A stretch of DNA of 64,000 bases, taken from Synechococcus sp. A18-25c (GTDB lineage: Bacteria; Cyanobacteriota; Cyanobacteriia; PCC-6307; Cyanobiaceae). Shown one piece after another: positions 1 to 64,000 of this stretch (positions are counted from its first letter, which is position 1; each line of letters opens with the position of its first letter). Position numbers and translations under genes: made by a program. Below the pieces are notes generated by a model that saw nothing but the letters and a program-made list of their open reading frames with translations, was not told where the DNA came from and did no database searches. The stretch lies in NCBI RefSeq assembly GCF_014280035.1, contig NZ_CP047957.1, forward strand, positions 1,116,001 to 1,180,000. The letters are read 5' to 3'.

Positions 1-62
1 TTAAAACACTGGATCCTCCTTGCCTCCACCCGAGAGGATGGTTGTTTTCACCTGACGCATTC

Positions 63-728
63 ATGTCAACGTTTCTAGTCACCGGCTCTAACCGGGGGAT
101 CGGTTTCGAGTTTTGTCGACAACTGCAGCGGCGCGGGGATCAGGTGATCGCTGTGTGCCGTGAGCCCTCAGACGAGCTTCAGGCACTACCTGTACGCATT
201 GAAGCCGGTTTGGATCAAACGTCTCGGGATGCACCCGATCAACTGGCTCGCAGGCTTGAAGGAACGGTGTTGGATGGTGTGATCCTCAATGCCGGAATTC
301 TGGAGACCATCGCTTTCGATCAGCTGGATCCTGATGCCATTCGCCGCCAGTTCGAGGTGAATGCTTTGGCTCCGCTGATGTTGGCTCAAGCTCTATCTGA
401 ATTGATGCCGGCAGGTTCCAAGTTGTCGCTCATGAGTAGCCGGATGGCGTCGATGGATGACAACACGTCTGGTGGTTCCTATGGCTATCGGATGTCGAAA
501 GCAGCTCTGAATAGTGCAGCAAAATCACTGGCCTTTGACCTGAAACCGCGTGGCATTGCTGTAGCAATTCTGCATCCTGGATTGGTTCGAACACGCATGA
601 TCCGCTTTAATCCCAACGGAATTTCTCCAGAGACCGCTGTTCGAGGACTGCTGCAAAGAATCGATGCGCTTTCCTTGGAAACGTCAGGAACATTTTGGCA
701 TGCCAATGGTGAGATTCTTCCCTGGTGA
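63..728 (+). CDS. Short-chain dehydrogenase/reductase (SDR)
   Basis: Predicted NAD(P)-dependent oxidoreductase of about 221 residues with a Rossmann fold. The N-terminal dinucleotide-binding motif reads VTGSNRGIGF. An NAG motif (LNAGIL) lies near residue 85, and the catalytic triad is visible as Ser (LMSSRM), then YGYRMSK (YxxxK) near residue 150. HPGLVRT after the catalytic helix is typical of classical cytosolic SDRs. The ATG at 63 places the glycine motif at the usual distance from the N-terminus. A TTG at 42 has a better-spaced GAGAGG upstream and would add seven residues. The substrate cannot be told from sequence. It converges on the export operon to its right. Confidence 0.88.
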   Translation: MSTFLVTGSNRGIGFEFCRQLQRRGDQVIAVCREPSDELQALPVRIEAGLDQTSRDAPDQLARRLEGTVLDGVILNAGILETIAFDQLDPDAIRRQFEVNALAPLMLAQALSELMPAGSKLSLMSSRMASMDDNTSGGSYGYRMSKAALNSAAKSLAFDLKPRGIAVAILHPGLVRTRMIRFNPNGISPETAVRGLLQRIDALSLETSGTFWHANGEILPW

Positions 729-777
729 CCCGGCTAAAAGCATCAAACGAGACCGACGATTTTTATCTCTTCTGGAC

Positions 778-2427
778 TCATTGAAGACCTGTTTGGTTCA
801 GGAGCTGATCGGCAATTCCTTCCGCATCTTGAGGCCAAATAGCTGTTTCACGATACAACGTTGATAGACGTGTATTGTAATTCTGAATCGAAAGTATTTT
901 TGAGGTAATTGCGTCTTGATATTGTTGAGCTAACTGATTAAGTGCTGTGATATCAGTGAGACCTGCATTCATTCGGGCCACTGCTGCAATATATGCAATT
1001 TTAGACGAATCAGCTGCTGCTTTCGCAGTCATGAACTCAAGCGTTGCAGAATCAAGAGCATTGATTGTCGTTCTCACGGTTTCAGTGGCACGATTACGAA
1101 TCGATTCTGCTTCAAATTCAAACGCTTTGGATTGATTAAAGTCAAAGGATGCATTGGCATCATTGACGCCACCCTGATAAAACGTCCATCGAAATCCAAT
1201 CAACGCGGAAATATCATAGTTCGAATCTCTAGACCAAACGCTGGTTGTTGTGTAGCTATCTCCATTGATTCCTGCCCCAGAGCTCTCTAATTCAACGTCT
1301 TGATTGCTGTTGAGCGAGCTCTCACTCCCTAGATAATTTGCGTTGGCAGATAAATATAGCTTCGGAAGCGTACTATTTAATTGTGAAATGCCACTCCATT
1401 TTGATCCTTCGGAGAGTTCAACTGCTTGAAGGACTCGATCATTATTTAGCCTTGCCAATGCTATTGATTCATCGAGACCAAATGGCCAGTCTGCTTGAAA
1501 TTTGCTTTCTCCTTTGGTGATAATAAAGGTTTCTTCGGGGAGTGAAACGAGTCTAGCCAGTGTGCTAGAAAACTCATAATAGGATTGGATAGACTGAATC
1601 AGTCGTGAGAGAGTGTTGTAATACGCTGCATAACTTTGGCCCAAATCCTGAAGGCTGACACGACCTGCATCGAATCTGGCTCTTTGGACTTCAGCGGAGA
1701 GCTTCTGCGATTTAGCAATGATCGTGTACGAGGTAATGAGATCTTTTTGGGCTAATAATTGGTAGTATGTCGTTTGTATTTGACTGACGAGGTCTCGAGA
1801 AAACAAATAAAATCCATAGCGTTGAGCGGAGTAAGACGCTGAAGCTGAATTGATGGTGGGTTGCCGGCTAAAGTCAAGAAATTGCCAAGTCACCTCCGCT
1901 TGAACCCGACTCGTTGCTCGGGAGTTGGTTGTGTCTGTCGTTCGACTCCTTCGAATGGTTCCAAGCGGATTCGATTGAGATGGATCAGTCTCCTCTCGAC
2001 GGTCGTTGAATGATTCGCCTCCATTGATGGTGAAGCTTTCGCTGGAAATGGAAGCAGTTGGATTCCAGGATCTGGTCGCTGCGGTCAGTCGATCTCGGCT
2101 GGATTCCAGATCACTCAGTTGTTGTTTGATTTCTGGGTTATTCGCAAATGCAAAATCGATGCACTCCTTCAGCGTGAATGACCTCGCATCTGGATAGTTT
2201 GTGCTCTTATTTAGAAAATTTTCGACTTGTTGCCAGTGTTGGGTAGAAATTGTCTGTAAAAGCTCTTTTTTAAAGAATCCTTCTGGTGCATCACTCAGTT
2301 GATCTAGGTTTATGGATAAATCATACGCATGAGAAGTAGACGCAAGTGGGACCAAACAAAGTGCCGCTATCGAAGCTTTGAAGGCCATCTTGATCGATAA
2401 CATGGTAAAGAAAAGGTTTCGTCTCAT
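778..2427 (-). CDS. TolC-like outer membrane efflux protein of the bacteriocin export operon
   Basis: Predicted outer-membrane channel of a type I secretion system, 549 residues. A cleavable signal peptide is visible (hydrophobic stretch ending LASTSHA), followed by two long helix-rich repeats typical of the OEP/TolC family (for example CIDFAFANNPEIKQQ in the first repeat and the alanine-rich LDSATLEFMTAKAAAD stretch in the second). It is the last gene of a four-gene minus-strand operon and starts 4 bases after the stop of the preceding ABC transporter. AGGTGG lies about 9 bases upstream of the ATG and supports this start. Inference: it completes a trans-envelope conduit with the HlyD adaptor and one or both ABC transporters. 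Composition is AT-richer than the core genes to the right. Confidence 0.88.
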   Translation of the reverse strand: MRRNLFFTMLSIKMAFKASIAALCLVPLASTSHAYDLSINLDQLSDAPEGFFKKELLQTISTQHWQQVENFLNKSTNYPDARSFTLKECIDFAFANNPEIKQQLSDLESSRDRLTAATRSWNPTASISSESFTINGGESFNDRREETDPSQSNPLGTIRRSRTTDTTNSRATSRVQAEVTWQFLDFSRQPTINSASASYSAQRYGFYLFSRDLVSQIQTTYYQLLAQKDLITSYTIIAKSQKLSAEVQRARFDAGRVSLQDLGQSYAAYYNTLSRLIQSIQSYYEFSSTLARLVSLPEETFIITKGESKFQADWPFGLDESIALARLNNDRVLQAVELSEGSKWSGISQLNSTLPKLYLSANANYLGSESSLNSNQDVELESSGAGINGDSYTTTSVWSRDSNYDISALIGFRWTFYQGGVNDANASFDFNQSKAFEFEAESIRNRATETVRTTINALDSATLEFMTAKAAADSSKIAYIAAVARMNAGLTDITALNQLAQQYQDAITSKILSIQNYNTRLSTLYRETAIWPQDAEGIADQLLNQTGLQ

Positions 2428-2431
2428 TGGA

Positions 2432-4639
2432 TTAATCCACCTCTGTTCTTTGTGAGCGGTATTTTTGCATCACCTCCTTCATATAATTGGAGTTTACAAG
2501 GCTGTTTTCGAAAGATCCTTCGAATTCGATTTTACCCTTTTGAAGAACAATAATGTGATCGCAGCTTTGGATTGCTGTGATCCTGTGTGCAACGACGATG
2601 CGACTGACGCCAATACTTTTCAAGTTTTCGACGATAACGCGTTGGGAATAATTATCAAGCGCCGATGTCGATTCGTCTTCTAATAAAACCTTGGGTTCGC
2701 GTAAGAGAGCACGGGCAATGCCTAGGCGCTGCCTCTGGCCTCCAGAAATATTACCAGCACCCTCGGACAAGATTGTCTCTAATTTCATGGGCAAAGCATT
2801 TATTTCTTCTGATAGATTAACAAGCTCAAGTGTTCTCCAGATTGTTTCATTTGATTCGCCCAAACCAGATGTTAAAGCATCTTTGATTGATGAAACTGGA
2901 AGAACAGTTGTTTGAAGGATTGTTCCCATCTGTGACCTGAGATGCTTGATATCAAGTTCTGATAATTCGTGCCCATCGATAAAGATTGATCCAGATTGAA
3001 TTGGATAAAAACCTAAGATGATAAGGATAATTGTTGACTTACCACATCCGCTGGGGCCAAATAAAACATTAAATTGATTAGGGTAAAGCGTGAAACTTAC
3101 TTTGTCTAAAATTATATTGTCAGACCCTGGATAAGAAAATGTGACATCTTTAAATTGAATAAGACCGTTAAGAGTGATTTGCTTTTTAATGGTATTCAAA
3201 CCCTCTTCTTGTTTTTGATGAATTAGCGGCATAGCCCGCTTGAAATCGACCCAACCTTGACCCAACACCGTATTAAATAGATCAACAAGCTGTGTAAACT
3301 TCGTTGAAAAACTAGAAAAGGCGCTCGAAAAAATAATAAAAGTGGACGCCTGTAATCCGAGTTCGTTGATATCACTTGAATTGAGTAACCGGTAAATTAA
3401 AACTGCGTAAATCAAAGACAAGCCAAAATTATTTAAAAAGCTCGATATGATTGAATTGTAGCTAGAAAGAAGATTGACATTAAAGCGAAGAGAAGTGAAA
3501 GAGAATATTGATTTACTCCATCGTTCGATAATTGATCGTTCACTCCCAGAGGTTCTAATTTGTGCAATATTATTCAATGATTGCAATGTCTCATCATAGA
3601 AATTAGCTTCTTCTTCAACGAAGCTTTTTTCGTAAACAATTTGACGTCTGAAAATACCAGTTTGTATGCCTGCAATGGTGATGATCAATCCAATCGCAAA
3701 AATACTAAGTTGCCAATCATAATTAATCATCAATCCCATGAAGCCAATCAAAGATATGATATTGATGATTGTCGATAGCGCTGATGATGATAATGACCTA
3801 AGTAGGCTGTTGACTGAAGTAACACGCGATGATAAGTCGCCAATCTTATACTGATCTAAAAACGAGATGGGATAGGAAAGAATTCTTTGGTAGATTGGAA
3901 TCTGAATCCTGAGACTTAATTTTTGTGTAAATCGAAGTAAAAAGAACGACTGAAGCCATGTCATCAACGATGAATAGAGAGCAATCACAACAGTGATTAT
4001 GAACGTTGAAATGATCCAACCGATGTTTCCGCTTGGAACAACGTCTCCTACCACTCTGGATGTGATGATTGGTGAGAGAAGTGATAGCCCTGTGACGAAA
4101 ACTGAGATTAAAGCAGCGAATATAAAATCTCTTTTGACAGCAGGGAATGAAAATTTGAGGAGTTCCCAAAAAGTATCGAGATTTTCGGGAAAGATTGGGA
4201 AAATTTCGTAAACAGTTTGATCATCTTCTTGCTCAAACTTTTTTCCGTTAATGTAGGTATTTAGTGTCGTATCGAAGATCTTTGTTTTTGATCCAATTTC
4301 ATGGATAATAACGAGTGAGCCATTTTTTTTATTGATAGTAACGAGAGGAATCTGTTCATATTTACCGTAGTCAAGACTAATGTTTGAAGGGCGATAATAG
4401 AACCCATTAGACTCTAATAAATCTTCAAGAGTGTTACGCGACTGGATTATTTGCTGTTGGTCAAGACCGAATAACTCCCTGAGTTTATTAATTAAGTTGT
4501 ATGCTTCATCTTCGATAGTGCTCTTATTGAACGACTCATGATCCTTTTGAGTTGACACATCCAGGCTAAGCAATGACTGAATTGCTTTTGATGATGCTTG
4601 GATCTCATTGAAATTATTATTTGCCATCATAGTGCTCAA
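2432..4639 (-). CDS. NHLM-type bacteriocin ABC transporter, permease/ATPase without peptidase (ABC2)
   Basis: Inner-membrane ABC half-transporter, 735 residues. The first ~150 residues are a soluble region without the Cys-His-Asp signature of a C39 peptidase. A type I exporter membrane domain follows at about 170-450, then an ATPase with Walker A GPSGCGKST, signature ISGGQRQRL and Walker B LLEDESTSALD. This matches the second transporter of NHLM (Nif11/NHLP leader microcin) export cassettes (TIGR03797-like). Its start overlaps the stop of the peptidase-containing transporter by 4 bases (ATGA), implying translational coupling and probably a heterodimer or paired function. The exact role of the second transporter is not established. 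The gene is noticeably AT-rich. Confidence 0.87.
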   Translation of the reverse strand: MSTMMANNNFNEIQASSKAIQSLLSLDVSTQKDHESFNKSTIEDEAYNLINKLRELFGLDQQQIIQSRNTLEDLLESNGFYYRPSNISLDYGKYEQIPLVTINKKNGSLVIIHEIGSKTKIFDTTLNTYINGKKFEQEDDQTVYEIFPIFPENLDTFWELLKFSFPAVKRDFIFAALISVFVTGLSLLSPIITSRVVGDVVPSGNIGWIISTFIITVVIALYSSLMTWLQSFFLLRFTQKLSLRIQIPIYQRILSYPISFLDQYKIGDLSSRVTSVNSLLRSLSSSALSTIINIISLIGFMGLMINYDWQLSIFAIGLIITIAGIQTGIFRRQIVYEKSFVEEEANFYDETLQSLNNIAQIRTSGSERSIIERWSKSIFSFTSLRFNVNLLSSYNSIISSFLNNFGLSLIYAVLIYRLLNSSDINELGLQASTFIIFSSAFSSFSTKFTQLVDLFNTVLGQGWVDFKRAMPLIHQKQEEGLNTIKKQITLNGLIQFKDVTFSYPGSDNIILDKVSFTLYPNQFNVLFGPSGCGKSTIILIILGFYPIQSGSIFIDGHELSELDIKHLRSQMGTILQTTVLPVSSIKDALTSGLGESNETIWRTLELVNLSEEINALPMKLETILSEGAGNISGGQRQRLGIARALLREPKVLLEDESTSALDNYSQRVIVENLKSIGVSRIVVAHRITAIQSCDHIIVLQKGKIEFEGSFENSLVNSNYMKEVMQKYRSQRTEVD

Positions 4640-6864
4640 TCTTCCTGATCGATGAGTTGTTTGAAAAGTGAATTATCAACTTTCATCAACTCGTTGGGGT
4701 GACCAGATTCTTTGATGTATCCTTTGTCTAAAACAACAACCTGATCAGACAGCTTTGCAGTAAGAAGTCTGTGTGCGACTGCAATCACGGTCAAATTTAA
4801 GTTCTTGATGTTTTGTATAACCATTCGCTCAGTTGGCACGTCTAATGCACTTGTAGCCTCATCAAGAAAAAGTATATTGGGTGCGGTTAGTAACGCTCTA
4901 GTAATTGAGAGACGTTGTAATTGTCCGCCACTTAAACCGTTGCCATTATCGCCCAAATATTGAGAGTATCCTTGAGGCATATTCATCACAACGTCGTCAA
5001 AACAAGCGATTTTTGCTATTTCCCTGACATGATCAAGATCGTAGTTATCGTTATACATGGTTAAATTGTCATAGATTGTTCCGCGGAATATGTTGGTTTC
5101 TTGCGAAACATAAGCGAACGACCGCCGAATTGTCTCATCGTCATATTCCATCCAGTCATGATCACCGTAGAGAATCTGCCCTTTAGAAGGTTGATAGAGA
5201 CCAACCAAATTTTTGATGAGGGTCGATTTCCCCGACCCACTTGGGCCAATGATACTAATTAACTCTCCATCCTTTATTCTTATATTGATGTCAGTTAAAA
5301 CATTTGGAGACAAGGGTGAAAATGTCTGATCTACGTTAATGACGCTAATTGATTTTGGCTTGTTAATTTTAAGTTGAGTTTGCTTGTTATCAGATTCGAA
5401 ATTAAGCTTCGAATCAACTAATTGTGATTTGTACTGATCAAGGGATCGCACCTTGGGGTCATTTTCAACCAATCTTAAGTCTTGAAGTCTTCCAAGCTCA
5501 GCTTCAGCTTGCTGGAGTTGATCCAAAAGATTTGAAACGCTGAGTAGAGGGCCTGTGATTTCGTTGCGTAAAACTTGGAAAGCCATAAATCCAGCCAAAT
5601 TCATGCTTCCCTGCATCACCAAAAAACCTGAGAAAGCAATCGTTCCGTAGTTATAAAGTGTATTTGATAAATCTGTGAGAAAGTCAAAGGAATTCATTTT
5701 GCTCTGAACCTCTTGGCTTTTCTCTAAAATGGGACTATAAAAATCTTGATACGTCGATAAATATCTGTTTTCAAGTCCCGATGCTTTGATCGTTCTTGTA
5801 TCACTCAGCATTCTCACTGTGATGCCATAGACTTTGCCTAATTCAACCTGAATTGATCGATTTGAATCAATTAACATACTGGCAGCAATCGATGCTAGTG
5901 TAATGTTAACCAGTACATAAATTAGAGATATGACCGTCAATTGCCATGAGATTAAAAGTAAAAAAGGGATGATTAAAGCAGCTCCGATCAGGCCCAGGAC
6001 GAATATTAGGAACTGATTGATCAATGTGTTGGCAATGTTCTCAGACAGTTTAAGTCTGCTTGCGATGTCACCAATGAATCGACTCGTGTAAAATTGATAG
6101 TCGACTGATAATATTTTGAAGGATATTTCGACAGATAATCGTCTTTGAATGGAGAGAGCAAGTCGTCGGACGACATTCAATTGAACACTAGTCAGAGACG
6201 CTGCCAGAATGACCATCAACAATGACAACCACATAATGGGAAGCCCAAGTTCATACCTTTGGTCCCCTAAAAATGATTGAACAAATGCACCCGATAATCC
6301 AGGTGTTGCAAGTGATGTCACGAGCAGCGCAGTGGATATCAATAAGAGAAAATAAATCGAAACTTGATAGCCTCCTATAATCGGCAGAAAGTTGAGAATT
6401 TCCCGCTCGGGCCGCCCTGATTTCTCGAAAGTATCTTGCTTGTTAAACTGTAAGAGTAAACCTGAAAATTTATTGCTCAGCTCCGTTTCACTGACTTTGT
6501 ATTTACCTCCACCAGGATCAGCAATGCGTAAAAACTTTCCATTCGTACTTTCAAAGACGACAAAATGGTTGTAATTCCACCAAGCAATGCAGGGAAAATC
6601 TACTTTTCCATCTAGGATTTCTCTTGGTCTTTGTTTGCCTACTTTTACATTGAGGCCGTAGTGAATTGCAGCTTTCTTGAGGTTTAACATATTGCTACCA
6701 TCTCGACTGACTCCGCATTGATAACGAAGATCCGATAATGGCAAATACTTACCAAAATATTGGAGAATCATTGATAATGATGCTGCTCCGCATTCAACCA
6801 TCTCGTATTGAAGAACGAGTGGAACTTTCCTTCGGAAGAATGCTGGTATTAGAGTTTTTTTCAT
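4636..6864 (-). CDS. NHLM-type bacteriocin export ABC transporter with C39 leader peptidase (PCAT)
   Basis: Peptidase-containing ABC transporter, 742 residues, expected to cleave double-glycine leaders and export the mature peptide. The N-terminal C39 domain (about 12-145) shows the catalytic Cys in MVECGAASL, the His in NYNHFVVFE and the Asp in RIADPGGGKY. A six-helix exporter domain (about 165-450) and an ATPase follow, with Walker A GPSGSGKST, signature LSGGQLQRL and Walker B ILFLDEATSALD. This is the expected partner of Nif11-type precursors such as those at 33.4, 45.2, 49.5 and 60.8 kb, though that pairing is inferred. It overlaps both neighbours by 4 bases. No precursor or modification enzyme adjoins it. 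Confidence 0.92.
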   Translation of the reverse strand: MKKTLIPAFFRRKVPLVLQYEMVECGAASLSMILQYFGKYLPLSDLRYQCGVSRDGSNMLNLKKAAIHYGLNVKVGKQRPREILDGKVDFPCIAWWNYNHFVVFESTNGKFLRIADPGGGKYKVSETELSNKFSGLLLQFNKQDTFEKSGRPEREILNFLPIIGGYQVSIYFLLLISTALLVTSLATPGLSGAFVQSFLGDQRYELGLPIMWLSLLMVILAASLTSVQLNVVRRLALSIQRRLSVEISFKILSVDYQFYTSRFIGDIASRLKLSENIANTLINQFLIFVLGLIGAALIIPFLLLISWQLTVISLIYVLVNITLASIAASMLIDSNRSIQVELGKVYGITVRMLSDTRTIKASGLENRYLSTYQDFYSPILEKSQEVQSKMNSFDFLTDLSNTLYNYGTIAFSGFLVMQGSMNLAGFMAFQVLRNEITGPLLSVSNLLDQLQQAEAELGRLQDLRLVENDPKVRSLDQYKSQLVDSKLNFESDNKQTQLKINKPKSISVINVDQTFSPLSPNVLTDINIRIKDGELISIIGPSGSGKSTLIKNLVGLYQPSKGQILYGDHDWMEYDDETIRRSFAYVSQETNIFRGTIYDNLTMYNDNYDLDHVREIAKIACFDDVVMNMPQGYSQYLGDNGNGLSGGQLQRLSITRALLTAPNILFLDEATSALDVPTERMVIQNIKNLNLTVIAVAHRLLTAKLSDQVVVLDKGYIKESGHPNELMKVDNSLFKQLIDQED

Positions 6865-8303
6865 GGCTGATTAAGTTCTAAACGGATTAACTTATCCGGA
6901 GGTGCGATCCCGATTATTTCTCTGAGTGCTGGTATCAGCATTTGGATTGGCGTGCTGACTCTGGTCGTGATTTGGGTGGAGAGTAAAAACCCTTCTCTTG
7001 GAGAGATCGGAGGGTTACTTCTGTTATTCCAAACATATCGACCACTTTTGTCGCGCACGATTGAATTGGTCTCACCGTCGAGGATCGGTACCGATGCTGT
7101 TGTGCTCGCTTCCTTGCGTAGTTTTGTGAGATCTCTCGTTTTTAATCTCACATTCACCTGGTAAACACTTCCCTGTGGGCTAACCACAGTCGCCAGGCCT
7201 TGAGAATTCAACCTCGAAGCCAGTGTTGCTGTGGTGAAAGGGATTGATTCAAGTGAGTCTATTTGACCTTTGATTCCACCGATTTCGGCTGAACTAAAGC
7301 CCAAAGGCGTCAAAATGACTTCTTGGCCAATGTCCACCTGAGTTGCAGCACGCTGATCGATAAAGACAGGGATTACGGATGGCTCTGAAACATTTGACCA
7401 ACTGACGGTCATAATTTCTGAACCAGGTTGAACAAAGTCCCATTGACTTGATGTAAATGATTGAACATAGGCAGCATCAAATGCAAATACTACAGAATCT
7501 CTCAGGAATTGAGATAATGAATCGATTAGATTTGATTGATTATTCTTAATTTCAAGCTCTAGACGTTGCAAATTTGATGACAAGTCAGAGACTGCAATTC
7601 TCGATTGCGTTGTTTCGGCAAGGGCTTGATTCAGCTCGAGTTGAGATACGAAACCCTCTTTTACGAGTGGTCCGAGTGGTTGTATCAGCGCGTTCTGTGA
7701 CTCCTCAACTTTTTTACTGAGCGCTAAAGACTCTTGATTGATTTTGATTAGATTTTGGTAATTTGAAATCGACCTCTTAAGGCTGAGGAGATTGTTTTGA
7801 AGTTCTTGCCTTGCAGACGGTTGGTCGATGATTGCAACAATATCGCCTTCGTTCATTTTGACAGTGTAGTTGCCACCTGTTTCAAGCCCACCACTGAATA
7901 AGCTCATTGGCATACGGCTTGTTTGGAGTTGATTCAAATAGTCGAGGATCTGTTCGGTCAATACAACTGATTCTTCAAATGTTGTGGTTTTGCTGTTGGT
8001 GTTAAATGCGTAGGCTCTTTGGGACCAACTTGGAATCATATATTCAACTTCTTTGGTCTGTTTGTTTTGTGTAAACGGGAGAAGGATCCTCCCTGCTGAT
8101 TGAGACTGATAAGTGAAAAGACCGTCAACTGGGGCGAGAACGCCAAGTCCATTGACCTGCACTGGGATTGGTGCTGTGAAACCCCAAACTGCAGTTATCC
8201 CTGCTAACCCTATAAAAATTCCTCCAGCAATGACATTGGGAGAATTGAGAACAGCAGTTGTCGAAATCTTCCTAGGCACTTTATTTTGCAGCTTGTTATC
8301 CAT
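6861..8303 (-). CDS. HlyD-family periplasmic adaptor of the NHLM bacteriocin secretion system
   Basis: Membrane-fusion protein of 480 residues and first gene of the export operon. One N-terminal transmembrane segment (about 30-50) is followed by a biotinyl-lipoyl-like region with the NGLGVLAP motif. A long alpha-helical hairpin spans about 165-260 (LQNNLLSLKRSISNYQNL and the region ending ELEIKNNQSNL), and a beta-barrel domain forms the C-terminus. This matches NHLM_micro_HlyD-type adaptors (TIGR03794-like), which link an inner-membrane ABC exporter to TolC. Its stop overlaps the transporter start by 4 bases. A possible promoter lies just upstream (TAAAAT near 8346). Confidence 0.87.
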   Translation of the reverse strand: MDNKLQNKVPRKISTTAVLNSPNVIAGGIFIGLAGITAVWGFTAPIPVQVNGLGVLAPVDGLFTYQSQSAGRILLPFTQNKQTKEVEYMIPSWSQRAYAFNTNSKTTTFEESVVLTEQILDYLNQLQTSRMPMSLFSGGLETGGNYTVKMNEGDIVAIIDQPSARQELQNNLLSLKRSISNYQNLIKINQESLALSKKVEESQNALIQPLGPLVKEGFVSQLELNQALAETTQSRIAVSDLSSNLQRLELEIKNNQSNLIDSLSQFLRDSVVFAFDAAYVQSFTSSQWDFVQPGSEIMTVSWSNVSEPSVIPVFIDQRAATQVDIGQEVILTPLGFSSAEIGGIKGQIDSLESIPFTTATLASRLNSQGLATVVSPQGSVYQVNVRLKTRDLTKLRKEASTTASVPILDGETNSIVRDKSGRYVWNNRSNPPISPREGFLLSTQITTRVSTPIQMLIPALREIIGIAPPDKLIRLELNQP

Positions 8304-8711
8304 GCGGAAGACTAATTTGCGCTTGGCTGCAAAGCCATATTTTTTATTTTAGCAGAGAATTTTGTGCCTGCAAGCTTGCTTGCTCTCCTTTTTCTTTGCC
8401 GCCATTGGTTGTTGTCTCATTCATTAAGGTTGAATTTCTTGCTTGTTTTGTATTGCTGACTTTTGGCGCCTTGTTTTTAGTTGTTGCTTTCCGGAGGCAC
8501 AGGCTTTGATAAGTTTGTTTTCATTCTCTAGAGATTCACTGCAACCCTGAATTTTTAATCTTTTTGGGATAGATATTATAGTATCCATATTTGCATGTAT
8601 CACTGAGCTGTTGTTCGTCCTGTCCCCTTCGTTTTTGAGTACAAAAACCCTTGCGTGCGTCTTTATATTTGGTTTAGAACTGAGACAATAACCCTAGAGG
8701 AGGAAGTGAAA
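8304..8711. promoter_or_regulatory. Divergent AT-rich intergenic region between export operon and small membrane gene
   Basis: About 400 bases with no convincing gene. It must carry divergent promoters. For the minus-strand export operon a -10-like TAAAAT is at 8346-8351, about 43 bases before the start codon. For the plus-strand gene a TATTATAGT stretch lies near 8574 and a strong AGAGGAGG ribosome binding site at about 8696-8703. The promoter calls are weak pattern matches. The region is rich in T-runs but no terminator hairpin was recognised. Confidence 0.3.
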
Positions 8712-8996
8712 ATGCTTTCTCTTGCCGCATTCAGCCTTCTGGTCTTGCTGAATCTAGTAGTGCTCGATCATCTTGCCAGCAAGATGGTTCGGCGCTATGG
8801 AGAGTGGCGTCAAGCCAAGCGATTTGTTGGCGGGCATCCTGAAATGCAGGGTGTTGATCTTCAGAATGACCCCTTGGTGCATTACACAGCAGATGCTGCC
8901 CTAAAAGCTTTCGTTCTCGATAATGAAGACCCTGGCGAAGATCGTCCCTTCATGTCTGGTCTTTCTGGCGATTTTGAAGACATTGACTACGACTGA
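8712..8996 (+). CDS. Small membrane-anchored protein of unknown function
   Basis: 94-residue protein with one N-terminal hydrophobic segment (LAAFSLLVLLNLVVLDHL) followed by a basic stretch (KMVRRYGEWRQAKRF) and a strongly acidic C-terminus ending FEDIDYD. The ATG at 8712 is fixed by an AGAGGAGG Shine-Dalgarno site 8 bases upstream. I do not recognise a family; the layout suggests an inner- or thylakoid-membrane anchor with a cytoplasmic tail. It is divergent from the export operon and upstream of the J-domain gene. Confidence 0.7.
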   Translation: MLSLAAFSLLVLLNLVVLDHLASKMVRRYGEWRQAKRFVGGHPEMQGVDLQNDPLVHYTADAALKAFVLDNEDPGEDRPFMSGLSGDFEDIDYD

Positions 8997-9120
8997 GTCG
9001 GCCTTCGTTGCGCAGTAGCTTCCACCAACGCTCTGATGAGCTTCCATGCTGTGCTGATCTTCGGCCTTTAATGCCAAGCTGGAGGCCTTCGACGCTGAAT
9101 TGAGGCTTGGCCTCATCACC

Positions 9121-9924
9121 ATGGGTTTTGATCCTCGTGATTGGTCAGCGACATCTCATGACATCCCAACCGGGAAGGCTCGCGGCGAGCGTGTAACGAG
9201 CAACGTTGAAGCCCTCCTGCGCGAAAATGATTCCCTTCGCCGTGAAGTTCATCGCCTTGAGCTGGAGCTTGATCATTGTCGACGTCGCCAATGGCAACGA
9301 CCGCGGCGAGAGCCTTTCTCACGTGAGTCATGGCAGCAGTCGTCAACCCAGTCTCCGCCGAGAGTGACAGCGACGCAGGTTCAACGTTGGGGTGCTTCTC
9401 TTGCTGATCAGAGGGGCTGGACCGAGCTGAGAGCCACTGGCTTGGTTGCACTGATCGATCAGCTCAACCGTGACAGCTTTCATGCTCAGCTGACGTTGCA
9501 GCAACGGCTTGATCGCTTGGTGACTGGATTGGGGACCGACCTTTTTGCTGCTGTTGGTTCTCGTTCCAGCAAACGTTCCATGGCCGTTCTGGCTGCGTTT
9601 GCCCTGTATGGCGTTCGAGCGAGTGAATGGTTGGATGAAGATCCTGCCCGGGTTGTGGAGGAGCTGCACCAACGCCAACGACGTGAGCGAACAGCCAGGT
9701 CCGGTCGCCGAACACGCAGTGATCAACGCAGAACCGACCGCGATTGGCGCGAACGGGATCCACGAATGGACGCGTTGTCTGTTCTCGGCCTTGACGCGTC
9801 AGCGACGCAGGATGTGATCAAGCAGGCATTTCGCCAGCTTGTGAAGCAGCATCATCCGGATGTGGGTGGATCAGCTGAATCCTTCCGACGCGTGAATGAT
9901 GCTTATCAACTGCTGATGTCTTGA
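9121..9924 (+). CDS. J-domain (DnaJ-like) protein
   Basis: 267 residues. The J domain is at the C-terminus (about 215-266): the helix II region VIKQAFRQLVKQ is followed by the diagnostic HHPDVGG motif, so the protein can probably stimulate an Hsp70 ATPase. There is no Gly/Phe region or zinc-finger domain, so it is not a canonical DnaJ. The N-terminal half contains a charged coiled-coil-like helix (ENDSLRREVHRLELELDHC) and an arginine-rich linker precedes the J domain. The 3' end overlaps the convergent hydrolase gene by 19 bases. The client or pathway is unknown. Confidence 0.8.
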   Translation: MGFDPRDWSATSHDIPTGKARGERVTSNVEALLRENDSLRREVHRLELELDHCRRRQWQRPRREPFSRESWQQSSTQSPPRVTATQVQRWGASLADQRGWTELRATGLVALIDQLNRDSFHAQLTLQQRLDRLVTGLGTDLFAAVGSRSSKRSMAVLAAFALYGVRASEWLDEDPARVVEELHQRQRRERTARSGRRTRSDQRRTDRDWRERDPRMDALSVLGLDASATQDVIKQAFRQLVKQHHPDVGGSAESFRRVNDAYQLLMS

Positions 9925-10745
9925 AGCCACCTCTGCACGCAGTTCACACATTGCTTGGTTGACTCGTAGGGCAAAACGTTGCGTCCGTCGATGGTCTGAA
10001 TCACAGCATTGTTCAGTTTGGAGTTGTAAGTGTTCAGTCGCTCCTCAACATCGTCCCAGTTGCTCGAGCGACCGATCCCTGTCGCTGAACGGCCAAAGAC
10101 CACCAGGAACGGGACGTTGACTGCTGTGAGAGCGGGTTCCCAGCCACGTCTCCAGAATCCCGCCAGAAAGGAGAAGACGGCCCAGCGGGTGTCCATCTTT
10201 TTTGAACCCTCATGGAGTGTCTCAATCCACTCCTCATCCACATCATCCTGACAAGCAAACAGATTGTTCTTTGAAAAGCTGTTTAGAAAGCTCCGTCGTC
10301 GTGCATAGCGATAGAAGAGAGTCCCAAGCGTGCCATTGAACAGAACGTTCCAGAGTTGGTTTGATCGTTGCGTTGGAAACGTGTCCCTCAGCACCCGCCA
10401 TCCTGGGGGACTTATCGCAATCAATCCGCTCACCAATTGAGGAGCTTCGGCCATAACGGCCAGGGCAATTGGTAACGATGCACCTTGAGCTACGAGGATC
10501 ACAGGCGGTGAATTCCGTCGCTTCAGTGGTTCCAATAATGCTGTGGCCCAGTCCTCCGGAGTCAGTGGCTGCCTGGGACATGCTGCGAAGCCGCATCCAA
10601 GCAGATCAGGCGCAATGAGCTCGCGCCCATCGCCCGTCTCAGACCAGTGATCGATGAAGCGATGCCAAAACTGAGCTGAAAGTCCAACGCCGATGGGATG
10701 AATCAGCAACAGCGGAGACTTGGCCGAAATGTTTTGATCCGTCAT
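9906..10745 (-). CDS. Alpha/beta-hydrolase fold protein
   Basis: 279-residue predicted hydrolase. HPIGVGLSAQFWHRF is the usual oxyanion/HG region of the family, followed by LIAPDLLGCGFA. The nucleophile-elbow region reads LVAQGASLP, so the expected Gly-x-Ser-x-Gly motif is degenerate (AQGAS) and catalytic assignment is uncertain. Similar proteins in cyanobacteria are annotated only as alpha/beta hydrolases. ATG at 10745 is preferred to the GTG at 10748 because GAGGTG is then correctly spaced. The start codon and ribosome binding site lie inside a long inverted repeat (10741-10784), suggesting translational control. Confidence 0.82.
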   Translation of the reverse strand: MTDQNISAKSPLLLIHPIGVGLSAQFWHRFIDHWSETGDGRELIAPDLLGCGFAACPRQPLTPEDWATALLEPLKRRNSPPVILVAQGASLPIALAVMAEAPQLVSGLIAISPPGWRVLRDTFPTQRSNQLWNVLFNGTLGTLFYRYARRRSFLNSFSKNNLFACQDDVDEEWIETLHEGSKKMDTRWAVFSFLAGFWRRGWEPALTAVNVPFLVVFGRSATGIGRSSNWDDVEERLNTYNSKLNNAVIQTIDGRNVLPYESTKQCVNCVQRWLQDISS

Positions 10746-10784
10746 CACACCTCGACATGAGGTCCATCATGTCGAGGTGATGAC
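10741..10784 (-). promoter_or_regulatory. Near-perfect hairpin covering the RBS and start codon of the hydrolase gene
   Basis: The arms 10741-10760 and 10767-10784 are complementary over 18 bases with a 2-base bulge and a 6-base loop. In the minus-strand mRNA the 3' arm contains the GAGGTG ribosome binding site and the ATG at 10745. The 5' arm contains the complementary CACCTC. There is no U-tract, so it is not a terminator. A structure this stable should block ribosome entry unless it is opened. Confidence 0.6.
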
Positions 10785-10820
10785 GTTGACCGCGTGACTT
10801 CGCTGATGGTTGCTTGATCT

Positions 10821-11009
10821 TCAGCAGTCTTCAGGACGAGGGCAGGGCATTAAGGGAAGGCATTCACCCGAGGGGTTTAACCACTCTTCGAACTCACGAC
10901 GAATGGCTTCCGCTTCCGATGTTCGCTCCATGCTGTTGAGAAGCTTGCTGCGTTGACGGCTGTAGTCAACGGCAGCACCAATCAGTTCAATCGCCTGTTC
11001 GCTGGTCAT
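10821..11009 (-). CDS. Small conserved-looking hypothetical protein
   Basis: 62-residue protein with a helical, charged body (ERTSEAEAIRREFEEWL) and a cysteine/proline-rich tail (CLPLMPCPRPEDC). The reading frame stays open upstream to 11162, but that extension is Cys/His-rich with low-likelihood residues. The ATG at 11009 is therefore preferred, although it has no clear Shine-Dalgarno site. It lies 76 bases upstream of the hydrolase gene on the same strand and could be co-transcribed. No family recognised. Confidence 0.5.
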   Translation of the reverse strand: MTSEQAIELIGAAVDYSRQRSKLLNSMERTSEAEAIRREFEEWLNPSGECLPLMPCPRPEDC

Positions 11010-11200
11010 GAGATGGGTGCTTTCTTCACAACATGGTTGGCAGACCACTCGAGTTCGGTAGTGGCAAAAGTGACCATTCCATGCATTGATTGGGTTATGG
11101 CACCGATGCCAATCGGGATGACATCCAAGACTTGCGCACGTGTCGCCATGACGACGAGACAACGATGCGTTCTTAGGCTCCGCGCAGAGCGAGTTGAATT

Positions 11201-11407
11201 ATGAATCCCAAGCAGGTGGGCGCCCTCAGGCGAGCAGCGATCTATTTCGTTGTTGGATATGGCGGCCTGGCAGTCGTTAACAATGCCGGCATTGCTCCCG
11301 AACGGATGTGGATGGCTTATCTGCCTCTCTTCATAGGGGTCTACTTCTTCGCCCGTTGGGCTGATGCGCGTCTCGCAGCCATGGGCAACAACAAAACCGA
11401 TGGCTGA
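11201..11407 (+). CDS. Small two-helix membrane protein, unknown
   Basis: 68 residues with two predicted membrane segments (AAIYFVVGYGGLAVVNNAG and MWMAYLPLFIGVYFFARWA) and a basic, Asn-rich tail. The ATG at 11201 is the first in frame, and GAGCGAG a few bases upstream may serve as a weak ribosome binding site. I do not recognise the family. It converges on the hli transcript, whose terminator lies 66 bases beyond the stop. Confidence 0.6.
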   Translation: MNPKQVGALRRAAIYFVVGYGGLAVVNNAGIAPERMWMAYLPLFIGVYFFARWADARLAAMGNNKTDG

Positions 11408-11472
11408 CCATCTCGCTGTTGCCTTGCTTTTGATGGGGGCAGTGTGCCTGCCAGTTGCCGATTAATTCCAAT

Positions 11473-11500
11473 AAAAAACCCCCGCAACTCGTTGCGAGGG
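11473..11500 (-). terminator. Rho-independent terminator of the hli transcript
   Basis: Stem CCCTCGCAA/TTGCGGGGG-type hairpin followed on the minus strand by a run of six U (plus-strand AAAAAA at 11473-11478). It lies 25 bases after the last gene of the hli pair. Confidence 0.8.
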
Positions 11501-11524
11501 ATTGATTCGTTGGCGAGAACACCC

Positions 11525-11644
11525 TCAGCGGTCACGCTTGAGATAAGGCAGGTCGCTGGGCCTGGACAGGGTGTAAACCACGGCGGCAGTGATGGCGGCA
11601 CCGAAGGCGAGCATCGCGTAAATCCAAATGGAGTAGTCCGTCAT
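11525..11644 (-). CDS. 39-residue single-pass membrane protein coupled to hli
   Basis: Very short protein with one hydrophobic helix (IYAMLAFGAAITAAVVYTL) and a basic tail ending LPYLKRDR. Its ATG shares one base with the stop codon of hli (TGATG), so it is almost certainly translated by coupling, and the terminator follows directly. The size and layout recall small photosystem-associated subunits, but it does not match psbN or another small subunit I know. Inference: a partner of the Hli protein in the thylakoid membrane. Confidence 0.65.
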   Translation of the reverse strand: MTDYSIWIYAMLAFGAAITAAVVYTLSRPSDLPYLKRDR

Positions 11645-11850
11645 CAGCTCAATCCAAGAACGCCAAAAGTGATCTGGCTCAGCACGCCATGACCGGTCAA
11701 TGCTTCGGTGGCAACGCCAATCACGAAACCCAGCATCGCGACTCTGCCGTTAAGTAACTCAGCTCGAACGAGGCGCTCACCCTTGATTTGGGACGCCGCT
11801 GCATCCTGAAACCATTGATCCTGCGTTTGAGGTTGTGATGCGGAATTCAT
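11644..11850 (-). CDS. hli: High-light-inducible protein (Hli/Scp family)
   Basis: 68-residue one-helix CAB-like protein. The conserved chlorophyll-binding helix appears as AELLNGRVAMLGFVIGVATE (the E..NGR.AM.GF signature), preceded by a polar N-terminus and followed by a hydrophobic end (GHGVLSQITFGVLGL). Family members bind chlorophyll and carotenoid and protect photosystem assembly intermediates under high light or other stress. The gene is followed by a coupled 39-residue membrane protein and a strong terminator. Confidence 0.92.
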   Translation of the reverse strand: MNSASQPQTQDQWFQDAAASQIKGERLVRAELLNGRVAMLGFVIGVATEALTGHGVLSQITFGVLGLS

Positions 11851-11943
11851 GAAACCCTTCTGTGTAAAGCAATGTTAAGTGCTTGTGTGAAGGAATGCAA
11901 CGCTCTGTCGGGTCGCGCTTCAAGGCCTGGGGCGAAGTCGTCG

Positions 11944-12045
11944 CTAAGGGGGCAGGTACTCAGCGATCGACGCCTGGGGAGGCTGGTTGTTTGGTCGTTT
12001 GAGTCCGTCAACTTCGTCTTGCAGCATGCGCATGTGTGTGGCCAT
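11944..12045 (-). CDS. Possible 33-residue ORF upstream of hli
   Basis: Reads MATHMRMLQDEVDGLKRPNN and ends IAEYLPP. The open frame extends 18 codons further upstream (an amphipathic stretch with REALTQQ) without a recognisable start. It could be a small coiled-coil protein or the remnant of a longer one. Upstream and downstream, about 12046-12365 and 11851-11943, I see no other gene. Confidence 0.3.
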   Translation of the reverse strand: MATHMRMLQDEVDGLKRPNNQPPQASIAEYLPP

Positions 12046-12365
12046 CTGCTGAGTCAGGGCTTCGCGCGCTCCCCGGTCTTGTGCGTCTGCGCTGTTGCTG
12101 AGTGCGGATCACCAAGGGATCGCCGCATTGCTGCTTCGACGGCTTAGCTAAGGCTCAGGCTGAAGCTCCTCGCCTTGGCGATCGCTTCAAGCTGGTCCAA
12201 CAGCTCTGCGAACAGATCCAGGGTGACGGATCGAGTGAGGTGGATGTGTGTTCAAGAGAAGTGTGTGGGATTGGATGTGTGTAGTCGAAGGTCGTTTCAA
12301 TGGATTGTTCGCTGCGGCCTGCCGTTGGGAAGCGGTCGACCGGTTGGCAAACTGGTCAAGAACAA

Positions 12366-12395
12366 TTGTCACTGTGACAGTTGGCTTGCCATATT
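12366..12395 (+). promoter_or_regulatory. Promoter candidate for the Yfr2-like RNA
   Basis: A -35-like TTGTCA at 12366-12371 and a -10-like CATATT at 12390-12395 with an 18-base spacer place a start near 12400-12403, immediately 5' of the structured RNA. Pattern match only. Confidence 0.4.
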
Positions 12396-12399
12396 TGTT

Positions 12400-12489
12400 C
12401 TGTGAGGAAAAAACGCCTCACGGGGTGGAAACAAGGCAACACTCCCTTGAAGCGTTTTCAAATCCCTGCCTTCGGCGGGGATTTTTTTT
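12400..12489 (+). ncRNA. Yfr2-family small RNA candidate
   Basis: About 90 bases with three possible hairpins: GTGAGG...CCTCAC at 12402-12420; GGGGTG...CACTCC at 12422-12444, whose loop carries GGAAACAAGGCAACA; and a terminator AAATCCCTGCC-TTCG-GGCGGGGATTT followed by eight T. The Yfr2 family of cyanobacterial ncRNAs is characterised by unpaired GGAAACA motifs and a 3' terminator. One exact copy and one near copy (GGCAACA) are seen here. No coding potential and a fitting promoter upstream. The family call is from memory of the motif. Confidence 0.6.
12460..12489 (+). terminator. Rho-independent terminator of the Yfr2-like RNA
   Basis: A strong stem with a TTCG tetraloop is followed by TTTTTTTT on the plus strand. 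There is no protein gene directly upstream on this strand, which supports a stand-alone RNA. Confidence 0.8.
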
Positions 12490-12536
12490 GTCATTCTGCA
12501 GTCTCTTTCGTCTTTGGTTGAAGCGGTGTGCACCCT

Positions 12537-13157
12537 TCAAAGCCAGGATTCTGAGAGCGGCTGCAACATGCCGTTTGCGTCGTATCGACGAACGATCTGG
12601 CGTCGGTCACCTTCGATGCCGATCCAGCGGAGGCCACAGACCGTGGTGTCGCCAGTGGAGCGTTGTCTTGTGTCGAGCAGCAACTCCACATCGGGTTCCG
12701 GCCTCCAGACGCTCCAATCTCCTTGTTTCTCCATCCGGCATTGAACTGGGATTCGAGGAGGTTCTGGTGGCGTCGCCCCCTTGGCTTCAATGACATACAC
12801 CACCTGATCGAGGCCGCTGGCGCCATGCCGCACGACAATCCGGCGGCGCTCTTCTCCTCGCACGACGCACATTTCCCCCACCCAGTTGAACGGTGTGATG
12901 GAGCTAGGCCCCAGTGTCCATCCCCCGGCTGGGCTCACCTGCATGGTGTAGGGAAGCTCGAGGAAATTCATCGAGCGCTGTTGGCCGCTGTTGAGATAGG
13001 TGAGCTTCGTCTGGATCACCCCGTTCACATCTTCCACACTCAGTGTGGTGTTGAATCGATCGTTTTCGCTCCCATCCGCACGCAATCGGATGAAGCATCC
13101 CTGCCAACTGCCGCTGTTGTGTTGCAGTAGAGCGGCCCTGGGGTCGTGGTTCACCAT
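12537..13157 (-). CDS. DUF3598-like protein (calycin-type fold)
   Basis: 206-residue soluble protein resembling the cyanobacterial DUF3598 family, which has a lipocalin-like beta barrel related to phycobilin lyase folds. An early NSGSWQGCFIRL strand is followed by alternating beta strands, including RRRIVVRHGASGLDQVVYV near the middle and a C-terminal RRYDANGML. No enzyme residues can be assigned. An ATG at 13175 would add six residues; neither start has a good ribosome binding site. It stands alone on the minus strand between the ncRNA and the holin-like gene. Confidence 0.65.
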   Translation of the reverse strand: MVNHDPRAALLQHNSGSWQGCFIRLRADGSENDRFNTTLSVEDVNGVIQTKLTYLNSGQQRSMNFLELPYTMQVSPAGGWTLGPSSITPFNWVGEMCVVRGEERRRIVVRHGASGLDQVVYVIEAKGATPPEPPRIPVQCRMEKQGDWSVWRPEPDVELLLDTRQRSTGDTTVCGLRWIGIEGDRRQIVRRYDANGMLQPLSESWL

Positions 13158-13291
13158 CGTTGGATCATTCCCCATGGACCGTAGAAAGCTCTGGGAGTCT
13201 GGTGCGAGTGATGCTGCTGATCCTCAGGCAGGCAGCATTGAAAAACCACCCTCGGTGACACCTAGCTTGAGATCCTCTTCAGGTTGTACCG

Positions 13292-13702
13292 ATGGGATTG
13301 ATCGGCTGGTTGTTGCAATGGCCTGTTCGGGGCTTCGTGTTGCTTCTTGTGGCGGTGATGCCGCTGGGCGTGGAACTGTCCAGTTTTCAATCGGCACTGA
13401 CCTCGGCTGTCGTCATCGGTCTGCTCGGGACCTTGTTGATTGTTCCCTTGAAACTGGCACTTGCGTTGCCTTGGGCGTTGGCCAGCTTGGGTGGCTTGAT
13501 CGCACCGGTGAGTTGGTTGTTCGACTGGATTATCACGGTGATGTTGTTCGCTCTTGCTTCATCACTGGTGGATGGATTCCGCCTCAAAAATGGTCTTAGC
13601 AGCGCTCTTCTCGGAGCTGTGGCTTACAGCGTGCTGAGCACTGTGTTCATCCGAGTTTTGGGACTAGGGGATGTTGGCTTGCTCAGAGCGGCTGGCGGCT
13701 GA
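13292..13702 (+). CDS. Phage-holin-4-like small membrane protein
   Basis: 136 residues with four hydrophobic segments (for example GFVLLLVAVMPLGVEL, AVVIGLLGTLLIVPL, WLFDWIITVMLFALASSL, LSSALLGAVAYSVLSTVF). This is the pattern of the phage-holin-family membrane proteins that are common as chromosomal genes in cyanobacteria. Nothing phage-like surrounds it, so a housekeeping membrane role is more likely than lysis. It converges on the cyAbrB gene. Confidence 0.65.
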   Translation: MGLIGWLLQWPVRGFVLLLVAVMPLGVELSSFQSALTSAVVIGLLGTLLIVPLKLALALPWALASLGGLIAPVSWLFDWIITVMLFALASSLVDGFRLKNGLSSALLGAVAYSVLSTVFIRVLGLGDVGLLRAAGG

Positions 13703-13753
13703 ACGCTGATGCTCGTTTTGCCTCCACACCAGTCTTCGTGGCGAGTCAGCATG

Positions 13754-13778
13754 AAAAAGGCCCTCCCTCGGAGAGCCT
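13754..13778 (-). terminator. Terminator downstream of cyAbrB
   Basis: Stem AGGCTCTCC/GGAGGGCCT in the minus-strand transcript followed by five U (plus-strand AAAAA at 13754-13758), 33 bases after the cyAbrB stop. Confidence 0.7.
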
Positions 13779-13810
13779 GATCAACGACCATCACCGTTGG
13801 CAGATGAGGA

Positions 13811-14188
13811 TCAGTCTTCGCTGCCTTCTTCGTCTTCTGCACCCATGGGAACAAGGGTCACACCTTTTTTCTTAGAAAGTTTGATTGTGAACTCGTCGCC
13901 AGGCTGCAAATCAAGCATGGCTGTGTAGGCCTTGCCCACCAGGAGGTTGCCGTTGCCTTGAACAACAGCTTTGTAGGACAACTTGCGCCCACCTTTGCCG
14001 ACGCCTGCAGAACCGCCACCAAGATCAACTCCCTTGGCGTTGAGCAGTGCTTCGTAAAACGCTGTGAAGTTCACACGGTCTGAACCGTCTTTCTTCTTGG
14101 AGACATAGCCACACGCTGTGGCCAAATCGGTTTTACTCACATCTCCAAGGTCTTTGACTTTGGCAAGCAGTTCAGCACCAGTGAGCAT
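13811..14188 (-). CDS. cyAbrB-type transcriptional regulator
   Basis: 125 residues. The N-terminal part (LLAKVKDLGDVSKTDLATACGYVSKKKDG) and the C-terminal AbrB-like DNA-binding region (GKGGRKLSYKAVVQGNGNLLVGKAYTAML, LQPGDEFTIKLSKK) are the signature of cyanobacterial AbrB proteins, which regulate nitrogen, carbon and redox genes globally. A Gly-rich linker and an acidic tail are visible. Which paralogue (cyAbrB1 or cyAbrB2) it is cannot be decided here. Starts at ATG 14188 and has its own terminator. Confidence 0.88.
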   Translation of the reverse strand: MLTGAELLAKVKDLGDVSKTDLATACGYVSKKKDGSDRVNFTAFYEALLNAKGVDLGGGSAGVGKGGRKLSYKAVVQGNGNLLVGKAYTAMLDLQPGDEFTIKLSKKKGVTLVPMGAEDEEGSED

Positions 14189-15600
14189 GGGAGAAGTTTG
14201 GGTCTTTCAATTGAAATTAAAGAAGAGGATGCCTCGGTGTCAATGCCCGCGATATCGAGTTGTGAGGCAGTGATCAGTCATTTTGCTGGTCTTGATCCTT
14301 GCTCAACTCTGCCCTCATTCGTCGGCGATGAAGTCTGCTCTTGCCTGCTCTTCTGGTTGGACCGGCGCTGATGGATTCTTCGTGCTCTAACTACATCAAT
14401 CAACCCTGCATCCGGCTCCCCCAATCACAGGACAGTCGCCCTCAAGATCGATCAGCTGTGCTGATGGAACTCACATGGTGCATTGGACGATGCAGCCTCT
14501 CTAGACATGGCGACGTCGTGGTTTCAAGCAAGACCCGCTTGATCTGGTCATGAACTCATTATTTGAGTCTGAGCAATGTCAGACGGTATTGACTGTGAGC
14601 TTGTTTCGGATTCGGCCCAGCCTTCAGACCCCTAAGAAGGGATCAAGAGGACGGTTCGGGTAGATGCTGATGGGGAGATCGCCAAGACAGAACGTCTTCA
14701 GACCGTTTTCATCGGCCGCTCAAGGATCTGTTGTAGGACCAGCACTGCTGGAAAGCCGCTCGCTTCTTCGTTTCAAGGGTTGTTCAAGCACTTGATCAAT
14801 GGTCACCAAGGGGGTTTGGCTTGGTTGTTCTTGTGTTGACCATGGATGCGACGGGGATCACAGTGATGGACACTCTTCGCTGACGTCCTTCTCATCCACA
14901 CGCTTCACCAGCTGTTGCACTCGCGACACTTGAATGGAGAGTGGAGATGATGTTGTTTGTCGTGAAATGTTCCACTGCGTTTTCTGTCTTGATGCAGATT
15001 CTTGATCCAGACAGATTCTTGGTGTGTTTCGACAGGTCGCCGCACCATTGAAGTGTTGAAACTGAGTTCAAAAACAACTCAACCCCAGGCCCCCTGGAGT
15101 GAAGGGGATCTGGGGAATGAGTCCTGAACATGGTGTTCAGATTTTGGAGGCCGATCGTTTCCGGGTGGAGACGACGGCCTAAATCGCTCGCTTGTGCATC
15201 GTTCAACCCGTCACGTCATCCGTCGAAGAAGGGTCGAAGCATCTGGCTGTGGCATCCCTGGGGCCATGACGTCCAAAAGTGGGGCTATGCAGCTCCGGGG
15301 CACCTGCGGCAGTACGCGGCTGCCTTGACGATGCAGTGGAGTGTCGATCGACCTGGCGCACCGGATGTTTGCCTGTCGAAGGACCAGCCTCACGGGTGGG
15401 TGGAAACTGTTGGAGCAGGGGGCCGAAAAAGTCAGAAAGCTCCTGCGATCTGGTTGGGTGGAGTGTCGGCTGTCATCAGCGCCTCCGATCTCGATGCACC
15501 CAGTTTTGGTGTTGAGGCCTGCAATAGCAATGAGCATGAAGGCGCATTGCCTGATTCAGTGCGACTCCCTGAAAGTGCAAATGGCGTGCCTGGTTCTGGA
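14189..15600. other. 1.4-kb region without a convincing gene
   Basis: Open frames on both strands here have unlikely composition and no recognisable motif. A minus-strand segment near 14280-14370 reads like the end of a small protein (EEQARADFIADE) but is interrupted and has no start. An open frame on the plus strand runs from 15130 into the lipoprotein gene, but its first 157 codons lack coding character. No structured RNA was recognised. It may be decayed sequence or the long leader region of the next gene. Confidence 0.5.
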
Positions 15601-16068
15601 ATGGAGCAATCGCACCATCAGCTTGTCCGTGCAGCGGCTGCCCTTGTGGTTCCGTTCATGCTGACGTCCTGCACCGGTGGTGAAGCGCTGAAACGTTTCT
15701 CGTTCACAGCCGAAGCCATGGGCCCCCAGGTCGCCACTATTGACCTGCCTCGGGACGGGACGTTGAGCTTCTGGAACAGTCTTGATCTCGGTTATGAAGA
15801 AGGCACCTCTGTTGCTTTCAAGCTGTCCATCCAACGTCCGGGTGACCCGCAACCCACTGAGGTGATCTGTGATGCACTTACGCCATCGATGACCCTCATG
15901 TCCTCGATGGTGCAGGTGCAAAATCGCATCAACCAATCCTGGAAACTGGCTCGGATGCGCTGTGGATTCGGTCCGGTTCCTGAGGCCCAGCAGATGCAGG
16001 TGAGCGCTGTGCCGGTTGTCTCTCGACCTGTTGAGATCAGACGGCTGGATCTTGAGTTGAAGCGCTGA
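15601..16068 (+). CDS. Putative lipoprotein, unknown function
   Basis: 155 residues. The N-terminus has a lipoprotein-type signal (AAAALVVPFMLTSC, Cys near residue 24), so it is probably anchored to a membrane facing the periplasm. The mature part is beta-rich (VATIDLPRDGTLSFWNSLDL, VAFKLSIQRPGD) with a methionine-rich middle and an RRLDLELKR C-terminus. The ATG at 15601 is chosen because it puts the lipobox at the right distance. No family recognised. Confidence 0.6.
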   Translation: MEQSHHQLVRAAAALVVPFMLTSCTGGEALKRFSFTAEAMGPQVATIDLPRDGTLSFWNSLDLGYEEGTSVAFKLSIQRPGDPQPTEVICDALTPSMTLMSSMVQVQNRINQSWKLARMRCGFGPVPEAQQMQVSAVPVVSRPVEIRRLDLELKR

Positions 16069-16112
16069 GATTTACGCTCCGGCGATTCAAACCTCCTCAG
16101 GAGGCGGGGTTC

Positions 16113-16337
16113 ATGGCACTGCAACTTCGCTCAGCTGATTTTCTGCATAACGACGGCAAGACCTATTGCATTCGTCGCGCGACCCACGAACAGGACTTCA
16201 CGATCTACGAAAAACGTGAGGGGGAGTGGGTTGACAGTGGCCTGGATCAGGCTGTGAAGGAACTGAACTTTGCTGAGTTCAAGCGCCTTGGCTTGTTGAT
16301 CAAAACGATTATGGATGCCGACCGTTGGATCGATTAG
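16113..16337 (+). CDS. Small hypothetical protein with a strong RBS
   Basis: 74-residue acidic/basic soluble protein (FTIYEKREGEWVDSGL, FAEFKRLGLLIKTIMDADRW). The AGGAGG site about 10 bases before ATG 16113 strongly supports translation. No family recognised. It lies between the lipoprotein gene and the phycobilisome linker on the same strand. Confidence 0.65.
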   Translation: MALQLRSADFLHNDGKTYCIRRATHEQDFTIYEKREGEWVDSGLDQAVKELNFAEFKRLGLLIKTIMDADRWID

Positions 16338-16496
16338 TTCGCCGCGGTTGCCGGTACCGCTGCTGCAGAAAGCCTTGTTGCCAGTTTCTGTGAATTAATA
16401 TTTAGCGCAAGCAATGGCTCGTCTGAACTATTAATAAGTTTTTTGTGTGACGTCGCGATCGCAAATGCCTGAATCCCGATTATTTCATTAATCCAC

Positions 16497-17357
16497 ATGG
16501 CTGCTGTCAAGTACAAGCGGGACTTCACGCATCAAGACCCTGTCTCATTTGCGCATGCAAATACCAATGATGCGGCCAAAAGTGCCAGTTCCAACAAGGG
16601 CAAGGCAGCCACATCTCCCGCACAATTTAAAGAAAATCATTGCGCGTCTTTGGGCATTGATGCTGGTCCCCGTCTGCACGAGATCTGCCCCTTCTCAGCA
16701 GTGAACCACTCCTATGCAGCCACTGGGAATGGTGCACTTGAAGCCGCCATCAGTGCTGGTTACAAGCAGGTTTTTGGCAACATCGGAATCACCGGGAACC
16801 AGCGCCTGGCGTCTGAAGAGGCTTTCCTGCGAGACGGCCGCACCAGCGTTCGCGATTTCATGGCAGGGCTGGTGAAGTCAGATCTCTATAAGCAGAAGTT
16901 CTTCCATGCCGTTTCGCCGATCCGCGGCGTCGAGCTGACGATGAAGCACCTGCTGGGTCGTCCTCCGATCAGTCAGGCCGAGATCAGCGCTGCCATTCAG
17001 ATCATTGCTGACCAGGGCTTTGATGCCTTTGCCGACAGCCTTGTGCATTCCGAGGAATATTTGGAAACCTTCGGTACTGACACGGTTCCTTATCTGCGCG
17101 GCTTCAAGTCCGAAGCACGGGCAGCCTGCTCCACCTTCGTTGGCATGGCCGATCTCACGCCCGCGAACGGCAGCTCCGGAAACATCATGTCTTCCGGAAG
17201 CCTGCTGATCAGGCGTTTGAACAAGGATCTCAGCATCTTTAACGTTGCTCCAGGTTCCGTTGATGGTGGCGGCTTCTGCTACACCCAGGCCGTCAAGAAC
17301 GCCAGCAATGCTGCCTATCGCCGCATGTATGGCGGCAAGTTCAACTACCGCTCCTGA
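16497..17357 (+). CDS. Phycobilisome linker, phycoerythrin gamma-subunit type
   Basis: 286-residue linker with one PBS_linker_poly domain (about 70-220). Typical motifs are ISAGYKQVFGN, the REFMAGLVKSDLY-like stretch RDFMAGLVKSDLYKQKFF, the helix VELTMKHLLGRPP, and HSEEYLETFGTDTVPYLRGF. It organises phycoerythrin hexamers in rod ends. A cysteine lies at residue 49 in an otherwise linker-free N-terminal extension. In phycoerythrin-II gamma subunits of marine Synechococcus, a phycourobilin is attached to Cys-49, so this is probably a chromophorylated MpeC/D/E/H-like protein. The exact paralogue is not resolved. No phycobiliprotein or lyase genes adjoin it. Confidence 0.88.
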   Translation: MAAVKYKRDFTHQDPVSFAHANTNDAAKSASSNKGKAATSPAQFKENHCASLGIDAGPRLHEICPFSAVNHSYAATGNGALEAAISAGYKQVFGNIGITGNQRLASEEAFLRDGRTSVRDFMAGLVKSDLYKQKFFHAVSPIRGVELTMKHLLGRPPISQAEISAAIQIIADQGFDAFADSLVHSEEYLETFGTDTVPYLRGFKSEARAACSTFVGMADLTPANGSSGNIMSSGSLLIRRLNKDLSIFNVAPGSVDGGGFCYTQAVKNASNAAYRRMYGGKFNYRS

Positions 17358-17448
17358 TCCATCGGAGCGGCGAGGCCACCAAGGCAGGTTGTTTCGACTT
17401 GTTCTGGGGGCCTCGCTGGTGCAACGTTGATGTGTCGTGACAGATCCC

Positions 17449-17610
17449 ATGGTTGATCCCGAGCCGATCACGCCGATGACCGCGTTGACGCTGGATGCCA
17501 ACGGAAGGCTTTCTTATATGGCTGAAGATGGCAGTCGCAGGGTCATCGTGGCCGACCCTGATCTGTTTGATCGACTGCAGCAGCTCAGCCTCAATCCTGA
17601 TCAGGAGTGA
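17449..17610 (+). CDS. Small hypothetical protein
   Basis: 53 residues (ALTLDANGRLSYMAEDG, VADPDLFDRLQQLSLNPDQE). The compact beta-turn-helix appearance and acidic composition resemble genuine small picocyanobacterial proteins. The ATG at 17449 is used. Its last bases overlap, convergently, the remnant of an amidohydrolase gene. Confidence 0.5.
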   Translation: MVDPEPITPMTALTLDANGRLSYMAEDGSRRVIVADPDLFDRLQQLSLNPDQE

Positions 17611-17984
17611 ACCGCAGCAGCGTCTGAACTGTTGTTCGACAGATCATGGTTTTTGTTTGGGGATCAATCGGCGCTTGATCGATCCAGCGTCCTGCCAGCT
17701 CGATGTCTTCGTAGGGATCATGCGTTGAGAACATGATTCGATCGGCATCAAGCGTGTCGATCGAACACTTCAGGGCAGTGTTATCGCAGACGCTCGAGGT
17801 GGCGATCAAAAAGTGTCGCGAGAAGATCTCGCTCGGTGGATTGCTGGCGGCTTGGCGATCGCGCATGGGTGGCGGCGTCGATCGACCAGCCCCAGGTGGC
17901 CCCGTCCAGTTCTCTCACCATCGAAGCGGGTTGGTCGGTGGTTGAGGCTGTCTTGTGAGGGATCAATGGTGCTGGCAACTGCAA
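17591..17984 (-). pseudogene. Decayed amidohydrolase (Amidohydro_2 / resorcylate-decarboxylase-like)
   Basis: Two pieces of one protein family lie in different frames. The segment around 17870-17930 reads LDGATWGWSIDAATHA, the metal-site helix of this family. The 17591-17866 frame reads HFLIATSSVCDN...DADRIMFSTHDPYEDIELAGRW, the conserved C-terminal part (normally FSTDYPFED). The section between them, including the expected GH(x)GE motif, is missing, and there is a frameshift. The segment upstream (LIPHKTAS) may be the degenerate YLHPR region. No full-length frame exists, so this is a remnant. Confidence 0.65.
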
Positions 17985-18195
17985 GTGCGTGCGTTGTCGT
18001 TTGCTGAGAACTAGATGGAAGGGCCATTCAGTCCACCGTTCAAAGCCGGAATCTCCAAAGTTCAGGCCTGTGATTACAGGGTCTTGCCCTGGTGTTCAAC
18101 GGGACGAATGGCAACCAAGTCGTCAAGATGACTGACCTGTTTCAGGCTTGATGGAGCGAACTCATGCTTGCTCGATGGAAATGATGTAAATCGGT

Positions 18196-18606
18196 TTATA
18201 AATAGAAAGCATTGCCACTTTCTTTGTAATAAGGAGAGTCTCTGTAGTCGATGGAATGACCTCCACAGAATTCTCGGACCATGGTGTTCAACTCACCCAT
18301 GATTTCGTTGCTGGAGGTGTAGTTGGCCGGATCAACTTCGTTCCAGAATTCGTAATATCCATCCTTGCAATCAATCCAACCTGCCGAAGGCAAGGTTTTC
18401 CCGTCTGACGTTGTCGTGCTGCCTTCCAGGACGTAGCCAACAGCGAAGCGTTCAGTTGGCTTCTCGTTGACTTCGATCAATTTATAAGTGAGAAAGCCCC
18501 GTCCATTCAGGATGGTGACGACGCCTCCACGCCAATCGTTGGCTAGCGCAGGGGACGACATCGCGGCCAAAAGCAATGCGGCAACGCTGAACAAGAGACG
18601 TTTCAT
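18196..18606 (-). CDS. Secreted small protein with signal peptide
   Basis: 136 residues. A Sec signal peptide is clear (KRLLFSVAALLLAAMSSPALA, cut before NDWRGG). The mature part is acidic and aromatic, with two cysteines (WIDCKDGYYEFW, VREFCGGHS) that could form a disulfide in the periplasm. ATG at 18606 is preferred over a TTG two codons upstream. No family recognised. Confidence 0.65.
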   Translation of the reverse strand: MKRLLFSVAALLLAAMSSPALANDWRGGVVTILNGRGFLTYKLIEVNEKPTERFAVGYVLEGSTTTSDGKTLPSAGWIDCKDGYYEFWNEVDPANYTSSNEIMGELNTMVREFCGGHSIDYRDSPYYKESGNAFYL

Positions 18607-18691
18607 CGCCAAGACGGCTCCTTTTTTCGTTACTAGCCAAGGCTGAGATCATTCGCAGGTTCTGTGCCGCTGTGCAGGTTTGGCACAACGT

Positions 18692-18820
18692 TCACTTGCT
18701 CTGCTCGTAACCAAATGTGAAGCGATCCCGCAGTCGCCAGTCATCCATGCAGAAATGCAAAGGTGACTGATTGCAGGGCTGCAAGGTCACAGCGAAGATG
18801 GCGTCCCCCCAGACCTCCAT
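18692..18820 (-). CDS. Short ORF, possibly a truncated gene
   Basis: 42 residues (MEVWGDAIFAVTLQPCNQ...DDWRLRDRFTFGYEQSK). Coding-like sequence continues in frame for about 14 codons upstream of the ATG, up to a TAA, so this may be the 3' part of a once longer gene. The rest of 18613-19038 shows no other gene. Confidence 0.4.
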   Translation of the reverse strand: MEVWGDAIFAVTLQPCNQSPLHFCMDDWRLRDRFTFGYEQSK

Positions 18821-19038
18821 CTTCGTGTAGATAGCGATGGCATTTGTAGCGTCTTGAACGGTTTAATGCATGCTTCCGTCGCTTTCAAGTCGTCGTGTTC
18901 AAGTTCTCGCAGTTGCGACGTCGCAACAGGCCTCGCAGGTTGTTGATGTGTGATCGGAAAGCTTGGTCTCGCTAAGACACCGAGTCAGAGCATGGTTGGA
19001 GCTGGCGGTTCAGACCAGAATTGGTGCAGTCGTCAGCA

Positions 19039-19851
19039 ATGGTGCTGATGGGTTCAGTCCGCCTCGAGCTAATCCGCAGTTATCGCATCGGCGATCCCGG
19101 CATTGGTCTGAATGAACCCTCGGGCCTCACGCTCAATGCGGACCGCACAGCGCTCTACACCGTCTGTGACGACACCAAGGCGATCTTTTGCGTCGACCTC
19201 GAGGGTCAGGTGTTGCTGCAGCAGTCGTTCTTCATCAGCGCGGCTGGCTTGGAAGGGATCGCGCTCAGTGCCGATGGCAAGCAGCTGTTTGCGGTGCAGG
19301 AAGAGACCAATGCGGTGCTGATCATCGATATCGCAGGACGCTGTGAGCGGCACCAGCACCCCCTGGCCGCGATGGCCAATTACGACTCCGTTGCGAAGCA
19401 TTTCCCGCATCGTCCCGATAACAAGGGACTGGAGGGGATCACCGTCAACACCGTGAACCAGCATGTGTTCGTGGTGAAGGAGTCCCAGCCCGGGTTGCTG
19501 ATCGAGCTGGATGCGGAGTGCCGCACGATCTTGTCGTCGCGCTTTCTCAGCAAAGCCAACGGTTTCTCCCATCCGAAGGTCGGTCCAGACAAGCTGGATT
19601 TTTCTGGTCTGAGCTACGACCCCCGCAGCGACAGCCTGTGGATCGTCAGCGATCAGGGTCGGTGCCTGTTTCAGTACGACTGGGTGCAAGACGTGGTGCT
19701 TCAACGGCTTGACCTGGAGATCGGCGAGGGCAAGCGCCGGTTGGTGCGCAAGGCCGAGGGTGTCGCGATTGATCCCGAGTGTGGCCGTGTGTATGTGGTG
19801 AGTGACCGCGATGCACGGCTTTATGTGTTCAAGCTTGCTGCCGTGGGTTGA
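19039..19851 (+). CDS. SdiA-regulated-domain beta-propeller protein
   Basis: 270 residues of repeated beta blades with PSGLTLNADRTALYTVCDDT, EGIALSADGKQLFAVQEET, GLEGITVNTVNQHVFVV, FSGLSYDPRSDSLWIVSDQ and AEGVAIDPECGRVYVVSD. Each blade has the SGL/EGI start and D-x-x-VSD ends seen in the SdiA-regulated family (PF06977-like). Such proteins are usually periplasmic or soluble with unknown ligands; no signal peptide is visible here. Start chosen at ATG 19039; ATG 19048 is also possible. Confidence 0.75.
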   Translation: MVLMGSVRLELIRSYRIGDPGIGLNEPSGLTLNADRTALYTVCDDTKAIFCVDLEGQVLLQQSFFISAAGLEGIALSADGKQLFAVQEETNAVLIIDIAGRCERHQHPLAAMANYDSVAKHFPHRPDNKGLEGITVNTVNQHVFVVKESQPGLLIELDAECRTILSSRFLSKANGFSHPKVGPDKLDFSGLSYDPRSDSLWIVSDQGRCLFQYDWVQDVVLQRLDLEIGEGKRRLVRKAEGVAIDPECGRVYVVSDRDARLYVFKLAAVG

Positions 19852-19867
19852 GTGGGATCACGGCCTG

Positions 19868-19990
19868 CTACGCAACTGTGCCATCACGTCTGGAGAGGCC
19901 TCCACCAAGGCCAGCAAGCTCTCCACTGGTGGCGGTGTGGTCCGATCCGTGCGCTAACAGCATCAGCGTCACGAGAAGGAGCCAGCACAT
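19868..19990 (-). CDS. Possible 40-residue hydrophobic peptide
   Basis: Starts MCWLLLVTLMLLAHGSD and ends in a Gly-rich tail. A single hydrophobic N-terminal segment could be a signal or anchor. It occupies most of the 200-base gap between two plus-strand genes. Length and composition alone support it. Confidence 0.35.
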   Translation of the reverse strand: MCWLLLVTLMLLAHGSDHTATSGELAGLGGGLSRRDGTVA

Positions 19991-20058
19991 CGTTAGTTTC
20001 GTTGCCGCCGTCCCTTTCCCCTGCGGCGCGTCATCAGATTGTCCCTTGACTCTGCTCC

Positions 20059-21018
20059 ATGTCTCACGCTGAACCCCGCCGGCTCCTGCTCACCGGAGCG
20101 AGTTCGGGCATCGGTCTTGAGGCGGCCAAACAGATGGCGGCGCGGGGGCATCAGCTCACGATTCTTTGCCGCAATCAGGCCCGTTCCGACCTCACCCTGC
20201 AAGCTCTCTCAGGTGCCGCGCAAACCCTGATTTGCGACTTGGCGGATCTCGATGCGGTGAGGGCAACCACGGATCAACTGCTAGCGCGCGGTTGGCCTCT
20301 GGATGCTGTGGTGCTCAATGCCGGCCTCCAGTACGCCGGTGAGCGTCAGCCCCGATGGAGCGCTCAGGGGATTGAGCTCACGTTTGCTGTGAATCAGCTG
20401 GCGCACCAGGTGTTGGCAACGGCCCTGCTGCCTCTGCTGAGGGCTGCCTCAAGGCCGCGGGTGGTGATCACTGCTTCGGAAGTGCACAACCCGGTCAGCG
20501 GTGGCGGAAAGGTGGGAAAGCCTGCTGGGCTTGGTGATCTCAGCGGCCTGCATCAGGGCGCTGGTTGCCCGATGCTGGATGGCAGCCCAGTGTTCGATGG
20601 CGACAAGGCCTACAAAGACAGCAAGCTCTGCAATGTGTTGTTGGCTCGGGAACTGAACCGGAGGCTTGAGGGCGCCATTCCGGTGATGGCCTGGAGTCCG
20701 GGGTTGGTGATTGCGCGTGACTCGGGGGGCTTTTTCCGCTACAGCCGCCAGCAGAATCCTCTGGGAATGGCAGCGTTTGCGTGGGTGGCCCGCGATCTGC
20801 TGCGCCTCACGGAATCACTGCCCCGTGCCGGTGCCTTACTGACAGCGCTGTGTCTCGACGATGGGATTGCCACGCCGGGATTCAGCTACCGCAGCAACCA
20901 CTTGGTGCGTCCTGGAGTGCATCGTTTTGAGCTGGTCGACACCAGTGCTGAAGCCACTGATCTCGCCAAGGCGGCGGCGCTGTGGAATGGCTCGGAGGCT
21001 TTGCTGGCCAGTTTGTAG
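20059..21018 (+). CDS. SDR of the protochlorophyllide reductase-like group
   Basis: 319 residues. N-terminal LLTGASSGIGLEAA is the NADPH-binding motif, VVLNAGLQY the NAG motif, VVITASEVHN carries the catalytic Ser region, and AYKDSKLCN gives YxxxK as in light-dependent protochlorophyllide oxidoreductase and its relatives. SGGFFRYSRQQNP after the active site resembles the POR family's long C-terminal region. It lacks the clustered cysteines I would expect of true POR, so it is more likely a paralogous reductase of unknown substrate. ATG at 20059. Confidence 0.78.
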   Translation: MSHAEPRRLLLTGASSGIGLEAAKQMAARGHQLTILCRNQARSDLTLQALSGAAQTLICDLADLDAVRATTDQLLARGWPLDAVVLNAGLQYAGERQPRWSAQGIELTFAVNQLAHQVLATALLPLLRAASRPRVVITASEVHNPVSGGGKVGKPAGLGDLSGLHQGAGCPMLDGSPVFDGDKAYKDSKLCNVLLARELNRRLEGAIPVMAWSPGLVIARDSGGFFRYSRQQNPLGMAAFAWVARDLLRLTESLPRAGALLTALCLDDGIATPGFSYRSNHLVRPGVHRFELVDTSAEATDLAKAAALWNGSEALLASL

Positions 21019-21030
21019 GGGTCTGCGCGA

Positions 21031-21564
21031 TCAGTCCAGCTTTTGGCTCGCGAGTGGGGTGAATGCTGCGATGTCGTCCGCTGTCTCGATTCGGAACGGA
21101 TGGCTGACGGCGCCGATGCGATCAAAGCGCAGGGAGTTGGAAGGGGGTGTCAGGCTTGCGGCGCAGGCCTGTCGGGTCGGCAAGGGGTCGTTGCTGTAAA
21201 GCAGGCTCAAATGTGGGTCCAGTTGGTAGCTCAGTGCATTGGCGGAGCGGTGGCAGAGGTTTTGAGACCAGGCCTGCAGTGCGGCTTGCGCAGCCTTCTC
21301 ACTCTGTTCCACGCTGAAGCGGAGCATCAGGCTTTGCGTGAATGCGGCACCAGCTTCGATCGCCTGTGGCTGAAGCTGGAGTGGTTGATGCTGTTTTGCA
21401 GCAGCGATCAGGTGTTCGATCGCCAGATCGAAGCTGTCGAGATGGTCGCTGTAAAGGGTGATGTGCGGCGGCAGCCAGCAGCCATTCAGCTGCTGCTGTG
21501 CGCAGTCAGAAATCTGCTTCAGTGCCGCTGCTGTTTGCTGATCGGGCATCAGCCAGTACGACAC
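21031..21564 (-). CDS. 2H phosphoesterase / cyclic phosphodiesterase-like protein
   Basis: About 177 residues with the two His-x-Thr/Ser motifs of the 2H superfamily: LPPHITLYSD near residue 32 and LDPHLSLLYSND near 117. Such enzymes open 2',3'-cyclic phosphates or ligate RNA ends. SYWLMPD at the N-terminus is the usual first strand, so the start must lie just before it. GTG at 21564 is used here. TTG codons at 21582 and 21609 are alternatives, and none has a good Shine-Dalgarno site. Convergent with the upstream SDR. Confidence 0.7.
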   Translation of the reverse strand: MSYWLMPDQQTAAALKQISDCAQQQLNGCWLPPHITLYSDHLDSFDLAIEHLIAAAKQHQPLQLQPQAIEAGAAFTQSLMLRFSVEQSEKAAQAALQAWSQNLCHRSANALSYQLDPHLSLLYSNDPLPTRQACAASLTPPSNSLRFDRIGAVSHPFRIETADDIAAFTPLASQKLD

Positions 21565-21741
21565 GACCTGTTTGATATCCAAGTGGTTTGTGTGTTCCTG
21601 CCGTCGCAATCATGACCGCGAATGTTTCGTTGCTGTTGATACATATCCTCGTTTGATGACGTGATCCCAAAGAGAATGCGCCAATTGTTCGTGATTTTGG
21701 TTGGGGTGAATGACTGTGGTGGATATCTGCGTCAAGAACCG

Positions 21742-22035
21742 ATGGCATCATTCACAATCACGATGATCGGCAAGGAATCCGAGCAGTCTTTCACGTGTGA
21801 GGGTGATCAATACATCCTGGATGCGGCCGAAGAAGCCGGGGTTGAACTTCCCTATTCCTGCCGGGCTGGAGCCTGCTCCACCTGCGCTGGCAAGGTCATC
21901 TCTGGCGATCTCGATCAAAGCGATCAGAGCTTCCTGGATGATGAGCAAATGGAGCAGGGTTTCGGTCTGCTTTGTGTTGCCTACCCCAAAAGCGATTGCA
22001 AGATTGAGGCGGAGGCGGAGGAGCAGTTGTTCTGA
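21742..22035 (+). CDS. petF: Plant-type [2Fe-2S] ferredoxin
   Basis: 97 residues with the full cluster-binding pattern: [14 protein letters not shown] (C-x4-C-x2-C) and a fourth cysteine in GLLCVAYP. It is very acidic overall, as expected for a photosynthetic ferredoxin that carries electrons from photosystem I to FNR and other enzymes. It begins at ATG 21742 ([10 protein letters not shown]). Cyanobacteria have several petF paralogues, so the symbol denotes the family. Confidence 0.92.
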
Positions 22036-22048
22036 GTGCGGTTGGCGC

Positions 22049-22213
22049 CTAGTCGCACTGCTTCACGAACACCACTTCCTCTCTGGGGGTCGCCATTGTT
22101 TTGGCGATCTTGCGGGCGGCTTCAAGGTCGAGGGCTTGGATGATGTTGCCGTTGCTGATGGCGTTGGTTCCCTGTTTGGCAAAAGCGACTCTGAACTTCC
22201 TGACCTCGTGCAT
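22049..22213 (-). CDS. Small hypothetical protein
   Basis: 54-residue basic helical protein (VRKFRVAFAKQGTNAIS, DLEAARKIAKTMATPREEVVFVKQCD). Coding-like codon use and a clean ATG; convergent with ferredoxin, 13 bases between stops. No family recognised. Confidence 0.5.
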   Translation of the reverse strand: MHEVRKFRVAFAKQGTNAISNGNIIQALDLEAARKIAKTMATPREEVVFVKQCD

Positions 22214-22281
22214 GAAGTGAAGGTGAATTCCTCAGCCTAAATCTTGGCTTTGTTTTGGCTGGAGACTCTCCTGCTGGCATC

Positions 22282-22308
22282 AAAAAAAGCCCCACCGGAG
22301 TGGGGCTT
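22282..22308 (-). terminator. Terminator after the DUF4278 gene
   Basis: AAGCCCCAC/GTGGGGCTT stem followed on the minus strand by seven U (plus-strand A-run 22282-22288), 25 bases after the stop of the small gene at 22333. Confidence 0.85.
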
Positions 22309-22332
22309 GGAGAGTTGGCGAATGCCTGAAGG

Positions 22333-22440
22333 TCATTTGCTGGTGAGCTTTTGACCGCGATAGACGACGTTGGCCGACTGATTGCGCTCAGCGGGAGCGT
22401 GGTTGACGACGTACTTCTGGCCGCGATAGGTCAGGGTCAT
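22333..22440 (-). CDS. DUF4278 small protein
   Basis: 35 residues with two TYRG/VYRG repeats (MTLTYRGQKYVV and NVVYRGQKLTSK), the hallmark of the cyanobacterial DUF4278 family of very short proteins. AGGAACCCTC precedes the ATG. A strong terminator follows. Function unknown. Confidence 0.75.
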   Translation of the reverse strand: MTLTYRGQKYVVNHAPAERNQSANVVYRGQKLTSK

Positions 22441-22611
22441 GAGGGTTCCTCGAAGCAAGCTCAGGTCCCCGTTCCATGGCCTGAGTCGAACTGCGCCTCA
22501 CGAAACGTGAGGTGAACGTTGTAGGTAGCGGTTGCTACAGACTTTTTATAACGCCTTGGTCAACCCCCGTGTTGTTCACGCGGATACACAGGGGAGACTT
22601 GTTACGCGGGG

Positions 22612-22917
22612 CTACATCACGCTCATCGACAGGAATTGATCGTCGGTTTCGGTCATGGCCTCGTTGTCGCCGTGAAACCAGCAGCCATACATCAGATGGA
22701 TGATCCGGCCCACTTCGAGGTCGCGGTCGGCCACGTCTTGCCAGACGCGTTGGCTCAGCTCCTGGTCAGCCAACTGAAACTGGGCCTTCACAAGGCTTCG
22801 GGTGATCGAGAAATAGGTCTGACGATCGTTGCGTGCCTGGCATTCCATTGAGGCGCTGACGGTGTTCAGCAGCGGCTCGGTGGGCTGGACGGTGTTCTTG
22901 TGCTTGTTGATCAGCAT
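22612..22917 (-). CDS. Hypothetical protein
   Basis: 101 residues, soluble and helical (RSLVKAQFQLADQELSQRVWQDVADRD, VGRIIHLMYGCWFHG), with an acidic tail (MTETDDQFL). The ATG at 22917 is chosen because the upstream part of the open frame lacks coding character. No family recognised. Confidence 0.55.
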   Translation of the reverse strand: MLINKHKNTVQPTEPLLNTVSASMECQARNDRQTYFSITRSLVKAQFQLADQELSQRVWQDVADRDLEVGRIIHLMYGCWFHGDNEAMTETDDQFLSMSVM

Positions 22918-23155
22918 GGTGTCTCCGGGTTCTGCGATGGCAGAGAGAGGCTCGCGCTGGGCGCCAATGAAGGACCTCCCTCTCAGATCGAGCGGCGATC
23001 GTGCTGTGGTGGAGTGGCATCCGTCATTGGATCCTCCTGTATCAATCAATACAGAGATAGATCCGCAGTCGGGGAAAAACAATCGGCATGAACACGCATT
23101 CGAGCCGGACGCTGCCTTGCCCTGCCGCTGGTGGGCTCGATCCTTTTTTTTTCAG

Positions 23156-23296
23156 GTGTGGCGGTTGGATCCGATCCTCCAATTGGGACTGACCCTGCTT
23201 GTGCTGGGCATCGTCGTTGAATCAATCCCCTCCATTCGCGCGGATCACCGTGCCTTGCAGCAACGATTCGCAGGGCCACCGCAGCAATCCAGCTGA
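23156..23296 (+). CDS. Possible small single-pass membrane protein
   Basis: 46 residues from a GTG start (VWRLDPILQLGLTLLVLGIVVES then a basic tail). The hydrophobic helix and proximity, 3 bases, to the next membrane-protein gene suggest a coupled pair, but the start is uncertain because the frame is open far upstream. Confidence 0.4.
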   Translation: MWRLDPILQLGLTLLVLGIVVESIPSIRADHRALQQRFAGPPQQSS

Positions 23297-23299
23297 CAG

Positions 23300-23674
23300 A
23301 TGGCTCTGGTGCGTCGCCTTCACGATCGTGTCTGGCCCCGGTCGGTCGCTCATGCGCTCCTGCCTTTTGCTGGCATCTATTACGCCATCACCCGTCGCAC
23401 ATTCACACCGTTGCTATGGGATGTCGTCGCGCGATTGGTCGTGCTGCTGATCTCGACTGGCTTGTCCTTCATGGCTGTTGAGTTGTTTCCTTGTAACCCT
23501 GATTCATTGGTCTTTGGAGGGCTGTCAGACGCCGAGAAGCTGAATATCTGGATTCAAAGTGCTGTGGGACTGGTGTTGATCCTGGTCAATGTGCTCGCCT
23601 GTCTTCTGCCTGTGCGCGCTGCCCTCCACCGCACGCAGGCGGATGCCCGTCGCCGTCTGGATGCCCACGCTTGA
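23300..23674 (+). CDS. Small membrane protein, unknown
   Basis: 124 residues with at least two hydrophobic helices (VVARLVVLLISTGLSFMAVEL and SAVGLVLILVNVLACLLPV), a YYAITRRTFTPLLWD motif before the first helix and an Arg-rich tail. ATG at 23300. Its topology suggests an inner-membrane protein; no family recognised. Confidence 0.6.
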   Translation: MALVRRLHDRVWPRSVAHALLPFAGIYYAITRRTFTPLLWDVVARLVVLLISTGLSFMAVELFPCNPDSLVFGGLSDAEKLNIWIQSAVGLVLILVNVLACLLPVRAALHRTQADARRRLDAHA

Positions 23675-23726
23675 TCCCATCACCCAACCGGATCCTCTGC
23701 CTAGGGTTAAGCACCGGCGTGGATCG

Positions 23727-23891
23727 ATGACCATTCCCTTCGGTGATCCGGAGCCGTCTGACGCTCTCCTCAACAAATCGGTGGCGTCCACTCGGCTGAA
23801 GACTTGGTTGCAGCGCCGGCTGCGGCAGCTGGCTTTGGAACAGCGCATTCAAGATGCCCGCGCGCTGCGCAGTGAATTTCTGGTGGATTGA
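23727..23891 (+). CDS. Small basic helical protein
   Basis: 54 residues (STRLKTWLQRRLRQLALEQRIQDARALRSEFLVD), predicted to be largely one amphipathic helix. It ends 59 bases from the stop of the convergent FAD oxidoreductase nitH. Unknown function. Confidence 0.45.
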   Translation: MTIPFGDPEPSDALLNKSVASTRLKTWLQRRLRQLALEQRIQDARALRSEFLVD

Positions 23892-23950
23892 TGGATCGGG
23901 TGGTGCGAGCGCTCAGGCTCGTTCCACTTCCAGAGTTTTTGCGTTCTCTC

Positions 23951-25252
23951 TTAAGACCCCAAGATTGCCGTGCATTCCAGGCGTTCTTGGCAGGCATCAC
24001 GACGTTGCAATCGCAGATTGATTACTTGGGCGAGATAACGCGCATCGTCGCTAACGCCGCAAAACCGCCCGGACCCCCAGGTGTGCAGCCAAGGCAAGCC
24101 GATGAAATAAAGACCAGCGCTTTGGGTGACGCCGCGATCATGGGCCGGCAATCCACTCCCATCGAAAACGGGCGCCTCAATCCAGCTGAAGTCGCTTCGG
24201 TAACCCGTGCACCAGATCACCGCGGCAAGGGGCTCTGAGGTCAGGTCAATGCCGGGATCATCGATCGGAGGGGGCTGCCAACAGGGGGAATAGGGCGGTT
24301 CGACTGGTGCATCAATTCCTTCCTGTTCGATCCAGCTGTCAATGCTGGTGCGGATGCGGCAATACACCGCATCGGCTTGATCGAGGTTGGTGGCCAGGTC
24401 ACCAGCGAAACCAATGTGTTCGCTGGAGATGGTCGAGAGCCGGCCATGCAGGCGCATGCCTTCCTTGGCTCGTCGACGCAGATCAATCTCACGCCCACCA
24501 TCTCGGCCTGTGAGGTAGTGGTTGGTCTTTGCTCGCACCGAGCGTGGATCCGTGTGATCGCTGATCGGCATGGCGTAGTAGCCCATCCGATCCAGCCAAT
24601 CCACAACGTCTTTGCCGCGATAACGGCGCGGAGAACGTGGGGCACGTCCCACACTGAGGTGCACGGAACGACCTGCCAGGTGGAGGTCTTCAGCGATCTG
24701 ACTGCCGGATTGACCATTGCCGACAACCAGCACTGGACCATCGGGGAGTGACGTGGGATTGCGGTAAGACCGTGCATCCAGTTGAAGAACAGCCGCTGAA
24801 ATGCGTTCGGCGCATGGATGGCGTCGGGGAATGTGATAACCCCCGGTGGCAACGATGACGTGTTCGGCTTCGATGACTCCCTCGCTGGTGTCGAGCCGAT
24901 ATCCGTTCACGATCGGTTGCAACCGTGAGACGGCAACGCCCTCGCGAAGGTCAGCGTTGACATGTTGTGCGAAGCGTTGCAGATACTCCACAATCGACGC
25001 CTTACCCATGAAGCCGTCGGGCTCATCCCCTTTGTAGGGGAAGTCAGGCAAACGGCATTGCCAATTCGGCGTGACCAGGCAAAAAGAATCCCAGCGCTGT
25101 TGGTCCCAGGCGTAGGCCACACGATTCTTTTCGAGAACCAGCGGTCGGATTCCCTGCTGCTGCAATGCGTAGGCAACGGAAAGGCCCGCCTGGCCTGCAC
25201 CGATGACAACAGCTGAACGTCGCTGCGGTGGTAATTGAGGTTGCGCAACCAC
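23951..25252 (-). CDS. nitH: Flavin-dependent oxidoreductase of the Nit1C cluster (MSMEG_0569 type)
   Basis: 433-residue FAD/NADPH monooxygenase-like enzyme. The N-terminal FAD motif is VVIGAGQAGLSVAYALQ. A second Rossmann motif (VLVVGNGQSGSQIAEDL) binds NADPH near residue 175, and IWCTGYRSDF is the C-terminal ATG/TG motif of flavin monooxygenases. Its divergent position next to nitB, together with the neighbouring nitrilase, radical SAM and AIR-synthase-like genes, identifies it as the oxidoreductase of the Nit1C (sll0783-0788-like) cluster. Nit1C is linked to nitrogen starvation and to cyanide assimilation in other bacteria. Its own reaction is unknown. Confidence 0.87.
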   Translation of the reverse strand: MVAQPQLPPQRRSAVVIGAGQAGLSVAYALQQQGIRPLVLEKNRVAYAWDQQRWDSFCLVTPNWQCRLPDFPYKGDEPDGFMGKASIVEYLQRFAQHVNADLREGVAVSRLQPIVNGYRLDTSEGVIEAEHVIVATGGYHIPRRHPCAERISAAVLQLDARSYRNPTSLPDGPVLVVGNGQSGSQIAEDLHLAGRSVHLSVGRAPRSPRRYRGKDVVDWLDRMGYYAMPISDHTDPRSVRAKTNHYLTGRDGGREIDLRRRAKEGMRLHGRLSTISSEHIGFAGDLATNLDQADAVYCRIRTSIDSWIEQEGIDAPVEPPYSPCWQPPPIDDPGIDLTSEPLAAVIWCTGYRSDFSWIEAPVFDGSGLPAHDRGVTQSAGLYFIGLPWLHTWGSGRFCGVSDDARYLAQVINLRLQRRDACQERLECTAILGS

Positions 25253-25432
25253 TAGCAGCGATGTCTTGAAGACAGCTTTAAAAACATCATTTCTCAGAAA
25301 ACAAACAACGCTGTAGTGAAAAGCACTAAATCGCCAACCGAGCGGCGTACTTACGTCCTCGTTTTGGTTGCAATAAGCACATCGCAGATCACGGCGATGC
25401 AGCCACGATTAAGTTGCTTATGAAAACTTTAC
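25253..25432. promoter_or_regulatory. Divergent nitH/nitB promoter region
   Basis: 180 bases between divergent Nit1C genes. A degenerate NtcA-like half-palindrome, GTA-N8-CAC, occurs at 25313-25326 (consensus GTA-N8-TAC). Nitrogen control is expected for this cluster from studies in Synechocystis, but this match is weak. No other motif stands out. Confidence 0.25.
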
Positions 25433-25915
25433 ATGCCTACCGTAGATCGTCCCGCCAATCAGCCTGGCGACTTTCTCGTTGATTACGAAGAAAAGGTCTT
25501 CCCTGATGTGAAAGCTGAGCCGGGAGAAAAAGCCCTAATCACGTTCCACACCGTGGCGTTTGAGGGCTCGATTGGCTTAGTGAATCTGCTCCAAGCCAGT
25601 CGTCTGATCAACAAAGGCTTCGAAACGTCGGTTTTGCTCTACGGACCTGGTGTCACGCTGGGTGTGATGCGCGGTTTTCCCAAGCTGGGTGATGCGGCAT
25701 TTGATGGTCATCTGAACTTCAATGCACGCCTCCAGAAGTTCATGGATCAAGGCGGAAAAGTGTATGCCTGTCGGTTCGCCTTGCAGGCTTTGTATGGCCA
25801 TGGTGAAAAAGCATTGATGCCTGGAATTACGCCCGTGAATCCTCTTGATGTTCTCGACATCGTGTTGATGCACCGCAAGGAAGGCGCCTTCATTCTTGAC
25901 ACCTGGACGCTTTGA
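25433..25915 (+). CDS. nitB: Nit1C protein of the MSMEG_0572/Sll0783 family
   Basis: 160 residues, soluble, related to the DsrE/F-like fold family Sll0783, a nitrogen-starvation response protein. Visible features: [22 protein letters not shown] near the N-terminus, [12 protein letters not shown] in the middle and [22 protein letters not shown] toward the C-terminus. First gene of the plus-strand Nit1C operon, 22 bases before the nitrilase. Its homologue in Synechocystis affects polyhydroxybutyrate formation under nitrogen limitation; the mechanism is unknown. Confidence 0.85.
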
Positions 25916-25937
25916 TTCCTTCCTGAGGCTCTCCACT

Positions 25938-26936
25938 GTGACCACCGTCAAAGTTGCTGCCGCGCAGATCCGTCCCGTCCTCTTCAGCCTGGACGGATCG
26001 CTCCAAAAGGTGCTGGATGCCATGGCTGAGGCCGCGGCCCAAGGGGTGGAATTGATTGTTTTCCCTGAAACATTTCTTCCTTACTACCCCTACTTTTCAT
26101 TTGTTGAGCCGCCGGTTTTGATGGGGCGATCCCATCTGGCTCTCTACGACCAGGCCGTGGTTGTTCCCGGCCCAGTAACCGATGCTGTTGCCGCTGCTGC
26201 TCGTCAGTACGGCATGCAAGTTCTGTTAGGCGTCAACGAGCGCGATGGTGGAACGCTTTACAACACGCAGCTGTTGTTCAACAGCTGCGGCGAACTGGCT
26301 CTGAAGCGGCGAAAAATCACGCCGACCTATCACGAGCGAATGGTCTGGGGTCAGGGTGATGGCTCAGGCCTCAAGGTTGTGCAGACGCCGTTGGCCCGTG
26401 TCGGCGCGCTCGCCTGTTGGGAGCACTACAACCCCCTGGCCCGCTATGCCTTGATGGCCCAGGGAGAGGAGATCCACTGTGCGCAGTTCCCCGGTTCACT
26501 GGTGGGACCAATCTTCACAGAACAGACCGCCGTGACCATGCGCCATCACGCGCTTGAAGCCGGGTGTTTCGTGATCTGCTCCACCGGGTGGTTGCACCCC
26601 GACGACTATGCGTCGATCACGTCCGAGTCGGGTCTGCACAAGGCGTTTCAAGGGGGGTGTCACACCGCAGTGATCAGTCCTGAAGGCCGTTATCTGGCGG
26701 GTCCCATGCCGGATGGTGAGGGGTTGGCGATCGCTGATCTGGATCTTGCACTGATCACCAAGCGCAAACGGATGATGGACAGCGTCGGGCATTACAGCCG
26801 CCCTGAACTGCTCTCGTTGCAGATCAACAGCTCGCCTGCGGTTCCCGTTCAAGACATGACGACATCAACGGTTCCTTTGGAGCCGGCTACTGCTTCCGAT
26901 GCCCTGTCATCGATGGAGGCACTGAATCATGTCTGA
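25938..26936 (+). CDS. nitC: Nitrilase of the Nit1/Nit6803 family
   Basis: 332-residue carbon-nitrogen hydrolase with the complete catalytic set: Glu in [12 protein letters not shown], Lys in [12 protein letters not shown] and Cys in [11 protein letters not shown]. These enzymes convert nitriles to carboxylic acid and ammonia, and in Nit1C clusters the nitrilase is central to cyanide-nitrogen assimilation. GTG 25938 is preferred: the motif TTVKVAAAQ then starts the protein and GAGG lies upstream. Its end overlaps the radical SAM gene by 8 bases. Confidence 0.92.
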
Positions 26937-28017
26937 GCTTGGTCGCCTGGTGACTGAACTGCAGGTGCATGGTGTCCGGGTTGATCCTGTCCAGGGCAAC
27001 CCGGGACGACGGGGAGGTGCGGGTCCCTCCGATCACCGTGCCTTGAATCTTGATGGCACCACTGTGATGGTGCCCGTTTACAACGATGCCTCCGCATCGT
27101 CTCCTTACAAATTGGCGTCATCGGGCGCTGCTCTTGCGATTGAGGGACCTGAGCAGGACTGCTCTCCACAGATCTCCACTCCACGGGAGCCAGCGTTTTA
27201 TGGGCTGAGCACAGCCGATGGAATCCCCTATCGATCGATTGCCTTGCTGCACAGCAAGGATGTGTTGGCGACCACGTTGCTGCAGACCTGCATTCGCTTC
27301 CGGGATCGATCCCAGTCGTGTCAGTTCTGCGCGATTGAACAGTCCATCGAGGATGGGGCCTTGGTTCGCAAGACTCCTGAGCAGGTTGCGGAAGTGGCGG
27401 AAGCTGCTTTTCGGCTGGATGGGGTTAAGCAACTGGTGATGACCACCGGAACCCCGAACAGCGATGATCGTGGCGCCCGTCTGATGGCTGAAACCGCTGA
27501 AGCGGTTAAACGGCGGGTGAATCTCCCGATTCAGGGTCAGTGTGAACCGCCGGAGGATCCGCGCTGGTACCGGCGCATGAAGGAGTCTGGAATCGACAGC
27601 CTCGGCATGCACTTGGAGGTGGTGGAGCCGGATGTGCGGCGTCGGATTCTTCCAGGAAAATCGGAGCTCAGTCTTGAGCGCTATTACGAGGCCTTTGCGG
27701 ATGCCGTTGCGGTGTTCGGTCGGGGTGAAGTGTCGACGTATTTGTTGGCCGGCCTCGGTGATAGCAAAGAGGCCTTGCTGACCTGCAGCCGCCGTTTGAT
27801 TGAGCTCGGGGTTTACCCCTTTGTGGTGCCCTTCGTACCGATCTCCGGAACACCGCTGGAGAGCCATCCATCACCCGACAGCTCCTTCATGGTCGATGTG
27901 TATCAGGGTGTTGCCGCGATGCTGAAAGCGGGGGATCTGCGATCCGATGAGATGTCTGCCGGTTGTGCCAAATGCGGAGCTTGCTCCGCACTCTCGTTGT
28001 TCGAGCAGGTGCCGTAG
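26929..28017 (+). CDS. nitD: Radical SAM enzyme of the Nit1C cluster (MSMEG_0568 type)
   Basis: 362 residues. The iron-sulfur motif is [14 protein letters not shown], a C-x9-C-x2-C variant rather than the classical C-x3-C-x2-C, as known for this family. [13 protein letters not shown] and [13 protein letters not shown] follow in the TIM-barrel core, and [10 protein letters not shown] near the C-terminus may bind a second cluster. It overlaps the nitrilase by 8 bases. The substrate is unknown; the context suggests a step of the nitrilase-dependent pathway. Confidence 0.9.
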
Positions 28018-28019
28018 TC

Positions 28020-28688
28020 ATGGTGTCTTGTCTTGATCCCAGCAGCACCGGCATTGGCCGCAGCATCAGTTCCGCACCGCATCTGTTCATGCCGTCGGTG
28101 CGCGGCGGCATCGGCATCGACGCCGATGACTTCCGACTATCTCCCACCGCGAGTTCCGATCGGTTCACCTTTCATCTTCTGCGGGCTGACTCGTCGTTGA
28201 CTCAGGGCTATTGGTCGTTGCGGCGTGGCATCTTCTGCAGCGAGCAGCATGTGTTTGAAGAGTCAGATCGTGATGAGCTCGATGCCATCGCCTACCCCAT
28301 TGCGGCGTTGCATCACAGCTCAAACCCCGAGCATGAGGATGGCTCTGAAACCGATGTGGTGGGTGTGGTGCGGATTGTGGAGACAGAACCACGACTTTGG
28401 TATGGCGGGCGCCTGGGAGTGCATGCCGATTTCCGCCGCCATAACCAGATCGGAAAGGGGTTGATCTGGAAGGCTGTGACCACTGCCAATGGTTGGGGAT
28501 GTGATCGTTTCCTGGCCACGGTGCAGATTCAGAACGTGCGCTTCTTCCGCCGCTTGCATTGGTCCTCGATCAATGAGCTTGAGATCCGGGGAATTCGCCA
28601 CCATCTGATGGAAGCGGATCTCAGCTACTACCTGCCCTCACGTGAGCGACGGCCGATCGCCTCCCATCACCTGTCAGCTGCGGCGTGA
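28020..28688 (+). CDS. nitE: N-acetyltransferase of the Nit1C cluster (sll0786 type)
   Basis: 222-residue GNAT-family protein. The acetyl-CoA region is VHADFRRHNQIGKGLIWKAV (an RxxxQIGKGL version of the Q/RxxGxG/A motif), with GRLGV just before it. Start ATG 28020 follows the nitD stop by 2 bases, and its end overlaps nitF by 4 bases. Members of this TIGRFAM-type family occur only in Nit1C clusters; the acceptor molecule is unknown. Confidence 0.87.
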   Translation: MVSCLDPSSTGIGRSISSAPHLFMPSVRGGIGIDADDFRLSPTASSDRFTFHLLRADSSLTQGYWSLRRGIFCSEQHVFEESDRDELDAIAYPIAALHHSSNPEHEDGSETDVVGVVRIVETEPRLWYGGRLGVHADFRRHNQIGKGLIWKAVTTANGWGCDRFLATVQIQNVRFFRRLHWSSINELEIRGIRHHLMEADLSYYLPSRERRPIASHHLSAAA

Positions 28689-29662
28689 ATGACGTGGGCC
28701 TTGTGAGAGCTTTGCGCAGGACCAGTGGCCTGTTGGCGAAGCGCGATATTCGCTCGGCCGCTGACACGTTTTGCCACCAGCCCTTTCCGCAACTGGGATT
28801 GGCCGGAATGCTGGGGGATGACACTGCTGTGCTGCCCGCCCAGGACGGTCAACTGTTGTTGGCCTGTGAGGGGATGCATCCCGGTCTGGTTGAAGAGGAC
28901 CCTTGGTTTGCCGGCTGGAGTGGGGTCTTGGTCAACCTCAGTGACATCGCGGCCATGGGTGGCCGTCCCCTGGCGCTAGTGAACAGTGTCTGGAGCACCA
29001 GTGCTGATGACATCAGCGCCTTGATGGAGGGAATGCGATTCGCGTGCGATCGCTTCGACGTCCCCATGGTGGGTGGCCACTCCAACCAGCAGAGCTCCTA
29101 TCAGGCGCTTTCGGTGTCTGTTCTGGGTGTGGCGGATGGCCCCGTCTTGTCTGCTCGCGCCGCACGACCCGGTGATGAGCTGTGGATGGTGGTGAATCAA
29201 GCCGGAGGCTTTTATCGCCACTACCCCTTTTGGGATGCTGCGACCCATGCTCCGCCCGAGCGCCTTCGTGCGCAGCTTGCTCTGCTGCCGTTGCTCGCCG
29301 CTGAGCGGCTGGTGCATGCCGCCAAAGACATCAGCATGGGAGGCATCACTGGCACGGCCGTGATGTTTGCCGAGGCGTGTGGTCATCAATTGATCCTCGA
29401 CCTCGACGCCGTGGAACGTCCTGAAGGCATCCACGACGAGGCCTGGCTGACCTGTTTCCCGAGCTTTGGCTACCTATTGGCTGTGGATCCCTCGCGCACG
29501 GCCGACTTGGCGCAAGTGGCATCGCGAGATTCGACGCTGATTTGCTGCCGTATCGGACACTTTGCCTCGGGTGATTGCAGCGTGGTTGTGAACCATTCAG
29601 GTGACACCCATCATTTCTGGGATGGCACTGATGCACTGACGGGTTTTGGCTGTGTTCGATGA
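28685..29662 (+). CDS. nitF: AIR-synthase-like protein of the Nit1C cluster (sll0787 type)
   Basis: 325 residues of the PurM/ThiL/SelD fold. The N-terminal metal/ATP-binding part contains LGDDTAVL-like LGDDTAVLPAQDG and LVNLSDIAAMGGRPLALVN, matching the ATP-binding pattern of AIR synthases; KDISMGGITGTAVMFAEACG is the C-terminal Gly-rich motif. The overlap of 4 bases with nitE implies coupling. It probably performs an ATP-dependent amide or imidate activation, but the substrate is not known. Confidence 0.88.
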   Translation: MNDVGLVRALRRTSGLLAKRDIRSAADTFCHQPFPQLGLAGMLGDDTAVLPAQDGQLLLACEGMHPGLVEEDPWFAGWSGVLVNLSDIAAMGGRPLALVNSVWSTSADDISALMEGMRFACDRFDVPMVGGHSNQQSSYQALSVSVLGVADGPVLSARAARPGDELWMVVNQAGGFYRHYPFWDAATHAPPERLRAQLALLPLLAAERLVHAAKDISMGGITGTAVMFAEACGHQLILDLDAVERPEGIHDEAWLTCFPSFGYLLAVDPSRTADLAQVASRDSTLICCRIGHFASGDCSVVVNHSGDTHHFWDGTDALTGFGCVR

Positions 29663-29714
29663 GACAGTCACCGGCAAATTTGCCGTGCAAGATCATTGAA
29701 TTGACCATTGAGCC

Positions 29715-29996
29715 ATGCCTGAAGTTCGCTTTCAACTGGAGTGGCCAGACGGACAATCCAGCACGTTGTATTCGCCATCGACGGTGATTCTCGATTATTT
29801 TCGTCCAGGCGATTCGCTGTTGGTTTCTGAGCTCGAAGAGCGCGGAGTTCAAGGGCTCCGTGCGGCTTCTGAACGGGTTCGTGCTCGTTATGGTTTTGCC
29901 TGTACGCGCGCAGACGAAGAAGAATCTCAGCTGCGCCAATGGGTCGCTCGCTACAGCTCCGATGACACGGTTCGTGTCACCGGTCAGCAGACCTGA
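29715..29996 (+). CDS. nitG: Small Nit1C protein (MSMEG_0570 type)
   Basis: 93 residues (VRFQLEWPDGQSSTLYSPSTVI, RPGDSLLVSELEERG). Members of this short family, annotated as nitrogen-starvation response proteins, are found in Nit1C clusters. Its position after nitF completes the nitBCDEFG order. Function unknown. Confidence 0.83.
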   Translation: MPEVRFQLEWPDGQSSTLYSPSTVILDYFRPGDSLLVSELEERGVQGLRAASERVRARYGFACTRADEEESQLRQWVARYSSDDTVRVTGQQT

Positions 29997-30023
29997 TTGT
30001 CATTTTTCACGGATTATTTTTTC

Positions 30024-30491
30024 ATGTCTGGAAAACCCCCCTTTCCCCCGTTCACCCTGGAAACAGCCAGCCAGAAAGCACGCATGGCAGAAAATGCTTG
30101 GAACAGTAAGGATCCTGACAAGGTCTCACTGGCTTACACCGAAGACAGCGTGTGGAGAAATCGCAGTGAGTTCATCCACGGACGGGCCGAAATCCTGGCG
30201 TTCCTGCAGCGCAAATGGGCCAAGGAGCTGGACTACAAACTGATCAAAGAAGTTTGGGCCTGCAGCGACAACCGGATTGCTGTTCGCTTCCAGTACGAGT
30301 GGCACGACACGGAGGGGCAATGGTTTAGGGCCCATGGCAACGAAAACTGGGAATTTGCCGAGAATGGTTTGATGCGCCGGCGTGAGGCCAGCATCAATGA
30401 CGTTGCGATTGCCGAAAGCGACCGCCTGTTCACCTGGGGTGATGGCCCGCGGCCGGATGATTTTCCGGGTTTGACGGAGCTGGGTCTCTGA
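30024..30491 (+). CDS. DUF1348 / NTF2-like protein
   Basis: 155 residues of the SnoaL/NTF2 alpha+beta barrel group. Typical stretches are [51 protein letters not shown] and the late [20 protein letters not shown]1348 proteins are soluble and of unknown function; the NTF2 pocket could bind a small molecule. It begins 27 bases after nitG on the same strand, so it is probably co-transcribed with the Nit1C operon. ATG 30024 is used. Confidence 0.87.
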
Positions 30492-30495
30492 GTTG

Positions 30496-31278
30496 ATGGA
30501 ACGATTCCGTCATCCACTGCCGGAGGCGATCATGTCGATCGCAGACCTGCGGCTGTTCATGGAACACCACGTGTTCGCGGTGTGGGATTTCATGTTGCTG
30601 CTCAAGACCTTGCAGCAGCACCTGGCGCCATCTGGTCTCCCCTGGGTGCCGCCCAGCCACCCCGAGATCGCAGGTCTGGTGAACAGCCTGGTGGCGGAAG
30701 AGGAATGTGATGTTCTGCCCGAAAGCCTCGGTGGACCCTTGCCTCTTTCGCATTTCGCGATCTACAGACGCGCGATGGTGGAGATCGGCGCGGACACTGC
30801 GGTGATCGATGCGGTGCTCGAGCAGGCCTCGGGCGGTGATCTCGCCGCTGCTCTGCACCATCCGGGGATTCCAGCGCCGGCGGCTTGCTTCCTGCGCACC
30901 ACCCAGGCATTGATCGCCTCTGCTGAAGTGCATGCGCTGGCGGCGGCGTTTGCCTATGGCCGAGAGCTGTTGGTGCCTGATCTGTTTCGTGACCTGCTCG
31001 ATCGTTTGGTCGTGTTGGAGCTGCCCTGCCCCACCTTGCGCTGGTACCTCGAACGCCACATCGTTCTCGACGGTGACAGCCATGGGCCTTTGGCGGAAAC
31101 GATGGTGCGCACCCTGGCTGGACACGACCCAGCCGCGCATGAGTTGGTGCAGATCGTTCGCAGCCAGGTGCTTTCCGATCGTGCTGCGTTCTGGGATGCA
31201 ATCGCGCTCCAGCTTCGGCTGCGCTCTCCACTGGATCGCTCGGCGGGCATGATTCACGCCATGTCTGTGCCTGCATGA
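30496..31278 (+). CDS. DUF3050 family protein (heme-oxygenase-like fold)
   Basis: 260 residues. LRLFMEHHVFAVWDFM is the family's opening helix, EEECDVLPESLGGPL and the late ERHIVLDGDSHGPLAE carry the conserved acidic and His residues of a possible di-metal site in a heme-oxygenase-like fold. DUF3050 proteins are candidate oxygenases. The start is 4 bases after the DUF1348 stop, so the pair is co-transcribed. Confidence 0.85.
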   Translation: MERFRHPLPEAIMSIADLRLFMEHHVFAVWDFMLLLKTLQQHLAPSGLPWVPPSHPEIAGLVNSLVAEEECDVLPESLGGPLPLSHFAIYRRAMVEIGADTAVIDAVLEQASGGDLAAALHHPGIPAPAACFLRTTQALIASAEVHALAAAFAYGRELLVPDLFRDLLDRLVVLELPCPTLRWYLERHIVLDGDSHGPLAETMVRTLAGHDPAAHELVQIVRSQVLSDRAAFWDAIALQLRLRSPLDRSAGMIHAMSVPA

Positions 31279-31282
31279 GCTG

Positions 31283-32932
31283 ATGCCAGAGAGCGCCAAG
31301 CCCGATGCGTCGGGGGCATCCCATGCGTCATCTCATGCGGTGGTGATCGGTGCTGGCTGGGCAGGTTGGGGTGCCGCCAAAGCCCTTTGTGAGGCGGGGG
31401 TGCGCGTCACCCTGCTGGATGGCATGGCCGATCCCACCGGGACCACGCCGTTGACCACATCCAGTGGCAAACCGTTTGAGGCTGGCACACGCGGCTTCTG
31501 GAAGGACTATCCCAATATCAATGCGCTCACGGCGGAGCTCGGTCTCAAGGAGGTGTTCACCGACTTCACCAGCAGTGCCTTCTGGTCGCCCGAGGGGCTT
31601 GAGGCCACAGCGCCGGTGTTCGGTGATGGCCTGCAGCTGCCCAGCCCGTTGGGGCAGGCCTTTGCCACGATCGACAACTTCAAGCGACTGCCGGTGGCCG
31701 ATCGGCTCAGCATCGCCGGTTTGCTGGTGGCGATGCTCGATCTCCATCGCAGTGACGCGGTGTTCCGTCGTTACGACGCGATGGATGCGCTGACCCTGTT
31801 CCGCCAGCTGAAGATCAGTGAGCGGATGATCGATGAGTTCCTGCGGCCAATCCTGCTGGTGGGCTTGTTTAAGCCGCCGGAGGAACTGTCGGCGGCAGTG
31901 ACCATGGAGCTGCTCTACTACTACGCCCTCGCCCATCAAGACTCCTTCGATGTGCGTTGGATCAAGGCCAAGAGCATCGCTGAGCAGCTGATCGCACCCT
32001 TGAGTGAGCGGCTGCAACGGCAGCATCAGCTGCAGGTGATGGGCGGCACGCTTGCCACGGCCATGCATCTGGAGCCAGATGGCCAGAGGCTGGCGTCGGT
32101 GAGCACGCGATCGCTGACGACAGGCCGTGATGGCGTGATCGACGCTGTGGATGCCGTGGTGCTCGCGGTGGGCTCCAAGGGCATGCGGGCGCTGATGGCC
32201 GGTTCACCGGCCTGCGCGGCGGCAGCACCGGAGCTGGTGACAGCGGGTGCTCTGGACGCAATCGATGTGGTGTCGGTGCGGTTGTGGCTGGATCGCTATG
32301 TGCCGGTTGCCGATCCCGCCAATGTGTTCTCGCGCTTCAGCGCCCTGCGCGGCTCGGGTGCGACCTTCTTCATGCTCGACCAGCTGCAGCAGGGGGATCA
32401 AGCAGCGCTGTGGGGTGATCAGCCGGTGCAAGGCTCAGTGATCGCCAGCGATTTCTACAACGCCACCGCCATCGCCGAGTTGAGCGATCAGGCGATCGTC
32501 GACTGTTTGATGCAGGAGCTGCTGCCAATGGCGGTGCCGGCCTTCAAGGCTGCTCGCGTGGTGGATCAGGAGGTGCGCCGATATCCCGCTTCAGTGTCGC
32601 TGTTTTCGCCGGGAAGCTTCCACCAGCGTCCGCCGCTGGAAACCTCACTGGCGCCGGTGGTGTGTGCCGGCGACTGGGTGCGCATGGGCTCGCGTGAATT
32701 CGGCGCCAAGGGCCTCTGTCAGGAGCGGGCCTACGTGTGCGGGCTGGAGGCAGCGAATTCGTTGCTGCGGCGCGGGATCGCGCAGAGCGGTGCTGCCGCC
32801 CGCAACCGCCGGCATCCGGTGATCCCCATCCGCGCCGATGAGCCGCAGGTGCTGCTGGGCCGGGCCCTCAACAAGGTGGTGATGGATCCGCTGGAGGGCT
32901 TTGGCATCCGTTGGCCCTGGTTGGCATCGTGA
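31283..32932 (+). CDS. FAD-dependent oxidoreductase, phytoene-desaturase-like
   Basis: 549 residues. The N-terminal FAD motif VVIGAGWAGWGAAKALCEAG is followed by a TGTTPLTTSSGKPFEAGTRG region similar to carotenoid desaturases and related flavin amine oxidases. The C-terminal VVCAGDWVRMGSREFGAKGLCQERAYVCGLEAAN is the terminal FAD-binding (GD) motif. The substrate is not determinable; carotenoid or other isoprenoid is plausible. It is 4 bases from DUF3050, and its stop overlaps the DoxX start. Confidence 0.85.
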   Translation: MPESAKPDASGASHASSHAVVIGAGWAGWGAAKALCEAGVRVTLLDGMADPTGTTPLTTSSGKPFEAGTRGFWKDYPNINALTAELGLKEVFTDFTSSAFWSPEGLEATAPVFGDGLQLPSPLGQAFATIDNFKRLPVADRLSIAGLLVAMLDLHRSDAVFRRYDAMDALTLFRQLKISERMIDEFLRPILLVGLFKPPEELSAAVTMELLYYYALAHQDSFDVRWIKAKSIAEQLIAPLSERLQRQHQLQVMGGTLATAMHLEPDGQRLASVSTRSLTTGRDGVIDAVDAVVLAVGSKGMRALMAGSPACAAAAPELVTAGALDAIDVVSVRLWLDRYVPVADPANVFSRFSALRGSGATFFMLDQLQQGDQAALWGDQPVQGSVIASDFYNATAIAELSDQAIVDCLMQELLPMAVPAFKAARVVDQEVRRYPASVSLFSPGSFHQRPPLETSLAPVVCAGDWVRMGSREFGAKGLCQERAYVCGLEAANSLLRRGIAQSGAAARNRRHPVIPIRADEPQVLLGRALNKVVMDPLEGFGIRWPWLAS

Positions 32933-33363
32933 CCTCGACGTTCCAACGCCTCCTGGGGCCTGCTAATCGGATGAATGCTGCGAAATGGTTTGACGCCCTG
33001 GGCCGTGTGTTGATGGCGGCGGTGTTTGTGAATGCGCTGCCGTCCAAACTGACCGACTTTGCCGGAACGGCTGCGTTCATCGCCTCCAAGGGCATCCCGG
33101 CCCCGCTGGCTGCAGTCCTGCTGGCGTCTGCGATTGCGGTGCTGATCGCCGGATCCGTGCTGCTGGTGTTTGGGCGCAACACAATCCTGGGTGCATCACT
33201 GTTGCTGGTGTTCCTGGTGCCCACCACGCTGATCTTCCACACCTTCCCCGTGGACCGCGGCTTTGTGATGAACCTGGCCTTGATCGGAGCGCTGATCCTG
33301 GCGATCACCCGCTCCTGCGGCAATGCGGTGCCCAGCTTCAACCACCTGCGTGCCAAGGGCTGA
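32929..33363 (+). CDS. DoxX-family membrane protein
   Basis: 144 residues with four predicted membrane helices, including GRVLMAAVFVNALPSKLTDF (the family's signature first helix), AVLLASAIAVLIAGSVLLVF and ILGASLLLVFLVPTTLIFHTF. DoxX proteins are associated with quinone- or thiol-linked redox processes. GTG 32929 overlaps the preceding stop by 4 bases; an ATG at 32971 (MNAAKWFDAL) would be closer to the usual DoxX N-terminus. Last gene of the Nit1C tail. Confidence 0.82.
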   Translation: MTSTFQRLLGPANRMNAAKWFDALGRVLMAAVFVNALPSKLTDFAGTAAFIASKGIPAPLAAVLLASAIAVLIAGSVLLVFGRNTILGASLLLVFLVPTTLIFHTFPVDRGFVMNLALIGALILAITRSCGNAVPSFNHLRAKG

Positions 33364-33419
33364 CGCCTGCGTCAGTCGCCACCATTGCTATGACCAGGCT
33401 GGTGTTGCGAAGCCCTCCC

Positions 33420-33653
33420 ATGTCTCTTGAGCAACTGAAGGCTTTCCTGGAGACGGTGAAAGGCGACACCAGCCTTCAGGAGAAGCTCAAGGGTGCGAAA
33501 TCAGCGGAGCATGTTGTGGCCATCGCCAAAGATCATGGGCATGCGTTCAGCATCGATAAATTCACGGAACTCAGCGATGAAGAGCTCGATGGTGTGACGG
33601 GTGGCGGGATTCACATGTGTTGCAAGACCACGCACAACAACACGCACGGTTGA
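33420..33653 (+). CDS. Nif11-leader (prochlorosin-like) precursor peptide 1
   Basis: 77 residues. A Nif11-type leader (MSLEQLKAFLETVKGD, VVAIAKDHGHAFSID, LSDEELDGVTGG) ends in a double-glycine site and is followed by a short core, GIHMCCKTTHNNTHG, with two adjacent Cys and three Thr, suited to thioether rings. Leaders of this type are recognised by class II lanthipeptide synthetases (ProcM) and cut by C39-type transporters. Single gene in the window section between DoxX and DUF2973. The ATG at 33420 matches the start of the related precursors. Confidence 0.9.
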   Translation: MSLEQLKAFLETVKGDTSLQEKLKGAKSAEHVVAIAKDHGHAFSIDKFTELSDEELDGVTGGGIHMCCKTTHNNTHG

Positions 33654-33656
33654 GCC

Positions 33657-33692
33657 AAAAAAAAGCCCCTGGGGTCCCATCCCCAGAGGCTT
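33657..33692 (-). terminator. Orphan minus-strand terminator
   Basis: AAGCCTCTGGGG/CCCCAGGGGCTT stem followed on the minus strand by eight U (plus-strand A-run 33657-33664). On the plus strand no U-tract follows, so it does not serve the Nif11 gene. It implies a short minus-strand transcript starting to the right. Confidence 0.75.
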
Positions 33693-33701
33693 GGTTCCTC
33701 T

Positions 33702-33785
33702 CTATGACTCGACGGAATTAGCTTCCTGCGGATGCTTGCTGGTGGGGAGCAGGAGAACCGCCCCTTTTGGTTCGGTCTTGACCAC
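33702..33785 (-). CDS. Possible 27-residue protein ending at the orphan terminator
   Basis: GTG-initiated frame (VVKTEPKGAVLLLPTSKHPQEANSVES) with GGGG a few bases upstream, directly followed by the minus-strand terminator. It is the only frame that would explain that terminator as a coding transcript. Confidence 0.35.
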   Translation of the reverse strand: MVKTEPKGAVLLLPTSKHPQEANSVES

Positions 33786-33856
33786 TCACCCCAGACAACC
33801 GCCCTCGGTTGGCGACAGCAGTGGTTAACGTTTCTTCATATTTGGTTGGGTGATCC

Positions 33857-34087
33857 GTGCTGTCAGGTCTTTTCCCCCTTGCCTATGCCGCCGTCGCCAC
33901 GTGTTTGCTGCTGCAAGCGTTCCGGATGATGCGCCTGTCGACGTCTGCTGTTAAGGCGCCGACCGACCGCACTGGGCTCAAAACCGTTCACCCGGAATTG
34001 CTGGATGAGAACGGTGTGATGACCAACGAGGAGCTCTGGGCCGTGCGCTTTTCGCACAAGGAAGGTGTTGTGTTCCCGGAGGGTTGA
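33857..34087 (+). CDS. DUF2973 small membrane protein
   Basis: 76 residues from GTG 33857. An N-terminal hydrophobic helix (LFPLAYAAVATCLLLQAF) precedes the conserved HPELLDENGVMTNEELWAVRF segment, the signature of the cyanobacterial DUF2973 family. It is followed after 2 bases by another small gene, as often found for DUF2973/DUF2605 pairs. Function unknown. Confidence 0.8.
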   Translation: MLSGLFPLAYAAVATCLLLQAFRMMRLSTSAVKAPTDRTGLKTVHPELLDENGVMTNEELWAVRFSHKEGVVFPEG

Positions 34088-34089
34088 CC

Positions 34090-34290
34090 ATGACGATCGA
34101 CTCGCGCTGCAAAGAGCAGCGGAACGTTGCTGACAAGATCTTCATGGACTTCAAATACACGGCGCCTGGTTCTGCCGATCAGGTTCGAGCCCTCAAAACG
34201 TTGAACTTCCTGATCAGCATGTGGGGTGATTTCCTCTCCAACGAAGAAAGACGGATGAACTCAGTTCTGCTGCTCAAAGCGAGGAGCTGA
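34090..34290 (+). CDS. Small hypothetical protein coupled to DUF2973 gene
   Basis: 66 residues (MTIDSRCKEQRNVADKIFMDF, ALKTLNFLISMWGDFLSNEER). ATG 34090 follows the DUF2973 stop by 2 bases. It occupies the place of a DUF2605 protein, but I cannot confirm membership from sequence. Unknown function. Confidence 0.6.
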   Translation: MTIDSRCKEQRNVADKIFMDFKYTAPGSADQVRALKTLNFLISMWGDFLSNEERRMNSVLLLKARS

Positions 34291-34315
34291 AGCGCCCAGT
34301 CTTGTTGGGATTCGT

Positions 34316-35140
34316 TCATTGCAGATTGAATCCATAGACAGTTGCAAATTCATCCTGGAATGGAGACGTTTTTAAGACCTCGCTGATTCCCAATTCATCC
34401 TGCCAATCGGTGATTGGCCTGTCCCAGCCCTCTTCCCAGCGTGGCGAGAACAGTTCAGGCACCACCTGGCCCACTGCAATTCCAAAACCGATTGCATCCC
34501 AGATCAACCTGCGCTCACTGGGTTCGTAGGCACCCCGCAGCATCCATGAGGAAAGAATCCCGATTTGAGAGGGGTTTGATCCAGTGCTTGCATAAAACGC
34601 GGTCGCAGCAGCTTCACCGGCCACGGTGATCGGAAGACCAAGAATCGTGTGGTGAATTTCATGCAGGCGTCCAGATCTGGTTAGCGCGAATTCTTTGTCG
34701 GTTTGGGAGTCTTGTATCTGCGATTGATCAACTAAAAAAGAAAGCCCAAGTTTCTCCAATCGTCGATGCACACACCATCCAAGGCTGCCTGTGGGCATGG
34801 CGGCCATGTCTTCAAGATCTGGCCATCGTTGTGAAGGTCGATTGGCCAGGAGTTCCTGAACTTGTGGGATGGCGAGGATTCTTTCAAAAACGTCTTTCTC
34901 CAGTTGGGATTGGCCTGGAATTGCAAAATACCGGCCGTGTTGAAAAACTCTTTCAGGCTGCTTGGCTGTCTGCAGAATTGATATCCCGAGCTTTGCGGCA
35001 CCCTTGGAAAATGATGAGCGCGCGAAATGCTTTTGTGCTGTGGTCATCCGGCGATGAAGCTTTGCAATCAATGTCGCTGGAACCCCAGAAGAATTGCTCC
35101 CCCGAATGGGTGATTTATTTCTGAGACTTTGCTGAGTCAC
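34316..35140 (-). CDS. COQ4-like protein
   Basis: 274 residues. The family's metal-site motif appears as RLHEIHHTILGLPITVAGEAA (HExxH-like with the distal Glu), the equivalent of HDxxH...E in COQ4. COQ4 acts in ubiquinone biosynthesis in proteobacteria and mitochondria, whereas cyanobacteria make plastoquinone, so the role here must differ or is unknown. PTGSLGWCVHRRLEKLGL before the motif is typical. The start is unsure: GTG 35140 or ATG 35047 (MTTAQKHF). Confidence 0.7.
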   Translation of the reverse strand: MTQQSLRNKSPIRGSNSSGVPATLIAKLHRRMTTAQKHFARSSFSKGAAKLGISILQTAKQPERVFQHGRYFAIPGQSQLEKDVFERILAIPQVQELLANRPSQRWPDLEDMAAMPTGSLGWCVHRRLEKLGLSFLVDQSQIQDSQTDKEFALTRSGRLHEIHHTILGLPITVAGEAAATAFYASTGSNPSQIGILSSWMLRGAYEPSERRLIWDAIGFGIAVGQVVPELFSPRWEEGWDRPITDWQDELGISEVLKTSPFQDEFATVYGFNLQ

Positions 35141-35202
35141 TAGTGCCAGCGCCTCGGCGCCGGCAGCAGATGTGGATCAGCCTTGTTGATCGCTAAACAG
35201 TG

Positions 35203-35231
35203 GAAAGCCCCACCACAGGGGCGGGGCTTTC
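35203..35231 (-). terminator. Hairpin, probable terminator of the 35.4-kb small gene
   Basis: GAAAGCCCC/GGGGCTTTC arms 11 bases apart, ending in UUUC on the minus strand. It has only a short U-tract, so termination is likely but not certain. Confidence 0.45.
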
Positions 35232-35354
35232 GGGATATCTCTGGCGCTGGTGGAACGGTGATGACGTCTTTTTCTTGTCCTTCACCGTGCTTTCACGATG
35301 GCCCGGTTGGCGTCTTGAACATGTGATCCCACTCACCTGGTGATGTGAGCTTGG

Positions 35355-35528
35355 TCACGGGGTGTTCTTGGGCTGACCTGTCTGCAGATTTGCCTTGGCC
35401 GGCAACTCCCCCTCACGCACTCGCCTCAACACCTCTCGGGCAATCGCAAGGTTGATCGGATCAGTCGCAATCCCCTGGGCTTCAGTTGCCAAGCGTTTGC
35501 GAATCGGAGGTGTGTTGTCAGCAGGCAT
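35355..35528 (-). CDS. Small hypothetical protein
   Basis: 57 residues (RKRLATEAQGIATDPINLAIAREVLRRVREGELP). The start is taken at ATG 35528 (MPADNTPP) rather than the open frame upstream. Helical and basic; no family recognised. It lies just outside the left edge of the putative island. Confidence 0.5.
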   Translation of the reverse strand: MPADNTPPIRKRLATEAQGIATDPINLAIAREVLRRVREGELPAKANLQTGQPKNTP

Positions 35529-35562
35529 GGCTCCACTGTCTTGAAGCGGACGCAGAATCACA

Positions 35563-35578
35563 TCCCTCAGTTGAGGGA
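35563..35578. repeat. Near-palindrome at left edge of the island
   Basis: TCCCTCAGTTGAGGGA at 35563-35578; a partial second copy (TCAGTTGAGGGA) starts at 35601, 34 bases on. The reverse complement of the full copy occurs exactly at 40704-40719 beyond the other end of the methyltransferase operon. Confidence 0.6.
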
Positions 35579-35679
35579 GTGGTGCGGATGCATGCCTCCA
35601 TCAGTTGAGGGATTCCTGTGGATTGGGGCCTCGAGCCATTGCCATGGCTACCTGCAAAGCAGGAGTTGTTTGTGCAGAG

Positions 35680-36405
35680 ATGGCCAAGGGTTATGTGCTG
35701 CATGAAGGGCCGAGCCCCTTTGATGGCCAGCCGATCGTCTCGATTGCCACGTTGCATTCGAGCAACCGTAAAACCGGCGACATGGTGCAGACCTGGATCT
35801 TGCCGCGGGATCTGCATCCCCTCGATGCGGTGAAGACAGGGCAAGACAGCGCCATCTGCGGCCAGTGCCCCCATCGCGGTTCAGGCACCAAACGCACCTG
35901 TTACGTGAATGTGGGCCAGGCGCCAGCGAACATCTGGCGCACTTACAAAGCTGGTGGCTATGCGCCGATCAGCTCCTATGAGGAAGCGGTGCAAGGGCGA
36001 GTCGTGCGCTTTGGCGCCTATGGCGATCCAGCCTTCATGCCGATCACGGTGGTGGCCAACCTATTGATGTTTGCCAAAGGCCACACCGGTTACACCCACC
36101 AGTGGTTCCAGGAGTTTGCTGCCGACTACAAGGGCATCTTCATGGCGTCGGTGGATTCGGCAATCGAAGAGGAGATGGCGCAAAGCCAAGGCTGGAAAAC
36201 CTTCCGCGTCTATGCCCCTGACCTGCCAATCGAAGGTGCTAAGACCTGCCCGGCGCAGCTCACGGACAACCGCGTGCAGTGTGAGCGCTGCCTGCTGTGC
36301 AATGGCAAGAAGGCCAATATCGGCATCCATGCCCATGGCCGAGCGGCGAAGCAGGTGGCTGGTTTAAAGCCAGCTCTGCATCGCGCCAGGGCCGTTCAGC
36401 ACTAA
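35680..36405 (+). CDS. Phage/plasmid-type cysteine-rich protein (DUF7227-like)
   Basis: 241 residues starting MAKGYVLHEGPSPFDGQPIV. Conserved stretches are ICGQCPHRG, CYVNVGQAPANIWR, RFGAYGDPAFMP, GYTHQWF and, near the end, CPAQ...CERCLLCNG, giving two paired-cysteine sites that may bind zinc or an iron-sulfur cluster. Proteins of this kind occur in phages, plasmids and integrated elements with no known function. ATG 35680 is chosen from this family's usual N-terminus; an in-frame ATG exists at 35644. It converges on the next gene with a 4-base overlap. Confidence 0.8.
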   Translation: MAKGYVLHEGPSPFDGQPIVSIATLHSSNRKTGDMVQTWILPRDLHPLDAVKTGQDSAICGQCPHRGSGTKRTCYVNVGQAPANIWRTYKAGGYAPISSYEEAVQGRVVRFGAYGDPAFMPITVVANLLMFAKGHTGYTHQWFQEFAADYKGIFMASVDSAIEEEMAQSQGWKTFRVYAPDLPIEGAKTCPAQLTDNRVQCERCLLCNGKKANIGIHAHGRAAKQVAGLKPALHRARAVQH

Positions 36406-37247
36406 GCGGCCAAGAGCGTTTTCAGTTGCTCCGCGATCTCCGCCGCATTGTTCTGGCCAACAACCTTGAGGATCCGCTTTGCCGCCTCCTTTGGGTCGTT
36501 GACCATATAGATCGACTTCGATGCCGTCTTGCTCGGTGGCAGCAAACCAGCAATTCGAAGCGCAGTTGTGGGTCGAACCAACCCATCGAGCAGTTGCTGG
36601 TAGGCGTCTTTCACCGCTGCCTGAGTCGTACCCCGTTGGTTACAAAGCTTCGGGCTAAGTGAATAGCGGTGCAGCCTGTCGAGAACAGCGGGAATGGAAT
36701 TGGGCCGTGGCTTCGTTGGCTCGGGTCCATCAACCTCCTGGTCCAGCTGAAGAGAAGGGTTGTGAATGGCTTGTTCAATCACTTGCTCCACTTCTTCCCA
36801 GTGCTCGCCGTAGGTGCAGGCATGGCCTGCCGTGATCTTGCTGAAGCTGTCTGAACAGGCTTCGAGCGTTACAGGGTCAAGGATCTGCACCAGTGCTTTG
36901 GCGGCATCAGCGGACTGCTCGAACTCAATCGAGTTGGTGAGGATGCGGAAGAGTTCCCCTGGGGCCAGCTTCAGACCACCATCCGAAAAGTCCGCGCCAC
37001 ACCAATCCACAAAGGAAGAGAACGACGCGACGGTTCGTTTGAGGCCATCGGAAGAGAAAACCCCAAGCTTCTGCCAGCCACGCACCTTGATGAAGCCGTA
37101 GAGCTTCGCTGCCAGACCTTCAAGGCGACCAAAGCGGAGTTGGTCCCGCAGGGCCCAGTAGTTGATCGTGTTGACGCGGCAGTCGTAATCAAGGGTTTGC
37201 AGCCATTCCGCTTTGGCAGCGGAAAGTTGTTCGTTGTTGTCTTTCAT
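36402..37247 (-). CDS. Unknown protein, third gene of the methyltransferase-helicase operon
   Basis: 281 residues, soluble. The N-terminal half is helical with WLQTLDYDCRVNTINYWALRDQLRFG and WQKLGVFSSDGLKRTV; the middle is acidic (EVDGPEPTKPRP) like a linker; the C-terminal 100 residues (IPAVLDRLHRYSLSPKLC, VGQNNAAEIAEQLKTLL) form a separate helical domain. No catalytic motif is visible. It begins 3 bases after the helicase stop, so it should act with the helicase and methyltransferase. Not recognised. Confidence 0.75.
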   Translation of the reverse strand: MKDNNEQLSAAKAEWLQTLDYDCRVNTINYWALRDQLRFGRLEGLAAKLYGFIKVRGWQKLGVFSSDGLKRTVASFSSFVDWCGADFSDGGLKLAPGELFRILTNSIEFEQSADAAKALVQILDPVTLEACSDSFSKITAGHACTYGEHWEEVEQVIEQAIHNPSLQLDQEVDGPEPTKPRPNSIPAVLDRLHRYSLSPKLCNQRGTTQAAVKDAYQQLLDGLVRPTTALRIAGLLPPSKTASKSIYMVNDPKEAAKRILKVVGQNNAAEIAEQLKTLLAA

Positions 37248-37250
37248 GGG

Positions 37251-39068
37251 TCAGCTCGCCATGGAGTCATCAACGGATTGGTTCCCCACCTGTCCCTTCG
37301 CTTGATCGGCTTGGTCTTTGGCTTTGTAGGCCGCATCCCAGAAATTGGTGTCTCCAGCTGCCTCCAATAGGGCAATGAGCTTGACGGGGTGAATGCCAAG
37401 AGAGTTGGCATAAGCCGTGAGTGCTTCCACCTCCTGAGCGGAATACTCCTTACCGCCAAAGATGTGGACATCGCCTTCGCCTTCGGCGCTCAGACCCTCG
37501 ACGGTTGCAGGGGTGTGCTCACCGCGCTCTGAAGAGTCACGCGGTTGCTTTTCCTCCTTGAGTTGGCGATGCGTCTGAATCGCCTCATGGATGCGCTTGG
37601 CGTATTCCCGCAACCGTTCATCGCCGTATTGATAGAACACAGCCGTTTGATCCAGCGGCGCCTCCTGTTCATGCCGAAGGATGCGACCCAAGACCTGGGT
37701 CCAGAACAGAGGAGCAGTCTTGTTCGTGGCATAGACCAAGACACGCAGGTGCTTGATGTCGACGCCTTCGGTGACCATCTGAACCGTGATCAACCAGCGT
37801 TCACGACTGGGCGTGGTGTCTTGTTGGAAGCAGCGCAGTTTGTCTTTGGCTTCCTCCACATCCCCGTGCACAACCACAGGCTTCTCGCCGGTGAGCTCCT
37901 CAACCAGGCGGCCCATAGCATCGGCATGCTCACGCACCTGACAAACGATGAGACCACCAGCCCACGGGTGCGTTTGGCGAATGCTTTGAAGCGTTCGATC
38001 TGCCGCAATGATTTGATCGCGGATGTACTGGGTATCCGCTTCAACGGCAAAGCGATTCCGCTGGTTCATCAGCTTCTCGACGTCCCCTTCACTGAGGTCT
38101 GGATAAATCTCCTTTAGATCGTCATCGAAGGTGTGATCGAAGTCAGTGGTGGTTCCATCGGGTGAACTAACGCGCCACTGGACGCGTCCACTCCAGGTGG
38201 GGAAGTCGACCTCACGGACGACACCATCGGTAAGCGCATCGTCGTAGCCATAGGAATAGGCATGGGATCCCTTGAGATCCAGCTCTTCAAGGCGCTCTGA
38301 AATTCGGACATAGCTGCACCAGGGGATGCGGGAGTGATCACTCCTGAAGGGCGTACCCGTCGTCAGCAGTCGAACCGTGGACTCCTCAAACGCCAGCTCG
38401 AAGTTCTCCCCCCAGCTGTTCTTGTCTGACAGGTGGTGGATCTCGTCAGCGGTGACAAACGTGCGGTGGGACTTGGTCCAAACAGCGATCTGACTGGTGC
38501 GGGTCTCGGATGAAAGCTGTTGATAGGTGAGGACAACGCCGTGATGGACATTGAAATTGACGTTGAGAGCCGTTCCGCCGTAGAGGCGCAGGCCGAACAT
38601 CTCAGCCACCTGGACGAAGTCGGAACGAAGCTTGTCGGATGGAACAACGACCGTGAACCAGTCGCACAGACCGGTAGAGATTAAATACTTGGCAACGGCC
38701 AACTGAGCAATCGTTTTCCCTGATCCTGGGAATGCATTGAGGATGAACGCCTTCCTGTCGTTGGGTTCGAGAAACGCCTGGGTTCCAGCAAAATCAAGGA
38801 ACCGCTGGGCAAATTCCTGCTGCCATTTCCGCAATTCAATTTTTTGAGGCAGATACTGTTCAACTGGATGGGTGGTCATTTTGGATTGATGGCAAGGGAT
38901 ACAAAGGGCTTGTCCGTTAAGTTGTTCTGTGGGTCCACCTTTGGACCAGGGCTGGATGTGATCGGCTTCCCACTTGGCTGGATTGAGTAAGCAACCACAC
39001 ATGGCGCAGCGGCCATTGGATTTGATGTAGAGCTGCGTACGCTGCAGCCCAGCAAAGAGGCGATTCAT
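37251..39068 (-). CDS. HNH nuclease-SF2 helicase fusion
   Basis: 605 residues. The N-terminal 60 residues are an HNH domain with both zinc knuckles: CAMCGCLL and ALCIPCHQ, with the catalytic EADHIQPWSKGG between them. A superfamily 2 helicase follows: NAFPGSGKT (Walker A), TADEIHH (DExH-like) and TTGTPFR in lobe 1, and QVLGRILRHEQ (motif VI) in lobe 2. The C-terminal 90 residues are charged and low-complexity, with no PD-(D/E)XK nuclease as in type III Res subunits. ATG 39068 starts 3 bases after the methyltransferase stop. It probably cleaves or translocates on DNA in a restriction-like role. Confidence 0.85.
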   Translation of the reverse strand: MNRLFAGLQRTQLYIKSNGRCAMCGCLLNPAKWEADHIQPWSKGGPTEQLNGQALCIPCHQSKMTTHPVEQYLPQKIELRKWQQEFAQRFLDFAGTQAFLEPNDRKAFILNAFPGSGKTIAQLAVAKYLISTGLCDWFTVVVPSDKLRSDFVQVAEMFGLRLYGGTALNVNFNVHHGVVLTYQQLSSETRTSQIAVWTKSHRTFVTADEIHHLSDKNSWGENFELAFEESTVRLLTTGTPFRSDHSRIPWCSYVRISERLEELDLKGSHAYSYGYDDALTDGVVREVDFPTWSGRVQWRVSSPDGTTTDFDHTFDDDLKEIYPDLSEGDVEKLMNQRNRFAVEADTQYIRDQIIAADRTLQSIRQTHPWAGGLIVCQVREHADAMGRLVEELTGEKPVVVHGDVEEAKDKLRCFQQDTTPSRERWLITVQMVTEGVDIKHLRVLVYATNKTAPLFWTQVLGRILRHEQEAPLDQTAVFYQYGDERLREYAKRIHEAIQTHRQLKEEKQPRDSSERGEHTPATVEGLSAEGEGDVHIFGGKEYSAQEVEALTAYANSLGIHPVKLIALLEAAGDTNFWDAAYKAKDQADQAKGQVGNQSVDDSMAS

Positions 39069-39071
39069 CAA

Positions 39072-40643
39072 TCAGACCTCCAAGGCAATCTGCGATTCAC
39101 CCGAGAGAATCTTTTTGCGTCGTTGCTGGCGGCTGACGTCGAAGATCTTGGTGGCCGATGCACCGCCTTCAACGATTTGTTCAACGGTGATGACTTGAAC
39201 CTTGGGGATCACATGGCGGCCATTGTTCTGGCGTACCTCCCCAAGCCGCTCGATTCGCTTGAGGGTGAACTCATCGGGCATCGTGAAAGCAACCAAAAAT
39301 CCAAGGTCTGCCTTGTGCTGCTTCATCAGACGTTCCAGCCGATCCACGTCTGTTACTGACGGCGGCTCATCGTTTGAGGTGACATAAATGGCCGTGCCAT
39401 CAACGGTGCGACTATCCCGCCAATCCTTGAATTCACGAATACCAATCAGGCGGCCACTCTTTTCTTCATGGGGTGCAGCCTTGAGATTGAGGATGGCCCA
39501 AGCGTCGTATTGCGTCCGGTCTGCATCACGAAGATGACGTGCAGACTCCAGATCGAACGGCACTCCAATCACTGGAATGTCGTCTTCCTCTAAGTCGAGA
39601 TTGGCCGCAAGCCTTGCAGCTGTGCATGCCACTGCATGGTGCGTGACATCCATACCAATCCAGTTACGGCCAAGCTTTGCAGCTGCCTCGATGGTGGTGC
39701 CCGAACCCATGTAAGGGTCAAGAACGACATCACCTTCGTTGGAACTGGCTTTGATGATGCGCTCTAAAAGGGCTAGGGGTTTTTGTGTCTGATATCCAGT
39801 CCTTTCCTTGTTTCCAGGCCCGCCAAGGATCTTGATGTCATCCCACCAGTCAGTTAGCGCAGGTCTTCCACCATCAAAATCAGTTTCTCTCATCCCTTGT
39901 GGAATTTTTCCAGCACGAACGGCAGCTTCATATTTAGCCCTATCAAATACAACCACCATTCCACGTGCATTATTGGCGTTGTATCCTCGGTTCATGGCGC
40001 TTTTGTATGTTCTGAGAGATCCCTCCGATGGCTCTCCTTTTTGAGGATTCCATACGTATTCGTCTGATTTAGTGAAAAAGAGAATAGTGTCGTGCTTCTT
40101 GTTAAAATAGCTTGCCTTTGGTGTCATTCCCCTGTAGCACCACGCAATATCATTTTTGAAATTGCCACCACCAAAAATCTGATCCATCACCAGCTTCAAG
40201 TAATGACTGGCCGTCGGATCCACATGCAGGTAGATGCTGCCCGTGCTTTTCAGGACTCGATGCATCTCAATCAGACGTACTGTCATCGCTACCAAATAGG
40301 CAGGCAAACCATCATTGCGCTTGAAGGTTTTCATCAAGCAGTTCAGCAGACACCAAACGTTTTTGTTTCGATCATTGATGTCATTCAGCCAGCGGATCTG
40401 CTCTGGACCCCATGACCAGTTGTCATCAAATGCTTTGGCCTGTGCTTTGGCGCCAAAGCTGCAGTTATAAACACGCTTGGAGTTATAAGGCGGATCCAAA
40501 TAAATCAGATCAACGCTTTCACTCGGTAGCGTTCTGAGCGTGTCAAGATTATCGCCATAGCAAAGGCGATTGACGTGTTCGAATGTTGTTGCTTTTTTTG
40601 TTGCTGTAGCGGTTGTCATTGGCAAGCTTCTGCTTGCATTCAT
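39072..40643 (-). CDS. Beta-class site-specific DNA methyltransferase
   Basis: About 523 residues. The catalytic motif DLIYLDPPYNS (motif IV) near residue 46 precedes the SAM motif VLDPYMGSGTTIEAAAKLGRNW near residue 305, the beta-class order of N6-adenine/N4-cytosine methyltransferases. The last ~190 residues form an extra domain (for example YDAWAILNLKAAPHEEK, FKDWRDSRTVDGTAIYVTS, PKVQVITVEQIVEGG) resembling C-terminal extensions of some restriction-linked methyltransferases, but nuclease residues are not evident. First gene of the operon; ATG 40643, or 40619 (MTTATATKK). Confidence 0.88.
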   Translation of the reverse strand: MNASRSLPMTTATATKKATTFEHVNRLCYGDNLDTLRTLPSESVDLIYLDPPYNSKRVYNCSFGAKAQAKAFDDNWSWGPEQIRWLNDINDRNKNVWCLLNCLMKTFKRNDGLPAYLVAMTVRLIEMHRVLKSTGSIYLHVDPTASHYLKLVMDQIFGGGNFKNDIAWCYRGMTPKASYFNKKHDTILFFTKSDEYVWNPQKGEPSEGSLRTYKSAMNRGYNANNARGMVVVFDRAKYEAAVRAGKIPQGMRETDFDGGRPALTDWWDDIKILGGPGNKERTGYQTQKPLALLERIIKASSNEGDVVLDPYMGSGTTIEAAAKLGRNWIGMDVTHHAVACTAARLAANLDLEEDDIPVIGVPFDLESARHLRDADRTQYDAWAILNLKAAPHEEKSGRLIGIREFKDWRDSRTVDGTAIYVTSNDEPPSVTDVDRLERLMKQHKADLGFLVAFTMPDEFTLKRIERLGEVRQNNGRHVIPKVQVITVEQIVEGGASATKIFDVSRQQRRKKILSGESQIALEV

Positions 40644-40703
40644 CTTCAAAAAGTAAGCTTGTTTTTAAATCCCCTGATTGAGTGATCTTTTGGGTTGGCG
40701 TGA

Positions 40704-40719
40704 TCCCTCAACTGAGGGA
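40704..40719. repeat. Near-palindrome at right edge of the island
   Basis: TCCCTCAACTGAGGGA, the exact reverse complement of the copy at 35563-35578, here extended to GATC...GATC. It sits 61 bases upstream of the methyltransferase start, so it could be an operator as well as an element boundary. Confidence 0.6.
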
Positions 40720-40771
40720 TCCCTTTGTTGTTGTTGCATCCGAAGCTCAGGTCACCTCCCCTGGATTGGGT

Positions 40772-41077
40772 ATGCCACTGCGGTTGATTCCCAATGAGCA
40801 GTTGGTGCTGGAGCGCATTCCTGACCCGGAGGCAGAGCTTTGGGGATGGGAGCGTTTCGCCCACACCATCAACGGCTACGAGGTGATGGGCGGGTTTGAG
40901 CACTGTGCCGATCTGGCGAACTGCAGAACCCCAACCACGCTTACTGAGCTGCGCTGTTGCTTGTTCTTTGAGGCACGGCGCGAACGCCACAGCGGTGGCA
41001 TGTCCACCAATGAGGAGTGGATTCGAGAGCTGCTGCGAGCGATTCGCCGGAAGGTGGAAACAGGCGAATTGGATTGA
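40772..41077 (+). CDS. Hypothetical protein
   Basis: 101 residues (RLIPNEQLVLERIPDPEAELWGWERFAHTINGYE..., WIRELLRAIRRKVETGELD), soluble, with four cysteines in the middle (EHCADLANCR, ELRCCLFF). The ATG at 40772 is preferred over open frame upstream. The sequence has the character of conserved picocyanobacterial proteins, but no function is known. Confidence 0.6.
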   Translation: MPLRLIPNEQLVLERIPDPEAELWGWERFAHTINGYEVMGGFEHCADLANCRTPTTLTELRCCLFFEARRERHSGGMSTNEEWIRELLRAIRRKVETGELD

Positions 41078-41124
41078 GCTGTAAGGCCAATCCCCCCAAA
41101 CTCAGGCCAAGCGATCACAGGCCG

Positions 41125-42081
41125 ATGACGGGGGATGCACAGCAGGCATCAGTGGAAAGGCAGCTCCCTTGCGCTGTCTTCCTCGATGCCCTCAGCCTCG
41201 GGCCCGTGGATCTGGCGCTGATCGAGCAGAGGTGTGCACTGACGGCCTGGCCATCCACCGCAATCGATGAACGCCTTGAGCGGTTGCGTGACGCCGAGAT
41301 CGCCATCACCAACAAGATCCCTCTGGATGGGGAGCTGTTGCGCCAGCTCCCGAAGCTGCGCCTGATCTGCGTGGCCGCCACCGGCACCGATCAGATCGAC
41401 CATGCCGCCTGCAAAGAGTTGGGCATCCGCGTGCACAATGCCGGCCGCTACAGCCGCGCCTCGGTGGTGCAGATCACCTGGGCTTTGATTCTCGAGCTCT
41501 GCTGCGCCATGGATCAGCGGCGGCGGGATCTGAGCCAGGGCGTCTGGCAGCGCAGCCCGGTGTTTTCCGTGATCGAACCGGAGTTCGACGAACTGGAGGG
41601 GCAGATCCTGGTGGTGCTCGGCGCCGGAGACATCGGCCGCGGCGTGCTGGCCATCGGCGAGGCCTTCGGGATGCAGTGCATTGGTCTCACCAGCCGCAGC
41701 AGTGATGTCGAAGTGGAAGCGGCCTTGCGTCAGGCCGATGTGCTCAGCCTGCATGCGCCGCTCACACCGCAGACCCAGAACCTGATCAATGCCCAGCGGC
41801 TCAGTTGGATGAAGCCCACCGCCCGGCTGGTGAACATGGCCCGCGGCGGGCTGGTGAATTGCGACGATCTCTGCGCTGCCCTGCGCAGCGGCCAGATCGC
41901 TGCTGCCGCTCTCGATGTGCTGCCGGTGGAACCTCCCGGCTCTGAACTGGAGGCCTTGCTGGATACCCCCAATCTGTTGATCAGCCCTCACATGGGCTGG
42001 AGTTCCCGTCAGGCCCGCAACCGTCTGGTGCAGACCCTGGCGGGACATCTCCAGGCTTACGTCTTTGCTGAAGCAGCCTGA
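41125..42081 (+). CDS. D-2-hydroxyacid dehydrogenase (glycerate/hydroxypyruvate reductase-like)
   Basis: 318 residues. The NAD-binding motif is VVLGAGDIGRGVLAIGEAFG; the catalytic residues are Arg (VNMARGGLVN), Glu (VLPVEPPG) and His (LISPHMGWSS), all present. Such enzymes reduce hydroxypyruvate or glyoxylate in photorespiration. ICVAATGTDQIDHAACKELGI is the substrate-lid region. ATG 41125. Its 3' end overlaps the convergent methyltransferase gene by 25 bases. Confidence 0.9.
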   Translation: MTGDAQQASVERQLPCAVFLDALSLGPVDLALIEQRCALTAWPSTAIDERLERLRDAEIAITNKIPLDGELLRQLPKLRLICVAATGTDQIDHAACKELGIRVHNAGRYSRASVVQITWALILELCCAMDQRRRDLSQGVWQRSPVFSVIEPEFDELEGQILVVLGAGDIGRGVLAIGEAFGMQCIGLTSRSSDVEVEAALRQADVLSLHAPLTPQTQNLINAQRLSWMKPTARLVNMARGGLVNCDDLCAALRSGQIAAAALDVLPVEPPGSELEALLDTPNLLISPHMGWSSRQARNRLVQTLAGHLQAYVFAEAA

Positions 42082-42779
42082 TCTCCGGCTCGGCACAGCC
42101 AGAGGCGGATGAACAACCCCTGATAGAGCTGCACGGGTGTAGGCCAACCGGCTTGCTTCAGCGCAGCAACGAGCCGACTGGGATCAAGGGAAAACACCAC
42201 GCTGTTGCGGCTGGCCTTCATCGCCTCAATCTTGTCCGCGGGAACGTCGCGATCCGCCAGGCGTTGCCAGGCCACCTTGAACACCTCGCGTTGACTCTCT
42301 TCGTCGTCCGCTTCGCTGTACGAACTCAGCAACAGCACGCCGCCATCCGCCGTGCACTGCGTCAGTTCATGCAACATCGCGGCTTGCTCTTCGCTGGGCA
42401 GCAGGTGAACCACGTTGTGGCACACCACCAGATCAAAGCGGGCGCCCTTCAGTTCGCTTTTGAGCGCCTCATCCAGCGTGGAGAGCAGCAAGCGGCAGCG
42501 GCGGCTGCCGGGGTGATTGGCAACCGTTTTGCGGCATTGCTCCAGCATCAGCTCACTGGGCTCGAGCACCGTCACTGCAGCGTCAGCGCAGGCATTCAGT
42601 AGAGCCGGAAGCGCATCGCCAGGGCCAGGGCCCACCACCAGCACCCGCTGGGCATCGCTGGCTGTGGCCTGGATTGCTGCTCGGGCGATTTCGTGCAGAA
42701 CGTCGTGGCCGGGGATCGTGTGCTGAATGCTCTTGCGGTAGGTGCGTCCGTACTCGCCATCGAAATCAAGGGAGGGCAT
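42057..42779 (-). CDS. SAM-dependent class I methyltransferase
   Basis: 240 residues. Motif I is VLVVGPGPGDALPALLN, motif II VTVLEPSELMLEQCRK, motif IV region FDLVVCHNVVHLLPSEEQ and a post-motif VLLLSSYSEADDE. Small-molecule substrate unknown. The ATG 42779 start (MPSLDFDGEYGRTYRKS) is chosen; the frame extends 8 codons upstream. The gene overlaps the hydroxyacid dehydrogenase convergently. Confidence 0.85.
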   Translation of the reverse strand: MPSLDFDGEYGRTYRKSIQHTIPGHDVLHEIARAAIQATASDAQRVLVVGPGPGDALPALLNACADAAVTVLEPSELMLEQCRKTVANHPGSRRCRLLLSTLDEALKSELKGARFDLVVCHNVVHLLPSEEQAAMLHELTQCTADGGVLLLSSYSEADDEESQREVFKVAWQRLADRDVPADKIEAMKASRNSVVFSLDPSRLVAALKQAGWPTPVQLYQGLFIRLWLCRAGDQAASAKT

Positions 42780-42982
42780 GGGCCTCTGCGTGAGCAGACC
42801 CAAGGATGGTCGCGGGAAGCTTTACAGCCCACCGCGCTGCGCCGACGCCTTCCACCGAGGTCTTCGACCTGCACTCCACGCAAGACCTTCCACGGAGTGG
42901 TACAGAGGTTTAGGCCAGCAGTCGCCTCGACTTGAGCGACGTCGACTGCCAGGAGCGTTCTCTGCTTGCCAGACTCTGTGGC

Positions 42983-43258
42983 ATGCCGAACAAGGACCGC
43001 CCACTCGTTGATCGCCATCCGCCCAAACCCGGCGGAGAAGGTTGGCTGGTGAACGCGCAGCAGCAATTGGTGGTGCAGTTCAAACCCGACAACCCAACGG
43101 TTCACGCGGAATGGGTGTCCGTGCGGACGTACAGCTGGGTGCCACCACATCCACCAGTGCCGCAAACCCGACGGCGAATGCTCAGGCAAAACGCGATTGA
43201 TGCGTGGAAGCAGATGCAGAAAACTGGCTGGCAGCAGTGTTCACCGCCTGTGCGTTGA
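42983..43258 (+). CDS. DUF1651 protein
   Basis: 91 residues with the DUF1651 pattern: EGWLVNAQQQLVVQFKPDN near the start, a proline-rich middle, and TRRRMLRQNAIDAWKQMQKTGW...CSPPVR at the end. DUF1651 is a picocyanobacterial family of unknown function found in multiple copies, often at island edges. ATG 42983. Confidence 0.8.
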   Translation: MPNKDRPLVDRHPPKPGGEGWLVNAQQQLVVQFKPDNPTVHAEWVSVRTYSWVPPHPPVPQTRRRMLRQNAIDAWKQMQKTGWQQCSPPVR

Positions 43259-43383
43259 CTGATCCTTCATGCGGGCGATTGCCAGAAGCTCTCCTGAACC
43301 ACATCGGATGCAAGAGCAATCCAAGGGGATGACAGCGGTTGCACACGTTGCTTCCCCCTGAGCACGCCTTCTCTGATTGACCC

Positions 43384-43533
43384 ATGACCTACCGCCTGAA
43401 CATCGGGTTCGATGAACGTCTCGATGAACCACCCTGTGACCTCCTTTGGAGTGCCATGACACCTGAGGCAGCAATCTGCGAATGTAAAAGGGACTACCCA
43501 ACGTGTCGGGTTGAACTAGTAGGAATCTCTTAG
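43384..43533 (+). CDS. Small protein with its own terminator
   Basis: 49 residues (MTYRLNIGFDERLDEPPCDL...AAICECKRDYPTCRVELVGIS) with four Cys. A strong plus-strand terminator begins 13 bases after the stop, supporting a real transcript. Resembles short conserved picocyanobacterial proteins; function unknown. Confidence 0.55.
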   Translation: MTYRLNIGFDERLDEPPCDLLWSAMTPEAAICECKRDYPTCRVELVGIS

Positions 43534-43545
43534 GGCTGAACATTT

Positions 43546-43570
43546 GGCACCCCCATACGGGTGCCTTTTT
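43546..43570 (+). terminator. Rho-independent terminator
   Basis: GGCACCC/GGGTGCC stem with a 6-base loop followed by TTTTT. Confidence 0.85.
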
Positions 43571-43622
43571 CATGTCTGATTCAGGATCCTTCCTAACCTT
43601 GTGGAAGCAAAGTAGCCATTAG

Positions 43623-44351
43623 ATGTCTCGCAGAACAACGGCCATTGCTGCAGCACTGTCTTTGCTTGCGCTTGGTTCTCCGTTGATAACTGGTTGTACG
43701 AACATATTGTCAAACCAGTATCTTGGCCAGGGTGTTGAGAAGTATGAGGAAGGAAATTATCAAGGTGCCATCGCTGATTACACAAGGGCAATAGAGATTG
43801 ATCCTCAGAGTTCTGCTTCTTACTACAACCGTGGTCTTGCCAAGTATCACATCGAAGATCTTCAGGGGGCAATTGCTGATTTCACAAAGGCAATAGAGAT
43901 CAACCCTCAGTATGCTGACGCCTTTGTTAACCGTGGCAATAGCAAGGACGAATTAAAAGATTATCAAGGCGCCATTGCTGATTTTTCAAAAGCAATAGAG
44001 ATCGATCATCAGGATGCTATCGCCTATTACAATCGTGGCAATGCTAAGGCTGATTTGGATGATTATCAGGGAGCAATTGCTGATTACAATAAGTCAATAG
44101 AGATTGATCCTCAGAATGTTATGGCCTATTACAATCGTGGCAATGCCAAGGGTAATTTAAAAGACCTTCAGGGAGCAATTGATGATTACACGAAGGCAAT
44201 AGAGATCAATCCTCAATATGCTGTTGCTTACGCTAATCGTGGTATTGCACGAGAATTGACAAATGATCTCAAGGGAGCCTGTCAGGATTGGAGAAAAGCA
44301 GCAGAACTTGGACTGGAGCAACCTGCCGAATGGGTGAAGGAGCAATGTTAG
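43623..44351 (+). CDS. TPR-repeat lipoprotein
   Basis: 242 residues. A lipoprotein signal peptide ends ITGC (lipobox, Cys near residue 25). The mature part is five to six near-identical 34-residue tetratricopeptide repeats, each with a GAIADYTKAIEI(D/N)PQ..A.YYNRG pattern. The repeats are also highly similar at DNA level, a sign of recent internal duplication. TPR proteins mediate protein-protein contacts; the lipid anchor places this one at a membrane surface. Terminator follows. ATG 43623. Confidence 0.88.
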   Translation: MSRRTTAIAAALSLLALGSPLITGCTNILSNQYLGQGVEKYEEGNYQGAIADYTRAIEIDPQSSASYYNRGLAKYHIEDLQGAIADFTKAIEINPQYADAFVNRGNSKDELKDYQGAIADFSKAIEIDHQDAIAYYNRGNAKADLDDYQGAIADYNKSIEIDPQNVMAYYNRGNAKGNLKDLQGAIDDYTKAIEINPQYAVAYANRGIARELTNDLKGACQDWRKAAELGLEQPAEWVKEQC

Positions 44352-44381
44352 AGGCTGTTCCTGCAGTTACAGGATTAAGTT

Positions 44382-44428
44382 CTCGCTCTCAATTCACCAG
44401 AAGGCAGTTCTGAGAGGGAGCTTTTTTT
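44382..44428 (+). terminator. Terminator after the TPR lipoprotein
   Basis: CTCgCTCTCA pairs with TGAGAGgGAG across a 19-base loop and is followed by TTTTTTT. Confidence 0.65.
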
Positions 44429-44508
44429 GTGTCTGATCCCAGAACTTTCCTGTCCTGTTGGAAGCAGTGCACGGATTAGATCTATCGCAGGTCGTGTGCC
44501 ATTGCCAA

Positions 44509-44976
44509 CTAGAACTGGAAGGATACTTCCGCTGACAAAAATCCACTTTCTGGCCATGTAACAGTGGTGCTTACTGGTTTTCCGTCTTTCATGACTGTGT
44601 CACAAACAAATCCATCCTGAGTGGGTGTTCCACTTTTCAAGTCGTAGTGGATTTGTCCAACACATTGGTAGTTGTATCTGAAACCATATGCATCGATCTC
44701 CTTCACCGTATCGTAGTAAGTGAGGGTGTTTGTGTTTGGGTTCCAGGTGGCATCATCACCAGTCGTGATTGACGGTGGTGCACTCAACAAACTAATGACT
44801 GCGGTGAACGAACCCCTTATCGTTCCATCTGCTTCTGCTGCCAGTTCTTCCGTTGGAGGTTCTGGTTCAGGCGCCAAGGTCGATGTTTCTGCCTGTGGCG
44901 ATGCGTTCTTTTCGACAGCGCACCCTGTGAAAATGAGCAGGGCACTACCCAAAACAATCAATGTGGCTTGAGTCAT
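44509..44976 (-). CDS. Putative lipoprotein, unknown
   Basis: 155 residues. Signal LIVLGSALLIFTGC with lipobox Cys near residue 19, then a Pro/Glu-rich linker (TLAPEPEPPTEELAAE) and a beta-rich domain (TWNPNTNTLTYYDTVKEIDAYGF, CVGQIHYDLKSGTPTQDGFVCDT) with two further Cys that may bond. Function unknown. Confidence 0.65.
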   Translation of the reverse strand: MTQATLIVLGSALLIFTGCAVEKNASPQAETSTLAPEPEPPTEELAAEADGTIRGSFTAVISLLSAPPSITTGDDATWNPNTNTLTYYDTVKEIDAYGFRYNYQCVGQIHYDLKSGTPTQDGFVCDTVMKDGKPVSTTVTWPESGFLSAEVSFQF

Positions 44977-45207
44977 CAGAGATTTCCGCGTCCTTGAGTT
45001 GCTCTTCTGACATTAGAAGAACTTGAGCTACAGCCAGGTCTTAGCAACGGATGGCAGCGGTGTCTTTCAGTACAACAAGCCCGCAAAATGCCGGCGATGG
45101 GGCCATGGATTGGAGGATGTCTTGATGGGACTGGTCAAGCTAATGAAGCAATCATCACTCCCTTCGGTGGCATTGGGTTTGATGAATGCGAATTCCAACG
45201 ACACACA

Positions 45208-45465
45208 CTACTGACACGTCCGCACTGTGCATCCGACCCCAGCGCATGTGTGCATGTGTGAACCTCCAGCTAATGCTTCCAGCTCATCGTCCGATAAAGA
45301 TTGCATCGTCGCGATGCTTTTCATGTCGTCTTCAGTGATGGAGAATCCCGCTGCTTTTGCGATGTCGACTGTTTCCTTAAAGGAGGCTGCCCCTTTGCAT
45401 TGATTTTGTAAGTCGGTATCTACTTGAACCTTTTCTAGGAACGCTTTGAGTTGCTCTTCGGACAT
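45208..45465 (-). CDS. Nif11-leader (prochlorosin-like) precursor peptide 2
   Basis: 85 residues. Leader begins MSEEQLKAFLEKVQVD, continues with VDIAKAAGFSITEDDMKSI and ends SDDELEALAGG. The core after the double Gly is SHMHTCAGVGCTVRTCQ, with three Cys and three Thr plus one Ser, so up to three thioether rings are possible. The upstream part of the open frame has no conserved character; ATG 45465 aligns with the other precursors. Single-gene locus. Confidence 0.92.
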   Translation of the reverse strand: MSEEQLKAFLEKVQVDTDLQNQCKGAASFKETVDIAKAAGFSITEDDMKSIATMQSLSDDELEALAGGSHMHTCAGVGCTVRTCQ

Positions 45466-45640
45466 GAGAGGGTTGGTGCTGCAGCCTTGACTAGAGACAA
45501 TCGGCATCGACGACTCAAACGGTCAGGATATGTGCATCAATGAGCCTTTTCCGCATGGGTCGTTTGCCTGGGGGGCGCCTCCAGGGCATGTCATGCGCTC
45601 GCTTCGTTGGTAACTTGCATTGATCCCTGGAAGCACAGTA

Positions 45641-46033
45641 GTGAACGTCGTTCAATACATCAAAAACAAGTTCGATCCCACCAGGCCGATGGGTCGGAAG
45701 AATTACTTTTGGACTAATTTTATTTATCGAGCAATTGTCATAGCGATAATATTCTTGTTTTACTTGATTGGAGCTTGGTGGGTGATAGCACATCATTTTC
45801 CACACCTTATGCTGTTGGTCGTCGACGCACCTAGCCTATTGCTCGCATTCAGAAGAGCGAGAGCCGCCAAAGTTCATTTCATTCTTGTTTATAGTGCTGG
45901 CATAATGAGCGTTGTTTATTATTTGTTGTCAACATCAATTCCCTTCGTTCCCAATTTAATAGCCGGTTATAACGTCGGTCTGTCGATAGCTCTTCTCGTT
46001 CTGGTGAACAAAGTGGAGCCAGTCACGCCTTAG
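45641..46033 (+). CDS. DUF805-like four-helix membrane protein
   Basis: 130 residues from GTG 45641. PTRPMGRKNYFWTNFIYRAI is the (G-R-x-x-x-x-W) opening characteristic of DUF805-type proteins; four hydrophobic segments follow (VIAIIFLFYLIGAWWVIA, LMLLVVDAPSLLLAF, FILVYSAGIMSVVYYLLS, VGLSIALLVLVNK). It is AT-richer than neighbours. Adjacent to the divergent Nif11 precursor 2, a link that may be accidental. Confidence 0.6.
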   Translation: MNVVQYIKNKFDPTRPMGRKNYFWTNFIYRAIVIAIIFLFYLIGAWWVIAHHFPHLMLLVVDAPSLLLAFRRARAAKVHFILVYSAGIMSVVYYLLSTSIPFVPNLIAGYNVGLSIALLVLVNKVEPVTP

Positions 46034-46223
46034 ACGCTCATCTTTGCATCGGGCACCTCATCACGCAGTGTCTGGAGATCTGATCTGGCGAAGGGTTCGA
46101 CCAACCAGCACTGGGTGTTGCGCTGGATGTTGAACTGCAACGAAAGGTGAAATCGGTATCGAGCGGAGCCTCTCGGTCCACCTGCCAAGGAATGAGAATC
46201 GTTCCCGCCTTCAAGCTGTCGTT

Positions 46224-46400
46224 GTGACTGAAGCGCTGAAATTCCCCTACTCGGTTCAAGGGCGTGGAACTGTTGAGCCCATGGGCAATCACTGGTATCG
46301 GGTTTGCGGTCCTGCGGGGTGCACGATTGTGATGGGCCTTTCCAACGCTCTTTATTTGAGCCGGAATGTTCCCGAATCAGTGACCGCAACCGACTCTTAA
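46224..46400 (+). CDS. Possible small protein
   Basis: 58 residues from GTG 46224 (FPYSVQGRGTVEPMGNHWYRVCGPAGCTIVMGLSNALYL). The CGPAGC segment and mixed beta pattern look like coding sequence and the frame continues upstream without a better start. The rest of 46034-46523 shows no other gene. Confidence 0.4.
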   Translation: MTEALKFPYSVQGRGTVEPMGNHWYRVCGPAGCTIVMGLSNALYLSRNVPESVTATDS

Positions 46401-46523
46401 GCACTTCAGGCAGTCTGGTTTCGGTGATCAGCGGCCCAAGGATGGCCCAAGGATGTCCAATAAAAGCTGTCCGCCACCCTTAGAGGACGGCTGCTCCTCG
46501 AGCAAGACGCTCATGAGAGCTAG

Positions 46524-46988
46524 TTAGCTCTTGAACAATTCGTTGGTCATGGTGCGGTAGCGCTGCAGTGACGGTCCAGGCTGACGCTTGCGGCTGGGCA
46601 GGTTCTTCCCGGCAAGCAGATGCTCAGGCGCGTAATTCACCAGCAGTGCTGCAGGTCGCTGCTCGGCTTCTGCAGCCAGTTCCAGCGCAATGGCTTCGGC
46701 GGTGGTGAGCACGCTGGCTGGCTTCGCCACGTCGCTGCTGGCGTCCGCAACAGCCATGTCCGTCGTCGTGGACTCCTCCGTCAGGCTGCTGGCCTCGGTT
46801 GCCGTCTCTTGCTCGAGGGGCAGAGGCCTTAGCAGAAACAAGCCCACTGAGAGGGCCAGCAATGAGGCCACGGTGCCACTCAATCCAAATTGCACGCCGT
46901 AGAAATTCCAAACCGTGCCGGAGATCGCCAGCCCGAGCACGCCCACACTTGCTGCACCAGGGCCGCTCAGTTGCTTGATCAGTTGCAT
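46524..46988 (-). CDS. Two-helix membrane protein with soluble tail
   Basis: 154 residues. N-terminal hydrophobic hairpin (ASVGVLGLAISGTVWNFYG and LSGTVASLLALSVGLFLLRPL), then a Thr/Glu/Ala-rich linker and a basic C-terminus (LPSRKRQPGPSLQRYRTMTNELFKS). ATG 46988 (MQLIKQLSGPG). Unknown function. Confidence 0.6.
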   Translation of the reverse strand: MQLIKQLSGPGAASVGVLGLAISGTVWNFYGVQFGLSGTVASLLALSVGLFLLRPLPLEQETATEASSLTEESTTTDMAVADASSDVAKPASVLTTAEAIALELAAEAEQRPAALLVNYAPEHLLAGKNLPSRKRQPGPSLQRYRTMTNELFKS

Positions 46989-47185
46989 GGCGTGCTGAAT
47001 TGTTGTGCAAATCTTGTCGCGTTTAAGTCCCAACCGCGAGAACGAAGGGACTGGTGGTCGCCAGGGCAACGCCAGTGGCGATCACTCTCGCCAATCCATT
47101 CCTCAATCACGAGGGCTCTCCCTCGAATGAGGGATGTGGATGCGTGGACTGGCTGCCTCAATAAGAGGGGTGAACCTTTGCCGGC

Positions 47186-47359
47186 ATGCCTCCTGCCTAC
47201 GACCTCATCCTCAAGCGAGCAGATGGCTTGATCACGCGCACGATTCATGCCTCGAACGCGGCTGAGGCCTGGCGCTTGGCGCGGGAGCACTATCCCGAGA
47301 GCATTCGGGCGGTGGTCTGTCAGGACTCAGATGCGGCTGAACCGCCTGGCCACCGCTAA
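47186..47359 (+). CDS. Small hypothetical protein
   Basis: 57 residues (YDLILKRADGLITRTIHASNAAEAWRLAREHYPESIRAVV), an alpha/beta module found in several short cyanobacterial proteins. A TCCCTCGAATGAGGGA element lies about 70 bases upstream, close to the island-edge palindrome. Unknown function. Confidence 0.6.
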   Translation: MPPAYDLILKRADGLITRTIHASNAAEAWRLAREHYPESIRAVVCQDSDAAEPPGHR

Positions 47360-47385
47360 AACGACACCAAAGCAGACGCCCTGCC

Positions 47386-48093
47386 ATGGAGCTACGGCTT
47401 GCGTCGCGCACGACGCATCAGGCCCTTGATGCCGTGAGTGAGTTCTTTGAGCAGGAGCAGGTGGTGGCTTGTATGGGTGACCGCTTTGCCTTGTGCTGCC
47501 TGTGCATGACCGAGCCGATTCGCCGATCGGTGGTGGGTGCCGCCACCACCGAAGACGAAGGTTTCGAGCTGGTGCAACGCCACAGGCCTTCGGTGCTGAT
47601 TTGCAGTTCTGATCTCGAGAGTGGTTACGGCATCGACCTGCTGCGGCGGGTGAAGCGAGAATGGCCCAGCTGCAAGCTGATGATCCTGCTGGTGCGGGAA
47701 ACCCAGGCCGTGGTGCAGGAAGCGCTGGGAGCATTTGCGGATGCGGTGATCTTCAAATCAAGCCTTGGCACTGGTCAGGGGGATTTCGTGCAAGCGTTGG
47801 CAACGCTCGCTGACGGTGGGGTGTATCTGCCGGAGCAAATCCGCAAGCTTGGCTCAGAAACACCGCGTCCGGATCTGCCGCCGTTGATTGAACAGCTCAG
47901 TGAGCGCGAACTGGAGGTGACCGCTGCTGTGGCTCGCGGCCTCACCAACAAAACCATCGCTGCCAGCCTCGGGCTCTCGGTGGAAACGGTGAAGACCCAT
48001 GTGGTGAATGCCATGGGCAAGCTCGGAGCACGGGACCGCACCCAACTAGCGGTGCTGGCACTGCTCTACGGCTTGATCGACCCGATGGGATAA
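47386..48093 (+). CDS. LuxR-type regulator with non-canonical receiver
   Basis: 235 residues. The C-terminal 65 residues are a LuxR/NarL HTH: LSERELEVTAAVARGLTNKTIAASLGLSVETVKTHVVNAMGKL. The N-terminal ~130 residues have receiver-like secondary structure (VLICSSDLESGYGIDLLRR), but the phospho-acceptor Asp expected after the third strand is not in its normal position, so phosphorylation is doubtful. A cysteine-rich stretch (FALCCLCMTEP) precedes it and might sense redox state. It starts 26 bases after the small gene upstream. Confidence 0.82.
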   Translation: MELRLASRTTHQALDAVSEFFEQEQVVACMGDRFALCCLCMTEPIRRSVVGAATTEDEGFELVQRHRPSVLICSSDLESGYGIDLLRRVKREWPSCKLMILLVRETQAVVQEALGAFADAVIFKSSLGTGQGDFVQALATLADGGVYLPEQIRKLGSETPRPDLPPLIEQLSERELEVTAAVARGLTNKTIAASLGLSVETVKTHVVNAMGKLGARDRTQLAVLALLYGLIDPMG

Positions 48094-48105
48094 CCGCTTG
48101 TCAAT

Positions 48106-48139
48106 AAAAAACCACCGCGACCAATCGGTCCTGCGGTGG
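48106..48139 (-). terminator. Orphan minus-strand terminator after luxR
   Basis: CCACCGC/GCGGTGG stem followed on the minus strand by six U. On the plus strand the U-tract is missing, so it does not serve the LuxR gene. A short minus-strand transcript starting near 48190 would end here; no convincing protein frame is present. Confidence 0.6.
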
Positions 48140-48426
48140 CCGGGTGATGGGGAGCGCACAGTGTGCCGTGCGAGATGGGTGGGGTCAACACTACATATGG
48201 TGTGACCAGTTGAGCGCAGACACCACAAAAAGTCTTTGTATCCGACAGAACAGTGTTGTGGCGCACGCTGCCTAACCTTCTGAAGCCGAGTGATGGGGAT
48301 TGCGCGGCTCAGGATCGGTCCAACCTTGATTGCACGCGGCTGAAGGGCGCATCAAAACCATCAAACGGCCACACCTCCAGGATGTTGAACCAATACGGGT
48401 TCAAGCAATGTTGATTGCATGTGCCG

Positions 48427-48675
48427 ATGGAGTTGGCCAATCTGCTGACAAGCCAGCGGTTCCACCTCGGAATGAGTCAATCCTTTCAGGGTCGTCCAAC
48501 GCTCGTTGACCACGTTCTCGCCATCCGCGAAGAGATCAAGCTTCTCGAAACATCCGTGGAAGCACGGGAGAAGGTCCTCCGGGCGATTCAAGCGACCGAT
48601 CTCTCTAAGGCGCAGACGATCGAGCAGGCCATCAGCTTGATCATTAAGACCTACTCCACGGATCCGCGTGGGTGA
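48427..48675 (+). CDS. Small hypothetical protein
   Basis: 82 residues, helical (VDHVLAIREEIKLLETSVEAREKVLRAIQATDLSKAQTIEQAISLIIKTY), coiled-coil-like. ATG 48427 is used; GTG 48421 is an alternative. Unknown function. Region 48140-48426 has no other gene. Confidence 0.6.
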   Translation: MELANLLTSQRFHLGMSQSFQGRPTLVDHVLAIREEIKLLETSVEAREKVLRAIQATDLSKAQTIEQAISLIIKTYSTDPRG

Positions 48676-48695
48676 GCGGAGGGCCAATGTGCATC

Positions 48696-48724
48696 AAAAA
48701 AGAGCGGTGTCCCACCACCGCTCT
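48696..48724 (-). terminator. Minus-strand terminator with no obvious gene
   Basis: AGAGCGGTG/CACCGCTCT stem followed on the minus strand by six U. The only frame reading into it is a 32-codon one at 48694-48792 whose last residues are encoded by the hairpin itself. It may end a small RNA. Confidence 0.6.
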
Positions 48725-49205
48725 TCATGAGGTCGCGGTCTGAAAAAGACAACGACCGGTTGCAGCCTCGTTGATTGGGCTCGCCAGTGCATCCCGTCCC
48801 CGGGTACGTTACAAACCGTAACACAAACTGTCTCGGGTTGAGACTTCCAAGGCCAGTCCCGGTTGTGTGCGCTAATCCCGATTCGGCGTGGTGGTTCCTG
48901 AAGGCGGCGTCAATATGGCTCCGTGTCACCACAGCGAGCAAGGAGGCCCAAGCAGGCTTCCTTTTTGGTGTCTTCAGCGCATGCCCATCACCTTTCGGAA
49001 AGCCATTCGTCGCTGAGTGGTGGCGATCAAATCTTCGATGGTTGGTTGGGCGCTGAGGTTTTCGCTGGGGGAAGAACAGCTTGATGGAGACGAGAGAAGC
49101 CGTCACGGCGCAGTCCGCGGCGCCCCAGCTGTTGCCCACGCGGCAACACTTACGCTTTCTGATCGGGAACAACAAAGTCGAAGCCCAGGGTGGACTTGGC
49201 GAGTG
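48725..49205. other. Gene-poor stretch
   Basis: No convincing gene. A small inverted repeat GTTAC-AAACC-GTAAC lies near 48809-48823, upstream of the orphan terminator on the minus strand and could be a regulatory site for it. Confidence 0.4.
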
Positions 49206-49343
49206 CGACCACTGACTGATGAGAGAGCGATCACCAGGCGCAATGATCTCTCCAGCGTGGTGCCCCGCCAGATGCAGCAGGATCAGGACCGCACCGGATT
49301 CGCAGATGGTGACCGGTTGGTCGCTGCCGATCGATACCTCCAC
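49206..49343 (-). pseudogene. Possible glutathione S-transferase remnant
   Basis: The minus-strand frame reads ...QPVTICESGAVL(I)LLHLAGHHAGEIIAPGDRSLISQW, similar to the GST N-terminal domain end (xxFESGAILLYLA...LLP.DP..R....QW). The flanks in all frames lack the rest of the protein. One short match only, so tentative. The remainder up to 49543 holds no gene. Confidence 0.35.
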
Positions 49344-49543
49344 AGCTCATGGGCGATCTCTTTTCTCTCCATGGACCAACGCCACAGTGAAGGGACGTTG
49401 ACTACACCACTCTCTCGACATCTAAGTGCTAATAACAAATAGCGTGATTAATTCTTTGCACTACTGATTCGTATACCTCTTTCAATCTCTCTTCTCGCTA
49501 GCCGGCAAGTGTCACTACCGAAGACCCACGAATCTAAACATTC

Positions 49544-49780
49544 TTAGCCGCCACCCACATTCAAACAGCTCAAGTCGAATCCACCGGCCGCGCCCTCAAG
49601 CAGCTCATCTTCCGAAAGCTCATCTTGAGATGTCTGTAGCTCTTCAACAGAAATCGTGAAGCCTGCTTCCTTGGCAATGTCCACTATGGCAGCAGAGTCG
49701 GAGACGCCTTTGAGCTTTTGTTGGAGTGCTGAATCTGACTGTATTGCTTCCCAGAACGCTTTGAATTGTTCTTCTGACAT
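49544..49780 (-). CDS. Nif11-leader (prochlorosin-like) precursor peptide 3
   Basis: 78 residues. Leader MSEEQFKAFWEAIQSD, VDIAKEAGFTISVEELQ, ending SEDELLEGAAGG. Core FDLSCLNVGGG has one Cys directly after one Ser, so a conventional lanthionine ring is hardly possible; it may be unmodified, use another chemistry, or be a decayed core. A GTG at 49801 would add seven residues. It starts with the same CTC-ATG-TC context as precursor 2. Confidence 0.87.
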   Translation of the reverse strand: MSEEQFKAFWEAIQSDSALQQKLKGVSDSAAIVDIAKEAGFTISVEELQTSQDELSEDELLEGAAGGFDLSCLNVGGG

Positions 49781-50123
49781 GAGTGGTCTAGATGGATCCA
49801 CTTCCTAGCAAGATCGGCCGTCATCGACCGTTCTTTGTGGAATTGTCAAAACACAGCTGCATCTGTTGAACCACTTCCATCACCACTCAGGCTCAAGCCG
49901 TTCAAGCAGGCTCACCGATTCAAGAAGTCCAAGCACAGGTCAAGCAGGATGGTTTGACTCGCAGCATTGCTCTGGCGAGGTGGAGGCATGCGTCTGTTCA
50001 CCGCCGTCAAGCTTGATGCTCAGGAATGTCTCCGAAAGGGTTGAAGCCGGAGGTTTTAGCAACGATCAACCTTAGGGGTTTGTTGAGACGGAAGCAATCC
50101 GCGTGAATGACAGGATTAATGCG
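49781..50123. other. Intergenic region, no gene seen
   Basis: About 340 bases between two minus-strand genes. Repeated CTCAAGC/TTCAAG-like words occur around 49885-49950, but no coding frame or hairpin stands out. Confidence 0.4.
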
Positions 50124-50411
50124 TTAGTAGCGGTAACGCAGGTAGCAGTTATTACGCTGGGCCTGATTGTTGAACCCCCTTGCCATTTGTTGTTGTTCGC
50201 GTGAGCTGATGCCACTGCGCATAATGTCTCGCTCCAGCAGACTCAGCACTTGCTCCACCTGGGGTCTGCTATAGCCGCTATCCAGCATTGCGCAGGCGAC
50301 CGATGCGGCACCCATGCCGAAATCCTCCCGGCCAGCCTGTGCTGCAGGTGCCAGCAGGCCGGATGAAGCGACGGATAACGACAACAGAAGCAGGAACGAG
50401 CGCATCACCAT
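50124..50411 (-). CDS. Small secreted protein
   Basis: 95 residues. Signal peptide RSFLLLLSLSVASSGLLAPAAQA, then a helical acidic domain with CAMLDSGYSRPQVEQVLSLLERDI and a C-terminal NNCYLRYRY. Two Cys could pair in the periplasm. ATG 50411 or 50405. Unknown function. Confidence 0.6.
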   Translation of the reverse strand: MVMRSFLLLLSLSVASSGLLAPAAQAGREDFGMGAASVACAMLDSGYSRPQVEQVLSLLERDIMRSGISSREQQQMARGFNNQAQRNNCYLRYRY

Positions 50412-50627
50412 GAACAAGCTCACGTCACCGTAGGCAATCCGCAGCTGATCGTGCTCAGACAATCACGCCCAGTGCGTTTGGCTGAAGTCAAGACACTGCC
50501 AATGACGATTGGCACGGTGAATCGTCATGGCCTTTACGTTCTTTTCTCTGAGTGATTCAGCACATTGGAAAGTCATCAGCTTGTTGATTGCCGATAGATT
50601 GCGTTCGACCGATCGTTGTGAAGCACC

Positions 50628-50942
50628 ATGTTGGCTGGTTTTCGATCGATAGCCTTAGCGGCAGCTCTCGTTAGTCCCTTGCTGCCATGGCCATCCGTTG
50701 CCAAAGCAGGGTCCGTGAGTTGCGGCGAGTTACCCCCTCATGGTGAATGGTGCGGCTATCACGTGATGACGACGGACTACGGCGATGTTTACAAAATCGA
50801 CTACCGCAACGGCAATGAATCCGAAAAACTGACCATCGTTTGTGATGGGCGTTACGTGGTGGATTGGGAAAGTCGCGGCAATCTCGAGCAGGGACAGGCG
50901 GACTGGGTTGCGACCGAATTCTGTGCTCTTCCCAGCGATTGA
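50628..50942 (+). CDS. Small secreted protein
   Basis: 104 residues. Signal peptide ends SVAKA, mature part VSCGELPPHGEWCGYHVMTTDYGDVYKIDYRNGNESEKLTIVC with four Cys and a beta-rich pattern, likely exported and disulfide-bonded. ATG 50628. Unknown function. Confidence 0.65.
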   Translation: MLAGFRSIALAAALVSPLLPWPSVAKAGSVSCGELPPHGEWCGYHVMTTDYGDVYKIDYRNGNESEKLTIVCDGRYVVDWESRGNLEQGQADWVATEFCALPSD

Positions 50943-50957
50943 CCCCACGCTGCAAGC

Positions 50958-52220
50958 TCAACGTCTTGTCGCGGTTACCAACAAACCGTCGCGGGGTGTG
51001 GGGCTTGGAATGAGTTGAAGGGAGAAATCCTGATTGGGTTCCAACTCGAGCTTCAGCGTCCGCAGCAGGCCAACGGCCATCAGTCGAATCTCCAATTCCG
51101 CCAGCGCCTTTCCCAAGCAGACGCGCTCACCGCCTCCAAACGGTAAGAGGGTCTGCTTGAACGAGCCATCCAGATGGCGTTGTGGTCGGAACTGCTCCAG
51201 ATCATCGGCATCGGCATGGGTGGAGCTGCTCAGCACCACTTGAATCACGCGGTCTTCCGGAACCTCGACCTCACCGAGCTGCACGGCTTGCCGATTGCGC
51301 CGGAAGAAACCACCCACCGGTGGGGTCTGCCGCATCACCTCCAGCACCGTGGCGTCAAGCCGCGGGGAACGCTGACTGGCTTCGAAAGGCCACGGTGAGG
51401 TGCGCAGTTCTTCCAGCAGCCAGGTCTCGACGGTTGGATTGAGGAGCAGGGCCCGGAACAGACAGCTCAGGGATGACGCCGTTGTTTCGTAGCCGGCAAA
51501 CAGCAGCAGGAGCAGCTGTTCGGCCAGATCATCATCATCGAGGGGGATGCCGGCTTCATCCAGGCCCCCACTGAGCAGATCCAGTCCACCGCCTCTCGAT
51601 TGGTTGGATTGCAGAACGGCTGTCAGTTGTTCGAGCAGCCTTTGGCGTGCTGCCATCGCCTTGGCAAAGGGCGTGCCGGGGATCGCCATGGGAATCGAGA
51701 ACAGGGCCCGCGTCCAGATTTCAAAATCGGTGAACAGAGCGTCACGGCGGTCCGCTTCTAGACCGAGCACGGTCGTGGCAATCACCGCAAACGCGAAACG
51801 GCGCATCCGAACGGCCAAGGGCACCGCTGCTTTGGCGGCGCACAAGTCGTCGCCGAGCTGCTCAACCAGCGTCTGGATGGATGGGGTGTAGCGACTCAAC
51901 GCTGCACTGGAGAACAGTTGGCCCACCACGCGGCGTCGCGCCTTATGGCCTTCGCCGCTGCGGTTGGCCAGAGAACGGCTGCCAAGCAACTGACGGACGC
52001 TTTCGGGCCACCAACCCTCCAAGGCTTCGCTCTGCTTGAGCAGATCGGTGATCGCCCGTTCGCCACGGATGAACACGATGCGCTGAGCCAGCAGCTTGGT
52101 TTCGAACACATCGCCGTGGGTGTCAAAGCGGCGCTGGGCAAATGCCGGATCGTTGAAGAAGTCCAGGGTTTCCTTCAACCCCGTCACGGCTCCTGTGCTC
52201 GGCAACGTTGCGGCGGTCAT
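50958..52220 (-). CDS. Cytochrome P450 (CYP120-like)
   Basis: 420 residues. Heme-binding motif FGGGERVCLGKALAELE with the axial Cys near residue 370; I-helix oxygen-activation motif LFAGYETTASS near 235; ExxR in VLEVMRQ... is less clear (LDATVLEVMRQTPP gives E-V-M-R). These are hallmarks of class B P450s; in cyanobacteria CYP120-type enzymes hydroxylate retinoid or carotenoid compounds. Soluble, no membrane anchor. Start ATG 52220 preferred over a TTG at 52247. Confidence 0.88.
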   Translation of the reverse strand: MTAATLPSTGAVTGLKETLDFFNDPAFAQRRFDTHGDVFETKLLAQRIVFIRGERAITDLLKQSEALEGWWPESVRQLLGSRSLANRSGEGHKARRRVVGQLFSSAALSRYTPSIQTLVEQLGDDLCAAKAAVPLAVRMRRFAFAVIATTVLGLEADRRDALFTDFEIWTRALFSIPMAIPGTPFAKAMAARQRLLEQLTAVLQSNQSRGGGLDLLSGGLDEAGIPLDDDDLAEQLLLLLFAGYETTASSLSCLFRALLLNPTVETWLLEELRTSPWPFEASQRSPRLDATVLEVMRQTPPVGGFFRRNRQAVQLGEVEVPEDRVIQVVLSSSTHADADDLEQFRPQRHLDGSFKQTLLPFGGGERVCLGKALAELEIRLMAVGLLRTLKLELEPNQDFSLQLIPSPTPRDGLLVTATRR

Positions 52221-52259
52221 CAGTTGTGCTGGGCCTGGCTGCTGCAAGCTATCGACGGC

Positions 52260-52787
52260 TCAGCGTGTTCCGCTGCGACCGATCAGATAGGCGCTGAACG
52301 CCAGCATCAGCACCCCGGCGCAGTACTGCAGCAGTTCAGTGATGGATGTCACCTGGAAACTCACCATCACCTTGAAGGCAGTAACGATGAGGGCCACGAT
52401 GATGACCTTGGTGAGCTTCTGTTTCAGCGCATCGAGTGAATCAATGTTGAGCAGATTGTGGCGGCCTTGTGAGTGATCCTGCTGGCGTGGATCGATGTCG
52501 GAGATCACCAGTTCGTAGATGCCATACCCGAAGATCAACAGGGCAATTCCGATCAGGTAGTAATCAATGCCACCCACCACCTTGCCAATCAGCAGTGTGC
52601 TGTTGGCACTGGTGAACCGTCCGCGCAGGATGCTGTTCAGCACGCTCAGTTCGGCATAGGTGCCGAACACAAAGCAGCTGACGCTGCCGAGCAGGCTCAT
52701 GATCACCGGAATCAGCGTGATCAATCGAAACTTCCAGATCAGCGCTTCGAAACGTCGCTCCAGTCGGTTGGCGGGCGGTTTGGCCAT
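52260..52787 (-). CDS. YqhA/UPF0114 family membrane protein
   Basis: 175 residues with three or four membrane helices (RLITLIPVIMSLLGSVSCFVFG, YYLIGIALLIFGYGIYELVIS, VIIVALIVTAFKVMVSF). The ELVISDIDP motif is typical of the UPF0114 (YqhA) family of inner-membrane proteins of unknown function. ATG 52787 chosen (MAKPPANRLERRFE). Follows the zinc-ribbon gene by 11 bases, so probably co-transcribed. Confidence 0.82.
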   Translation of the reverse strand: MAKPPANRLERRFEALIWKFRLITLIPVIMSLLGSVSCFVFGTYAELSVLNSILRGRFTSANSTLLIGKVVGGIDYYLIGIALLIFGYGIYELVISDIDPRQQDHSQGRHNLLNIDSLDALKQKLTKVIIVALIVTAFKVMVSFQVTSITELLQYCAGVLMLAFSAYLIGRSGTR

Positions 52788-52798
52788 CGGGCGAATTC

Positions 52799-53038
52799 TC
52801 AAGCAGTGGTCTGCGACATCGGCGCGCGCGGTGGTGCCGGCGGTCGCAGCAGTCCGGGGAGTGACATCGTGATCAAAGCGGATCCCACCGCTAGCAACAC
52901 CAGGAACGGCAGGGGTTTCACCAGCGGTTGCCGCTCCATCACCGCGCCGCAGCTGGAACAGACCGGTAGGGCGCCTTTGGGGGGATGCAGCACAATCGCT
53001 GGTCCGCAGCAGCACTCTCGACAGCGAAACCGTGGCAT
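52799..53038 (-). CDS. Small zinc-ribbon membrane protein
   Basis: 79 residues. CRECCCGPAIVLHPPKGALPVCSSCG forms two C-x2-C knuckles at residues 6-31, likely one zinc site, followed by one membrane helix (PLPFLVLLAVGSALITMSLPGLL). Divergent from mfd, upstream of the YqhA-like gene. Function unknown. Confidence 0.65.
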   Translation of the reverse strand: MPRFRCRECCCGPAIVLHPPKGALPVCSSCGAVMERQPLVKPLPFLVLLAVGSALITMSLPGLLRPPAPPRAPMSQTTA

Positions 53039-53114
53039 GGGTCAGAAAGGCGAGTGACCCGCAGCAGGGCTCAGTTGATTGCGACAATCATGCGTTGCCG
53101 CCAGTGGTCACGCC

Positions 53115-56100
53115 ATGCCCCTCAGTTCTTTGGTGCGTCTGCTGCAGACCTCCCCACTGAGCGGTGAATTGTGTGAGCGGCAAGGCCGTGCGGATCGCTT
53201 GCTGTTACGCGGTGGAGGCCGTGGTGCTCGGGCTCTCGTGGCCAGTGCCCTGGCGCGTCATCAGGACCGGCCGTTGCTCGTGGTGGTGCCGACACTGGAG
53301 GAGGCCGGTCGCTGGACGGCGCTCCTGGAACTGATGGGTTGGCGCAGCGCCCAGCTCTATCCCACCAGCGAAGGGTCGCCCTATGAACCCTTCGACCCCA
53401 CCAGTGAGATCACCTGGGGACAACTGCAGGTGCTCAGCGAGTTACAGATTGAAGGGCAGAGCAGTGATCTGGCGATCGTTGCCACCGAGCGTTGTTTACA
53501 GCCGCATCTGCCGCCGCCGCAGGCGCTGGCGGATCGTTGCCGCACCCTGCGCAAGGGCGACACCCTGGATCTCGAGGATCTGGCCACCAGCCTCACTCAG
53601 CTGGGCTACGAGCGGGTTTCGACCATTGACCAGGAAGGCACCTGGAGTCGTCGCGGTGACATCGTGGATGTGTTTCCGGTCAGCAGTGAGCTGCCCGTGC
53701 GGCTGGAGTTCTTCGGTGATGAGCTCGACAAGCTGAGGGAATTCGATCCGGCCAGCCAGCGTTCACTGGATCCGATCGACAGCCTGCGCCTGACGCCCAC
53801 GGGCTTTAGTCCGTTAATTGCCGAGAGTCTGCGTGACTCCATGCCGGATGGACTGGAGCAATTGCTGAGTGAGCAGGCGATCACAGAGCTTCTGGAGGGG
53901 GGGACCCCAGAAGGCATGCGTCGCCTGTTGGGCCTGGCCTGGCAGCAGCCCGCCTCCCTGCTCGACTACCTGCCGGCCGACAGCTGCGTCGCCATTGATG
54001 AGCGCCGCCATGGCCGATCCCATGGGGAGCAATGGCTGGATCATGCCCGCGAACACCATGAGGAATTGGCGTTGCCAATTCCGCCCCTGCATCGCGATGT
54101 GGATGAGGCCATGGCCCTGGCGGAGGCGTTCACCGGTTTCGATCTGGCTGAACTCCAAGAGAGTGACGCGCATCCCAATGCCTTCGATCTCAATAGCCGT
54201 CCTGTGCCGGCCTATCCCAATCAGTTCGGCAAGCTCGGTGAGTTGATCAAGGGGTATCGCCAAGACAAACAGGCGGTGTGGTTGCTGTCGGCCCAGCCCA
54301 GTCGTGCGGTGGCGCTGCTGGAAGAGCACGACTGCATCAGCCGTTTTGTGCCCAATGCCGCGGATGCCCCGGCGATTGAGCGGTTGGTTGAACAGGCCAC
54401 ACCCGTGGCCTTGAAGATTCGCGGCACGGCCGATTTGGAAGGTCTGCAGCTGCCTGCCTGGCGCGTGGTGCTGATCACGGACCGCGAGTTCTTCGGGCAA
54501 CAGACCCTCACGAGCACTGGTTATGTGCGTCGCCGACGCAAGGCCGCCAGCCGCACGGTGGACCCCAACAAGATGCAGCCCGGTGATTTCGTGGTGCACC
54601 GCAACCACGGCATCGGTCGCTTCCAGAAACTTGAAAAGCTCGCCATCAGTGGTGAGGTGCGCGATTACCTGGTGGTTCAATACGCCGATGGCATCCTGCG
54701 GGTTGCCGCGGATCAGCTGGGCAGCCTCGGTCGGTATCGCGCCAACAGTGACGCCCCGCCGCAGCTCAGCAAGATGGGCGGCTCGGCTTGGGTGAAGGCC
54801 AAAGAGCGCGCCAGCAAGGCCGTGCGCAAGGTGGCGCTGGATCTGGTGAAGCTCTATGCCGAGCGTCATCAAGCGCCTGGTTTTGCCTTCCCGGTGGATG
54901 GTCCCTGGCAGAACGAACTGGAGGATTCATTCCCCTACGAACCCACGCCTGATCAGTTGAAGGCCACGGCCGATGTGAAGCGCGACATGGAAAAGTCGCA
55001 ACCGATGGATCGCCTGGTGTGCGGCGATGTGGGCTTTGGCAAGACCGAAGTGGCCATCCGGGCAATTTTCAAGGCGATCACCTCCGGCAAGCAAGTGGCC
55101 ATGCTGGCTCCCACCACGGTGCTGGCGCAGCAGCACTGGCGCACGCTTTCAGAACGCTTTGCTCCCTATCCGATCAAGGTGGCGCTGCTTAACCGCTTTC
55201 GCACTGCCAGTGAGCGCAAGGCGATTCTTGAGGGTCTCAAGAACGGCACGATCGATGCGGTGGTAGGAACCCACCAGCTGCTGAGCAAGAACACCGTGTT
55301 CGACAAGCTCGGACTGCTGGTGGTGGATGAAGAACAGCGCTTTGGCGTGAATCAGAAAGAGAAGATCAAGGCACTCCGTAAGGACGTGGATGTTCTGACC
55401 CTCTCGGCCACGCCGATCCCCCGCACGCTCTACATGAGCTTGTCTGGGGTGCGGGAGATGAGCCTGATCACCACGCCACCACCCTTGCGTCGGCCGATCA
55501 AAACCCATCTGGCGGCGCTGGATGAGGAAGCTGTGCGCAGTGCCATTCGTCAGGAGCTCGACCGCGGAGGCCAGGTGTTTTATGTGGTGCCTCGCGTGGA
55601 GGGCATCGAGGAGGTGGCCGTTCAGTTGCGCCAGATGCTTCCCGGACTGCGCCTGCTGGTGGCCCATGGCCAGATGGCCGAGGGCGAGCTGGAGAGCGCC
55701 ATGGTGGCGTTCAACGGCGGTGAAGCCGATGTGATGCTCTGCACCACGATTGTGGAGAGCGGCCTCGATATCCCCCGCGTCAACACGATTCTGATCGAGG
55801 ATGCGCATCGCTTTGGCCTGGCACAGCTTTATCAGTTGCGAGGTCGGGTGGGACGCAGCGGCATTCAGGCCCATGCGTGGTTGTTCTACCCAGGCAATGC
55901 CTCGTTGAGCGAAGCGGCGCGCCAGCGATTGCGCGCGATCCAGGAATTCGCTCAGTTGGGCAGCGGCTATCAGCTGGCGATGCGCGACATGGAGATCCGG
56001 GGTGTCGGCAACCTGCTCGGTGTTGAGCAGAGCGGTCAGATGGAAGCGATCGGTTTTGACCTTTATATGGAGATGCTGCAGGAATCGCTCGCTGAGATTC

Positions 56101-56657
56101 AGGGGCAAGACATCCCTGCTGTGGATGACACTCAGGTGGACTTGCAGGTCACGGCGTTCATTCCGGCGGACTGGATCACCGATGCCGACGAGAAGATGGC
56201 GGCTTACCGCGCGGCGGCTGAATGCGTCAGCAGTGAGTCGCTGGTGGAGCTGGCGGCCATTTGGGCGGATCGCTACGGCGCCCTGCCGGGACCTGTTCAG
56301 TCCCTGCTGCAGTTGATGGATTTGAAACTTTTGGCCAAACGCTGTGGATTTTCTCGAATTCGTCCGGAGAAACCGAATATCGCGCTGGAAACCCCGATGG
56401 AGGAGCCCGCTTTCCGCTTGCTCCGTCAGGGATTGCCCCAACATCTGCACGGGCGCTTGGTGTATCAGGCCGGTACAGGCGCTATCGCCAAGGTGATGGC
56501 GCGCGGCCTGGGTGTGTTGCCGATGGAGAAGCAGCTGGACGAGCTCAAGACCTGGCTAGAGCAGATGGCTTCTCAGATTCCTGATGCTGATGGCTTGACG
56601 GTTGAGCAGCGCGAACAGCAGCAAAAGGACCGCAACGAGGCTGTTCTCAGCGTTTGA
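53115..56657 (+). CDS. mfd: Transcription-repair coupling factor Mfd
   Basis: 1180 residues, typical full length. UvrB-homology region at the N-terminus ([25 protein letters not shown]), an RNA-polymerase-interacting domain near 485-550 ([18 protein letters not shown]), and a RecG-like translocase: Walker [40 protein letters not shown] and the LRGRVGRSG motif VI. The TRG motif and C-terminal autoinhibitory region are present. Mfd removes stalled RNA polymerase at lesions and recruits UvrA. ATG 53115. Confidence 0.97.
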
Positions 56658-56690
56658 GCAGTCAGCTGCGGTCGTGCGCAAACGCTGAAA

Positions 56691-56917
56691 ATGAGAAGCC
56701 AGCGACACATTGCGCAATTTTTCGTTACCGTGTGCGCAGCTTCGTTGGGCCTGTGGGCGAATTCATCGATCCAATCAGCAGCGGTTCCTTCGGATTGCTC
56801 TCCAGTGTCATCGGCGCTGCGGCCATCGGCATATACGCCCTCTGGGATGACGATTCTCAAAATAACGACGATGACGATTCCACCCCGGGTGGTGGTTTGA
56901 TGCAGCCCGTTGCTTGA
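56691..56917 (+). CDS. Small exported or membrane protein, possibly frameshifted
   Basis: Two overlapping frames each look partly coding: from ATG 56691 a signal-like RHIAQFFVTVCAASLGLWANS, and in the other frame (to 56917) SSGSFGLLSSVIGAAAIGIYALWDDDSQNNDDDD followed by a Gly tail. Together they read like one protein broken by a frameshift near 56765. A strong plus-strand terminator follows, so a transcript exists. The arrangement may be a sequencing error or real decay. Confidence 0.35.
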
Positions 56918-56955
56918 TCGGGTTCACTAGGCCTTGATCGTTTTTCTCTGTTGGT

Positions 56956-56988
56956 AACCACCACTATTACGAGTGGTGGTTTTTTTGT
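56956..56988 (+). terminator. Terminator downstream of mfd and the small gene
   Basis: AACCACCACT/AGTGGTGGTT stem followed by seven T. Confidence 0.85.
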
Positions 56989-57070
56989 GGACATCCGCGG
57001 TTGGGAAGAGCCCTGACCCGGATGAGTGCCAGCAAAGACTGACGTGGTTGATGACAACAGAGTTCTGACG

Positions 57071-59023
57071 TCAACCGTTCTGTGTTGATAGAAAGCAACG
57101 CATGGTGATGTTGCGAGAAACAGGAATCAAGCTGCGATGAAACCAGCGTTCACGCGGCATCGGCTTCAAGAGTCTTTGGCACAGCACCAGCAGTGCGACC
57201 GGTTCGGCTGGGGCCCGGCGCATCGGCCACTGACCAGATCGTCGGTAGAGAAGATGGTGCAAGGCGTCAATTTGAGACTCACTCAGCGGAGACCAGCATC
57301 CACCCCAAGCACGATCTGTTGCCTGTTCACAGTGCAGTGTGAAAGAGAGACCATCCTGGGTCACGAGTTGGATGTCCACTGGGGGTGGAGAAGGGAGTGC
57401 TTGATCGAACAAGAATTCCGCACCCGCTTCACTTAAGGCAGTGAGTTTGGCTCGATGCCCACTCAAGGTCACCGGTTCATTCCAGGCAAACCAGGGAATG
57501 GCATTGTCACGATCTCGGTCATGGCAACAGCGCCAAGCCGCCACCAACAACAACGTGTTCAGTGAGCTCCAGATCAAAATTGCTATCTGAGTTGAACTCG
57601 ATGTCAACGCAACTGCCTCACCAGTTTCTTTCGCGAATAAGACAGATAGTAGATTCAACAAAGCTACGATTTGGAGAGTTAGAACACCCATTAATAGCTT
57701 GGGAGTTACGCTGCTACTTGTTTTAGATTGAAGAGTCTTAGGGGTGACTTGAAAAGGTTTTGGTCGTCCTAATAACGTTGTAAAAACCGACCCAAAGAGA
57801 GGTAGCAACACCATCCATCGATACAATTCAGGTAACAGTGCCGTGCGGCTATGTCCAGTGATCCATCGCGTTAGCAGTAATTGAGCGATCACGAGTGGTC
57901 CTGCTGATTGCAACAGTCCATCGCTACTGATACGCACAGGTGTCACACCAAAAATTCCCACAGCGAGAGGCACGATCATCAAGATCATTTGTGGGAAGAC
58001 ATTGAGCCAATGCAAAATTCCTTCCAAATAGGCCACTCTCTGCCAGAAGGTCAGTCCAGGAATTTTCAGTGGGCTGGCTCCGGTGCGTAGAGTTTGCAAG
58101 GTTCCGCTGGCCCAGCGACAACGCTGACGAACGAGCGCTTCTGAGGTGAGGGGTGCAAGTCCTGCGCTGAGCTTTTCGCGCAAAAAAAGGCAGCGCCATC
58201 CTTGCGCTGTAAGCCGGATACCTGTCGCTAAATCCTCGGAGGGGGTAGCGGTTTCGAACTTGCCAACGTTCATCAATGCCTTGCGTCTGACCACAAATGA
58301 GGTGCCAGCGCAAACCACAGCATTCACCCCTTGTCGAGCAGGTTCGATCCATCGGTAGAAGCTTTCCTCATCGGGAAGCATCCAACGTTCAAGCCCCAAA
58401 TTGCGGATGATTGGATCAGCATTCATGTAGGTCTGTGGTGTTTGCACAAGCCCAACATCAGACGTCTCGAAACAGCTCACTGTGCGTCTTAGAAATGATT
58501 CCACGGGCACGACATCAGCATCGAAAACGGCAATCAGGTCCCCTTTGAGTTCAGGTAAGACATGATTGAGGTTTCCAGCCTTGGCATGATCATGCTGTGT
58601 TCGACTTCTGTAGACGCAGCCAAGACGCATGCAGAGTTGTTGCAGTTCTGATCGATTGGTCTCATCGAGGAGCCAAATAACAACGTGTGGGTAGTCAAGG
58701 GCGATGCAACCACGCAGGCAACGCTCGATGACGTCAAGAGGTTCTCCGCAAGTGGGTACGAGGACATCAACAGATGGGTTGTCACCGTCATTGAGCACCT
58801 CTGGTCTGTTTCCCAGATTGAGTGGCGATGACCTCTGTGGCGCCAAGCTCAAGAACAGCAGCAAAAGCCAGTGACCTAGAAGCCAGAGTTCTGCGACGAA
58901 CACCACAACACTGAATGTGCTGATCCAAGGCCCGCTGAGGTTGAGTGTTGCCGTGATCCTCCAATGCAGATAATGAAGGATCAACAATGCAAGCACCATG
59001 ACAAGCCAAAAACGGCGTTTCAT
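57071..59023 (-). CDS. Cellulose-synthase-like family 2 glycosyltransferase
   Basis: 650 residues, integral membrane. Two N-terminal helices, then a GT2 catalytic domain with VLVPTCGEPLDVIERCL, VFDADVVPVESF (DxD), ATPSEDLATG (the ED base) and VRQRCRWASGTLQ (QxxRW processivity motif), followed by several C-terminal helices. The final ~150 residues form a soluble domain similar in position to PilZ in BcsA. It probably polymerises a beta-glucan or related exopolysaccharide. AT-rich middle section. Overlaps its upstream partner by 4 bases. Confidence 0.88.
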   Translation of the reverse strand: MKRRFWLVMVLALLILHYLHWRITATLNLSGPWISTFSVVVFVAELWLLGHWLLLLFLSLAPQRSSPLNLGNRPEVLNDGDNPSVDVLVPTCGEPLDVIERCLRGCIALDYPHVVIWLLDETNRSELQQLCMRLGCVYRSRTQHDHAKAGNLNHVLPELKGDLIAVFDADVVPVESFLRRTVSCFETSDVGLVQTPQTYMNADPIIRNLGLERWMLPDEESFYRWIEPARQGVNAVVCAGTSFVVRRKALMNVGKFETATPSEDLATGIRLTAQGWRCLFLREKLSAGLAPLTSEALVRQRCRWASGTLQTLRTGASPLKIPGLTFWQRVAYLEGILHWLNVFPQMILMIVPLAVGIFGVTPVRISSDGLLQSAGPLVIAQLLLTRWITGHSRTALLPELYRWMVLLPLFGSVFTTLLGRPKPFQVTPKTLQSKTSSSVTPKLLMGVLTLQIVALLNLLSVLFAKETGEAVALTSSSTQIAILIWSSLNTLLLVAAWRCCHDRDRDNAIPWFAWNEPVTLSGHRAKLTALSEAGAEFLFDQALPSPPPVDIQLVTQDGLSFTLHCEQATDRAWGGCWSPLSESQIDALHHLLYRRSGQWPMRRAPAEPVALLVLCQRLLKPMPRERWFHRSLIPVSRNITMRCFLSTQNG

Positions 59024-59745
59024 GGTGTTTGTGGTAAAGGTGATGCCTGATCGGAGGGTTGGGGGCAGGTTCGGTTGTCAAAGTTACAGCTGTAAATCGT
59101 GGATTTCTGCCAACTCAGCGGGATTTCGAGTAAATCACGTGGACCGCTGATCCCCTGTACGACAAAGATCAGTGCTGCGAAAATATTGAGGCTTAAATGG
59201 AGGCGACGCCAGCGTATGTTTCTGTAAATTGCATAGCGCATCGCCAGTGATATCAGCATCAAGCCGGTGAGTACGATTCCACTCCAGTAATGGGACTGCC
59301 AGAACTCAGGATCCAGTGGATTATCACTGCGACGAAACACTTCCGGTTGCATTCCAAGCGTCAGGATTCCGATCCAGCACAACAGTGCGAAGGTAGAGCG
59401 ATAGATGAGTTTACGAACGTTTAGGAGGGCAAGGAAAGCGACGATGCTACCGACCAAGACCAGGAATAATTGAAAAAGACGTCCTGGTCCGCCGGAAAAT
59501 TCGGCCAAGGGATTGGCTGTGGTGATCACGACGACTTCAGCAAAAAGAACGATTCCTGTCACGGTCGTGGTCAGCCATGTTCCAAGATCGGCGTGATTTT
59601 TTCCGACTGCTGCTGGGAATGTCTGTTTCAACACCCGTTGGTCACGTGTTTGTCGCGCTGCCCGCAACACCATGCCAAGAAGGGGATACACAACCACAAC
59701 AGCGAGTGCTGGGTGAATCAGCCAGAGCCAGTCAACGAATTGCAT
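59020..59745 (-). CDS. DUF4079 membrane protein
   Basis: 241 residues with about six membrane helices (AVVVVYPLLGMVLRAA, VTGIVLFAEVVVITT, LFQLFLVLVGSIVAFLALL, YWSGIVLTGLMLISLAMRY, LSLNIFAALIFVVQGI). GVVLTGL-like VLTGLMLISLAMRYAIY with His pairs resembles the b561-type DUF4079 family. It is translationally coupled to the cellulose-synthase-like gene (4-base overlap), suggesting a joint role in polysaccharide export or its energetics. Confidence 0.75.
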   Translation of the reverse strand: MQFVDWLWLIHPALAVVVVYPLLGMVLRAARQTRDQRVLKQTFPAAVGKNHADLGTWLTTTVTGIVLFAEVVVITTANPLAEFSGGPGRLFQLFLVLVGSIVAFLALLNVRKLIYRSTFALLCWIGILTLGMQPEVFRRSDNPLDPEFWQSHYWSGIVLTGLMLISLAMRYAIYRNIRWRRLHLSLNIFAALIFVVQGISGPRDLLEIPLSWQKSTIYSCNFDNRTCPQPSDQASPLPQTP

Positions 59746-59966
59746 TGGATGTTGCAGATGAACAATGGAACCGAATCGCCGTCATGGTCAAGGGAACGAT
59801 GAAGACCATTCAGACCTTGATTCACTGTTGAATTCATCGTACAAATTGAGATCACCAAGCGAGGTTGTGTGAGCAGTCACCACTTGAGCGTTCTGGTGAC
59901 TTCGGACGTGCCATCCACACATCACGGATTGTTGATTCAGAATCCAGAGCACTCGAGTAGGGAAGA

Positions 59967-60194
59967 ATGCGCCTTGTCGTCGTTGCATTGCTTTTTGCAG
60001 CCTTTGCACTCGCATTCGCCATCCATGCTCGAGGCTCGGCCGCTGTCCCTCAGGACTACACCACCCACATTGGAGTACGAGTCCCGCCTCCTGAGGCTGG
60101 TTGCCTTTTTGTTGGCGGAATCACCACCGACGCCGGCAAGCCTCTCAACGTCTATGCCTGCCCGCCCAAGGTGTCGGATAGGCGGAGTCGCTAA
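59967..60194 (+). CDS. Small exported protein
   Basis: 75 residues. Signal-anchor RLVVVALLFAAFALAFAIHARGSAA, then a short mature part (IGVRVPPPEAGCLFVGGITTD, VYACPPKV) with two Cys. GGAAGA precedes ATG 59967. Unknown function. Convergent with the next gene. Confidence 0.55.
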   Translation: MRLVVVALLFAAFALAFAIHARGSAAVPQDYTTHIGVRVPPPEAGCLFVGGITTDAGKPLNVYACPPKVSDRRSR

Positions 60195-60198
60195 TCCG

Positions 60199-60372
60199 TT
60201 ATCCGTTCAGCTTTCTGTGGTGTCTGACGGGCCTTCCTCCCCGTTGCATTGACTCCAGCATCCCTTTTTCGAGAGCAGTCAATTTAGGGATCTTGTCGTC
60301 TAACGCAGCATGCGCCCGGGCTCTTGCTGCTGCAATGAATCTTTCTGTCTTGTCACCACCTTCAGAGGCCAT
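60199..60372 (-). CDS. Small helical protein
   Basis: 57 residues (MASEGGDKTERFIAAARARAHAALDDKIPKLTALEKGMLESMQRGGRPVRHHRKLNG). Well-formed amphipathic helices and a basic tail. A start at ATG 60405 (MHTLGIDYG) would add eleven residues. Frame further upstream lacks coding character. Unknown function. Confidence 0.6.
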   Translation of the reverse strand: MASEGGDKTERFIAAARARAHAALDDKIPKLTALEKGMLESMQRGGRPVRHHRKLNG

Positions 60373-60749
60373 GGTTGTGCCGTAATCAATGCCTAAGGTA
60401 TGCATCTCAAATGCGAACAGTCTGCAGCTACAGAAAAAATGTATATCTGCGACGGGATTGGTTCGCTGTTGACTTGCCCGGAAGTCAAACGGTCCGGCCA
60501 GGCTTTGACGAAAGGATTTTTTGACCCGGCCCAATCGGTCGTGTCGTGTTTCGAAGAAGTTTCGAATTCGTTGAGTGATTTTATTGCTTAGAGCTACAAG
60601 TATGATCAATTTCGATTGATTGATGAGGAATTTCCGTGTGGATATCTCTAATGGTCTGTGGCTGGTACTCGGAAAGGATGTTTCATCAAGGCCGATAATG
60701 GTTCTGTTTCGTGATGATGATTTGAGCCCCTTCACTGTTGATATTACGA

Positions 60750-60977
60750 TCAGATATTGAACCAGGTTGGTGTCACGCAGTTGCCACCATCAATGCCTTC
60801 CAATTCTTCTTCGGAGAGGGATGATTGTGTTGCCATACAATCAGCTTCAATCGTGAAACCAGCCTTTCGGGCCAGTGTGATCACCTCCTCGCTCTTGGTG
60901 GCTGCTTTGAGTGCGTTTTGAAGATTTGGATCAGATTTCGCTGCTTGAAGGAATGCTTGGAATTGTTCGTCAGGCAT
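60750..60977 (-). CDS. Nif11-leader (prochlorosin-like) precursor peptide 4
   Basis: 75 residues. Leader MPDEQFQAFLQAAKSD, VITLARKAGFTIEADC and end SEEELEGIDGG. The core is NCVTPTWFNI: one Cys followed by two Thr, so one small ring is possible, with the Cys N-terminal to its Thr partner. Start at ATG 60977 aligns with the other three precursors. No partner gene nearby. Confidence 0.9.
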   Translation of the reverse strand: MPDEQFQAFLQAAKSDPNLQNALKAATKSEEVITLARKAGFTIEADCMATQSSLSEEELEGIDGGNCVTPTWFNI

Positions 60978-61327
60978 GCTGCGTGGCGACCACTCCATGC
61001 ATTGCTAGCAGTGATGCGCTCGTTTGTCATTTTCAAGGGATTCACGACCTATTGCTGCTTGAGCTTGGCATCGATGTCGGTTCTCAGTGTGCGGTTTTTC
61101 TGTTGCGAATGGAACTGAGATCCAGTTTTGATGCAGAAGGGTGATGCACCATTCCTCCTGTGGAGGATCGCTGATTCATAGAGCGCAAACATGCACAACT
61201 TGTCGGCATGCTTGGCTCATGGTGGGTTTGTGGATCCAATGGTCCGCTCCGTGGGAGGTCGCAGGGTCATCGGTGTGATCTCCCCGGCTGTGCCTTGAAC
61301 AAACAGGAAGGGTTGGGCTTGTCTCCC
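60978..61327. other. Intergenic region, no gene seen
   Basis: 350 bases upstream of the Nif11 precursor and downstream of the protease gene. No coding frame, hairpin or RNA motif was recognised; it must hold the precursor's promoter. Confidence 0.4.
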
Positions 61328-62680
61328 CTATGGCTGAAGCGCCGACTGCAGGTTGGCTGAGCCAGGCTGATAGGCCTGGCCGCGTTCCGGGGATCGCAGG
61401 GCTTTCAGCAAGGTCGTTTCTGCCGCGCGGTATTGGCTGTCTTTGCTGGTGCCGAGCTGTTCAAGGGTGAGCGTGCGGATTTCCCTTTCGCTCAGTTCGA
61501 CAGGCACATCCGGGAGGATGCCGTTCTTGTGAATATCGGTGCCCTTGGGGGTCAAATACTGGGCGATGGTCACGGTCAGGCCGGAGCCATCGGAAAGCCC
61601 ACGCACGGATTGCACGAGTCCCTTGCCAAAGGTCTTCTGACCCACCAGCACGGCGCGCTCATTGTCCTGCAGGGCCCCGGACAGGATCTCACTGGCACTG
61701 GCTGACCCTTCATTCACCAGCACCACAACGGGGCGATCCGTCAGTGCACTGCCCGTGGCCCGGCGCACATCCTGAATGCCATCGCGCGTTTTGGTGCTGA
61801 CGATGGTGCCCTCATTTAGCCACTGGCGCGCAATGTCGATGCTGGCTTCCAGCAGACCTCCAGGGTTGCTGCGCAGGTCGAGCACATAGCCCTGAGCACC
61901 TTCGGCCTCGAGTTCGCGGATGGCCATCCGCATCTCTCTGGAGGCATTGGCGTTGAACTGCTTCAGCCGGATGTAACCGATCTTGAAGCCGTTCTTGGAC
62001 GTGTTTAGTCGACTGTCAACAGCCTGGATCTCAATCCGCGCCCGCTCGAGGGGCACGTTCACCACTTCCCCCTTGCGGCGTAGACCGAGGATCACCTCGG
62101 TGCCTTCCTGGCCCCGGATCAACTTCACCGCATCCTCGGTGGTCATCCCTCTGGTGGACTCACCATCGATCGTGACGATCACATCCTTGGGCTGAACGCC
62201 AGCCCTCGACGCCGGCGTGCCTTCAATCGGCGACACCACCAGAATTTCCTTGGTGTCTTCGTCAAGGGAGATTTGTATGCCGACACCGCTGAGTTCTCCA
62301 GAGGTGTCGATCTGCATCTCCTTGAACTCTTTCGGGTCGAGGAAACGGGTGTAAGGGTCATCGAGGCTGGCGAGCATGCCTCGGATCGCTTCATAGGATT
62401 CATCTGGTCCGGCATAGCTCCTGGAGAGCAGGTCCTTGCGCAGACGGGTCCAGCTCTCGACGGAATACTTGCCGGTTGAATCGAGGTAATCGCGGTAAAC
62501 GATCTGCCAAACCTGATCAATCACCTCCTTGGGACTGTTGGTGATCGACGAATTGGAGGTGCTGGGCAACCCAAGACCAGGGGCTGCCACGGCCACGGCT
62601 GCCGTCAGTCCTCCCGCCCCAAGGATCATCAGCAGCCCCCGATGACGGGAACGTCCAGAGCGGGGGGTGACGGTGGGCAT
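61328..62680 (-). CDS. ctpA: Carboxyl-terminal processing protease (S41 family)
   Basis: 450 residues. A signal/anchor at the N-terminus (MILGAGGLTAAVAVAAPGL), a PDZ domain (about 120-200; LSGVGIQISLDEDTKEILVVSPIEG), and the S41 catalytic core with Ser in NEGSASASEILSGAL and Lys in GQKTFGKGLVQS. YRDYLD and DPYTRFLDP are the usual N-terminal motifs. Enzymes of this family mature the D1 C-terminus (CtpA) or degrade other lumenal proteins (CtpB/C). Paralogue not resolved, so the symbol is provisional. Confidence 0.9.
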   Translation of the reverse strand: MPTVTPRSGRSRHRGLLMILGAGGLTAAVAVAAPGLGLPSTSNSSITNSPKEVIDQVWQIVYRDYLDSTGKYSVESWTRLRKDLLSRSYAGPDESYEAIRGMLASLDDPYTRFLDPKEFKEMQIDTSGELSGVGIQISLDEDTKEILVVSPIEGTPASRAGVQPKDVIVTIDGESTRGMTTEDAVKLIRGQEGTEVILGLRRKGEVVNVPLERARIEIQAVDSRLNTSKNGFKIGYIRLKQFNANASREMRMAIRELEAEGAQGYVLDLRSNPGGLLEASIDIARQWLNEGTIVSTKTRDGIQDVRRATGSALTDRPVVVLVNEGSASASEILSGALQDNERAVLVGQKTFGKGLVQSVRGLSDGSGLTVTIAQYLTPKGTDIHKNGILPDVPVELSEREIRTLTLEQLGTSKDSQYRAAETTLLKALRSPERGQAYQPGSANLQSALQP

Positions 62681-62717
62681 GGATGGCCTTCAGGACCGAT
62701 GTCTCAGATTAACGAGA

Positions 62718-63953
<1,236 letters not shown>

Positions 63954-64000
63954 GGATCGCTTGGAATCTCAGCCAAACCCTCGCATAGCCGTCACCGCAG

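Follow-up and report, generated by a model that had tools for sequence, protein, structure and literature searches.

On the minus strand of a 64-kb stretch of the Synechococcus sp. A18-25c genome (the stretch analysed, hereafter the window; the genome is G000), positions 778-8303 hold an operon of exporter genes in the order HlyD, C39-peptidase ABC, second ABC and TolC. The first gene (6861-8303) encodes a HlyD-type periplasmic adaptor of 480 amino acids, the second (4636-6864) an ABC transporter of 742 amino acids with an N-terminal C39 peptidase, the third (2432-4639) an ABC transporter of 735 amino acids that has the ATPase motifs and no C39 domain, and the last (778-2427) a TolC-type outer-membrane channel of 549 amino acids. 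The ORF coordinates agree with the sequence-only reading of this locus in placing the genes in tight succession, with two overlaps of 4 bases followed by a 4-base gap; the second overlap, between the two ABC genes, requires a TTG start, and an ATG lies 3 codons downstream. The C39 domain (PF03412, 108.6 bits against a cut-off of 22) and the channel (PF02321, 111.6 bits against 22) are recognized by Pfam, and the adaptor matches nothing in Pfam at E 0.001. Residues C25, H100 and D116 of the C39 domain are invariant in six aligned exporters, four window-type proteins and two others, and Walker A, signature, Walker B and H-loop are all present in the same protein, which thus has the catalytic Cys, His and Asp as well as the ABC motifs of a C39 peptidase-containing exporter. 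The regions upstream of HlyD align poorly across four genomes and no shared control element was seen in them. Promoter-like sites number 17 against a shuffled expectation of 17.0 and terminator-like sites 10 against 6.2 (sd 2.9), and neither was counted as evidence.

The operon had been called NHLM-type from its sequence, and this is right as to the nearest families and too strong as a class assignment. The adaptor, the C39-ABC and the second ABC find TIGR03794, TIGR03796 and TIGR03797, respectively, as their top NCBIfam families, but with 55.5, 590.1 and 457.3 bits against curated cut-offs of 156.2, 853.3 and 709.4, and so they are not filed as equivalogs; scores are also under the cut-offs for the LanM-linked exporter of this genome and for the proteins tested from the related exporters G189 and G028:C12. 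As far as the NHLM/NHLP cassette is described in the available part of Haft et al. 2010 (PMC2887384), the operon resembles it in having HlyD, C39-ABC and C39-less ABC side by side, in its best models and in the idea of remote precursors; it differs in including a TolC gene and in that no adjacent NHLP or N11P precursor was found, the nearest N11P precursor found being 4.7 kb off. Such an adjacent precursor is, in the same part of that paper, frequent and not required. The group V bacteriocin clusters of Wang et al. 2011 (PMC3140520, seen from part of the text) likewise combine HlyD, a short-type C39-ABC and an extra C39-less ABC, but the extra ABC there is built of the same domains as the long type, while the second ABC here has no cyclic-nucleotide-binding domain by Pfam at E 0.001. 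The PteB/EbfG system of Synechococcus elongatus, in the portion of PMC4997328 drawn on, is also a C39 exporter, without which small GG proteins are not secreted efficiently; unlike there, no short GG gene was found beside the operon, and PteB is likened to it by description only.

The operon is part of an inserted stretch (729-9120) that also includes some 350 bp of upstream region with a GC content of 0.39 and a small plus-strand ORF. On its left is an SDR gene (42-728, plus strand) and on its right a DnaJ-domain gene (9121-9924, plus strand), whose ATG at 9121 fits the start in relatives. The small ORF (8655-8996) gives 113 amino acids from a GTG, with an in-frame ATG at 8712 and a hydrophobic N-terminus; it is 85% identical to its counterpart in the nearest relative, G023, is missing here in those relatives for which the stretch was read, and has no Pfam, NCBIfam or phage match, its link to the exporter being putative. 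Eight of 30 relatives have matches to the flanking genes in the same order just 4-46 bp apart, and in 7 further relatives SDR and DnaJ-like genes adjoin in divergent order. No 9-mer is common to 651-800 and 8301-9130 in either orientation, and no tRNA gene lies in the window.

A HlyD homologue of at least 63% identity occurs in 4 of the 31 genomes of the genus, and at E 1e-40 in 6 of 400 genomes of the family, this one counted in both cases. The operon stands at the same site in just one of the 30 relatives (G023) and elsewhere in two, and is therefore far from being a syntenic feature of all relatives. The span 778-8303 has a GC content of 0.406, the genome sample of 200 kb (20 stretches of 10 kb) one of 0.591, and GC3 of the four genes (0.37-0.40) is below that of all 124 sampled ORFs, these being ORFs of at least 200 amino acids called greedily by length and not annotated genes. 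None of them exceeds the HlyD gene or either ABC gene in codon-usage distance, and 1 of 124 exceeds TolC. The AT-richness that had been claimed is thereby borne out, and the empty sites, the patchy distribution and the composition together support the claim of acquisition. AT-richness alone is weak evidence for the latter, since all six homologous operons that were read are AT-richer than the remainder of the fetched stretch (0.39-0.49 against 0.48-0.65).

That general AT-richness also fits a reading with about even odds and compatible with any view of the cargo, namely that the composition marks a cassette moving within the picocyanobacteria and ameliorating slowly, and not an import from outside. 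The scarcity of the adaptor within the family fits this, and so does the C39-ABC tree, where the window type forms a clade apart from the LanM-linked exporters and the pairs G000/G023 and G008/G028 group identically in both clades. No close HlyD relative is present in viral contigs, and plasmids gave just two HlyD matches, of 22%, so that carriage by phage or plasmid was set aside; the 622 phage-collection records that match the C39-ABC all stay below 60% identity, which is what so general a family of exporters should give. No donor was found, but the scope outside the family consists of one HlyD scan of genome contigs, which found nothing, and one ABC-alignment scan, in which none of the best 80 of 562 matches is closer than 37% and records close to this genome may be missing from those 80. 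An AT-rich gene for a protein of 644 amino acids near the G008 and G028 operons was considered as an exporter partner and rejected, since G013 has it too (81%), G023 gave no match, and the matches in G000 (35%) and G007 (40%) cover only part of it.

Between G000 and G023 the operon shows pN of 0.085-0.15 and pS of 0.58-0.78, and pN is below pS between G008 and G028 as well, for TolC only 0.21 against 0.40. The G000/G023 pS values exceed those of the flanking genes tested (0.27-0.54) and are about double those of the LanM-linked operon (0.28-0.36). One insertion with simple vertical inheritance since then is for that reason uncertain; the values would also fit replacement, a repeated acquisition at this position, or a weaker constraint on codons.

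The genome has one LanM match (G000:1862413-1863486), about 738 kb from the operon, and it closes an operon of its own (G000:1862320-1872989) with overlapping TolC, HlyD, C39-ABC and ABC genes. The two operons share the four gene types and the 4-base overlaps, but the LanM-linked one has TolC first, a normal GC content of 0.55-0.58 and a C39-ABC only 35% identical to that of the window, and the operon at 778-8303 includes no LanM. Because LanM has its own complete exporter, the operon at 778-8303 is an additional system rather than the sole outlet. LanM is found in all 4 exporter-bearing genomes of the genus and in 8 of the 27 others (one-sided Fisher p 0.016, uncorrected for ancestry, the four genomes forming only two pairs). 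All 12 LanM genomes have a HlyD match 4.4-6.6 kb from a LanM, and most therefore manage without the window-type exporter; a second LanM, present in both G008 and G023, has no HlyD match nearby.

The sequence-only reading had noted neither a precursor nor a modification enzyme beside the operon, and searches of the surroundings agree. No LanM-like protein, the only modification enzyme sought, is encoded in 1-20000 of the window, and scanning for GG motifs turned up no cargo gene closer than 4.7 kb. Nothing near the operon came from a strict ORF scan of G000:1096001-1150000 and of G023 stretches. A looser motif in G000:1113001-1130000 and G023:1518001-1537000 gave only likely chance frames or pieces of larger genes, and a third pattern, run on the window plus 433 kb from elsewhere in G000, yielded no addition nearby; such scans overlook some genuine precursors, as the one at G000:1111794 was passed over by the strict scan and the one at 49544 of the window by the third pattern. 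The nearest GG precursor found is a Nif11 gene just outside the window (G000:1111794-1112069), 4.7 kb downstream with other genes between, and it is unlikely to be dedicated cargo as the exporter-bearing G023 has no match to it in the stretch around its exporter. Four more GG-type Nif11 precursors, possible cargo in trans, lie in the window 25-53 kb from the operon (33420-33653 on the plus strand; 45208-45465, 49544-49780 and 60750-60977 on the minus strand). Genome-wide there are 50 Nif11 matches, 35 of them with a GG motif by pattern.

The reading preferred here, at a probability of about 0.6, is that of an inserted stand-alone exporter forming a second outlet beside the LanM-linked one, with GG precursors encoded elsewhere as its most likely cargo. 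The two ABC subunits, one with an intact C39 peptidase, would be joined through the HlyD adaptor to TolC as a one-step export channel, and the C39 domain would be expected to cleave double-glycine leaders as the pump expels the freed peptide. Insertion between the SDR and DnaJ-like genes is placed in the lineage of G000 and G023, and the operon has since been retained under purifying selection, with pN well below pS. As neither precursor nor LanM appears to have arrived with it, cargo encoded elsewhere in the genome is the default reading; the cargo may be Nif11 lanthipeptide precursors, short GG peptides or both. Of the proposal of an acquired export machine working in trans, the first part is thus supported and the second is consistent with the lack of cis cargo found and the many GG precursors elsewhere; neither of the outcomes named beforehand as refuting the proposal came about. 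Against the whole stand the possibility that the LanM-linked exporter handles prochlorosin-like peptides alone, the sub-threshold NHLM scores, the high operon pS with no donor found, and the precursors missed by the scans on which the exclusion of cis cargo is based.

A somewhat doubtful rival reading would have the operon as a redundant second outlet for Nif11, prochlorosin-like, precursors. A Cys is present in the core of 34 of the 35 GG Nif11 precursors, LanM accompanies the exporter in every exporter genome, and a pattern search of the G023 stretches gave 9 GG peptides, every one with a Cys-bearing core and a Nif11-type leader; precursors can, moreover, lie far from modification and export genes, according to the part of Haft et al. 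2010 (PMC2887384) used. The separate clade of the window C39-ABC and the many LanM genomes served without this type of exporter argue the other way.

It is less likely still that the operon mainly exports linear, unmodified GG peptides and leaves lanthipeptides to the LanM-linked exporter. This genome has at least 7 short-leader Cys-free GG peptides, two short-leader GG ORFs with Cys-free cores lie 0.1-0.7 kb from the G189 exporter, three NHLP-like precursors with Cys-free cores adjoin that of G028:C12, and no LanM-like protein (again the only enzyme sought) is encoded in the stretches read around 7 clade members. But Nif11-type peptides with Cys lie 11-12 kb from both of those exporters, and a CxxCxxCC-domain gene adjoins the NHLP-like genes. 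In G008 a 33-residue short-leader GG ORF (955814-955915) lies 1.9 kb from TolC, with no counterpart found at G000 or G023, and the G028 contig ends 0.5 kb past TolC, so that the view of cargo there covers the other side only. With a threshold of E 1e-5, matches to a short-leader profile are seen in 3 of the 4 genomes of the genus that carry the exporter and in 3 of the remaining 27 (p 0.016); the profile was built from G000 and G028 peptides and favours those genomes. Of the 3 G028 relatives in it 2 have a Cys in the core, and G023, exporter notwithstanding, has a single match, partial and at E 0.003. Restricting the comparison to the 12 LanM genomes removes the association (3 of 4 against 3 of 8, p 0.27), the short peptides tracking LanM itself (6 of 12 genomes with LanM against 0 of 19 without). 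A fuller division of labor is more speculative again: prochlorosin-producing marine Synechococcus might send lanthipeptides out through the LanM-linked exporter and use a modification-free one, acquired separately, for little-noticed linear GG peptides, whose genes seemingly arose from those of prochlorosins when the middle part of the Nif11 leader was lost. Export of something other than GG peptides, or a disused leftover, is improbable, for although no cargo gene was found alongside, the NHLM scores are low and HlyD escapes Pfam, the C39 catalytic residues are conserved, the frames are open and pN is below pS in both pairs compared.

The operon is a further example of the known C39 exporter operons, and the preferred reading of it as a stand-alone second outlet bears on how scattered prochlorosin precursors leave the cell, export without dedicated transporters having been raised as a possibility (PMC10783134, in the part available). 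Two distinct complete exporters in one genome, one linked to LanM and one not, offer a clean comparison of channels. The locus also suggests that export cassettes of the C39 kind can move as cargo-free units, in agreement with the mix-and-match idea put forward in the portion of Haft et al. 2010 (PMC2887384) considered.

On the single 2.51 Mb contig of Synechococcus sp. A18-25c (G000), ORFs for HlyD (6861-8303), a C39-peptidase ABC transporter (C39-ABC, 4636-6864), a second ABC transporter (2432-4639) and TolC (778-2427), all on the minus strand, form the tight operon with four-base joints that the sequence-only reading had described: HlyD and C39-ABC overlap by 4 bases, as do C39-ABC and the second ABC gene, there dependent on a TTG start, and a gap of 4 precedes TolC. 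The gene order is the same in three other genomes of the genus, G023, G008 and G028. The NHLM models TIGR03794, TIGR03796 and TIGR03797 are the top NCBIfam matches of HlyD and both ABC proteins, with all three scores below the curated cut-offs. The same is true of the other complete exporter of G000 (G000:1862320-1872989), for its HlyD and its ABC proteins, and of the tested proteins of two relatives, the family genome G189 and contig C12 of G028. Pfam assigns Peptidase_C39, ABC_membrane and ABC_tran to C39-ABC, the latter two to the second ABC protein and OEP to TolC, and gives no match to HlyD at E 0.001. C25, H100 and D116 of C39-ABC, its catalytic residues, are invariant in an alignment of 6 exporters, and both ABC proteins have the ATPase motifs: Walker A and Walker B, the signature and the H-loop.

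That the operon is AT-richer than its surroundings holds also against the genome, with a GC of 0.406 vs 0.591 in 20 sampled 10-kb stretches. Its genes have a GC3 of 0.37-0.40, lower than every one of 124 sampled ORFs (greedy calls by length, minimum 200 aa), and in codon-usage distance HlyD and both ABC genes are exceeded by none of the 124 and TolC by one. By the same measures the other complete exporter operon is ordinary except for its HlyD gene, whose GC3 only 4/124 undercut.

The operon stands between SDR and DnaJ-like genes, and the window counterparts of the SDR stop and the DnaJ ATG are at 728 and 9121. In eight genomes of the genus these genes keep the same order with matched ends 4-46 bp apart (G002, G003, G004, G011, G018, G019, G020, G022), and in seven they are divergent neighbours about 100 bp apart that no operon separates (G008, G009, G013, G016, G017, G025, G028); the SDR stop is followed closely by the DnaJ ATG in the DNA of seven of eight empty sites. 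The matches are 1.9-7.6 kb apart in G001, G006, G007, G012, G015, G021, G024 and G027, with no HlyD match between them in the genus-wide HlyD search (the intervening DNA was read in G021 only), far apart or on separate contigs in G005, G010 and G029, and one or both were not found in G014, G026 and G030. The inserted stretch also contains a 113-aa ORF (8655-8996), without a family match and conserved in G023, and no shared 9-mer was found at its borders.

An HlyD homologue of at least 63% identity is present in 4/31 genus genomes, G000 included: that of G023 (84%) is at the same site, and those of G028 (64%) and G008 (63%) adjoin a ClpB-like gene. Near the latter gene and the exporter in G008 is an AT-rich Methyltransf_7 (SAM-dependent carboxyl methyltransferase) gene (L056:3096-4115), with a homologue at the same place in G028 (L057:6003-7070). 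Any HlyD match at E 0.001 extends to 17/31 genomes, mostly to other exporters, and 15 of these 17 are among the 24/31 that are at least 90% complete. In 400 family genomes, a draw from a larger group, six give matches with an E of 1e-40 or lower, G160 and G189 being added at 37-38%. Trees of 91 and 24 proteins both place the four window-type C39-ABCs in one group with those of G160, G189 and G028:C12 at support 100, and the five LanM-linked exporters of picocyanobacteria in the trees fall outside it. A program warning of long branches meeting includes G028:C12, whose placement is unsure. HlyD searches agree, the same three relatives ranking next.

By a simple counting method, with one gene saturated, pS between G000 and G023 reaches 0.58-0.78 in the operon genes, whereas the LanM-linked operon stays at 0.28-0.36 and flanking genes at 0.27-0.54. 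Replacement may have caused this, or repeated acquisition. Between G008 and G028, operon genes are at 0.40-0.54 and ClpB at 0.28, but two further AT-rich genes in the neighbourhood are themselves at 0.47-0.50, so that a faster drift of AT-rich genes in general may be enough to explain it.

The single LanM match of G000 (G000:1862413-1863486) has a CCG motif, which PMC10783134 links to ProcM-like enzymes, and closes an overlapping TolC-HlyD-C39 ABC-ABC-LanM operon. In all 12 LanM genomes of the genus, a LanM and an HlyD match are separated by 4.4-6.6 kb, and a further LanM in both G008 and G023 has none nearby. Further C39 matches in G000 are at 2302634 and, weaker, at 106973. A third C39 exporter with an HlyD-like gene is near a 1345-aa ORF (GC 0.49-0.50; L063:9429-12769), and an HlyD-family gene is near that of a 1009-aa protein matching C39 weakly (L069:8203-13024). 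C39 exporters in cyanobacteria are treated in PMC3140520 and PMC10783134, and PMC4997328 has such an exporter and small double-glycine (GG) proteins acting in biofilm formation. Cargo in trans, as the sequence-only reading proposed, is not new, because PMC2887384 already reports that precursors may be distant from the genes for modification and export.

Candidate cargo is plentiful. G000 has 50 Nif11 matches, 35 with a GG motif by pattern, 34 of these with Cys in the core, and the GG-type precursor closest to the operon is 4.7 kb away. In a likely decayed precursor (L070:15080-15265) the Nif11 leader stops short at G000:801134, and a GG tail in a frame of its own comes directly after. There are also seven GG peptides with short leaders (22-36 aa) and Cys-free cores in three clusters shared with prochlorosin-like genes (L073:5765-5944, 10046-10204, 10290-10460 and 10506-10688; L072:6203-6367 and 6629-6778; L061:14674-14829). 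Their leaders begin with MSEE, MSKE, MED or MEE and have a Nif11-like GG motif at the end, and an RCYDQAV-like in-frame stretch before the start is common to some of them and a Nif11 gene. Matches to this kind of leader at E 1e-5 or better are in G000, G005, G008, G016, G025 and G028, all LanM genomes, and G023 has a single partial one. Beyond G000, some of these peptides have Cys in the core.

Two Cys-free GG ORFs with short leaders are found 0.1-0.7 kb from the related exporter of G189 and another at 7 kb; genes for a histidine kinase and a response regulator are 8-10 kb away, and no TolC was seen adjoining this exporter. A response regulator directly adjoins the G160 exporter (L214:14140-19971 and L215:82-10311 for the G189 and G160 observations). 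On G028:C12 the exporter is beside, and divergent from, three NHLP-like precursors in tandem, their cores Cys-free (TIGR03793 matches under cut-off; L058:10777-13552), which a CxxCxxCC-domain gene adjoins and beyond which are two Nif11 precursors with Cys. These facts point both ways, and therefore no cargo class is claimed. In the literature surveyed by title and abstract opening neither a second, LanM-free exporter nor Cys-free short peptides were described in these strains, with absence of either from print not claimed; a 2017 PNAS paper, reportedly on prochlorosin evolution, was outside the survey.

That the operon exports mainly linear, unmodified GG peptides is rather unlikely, and becomes slightly more so because two of the three short-peptide cores read in G028 contain Cys. 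The same cores lower the odds, to 0.18, that prochlorosin-producing marine Synechococcus would have two channels, the LanM-linked exporter for lanthipeptides and a separately acquired, modification-free one for linear GG peptides.
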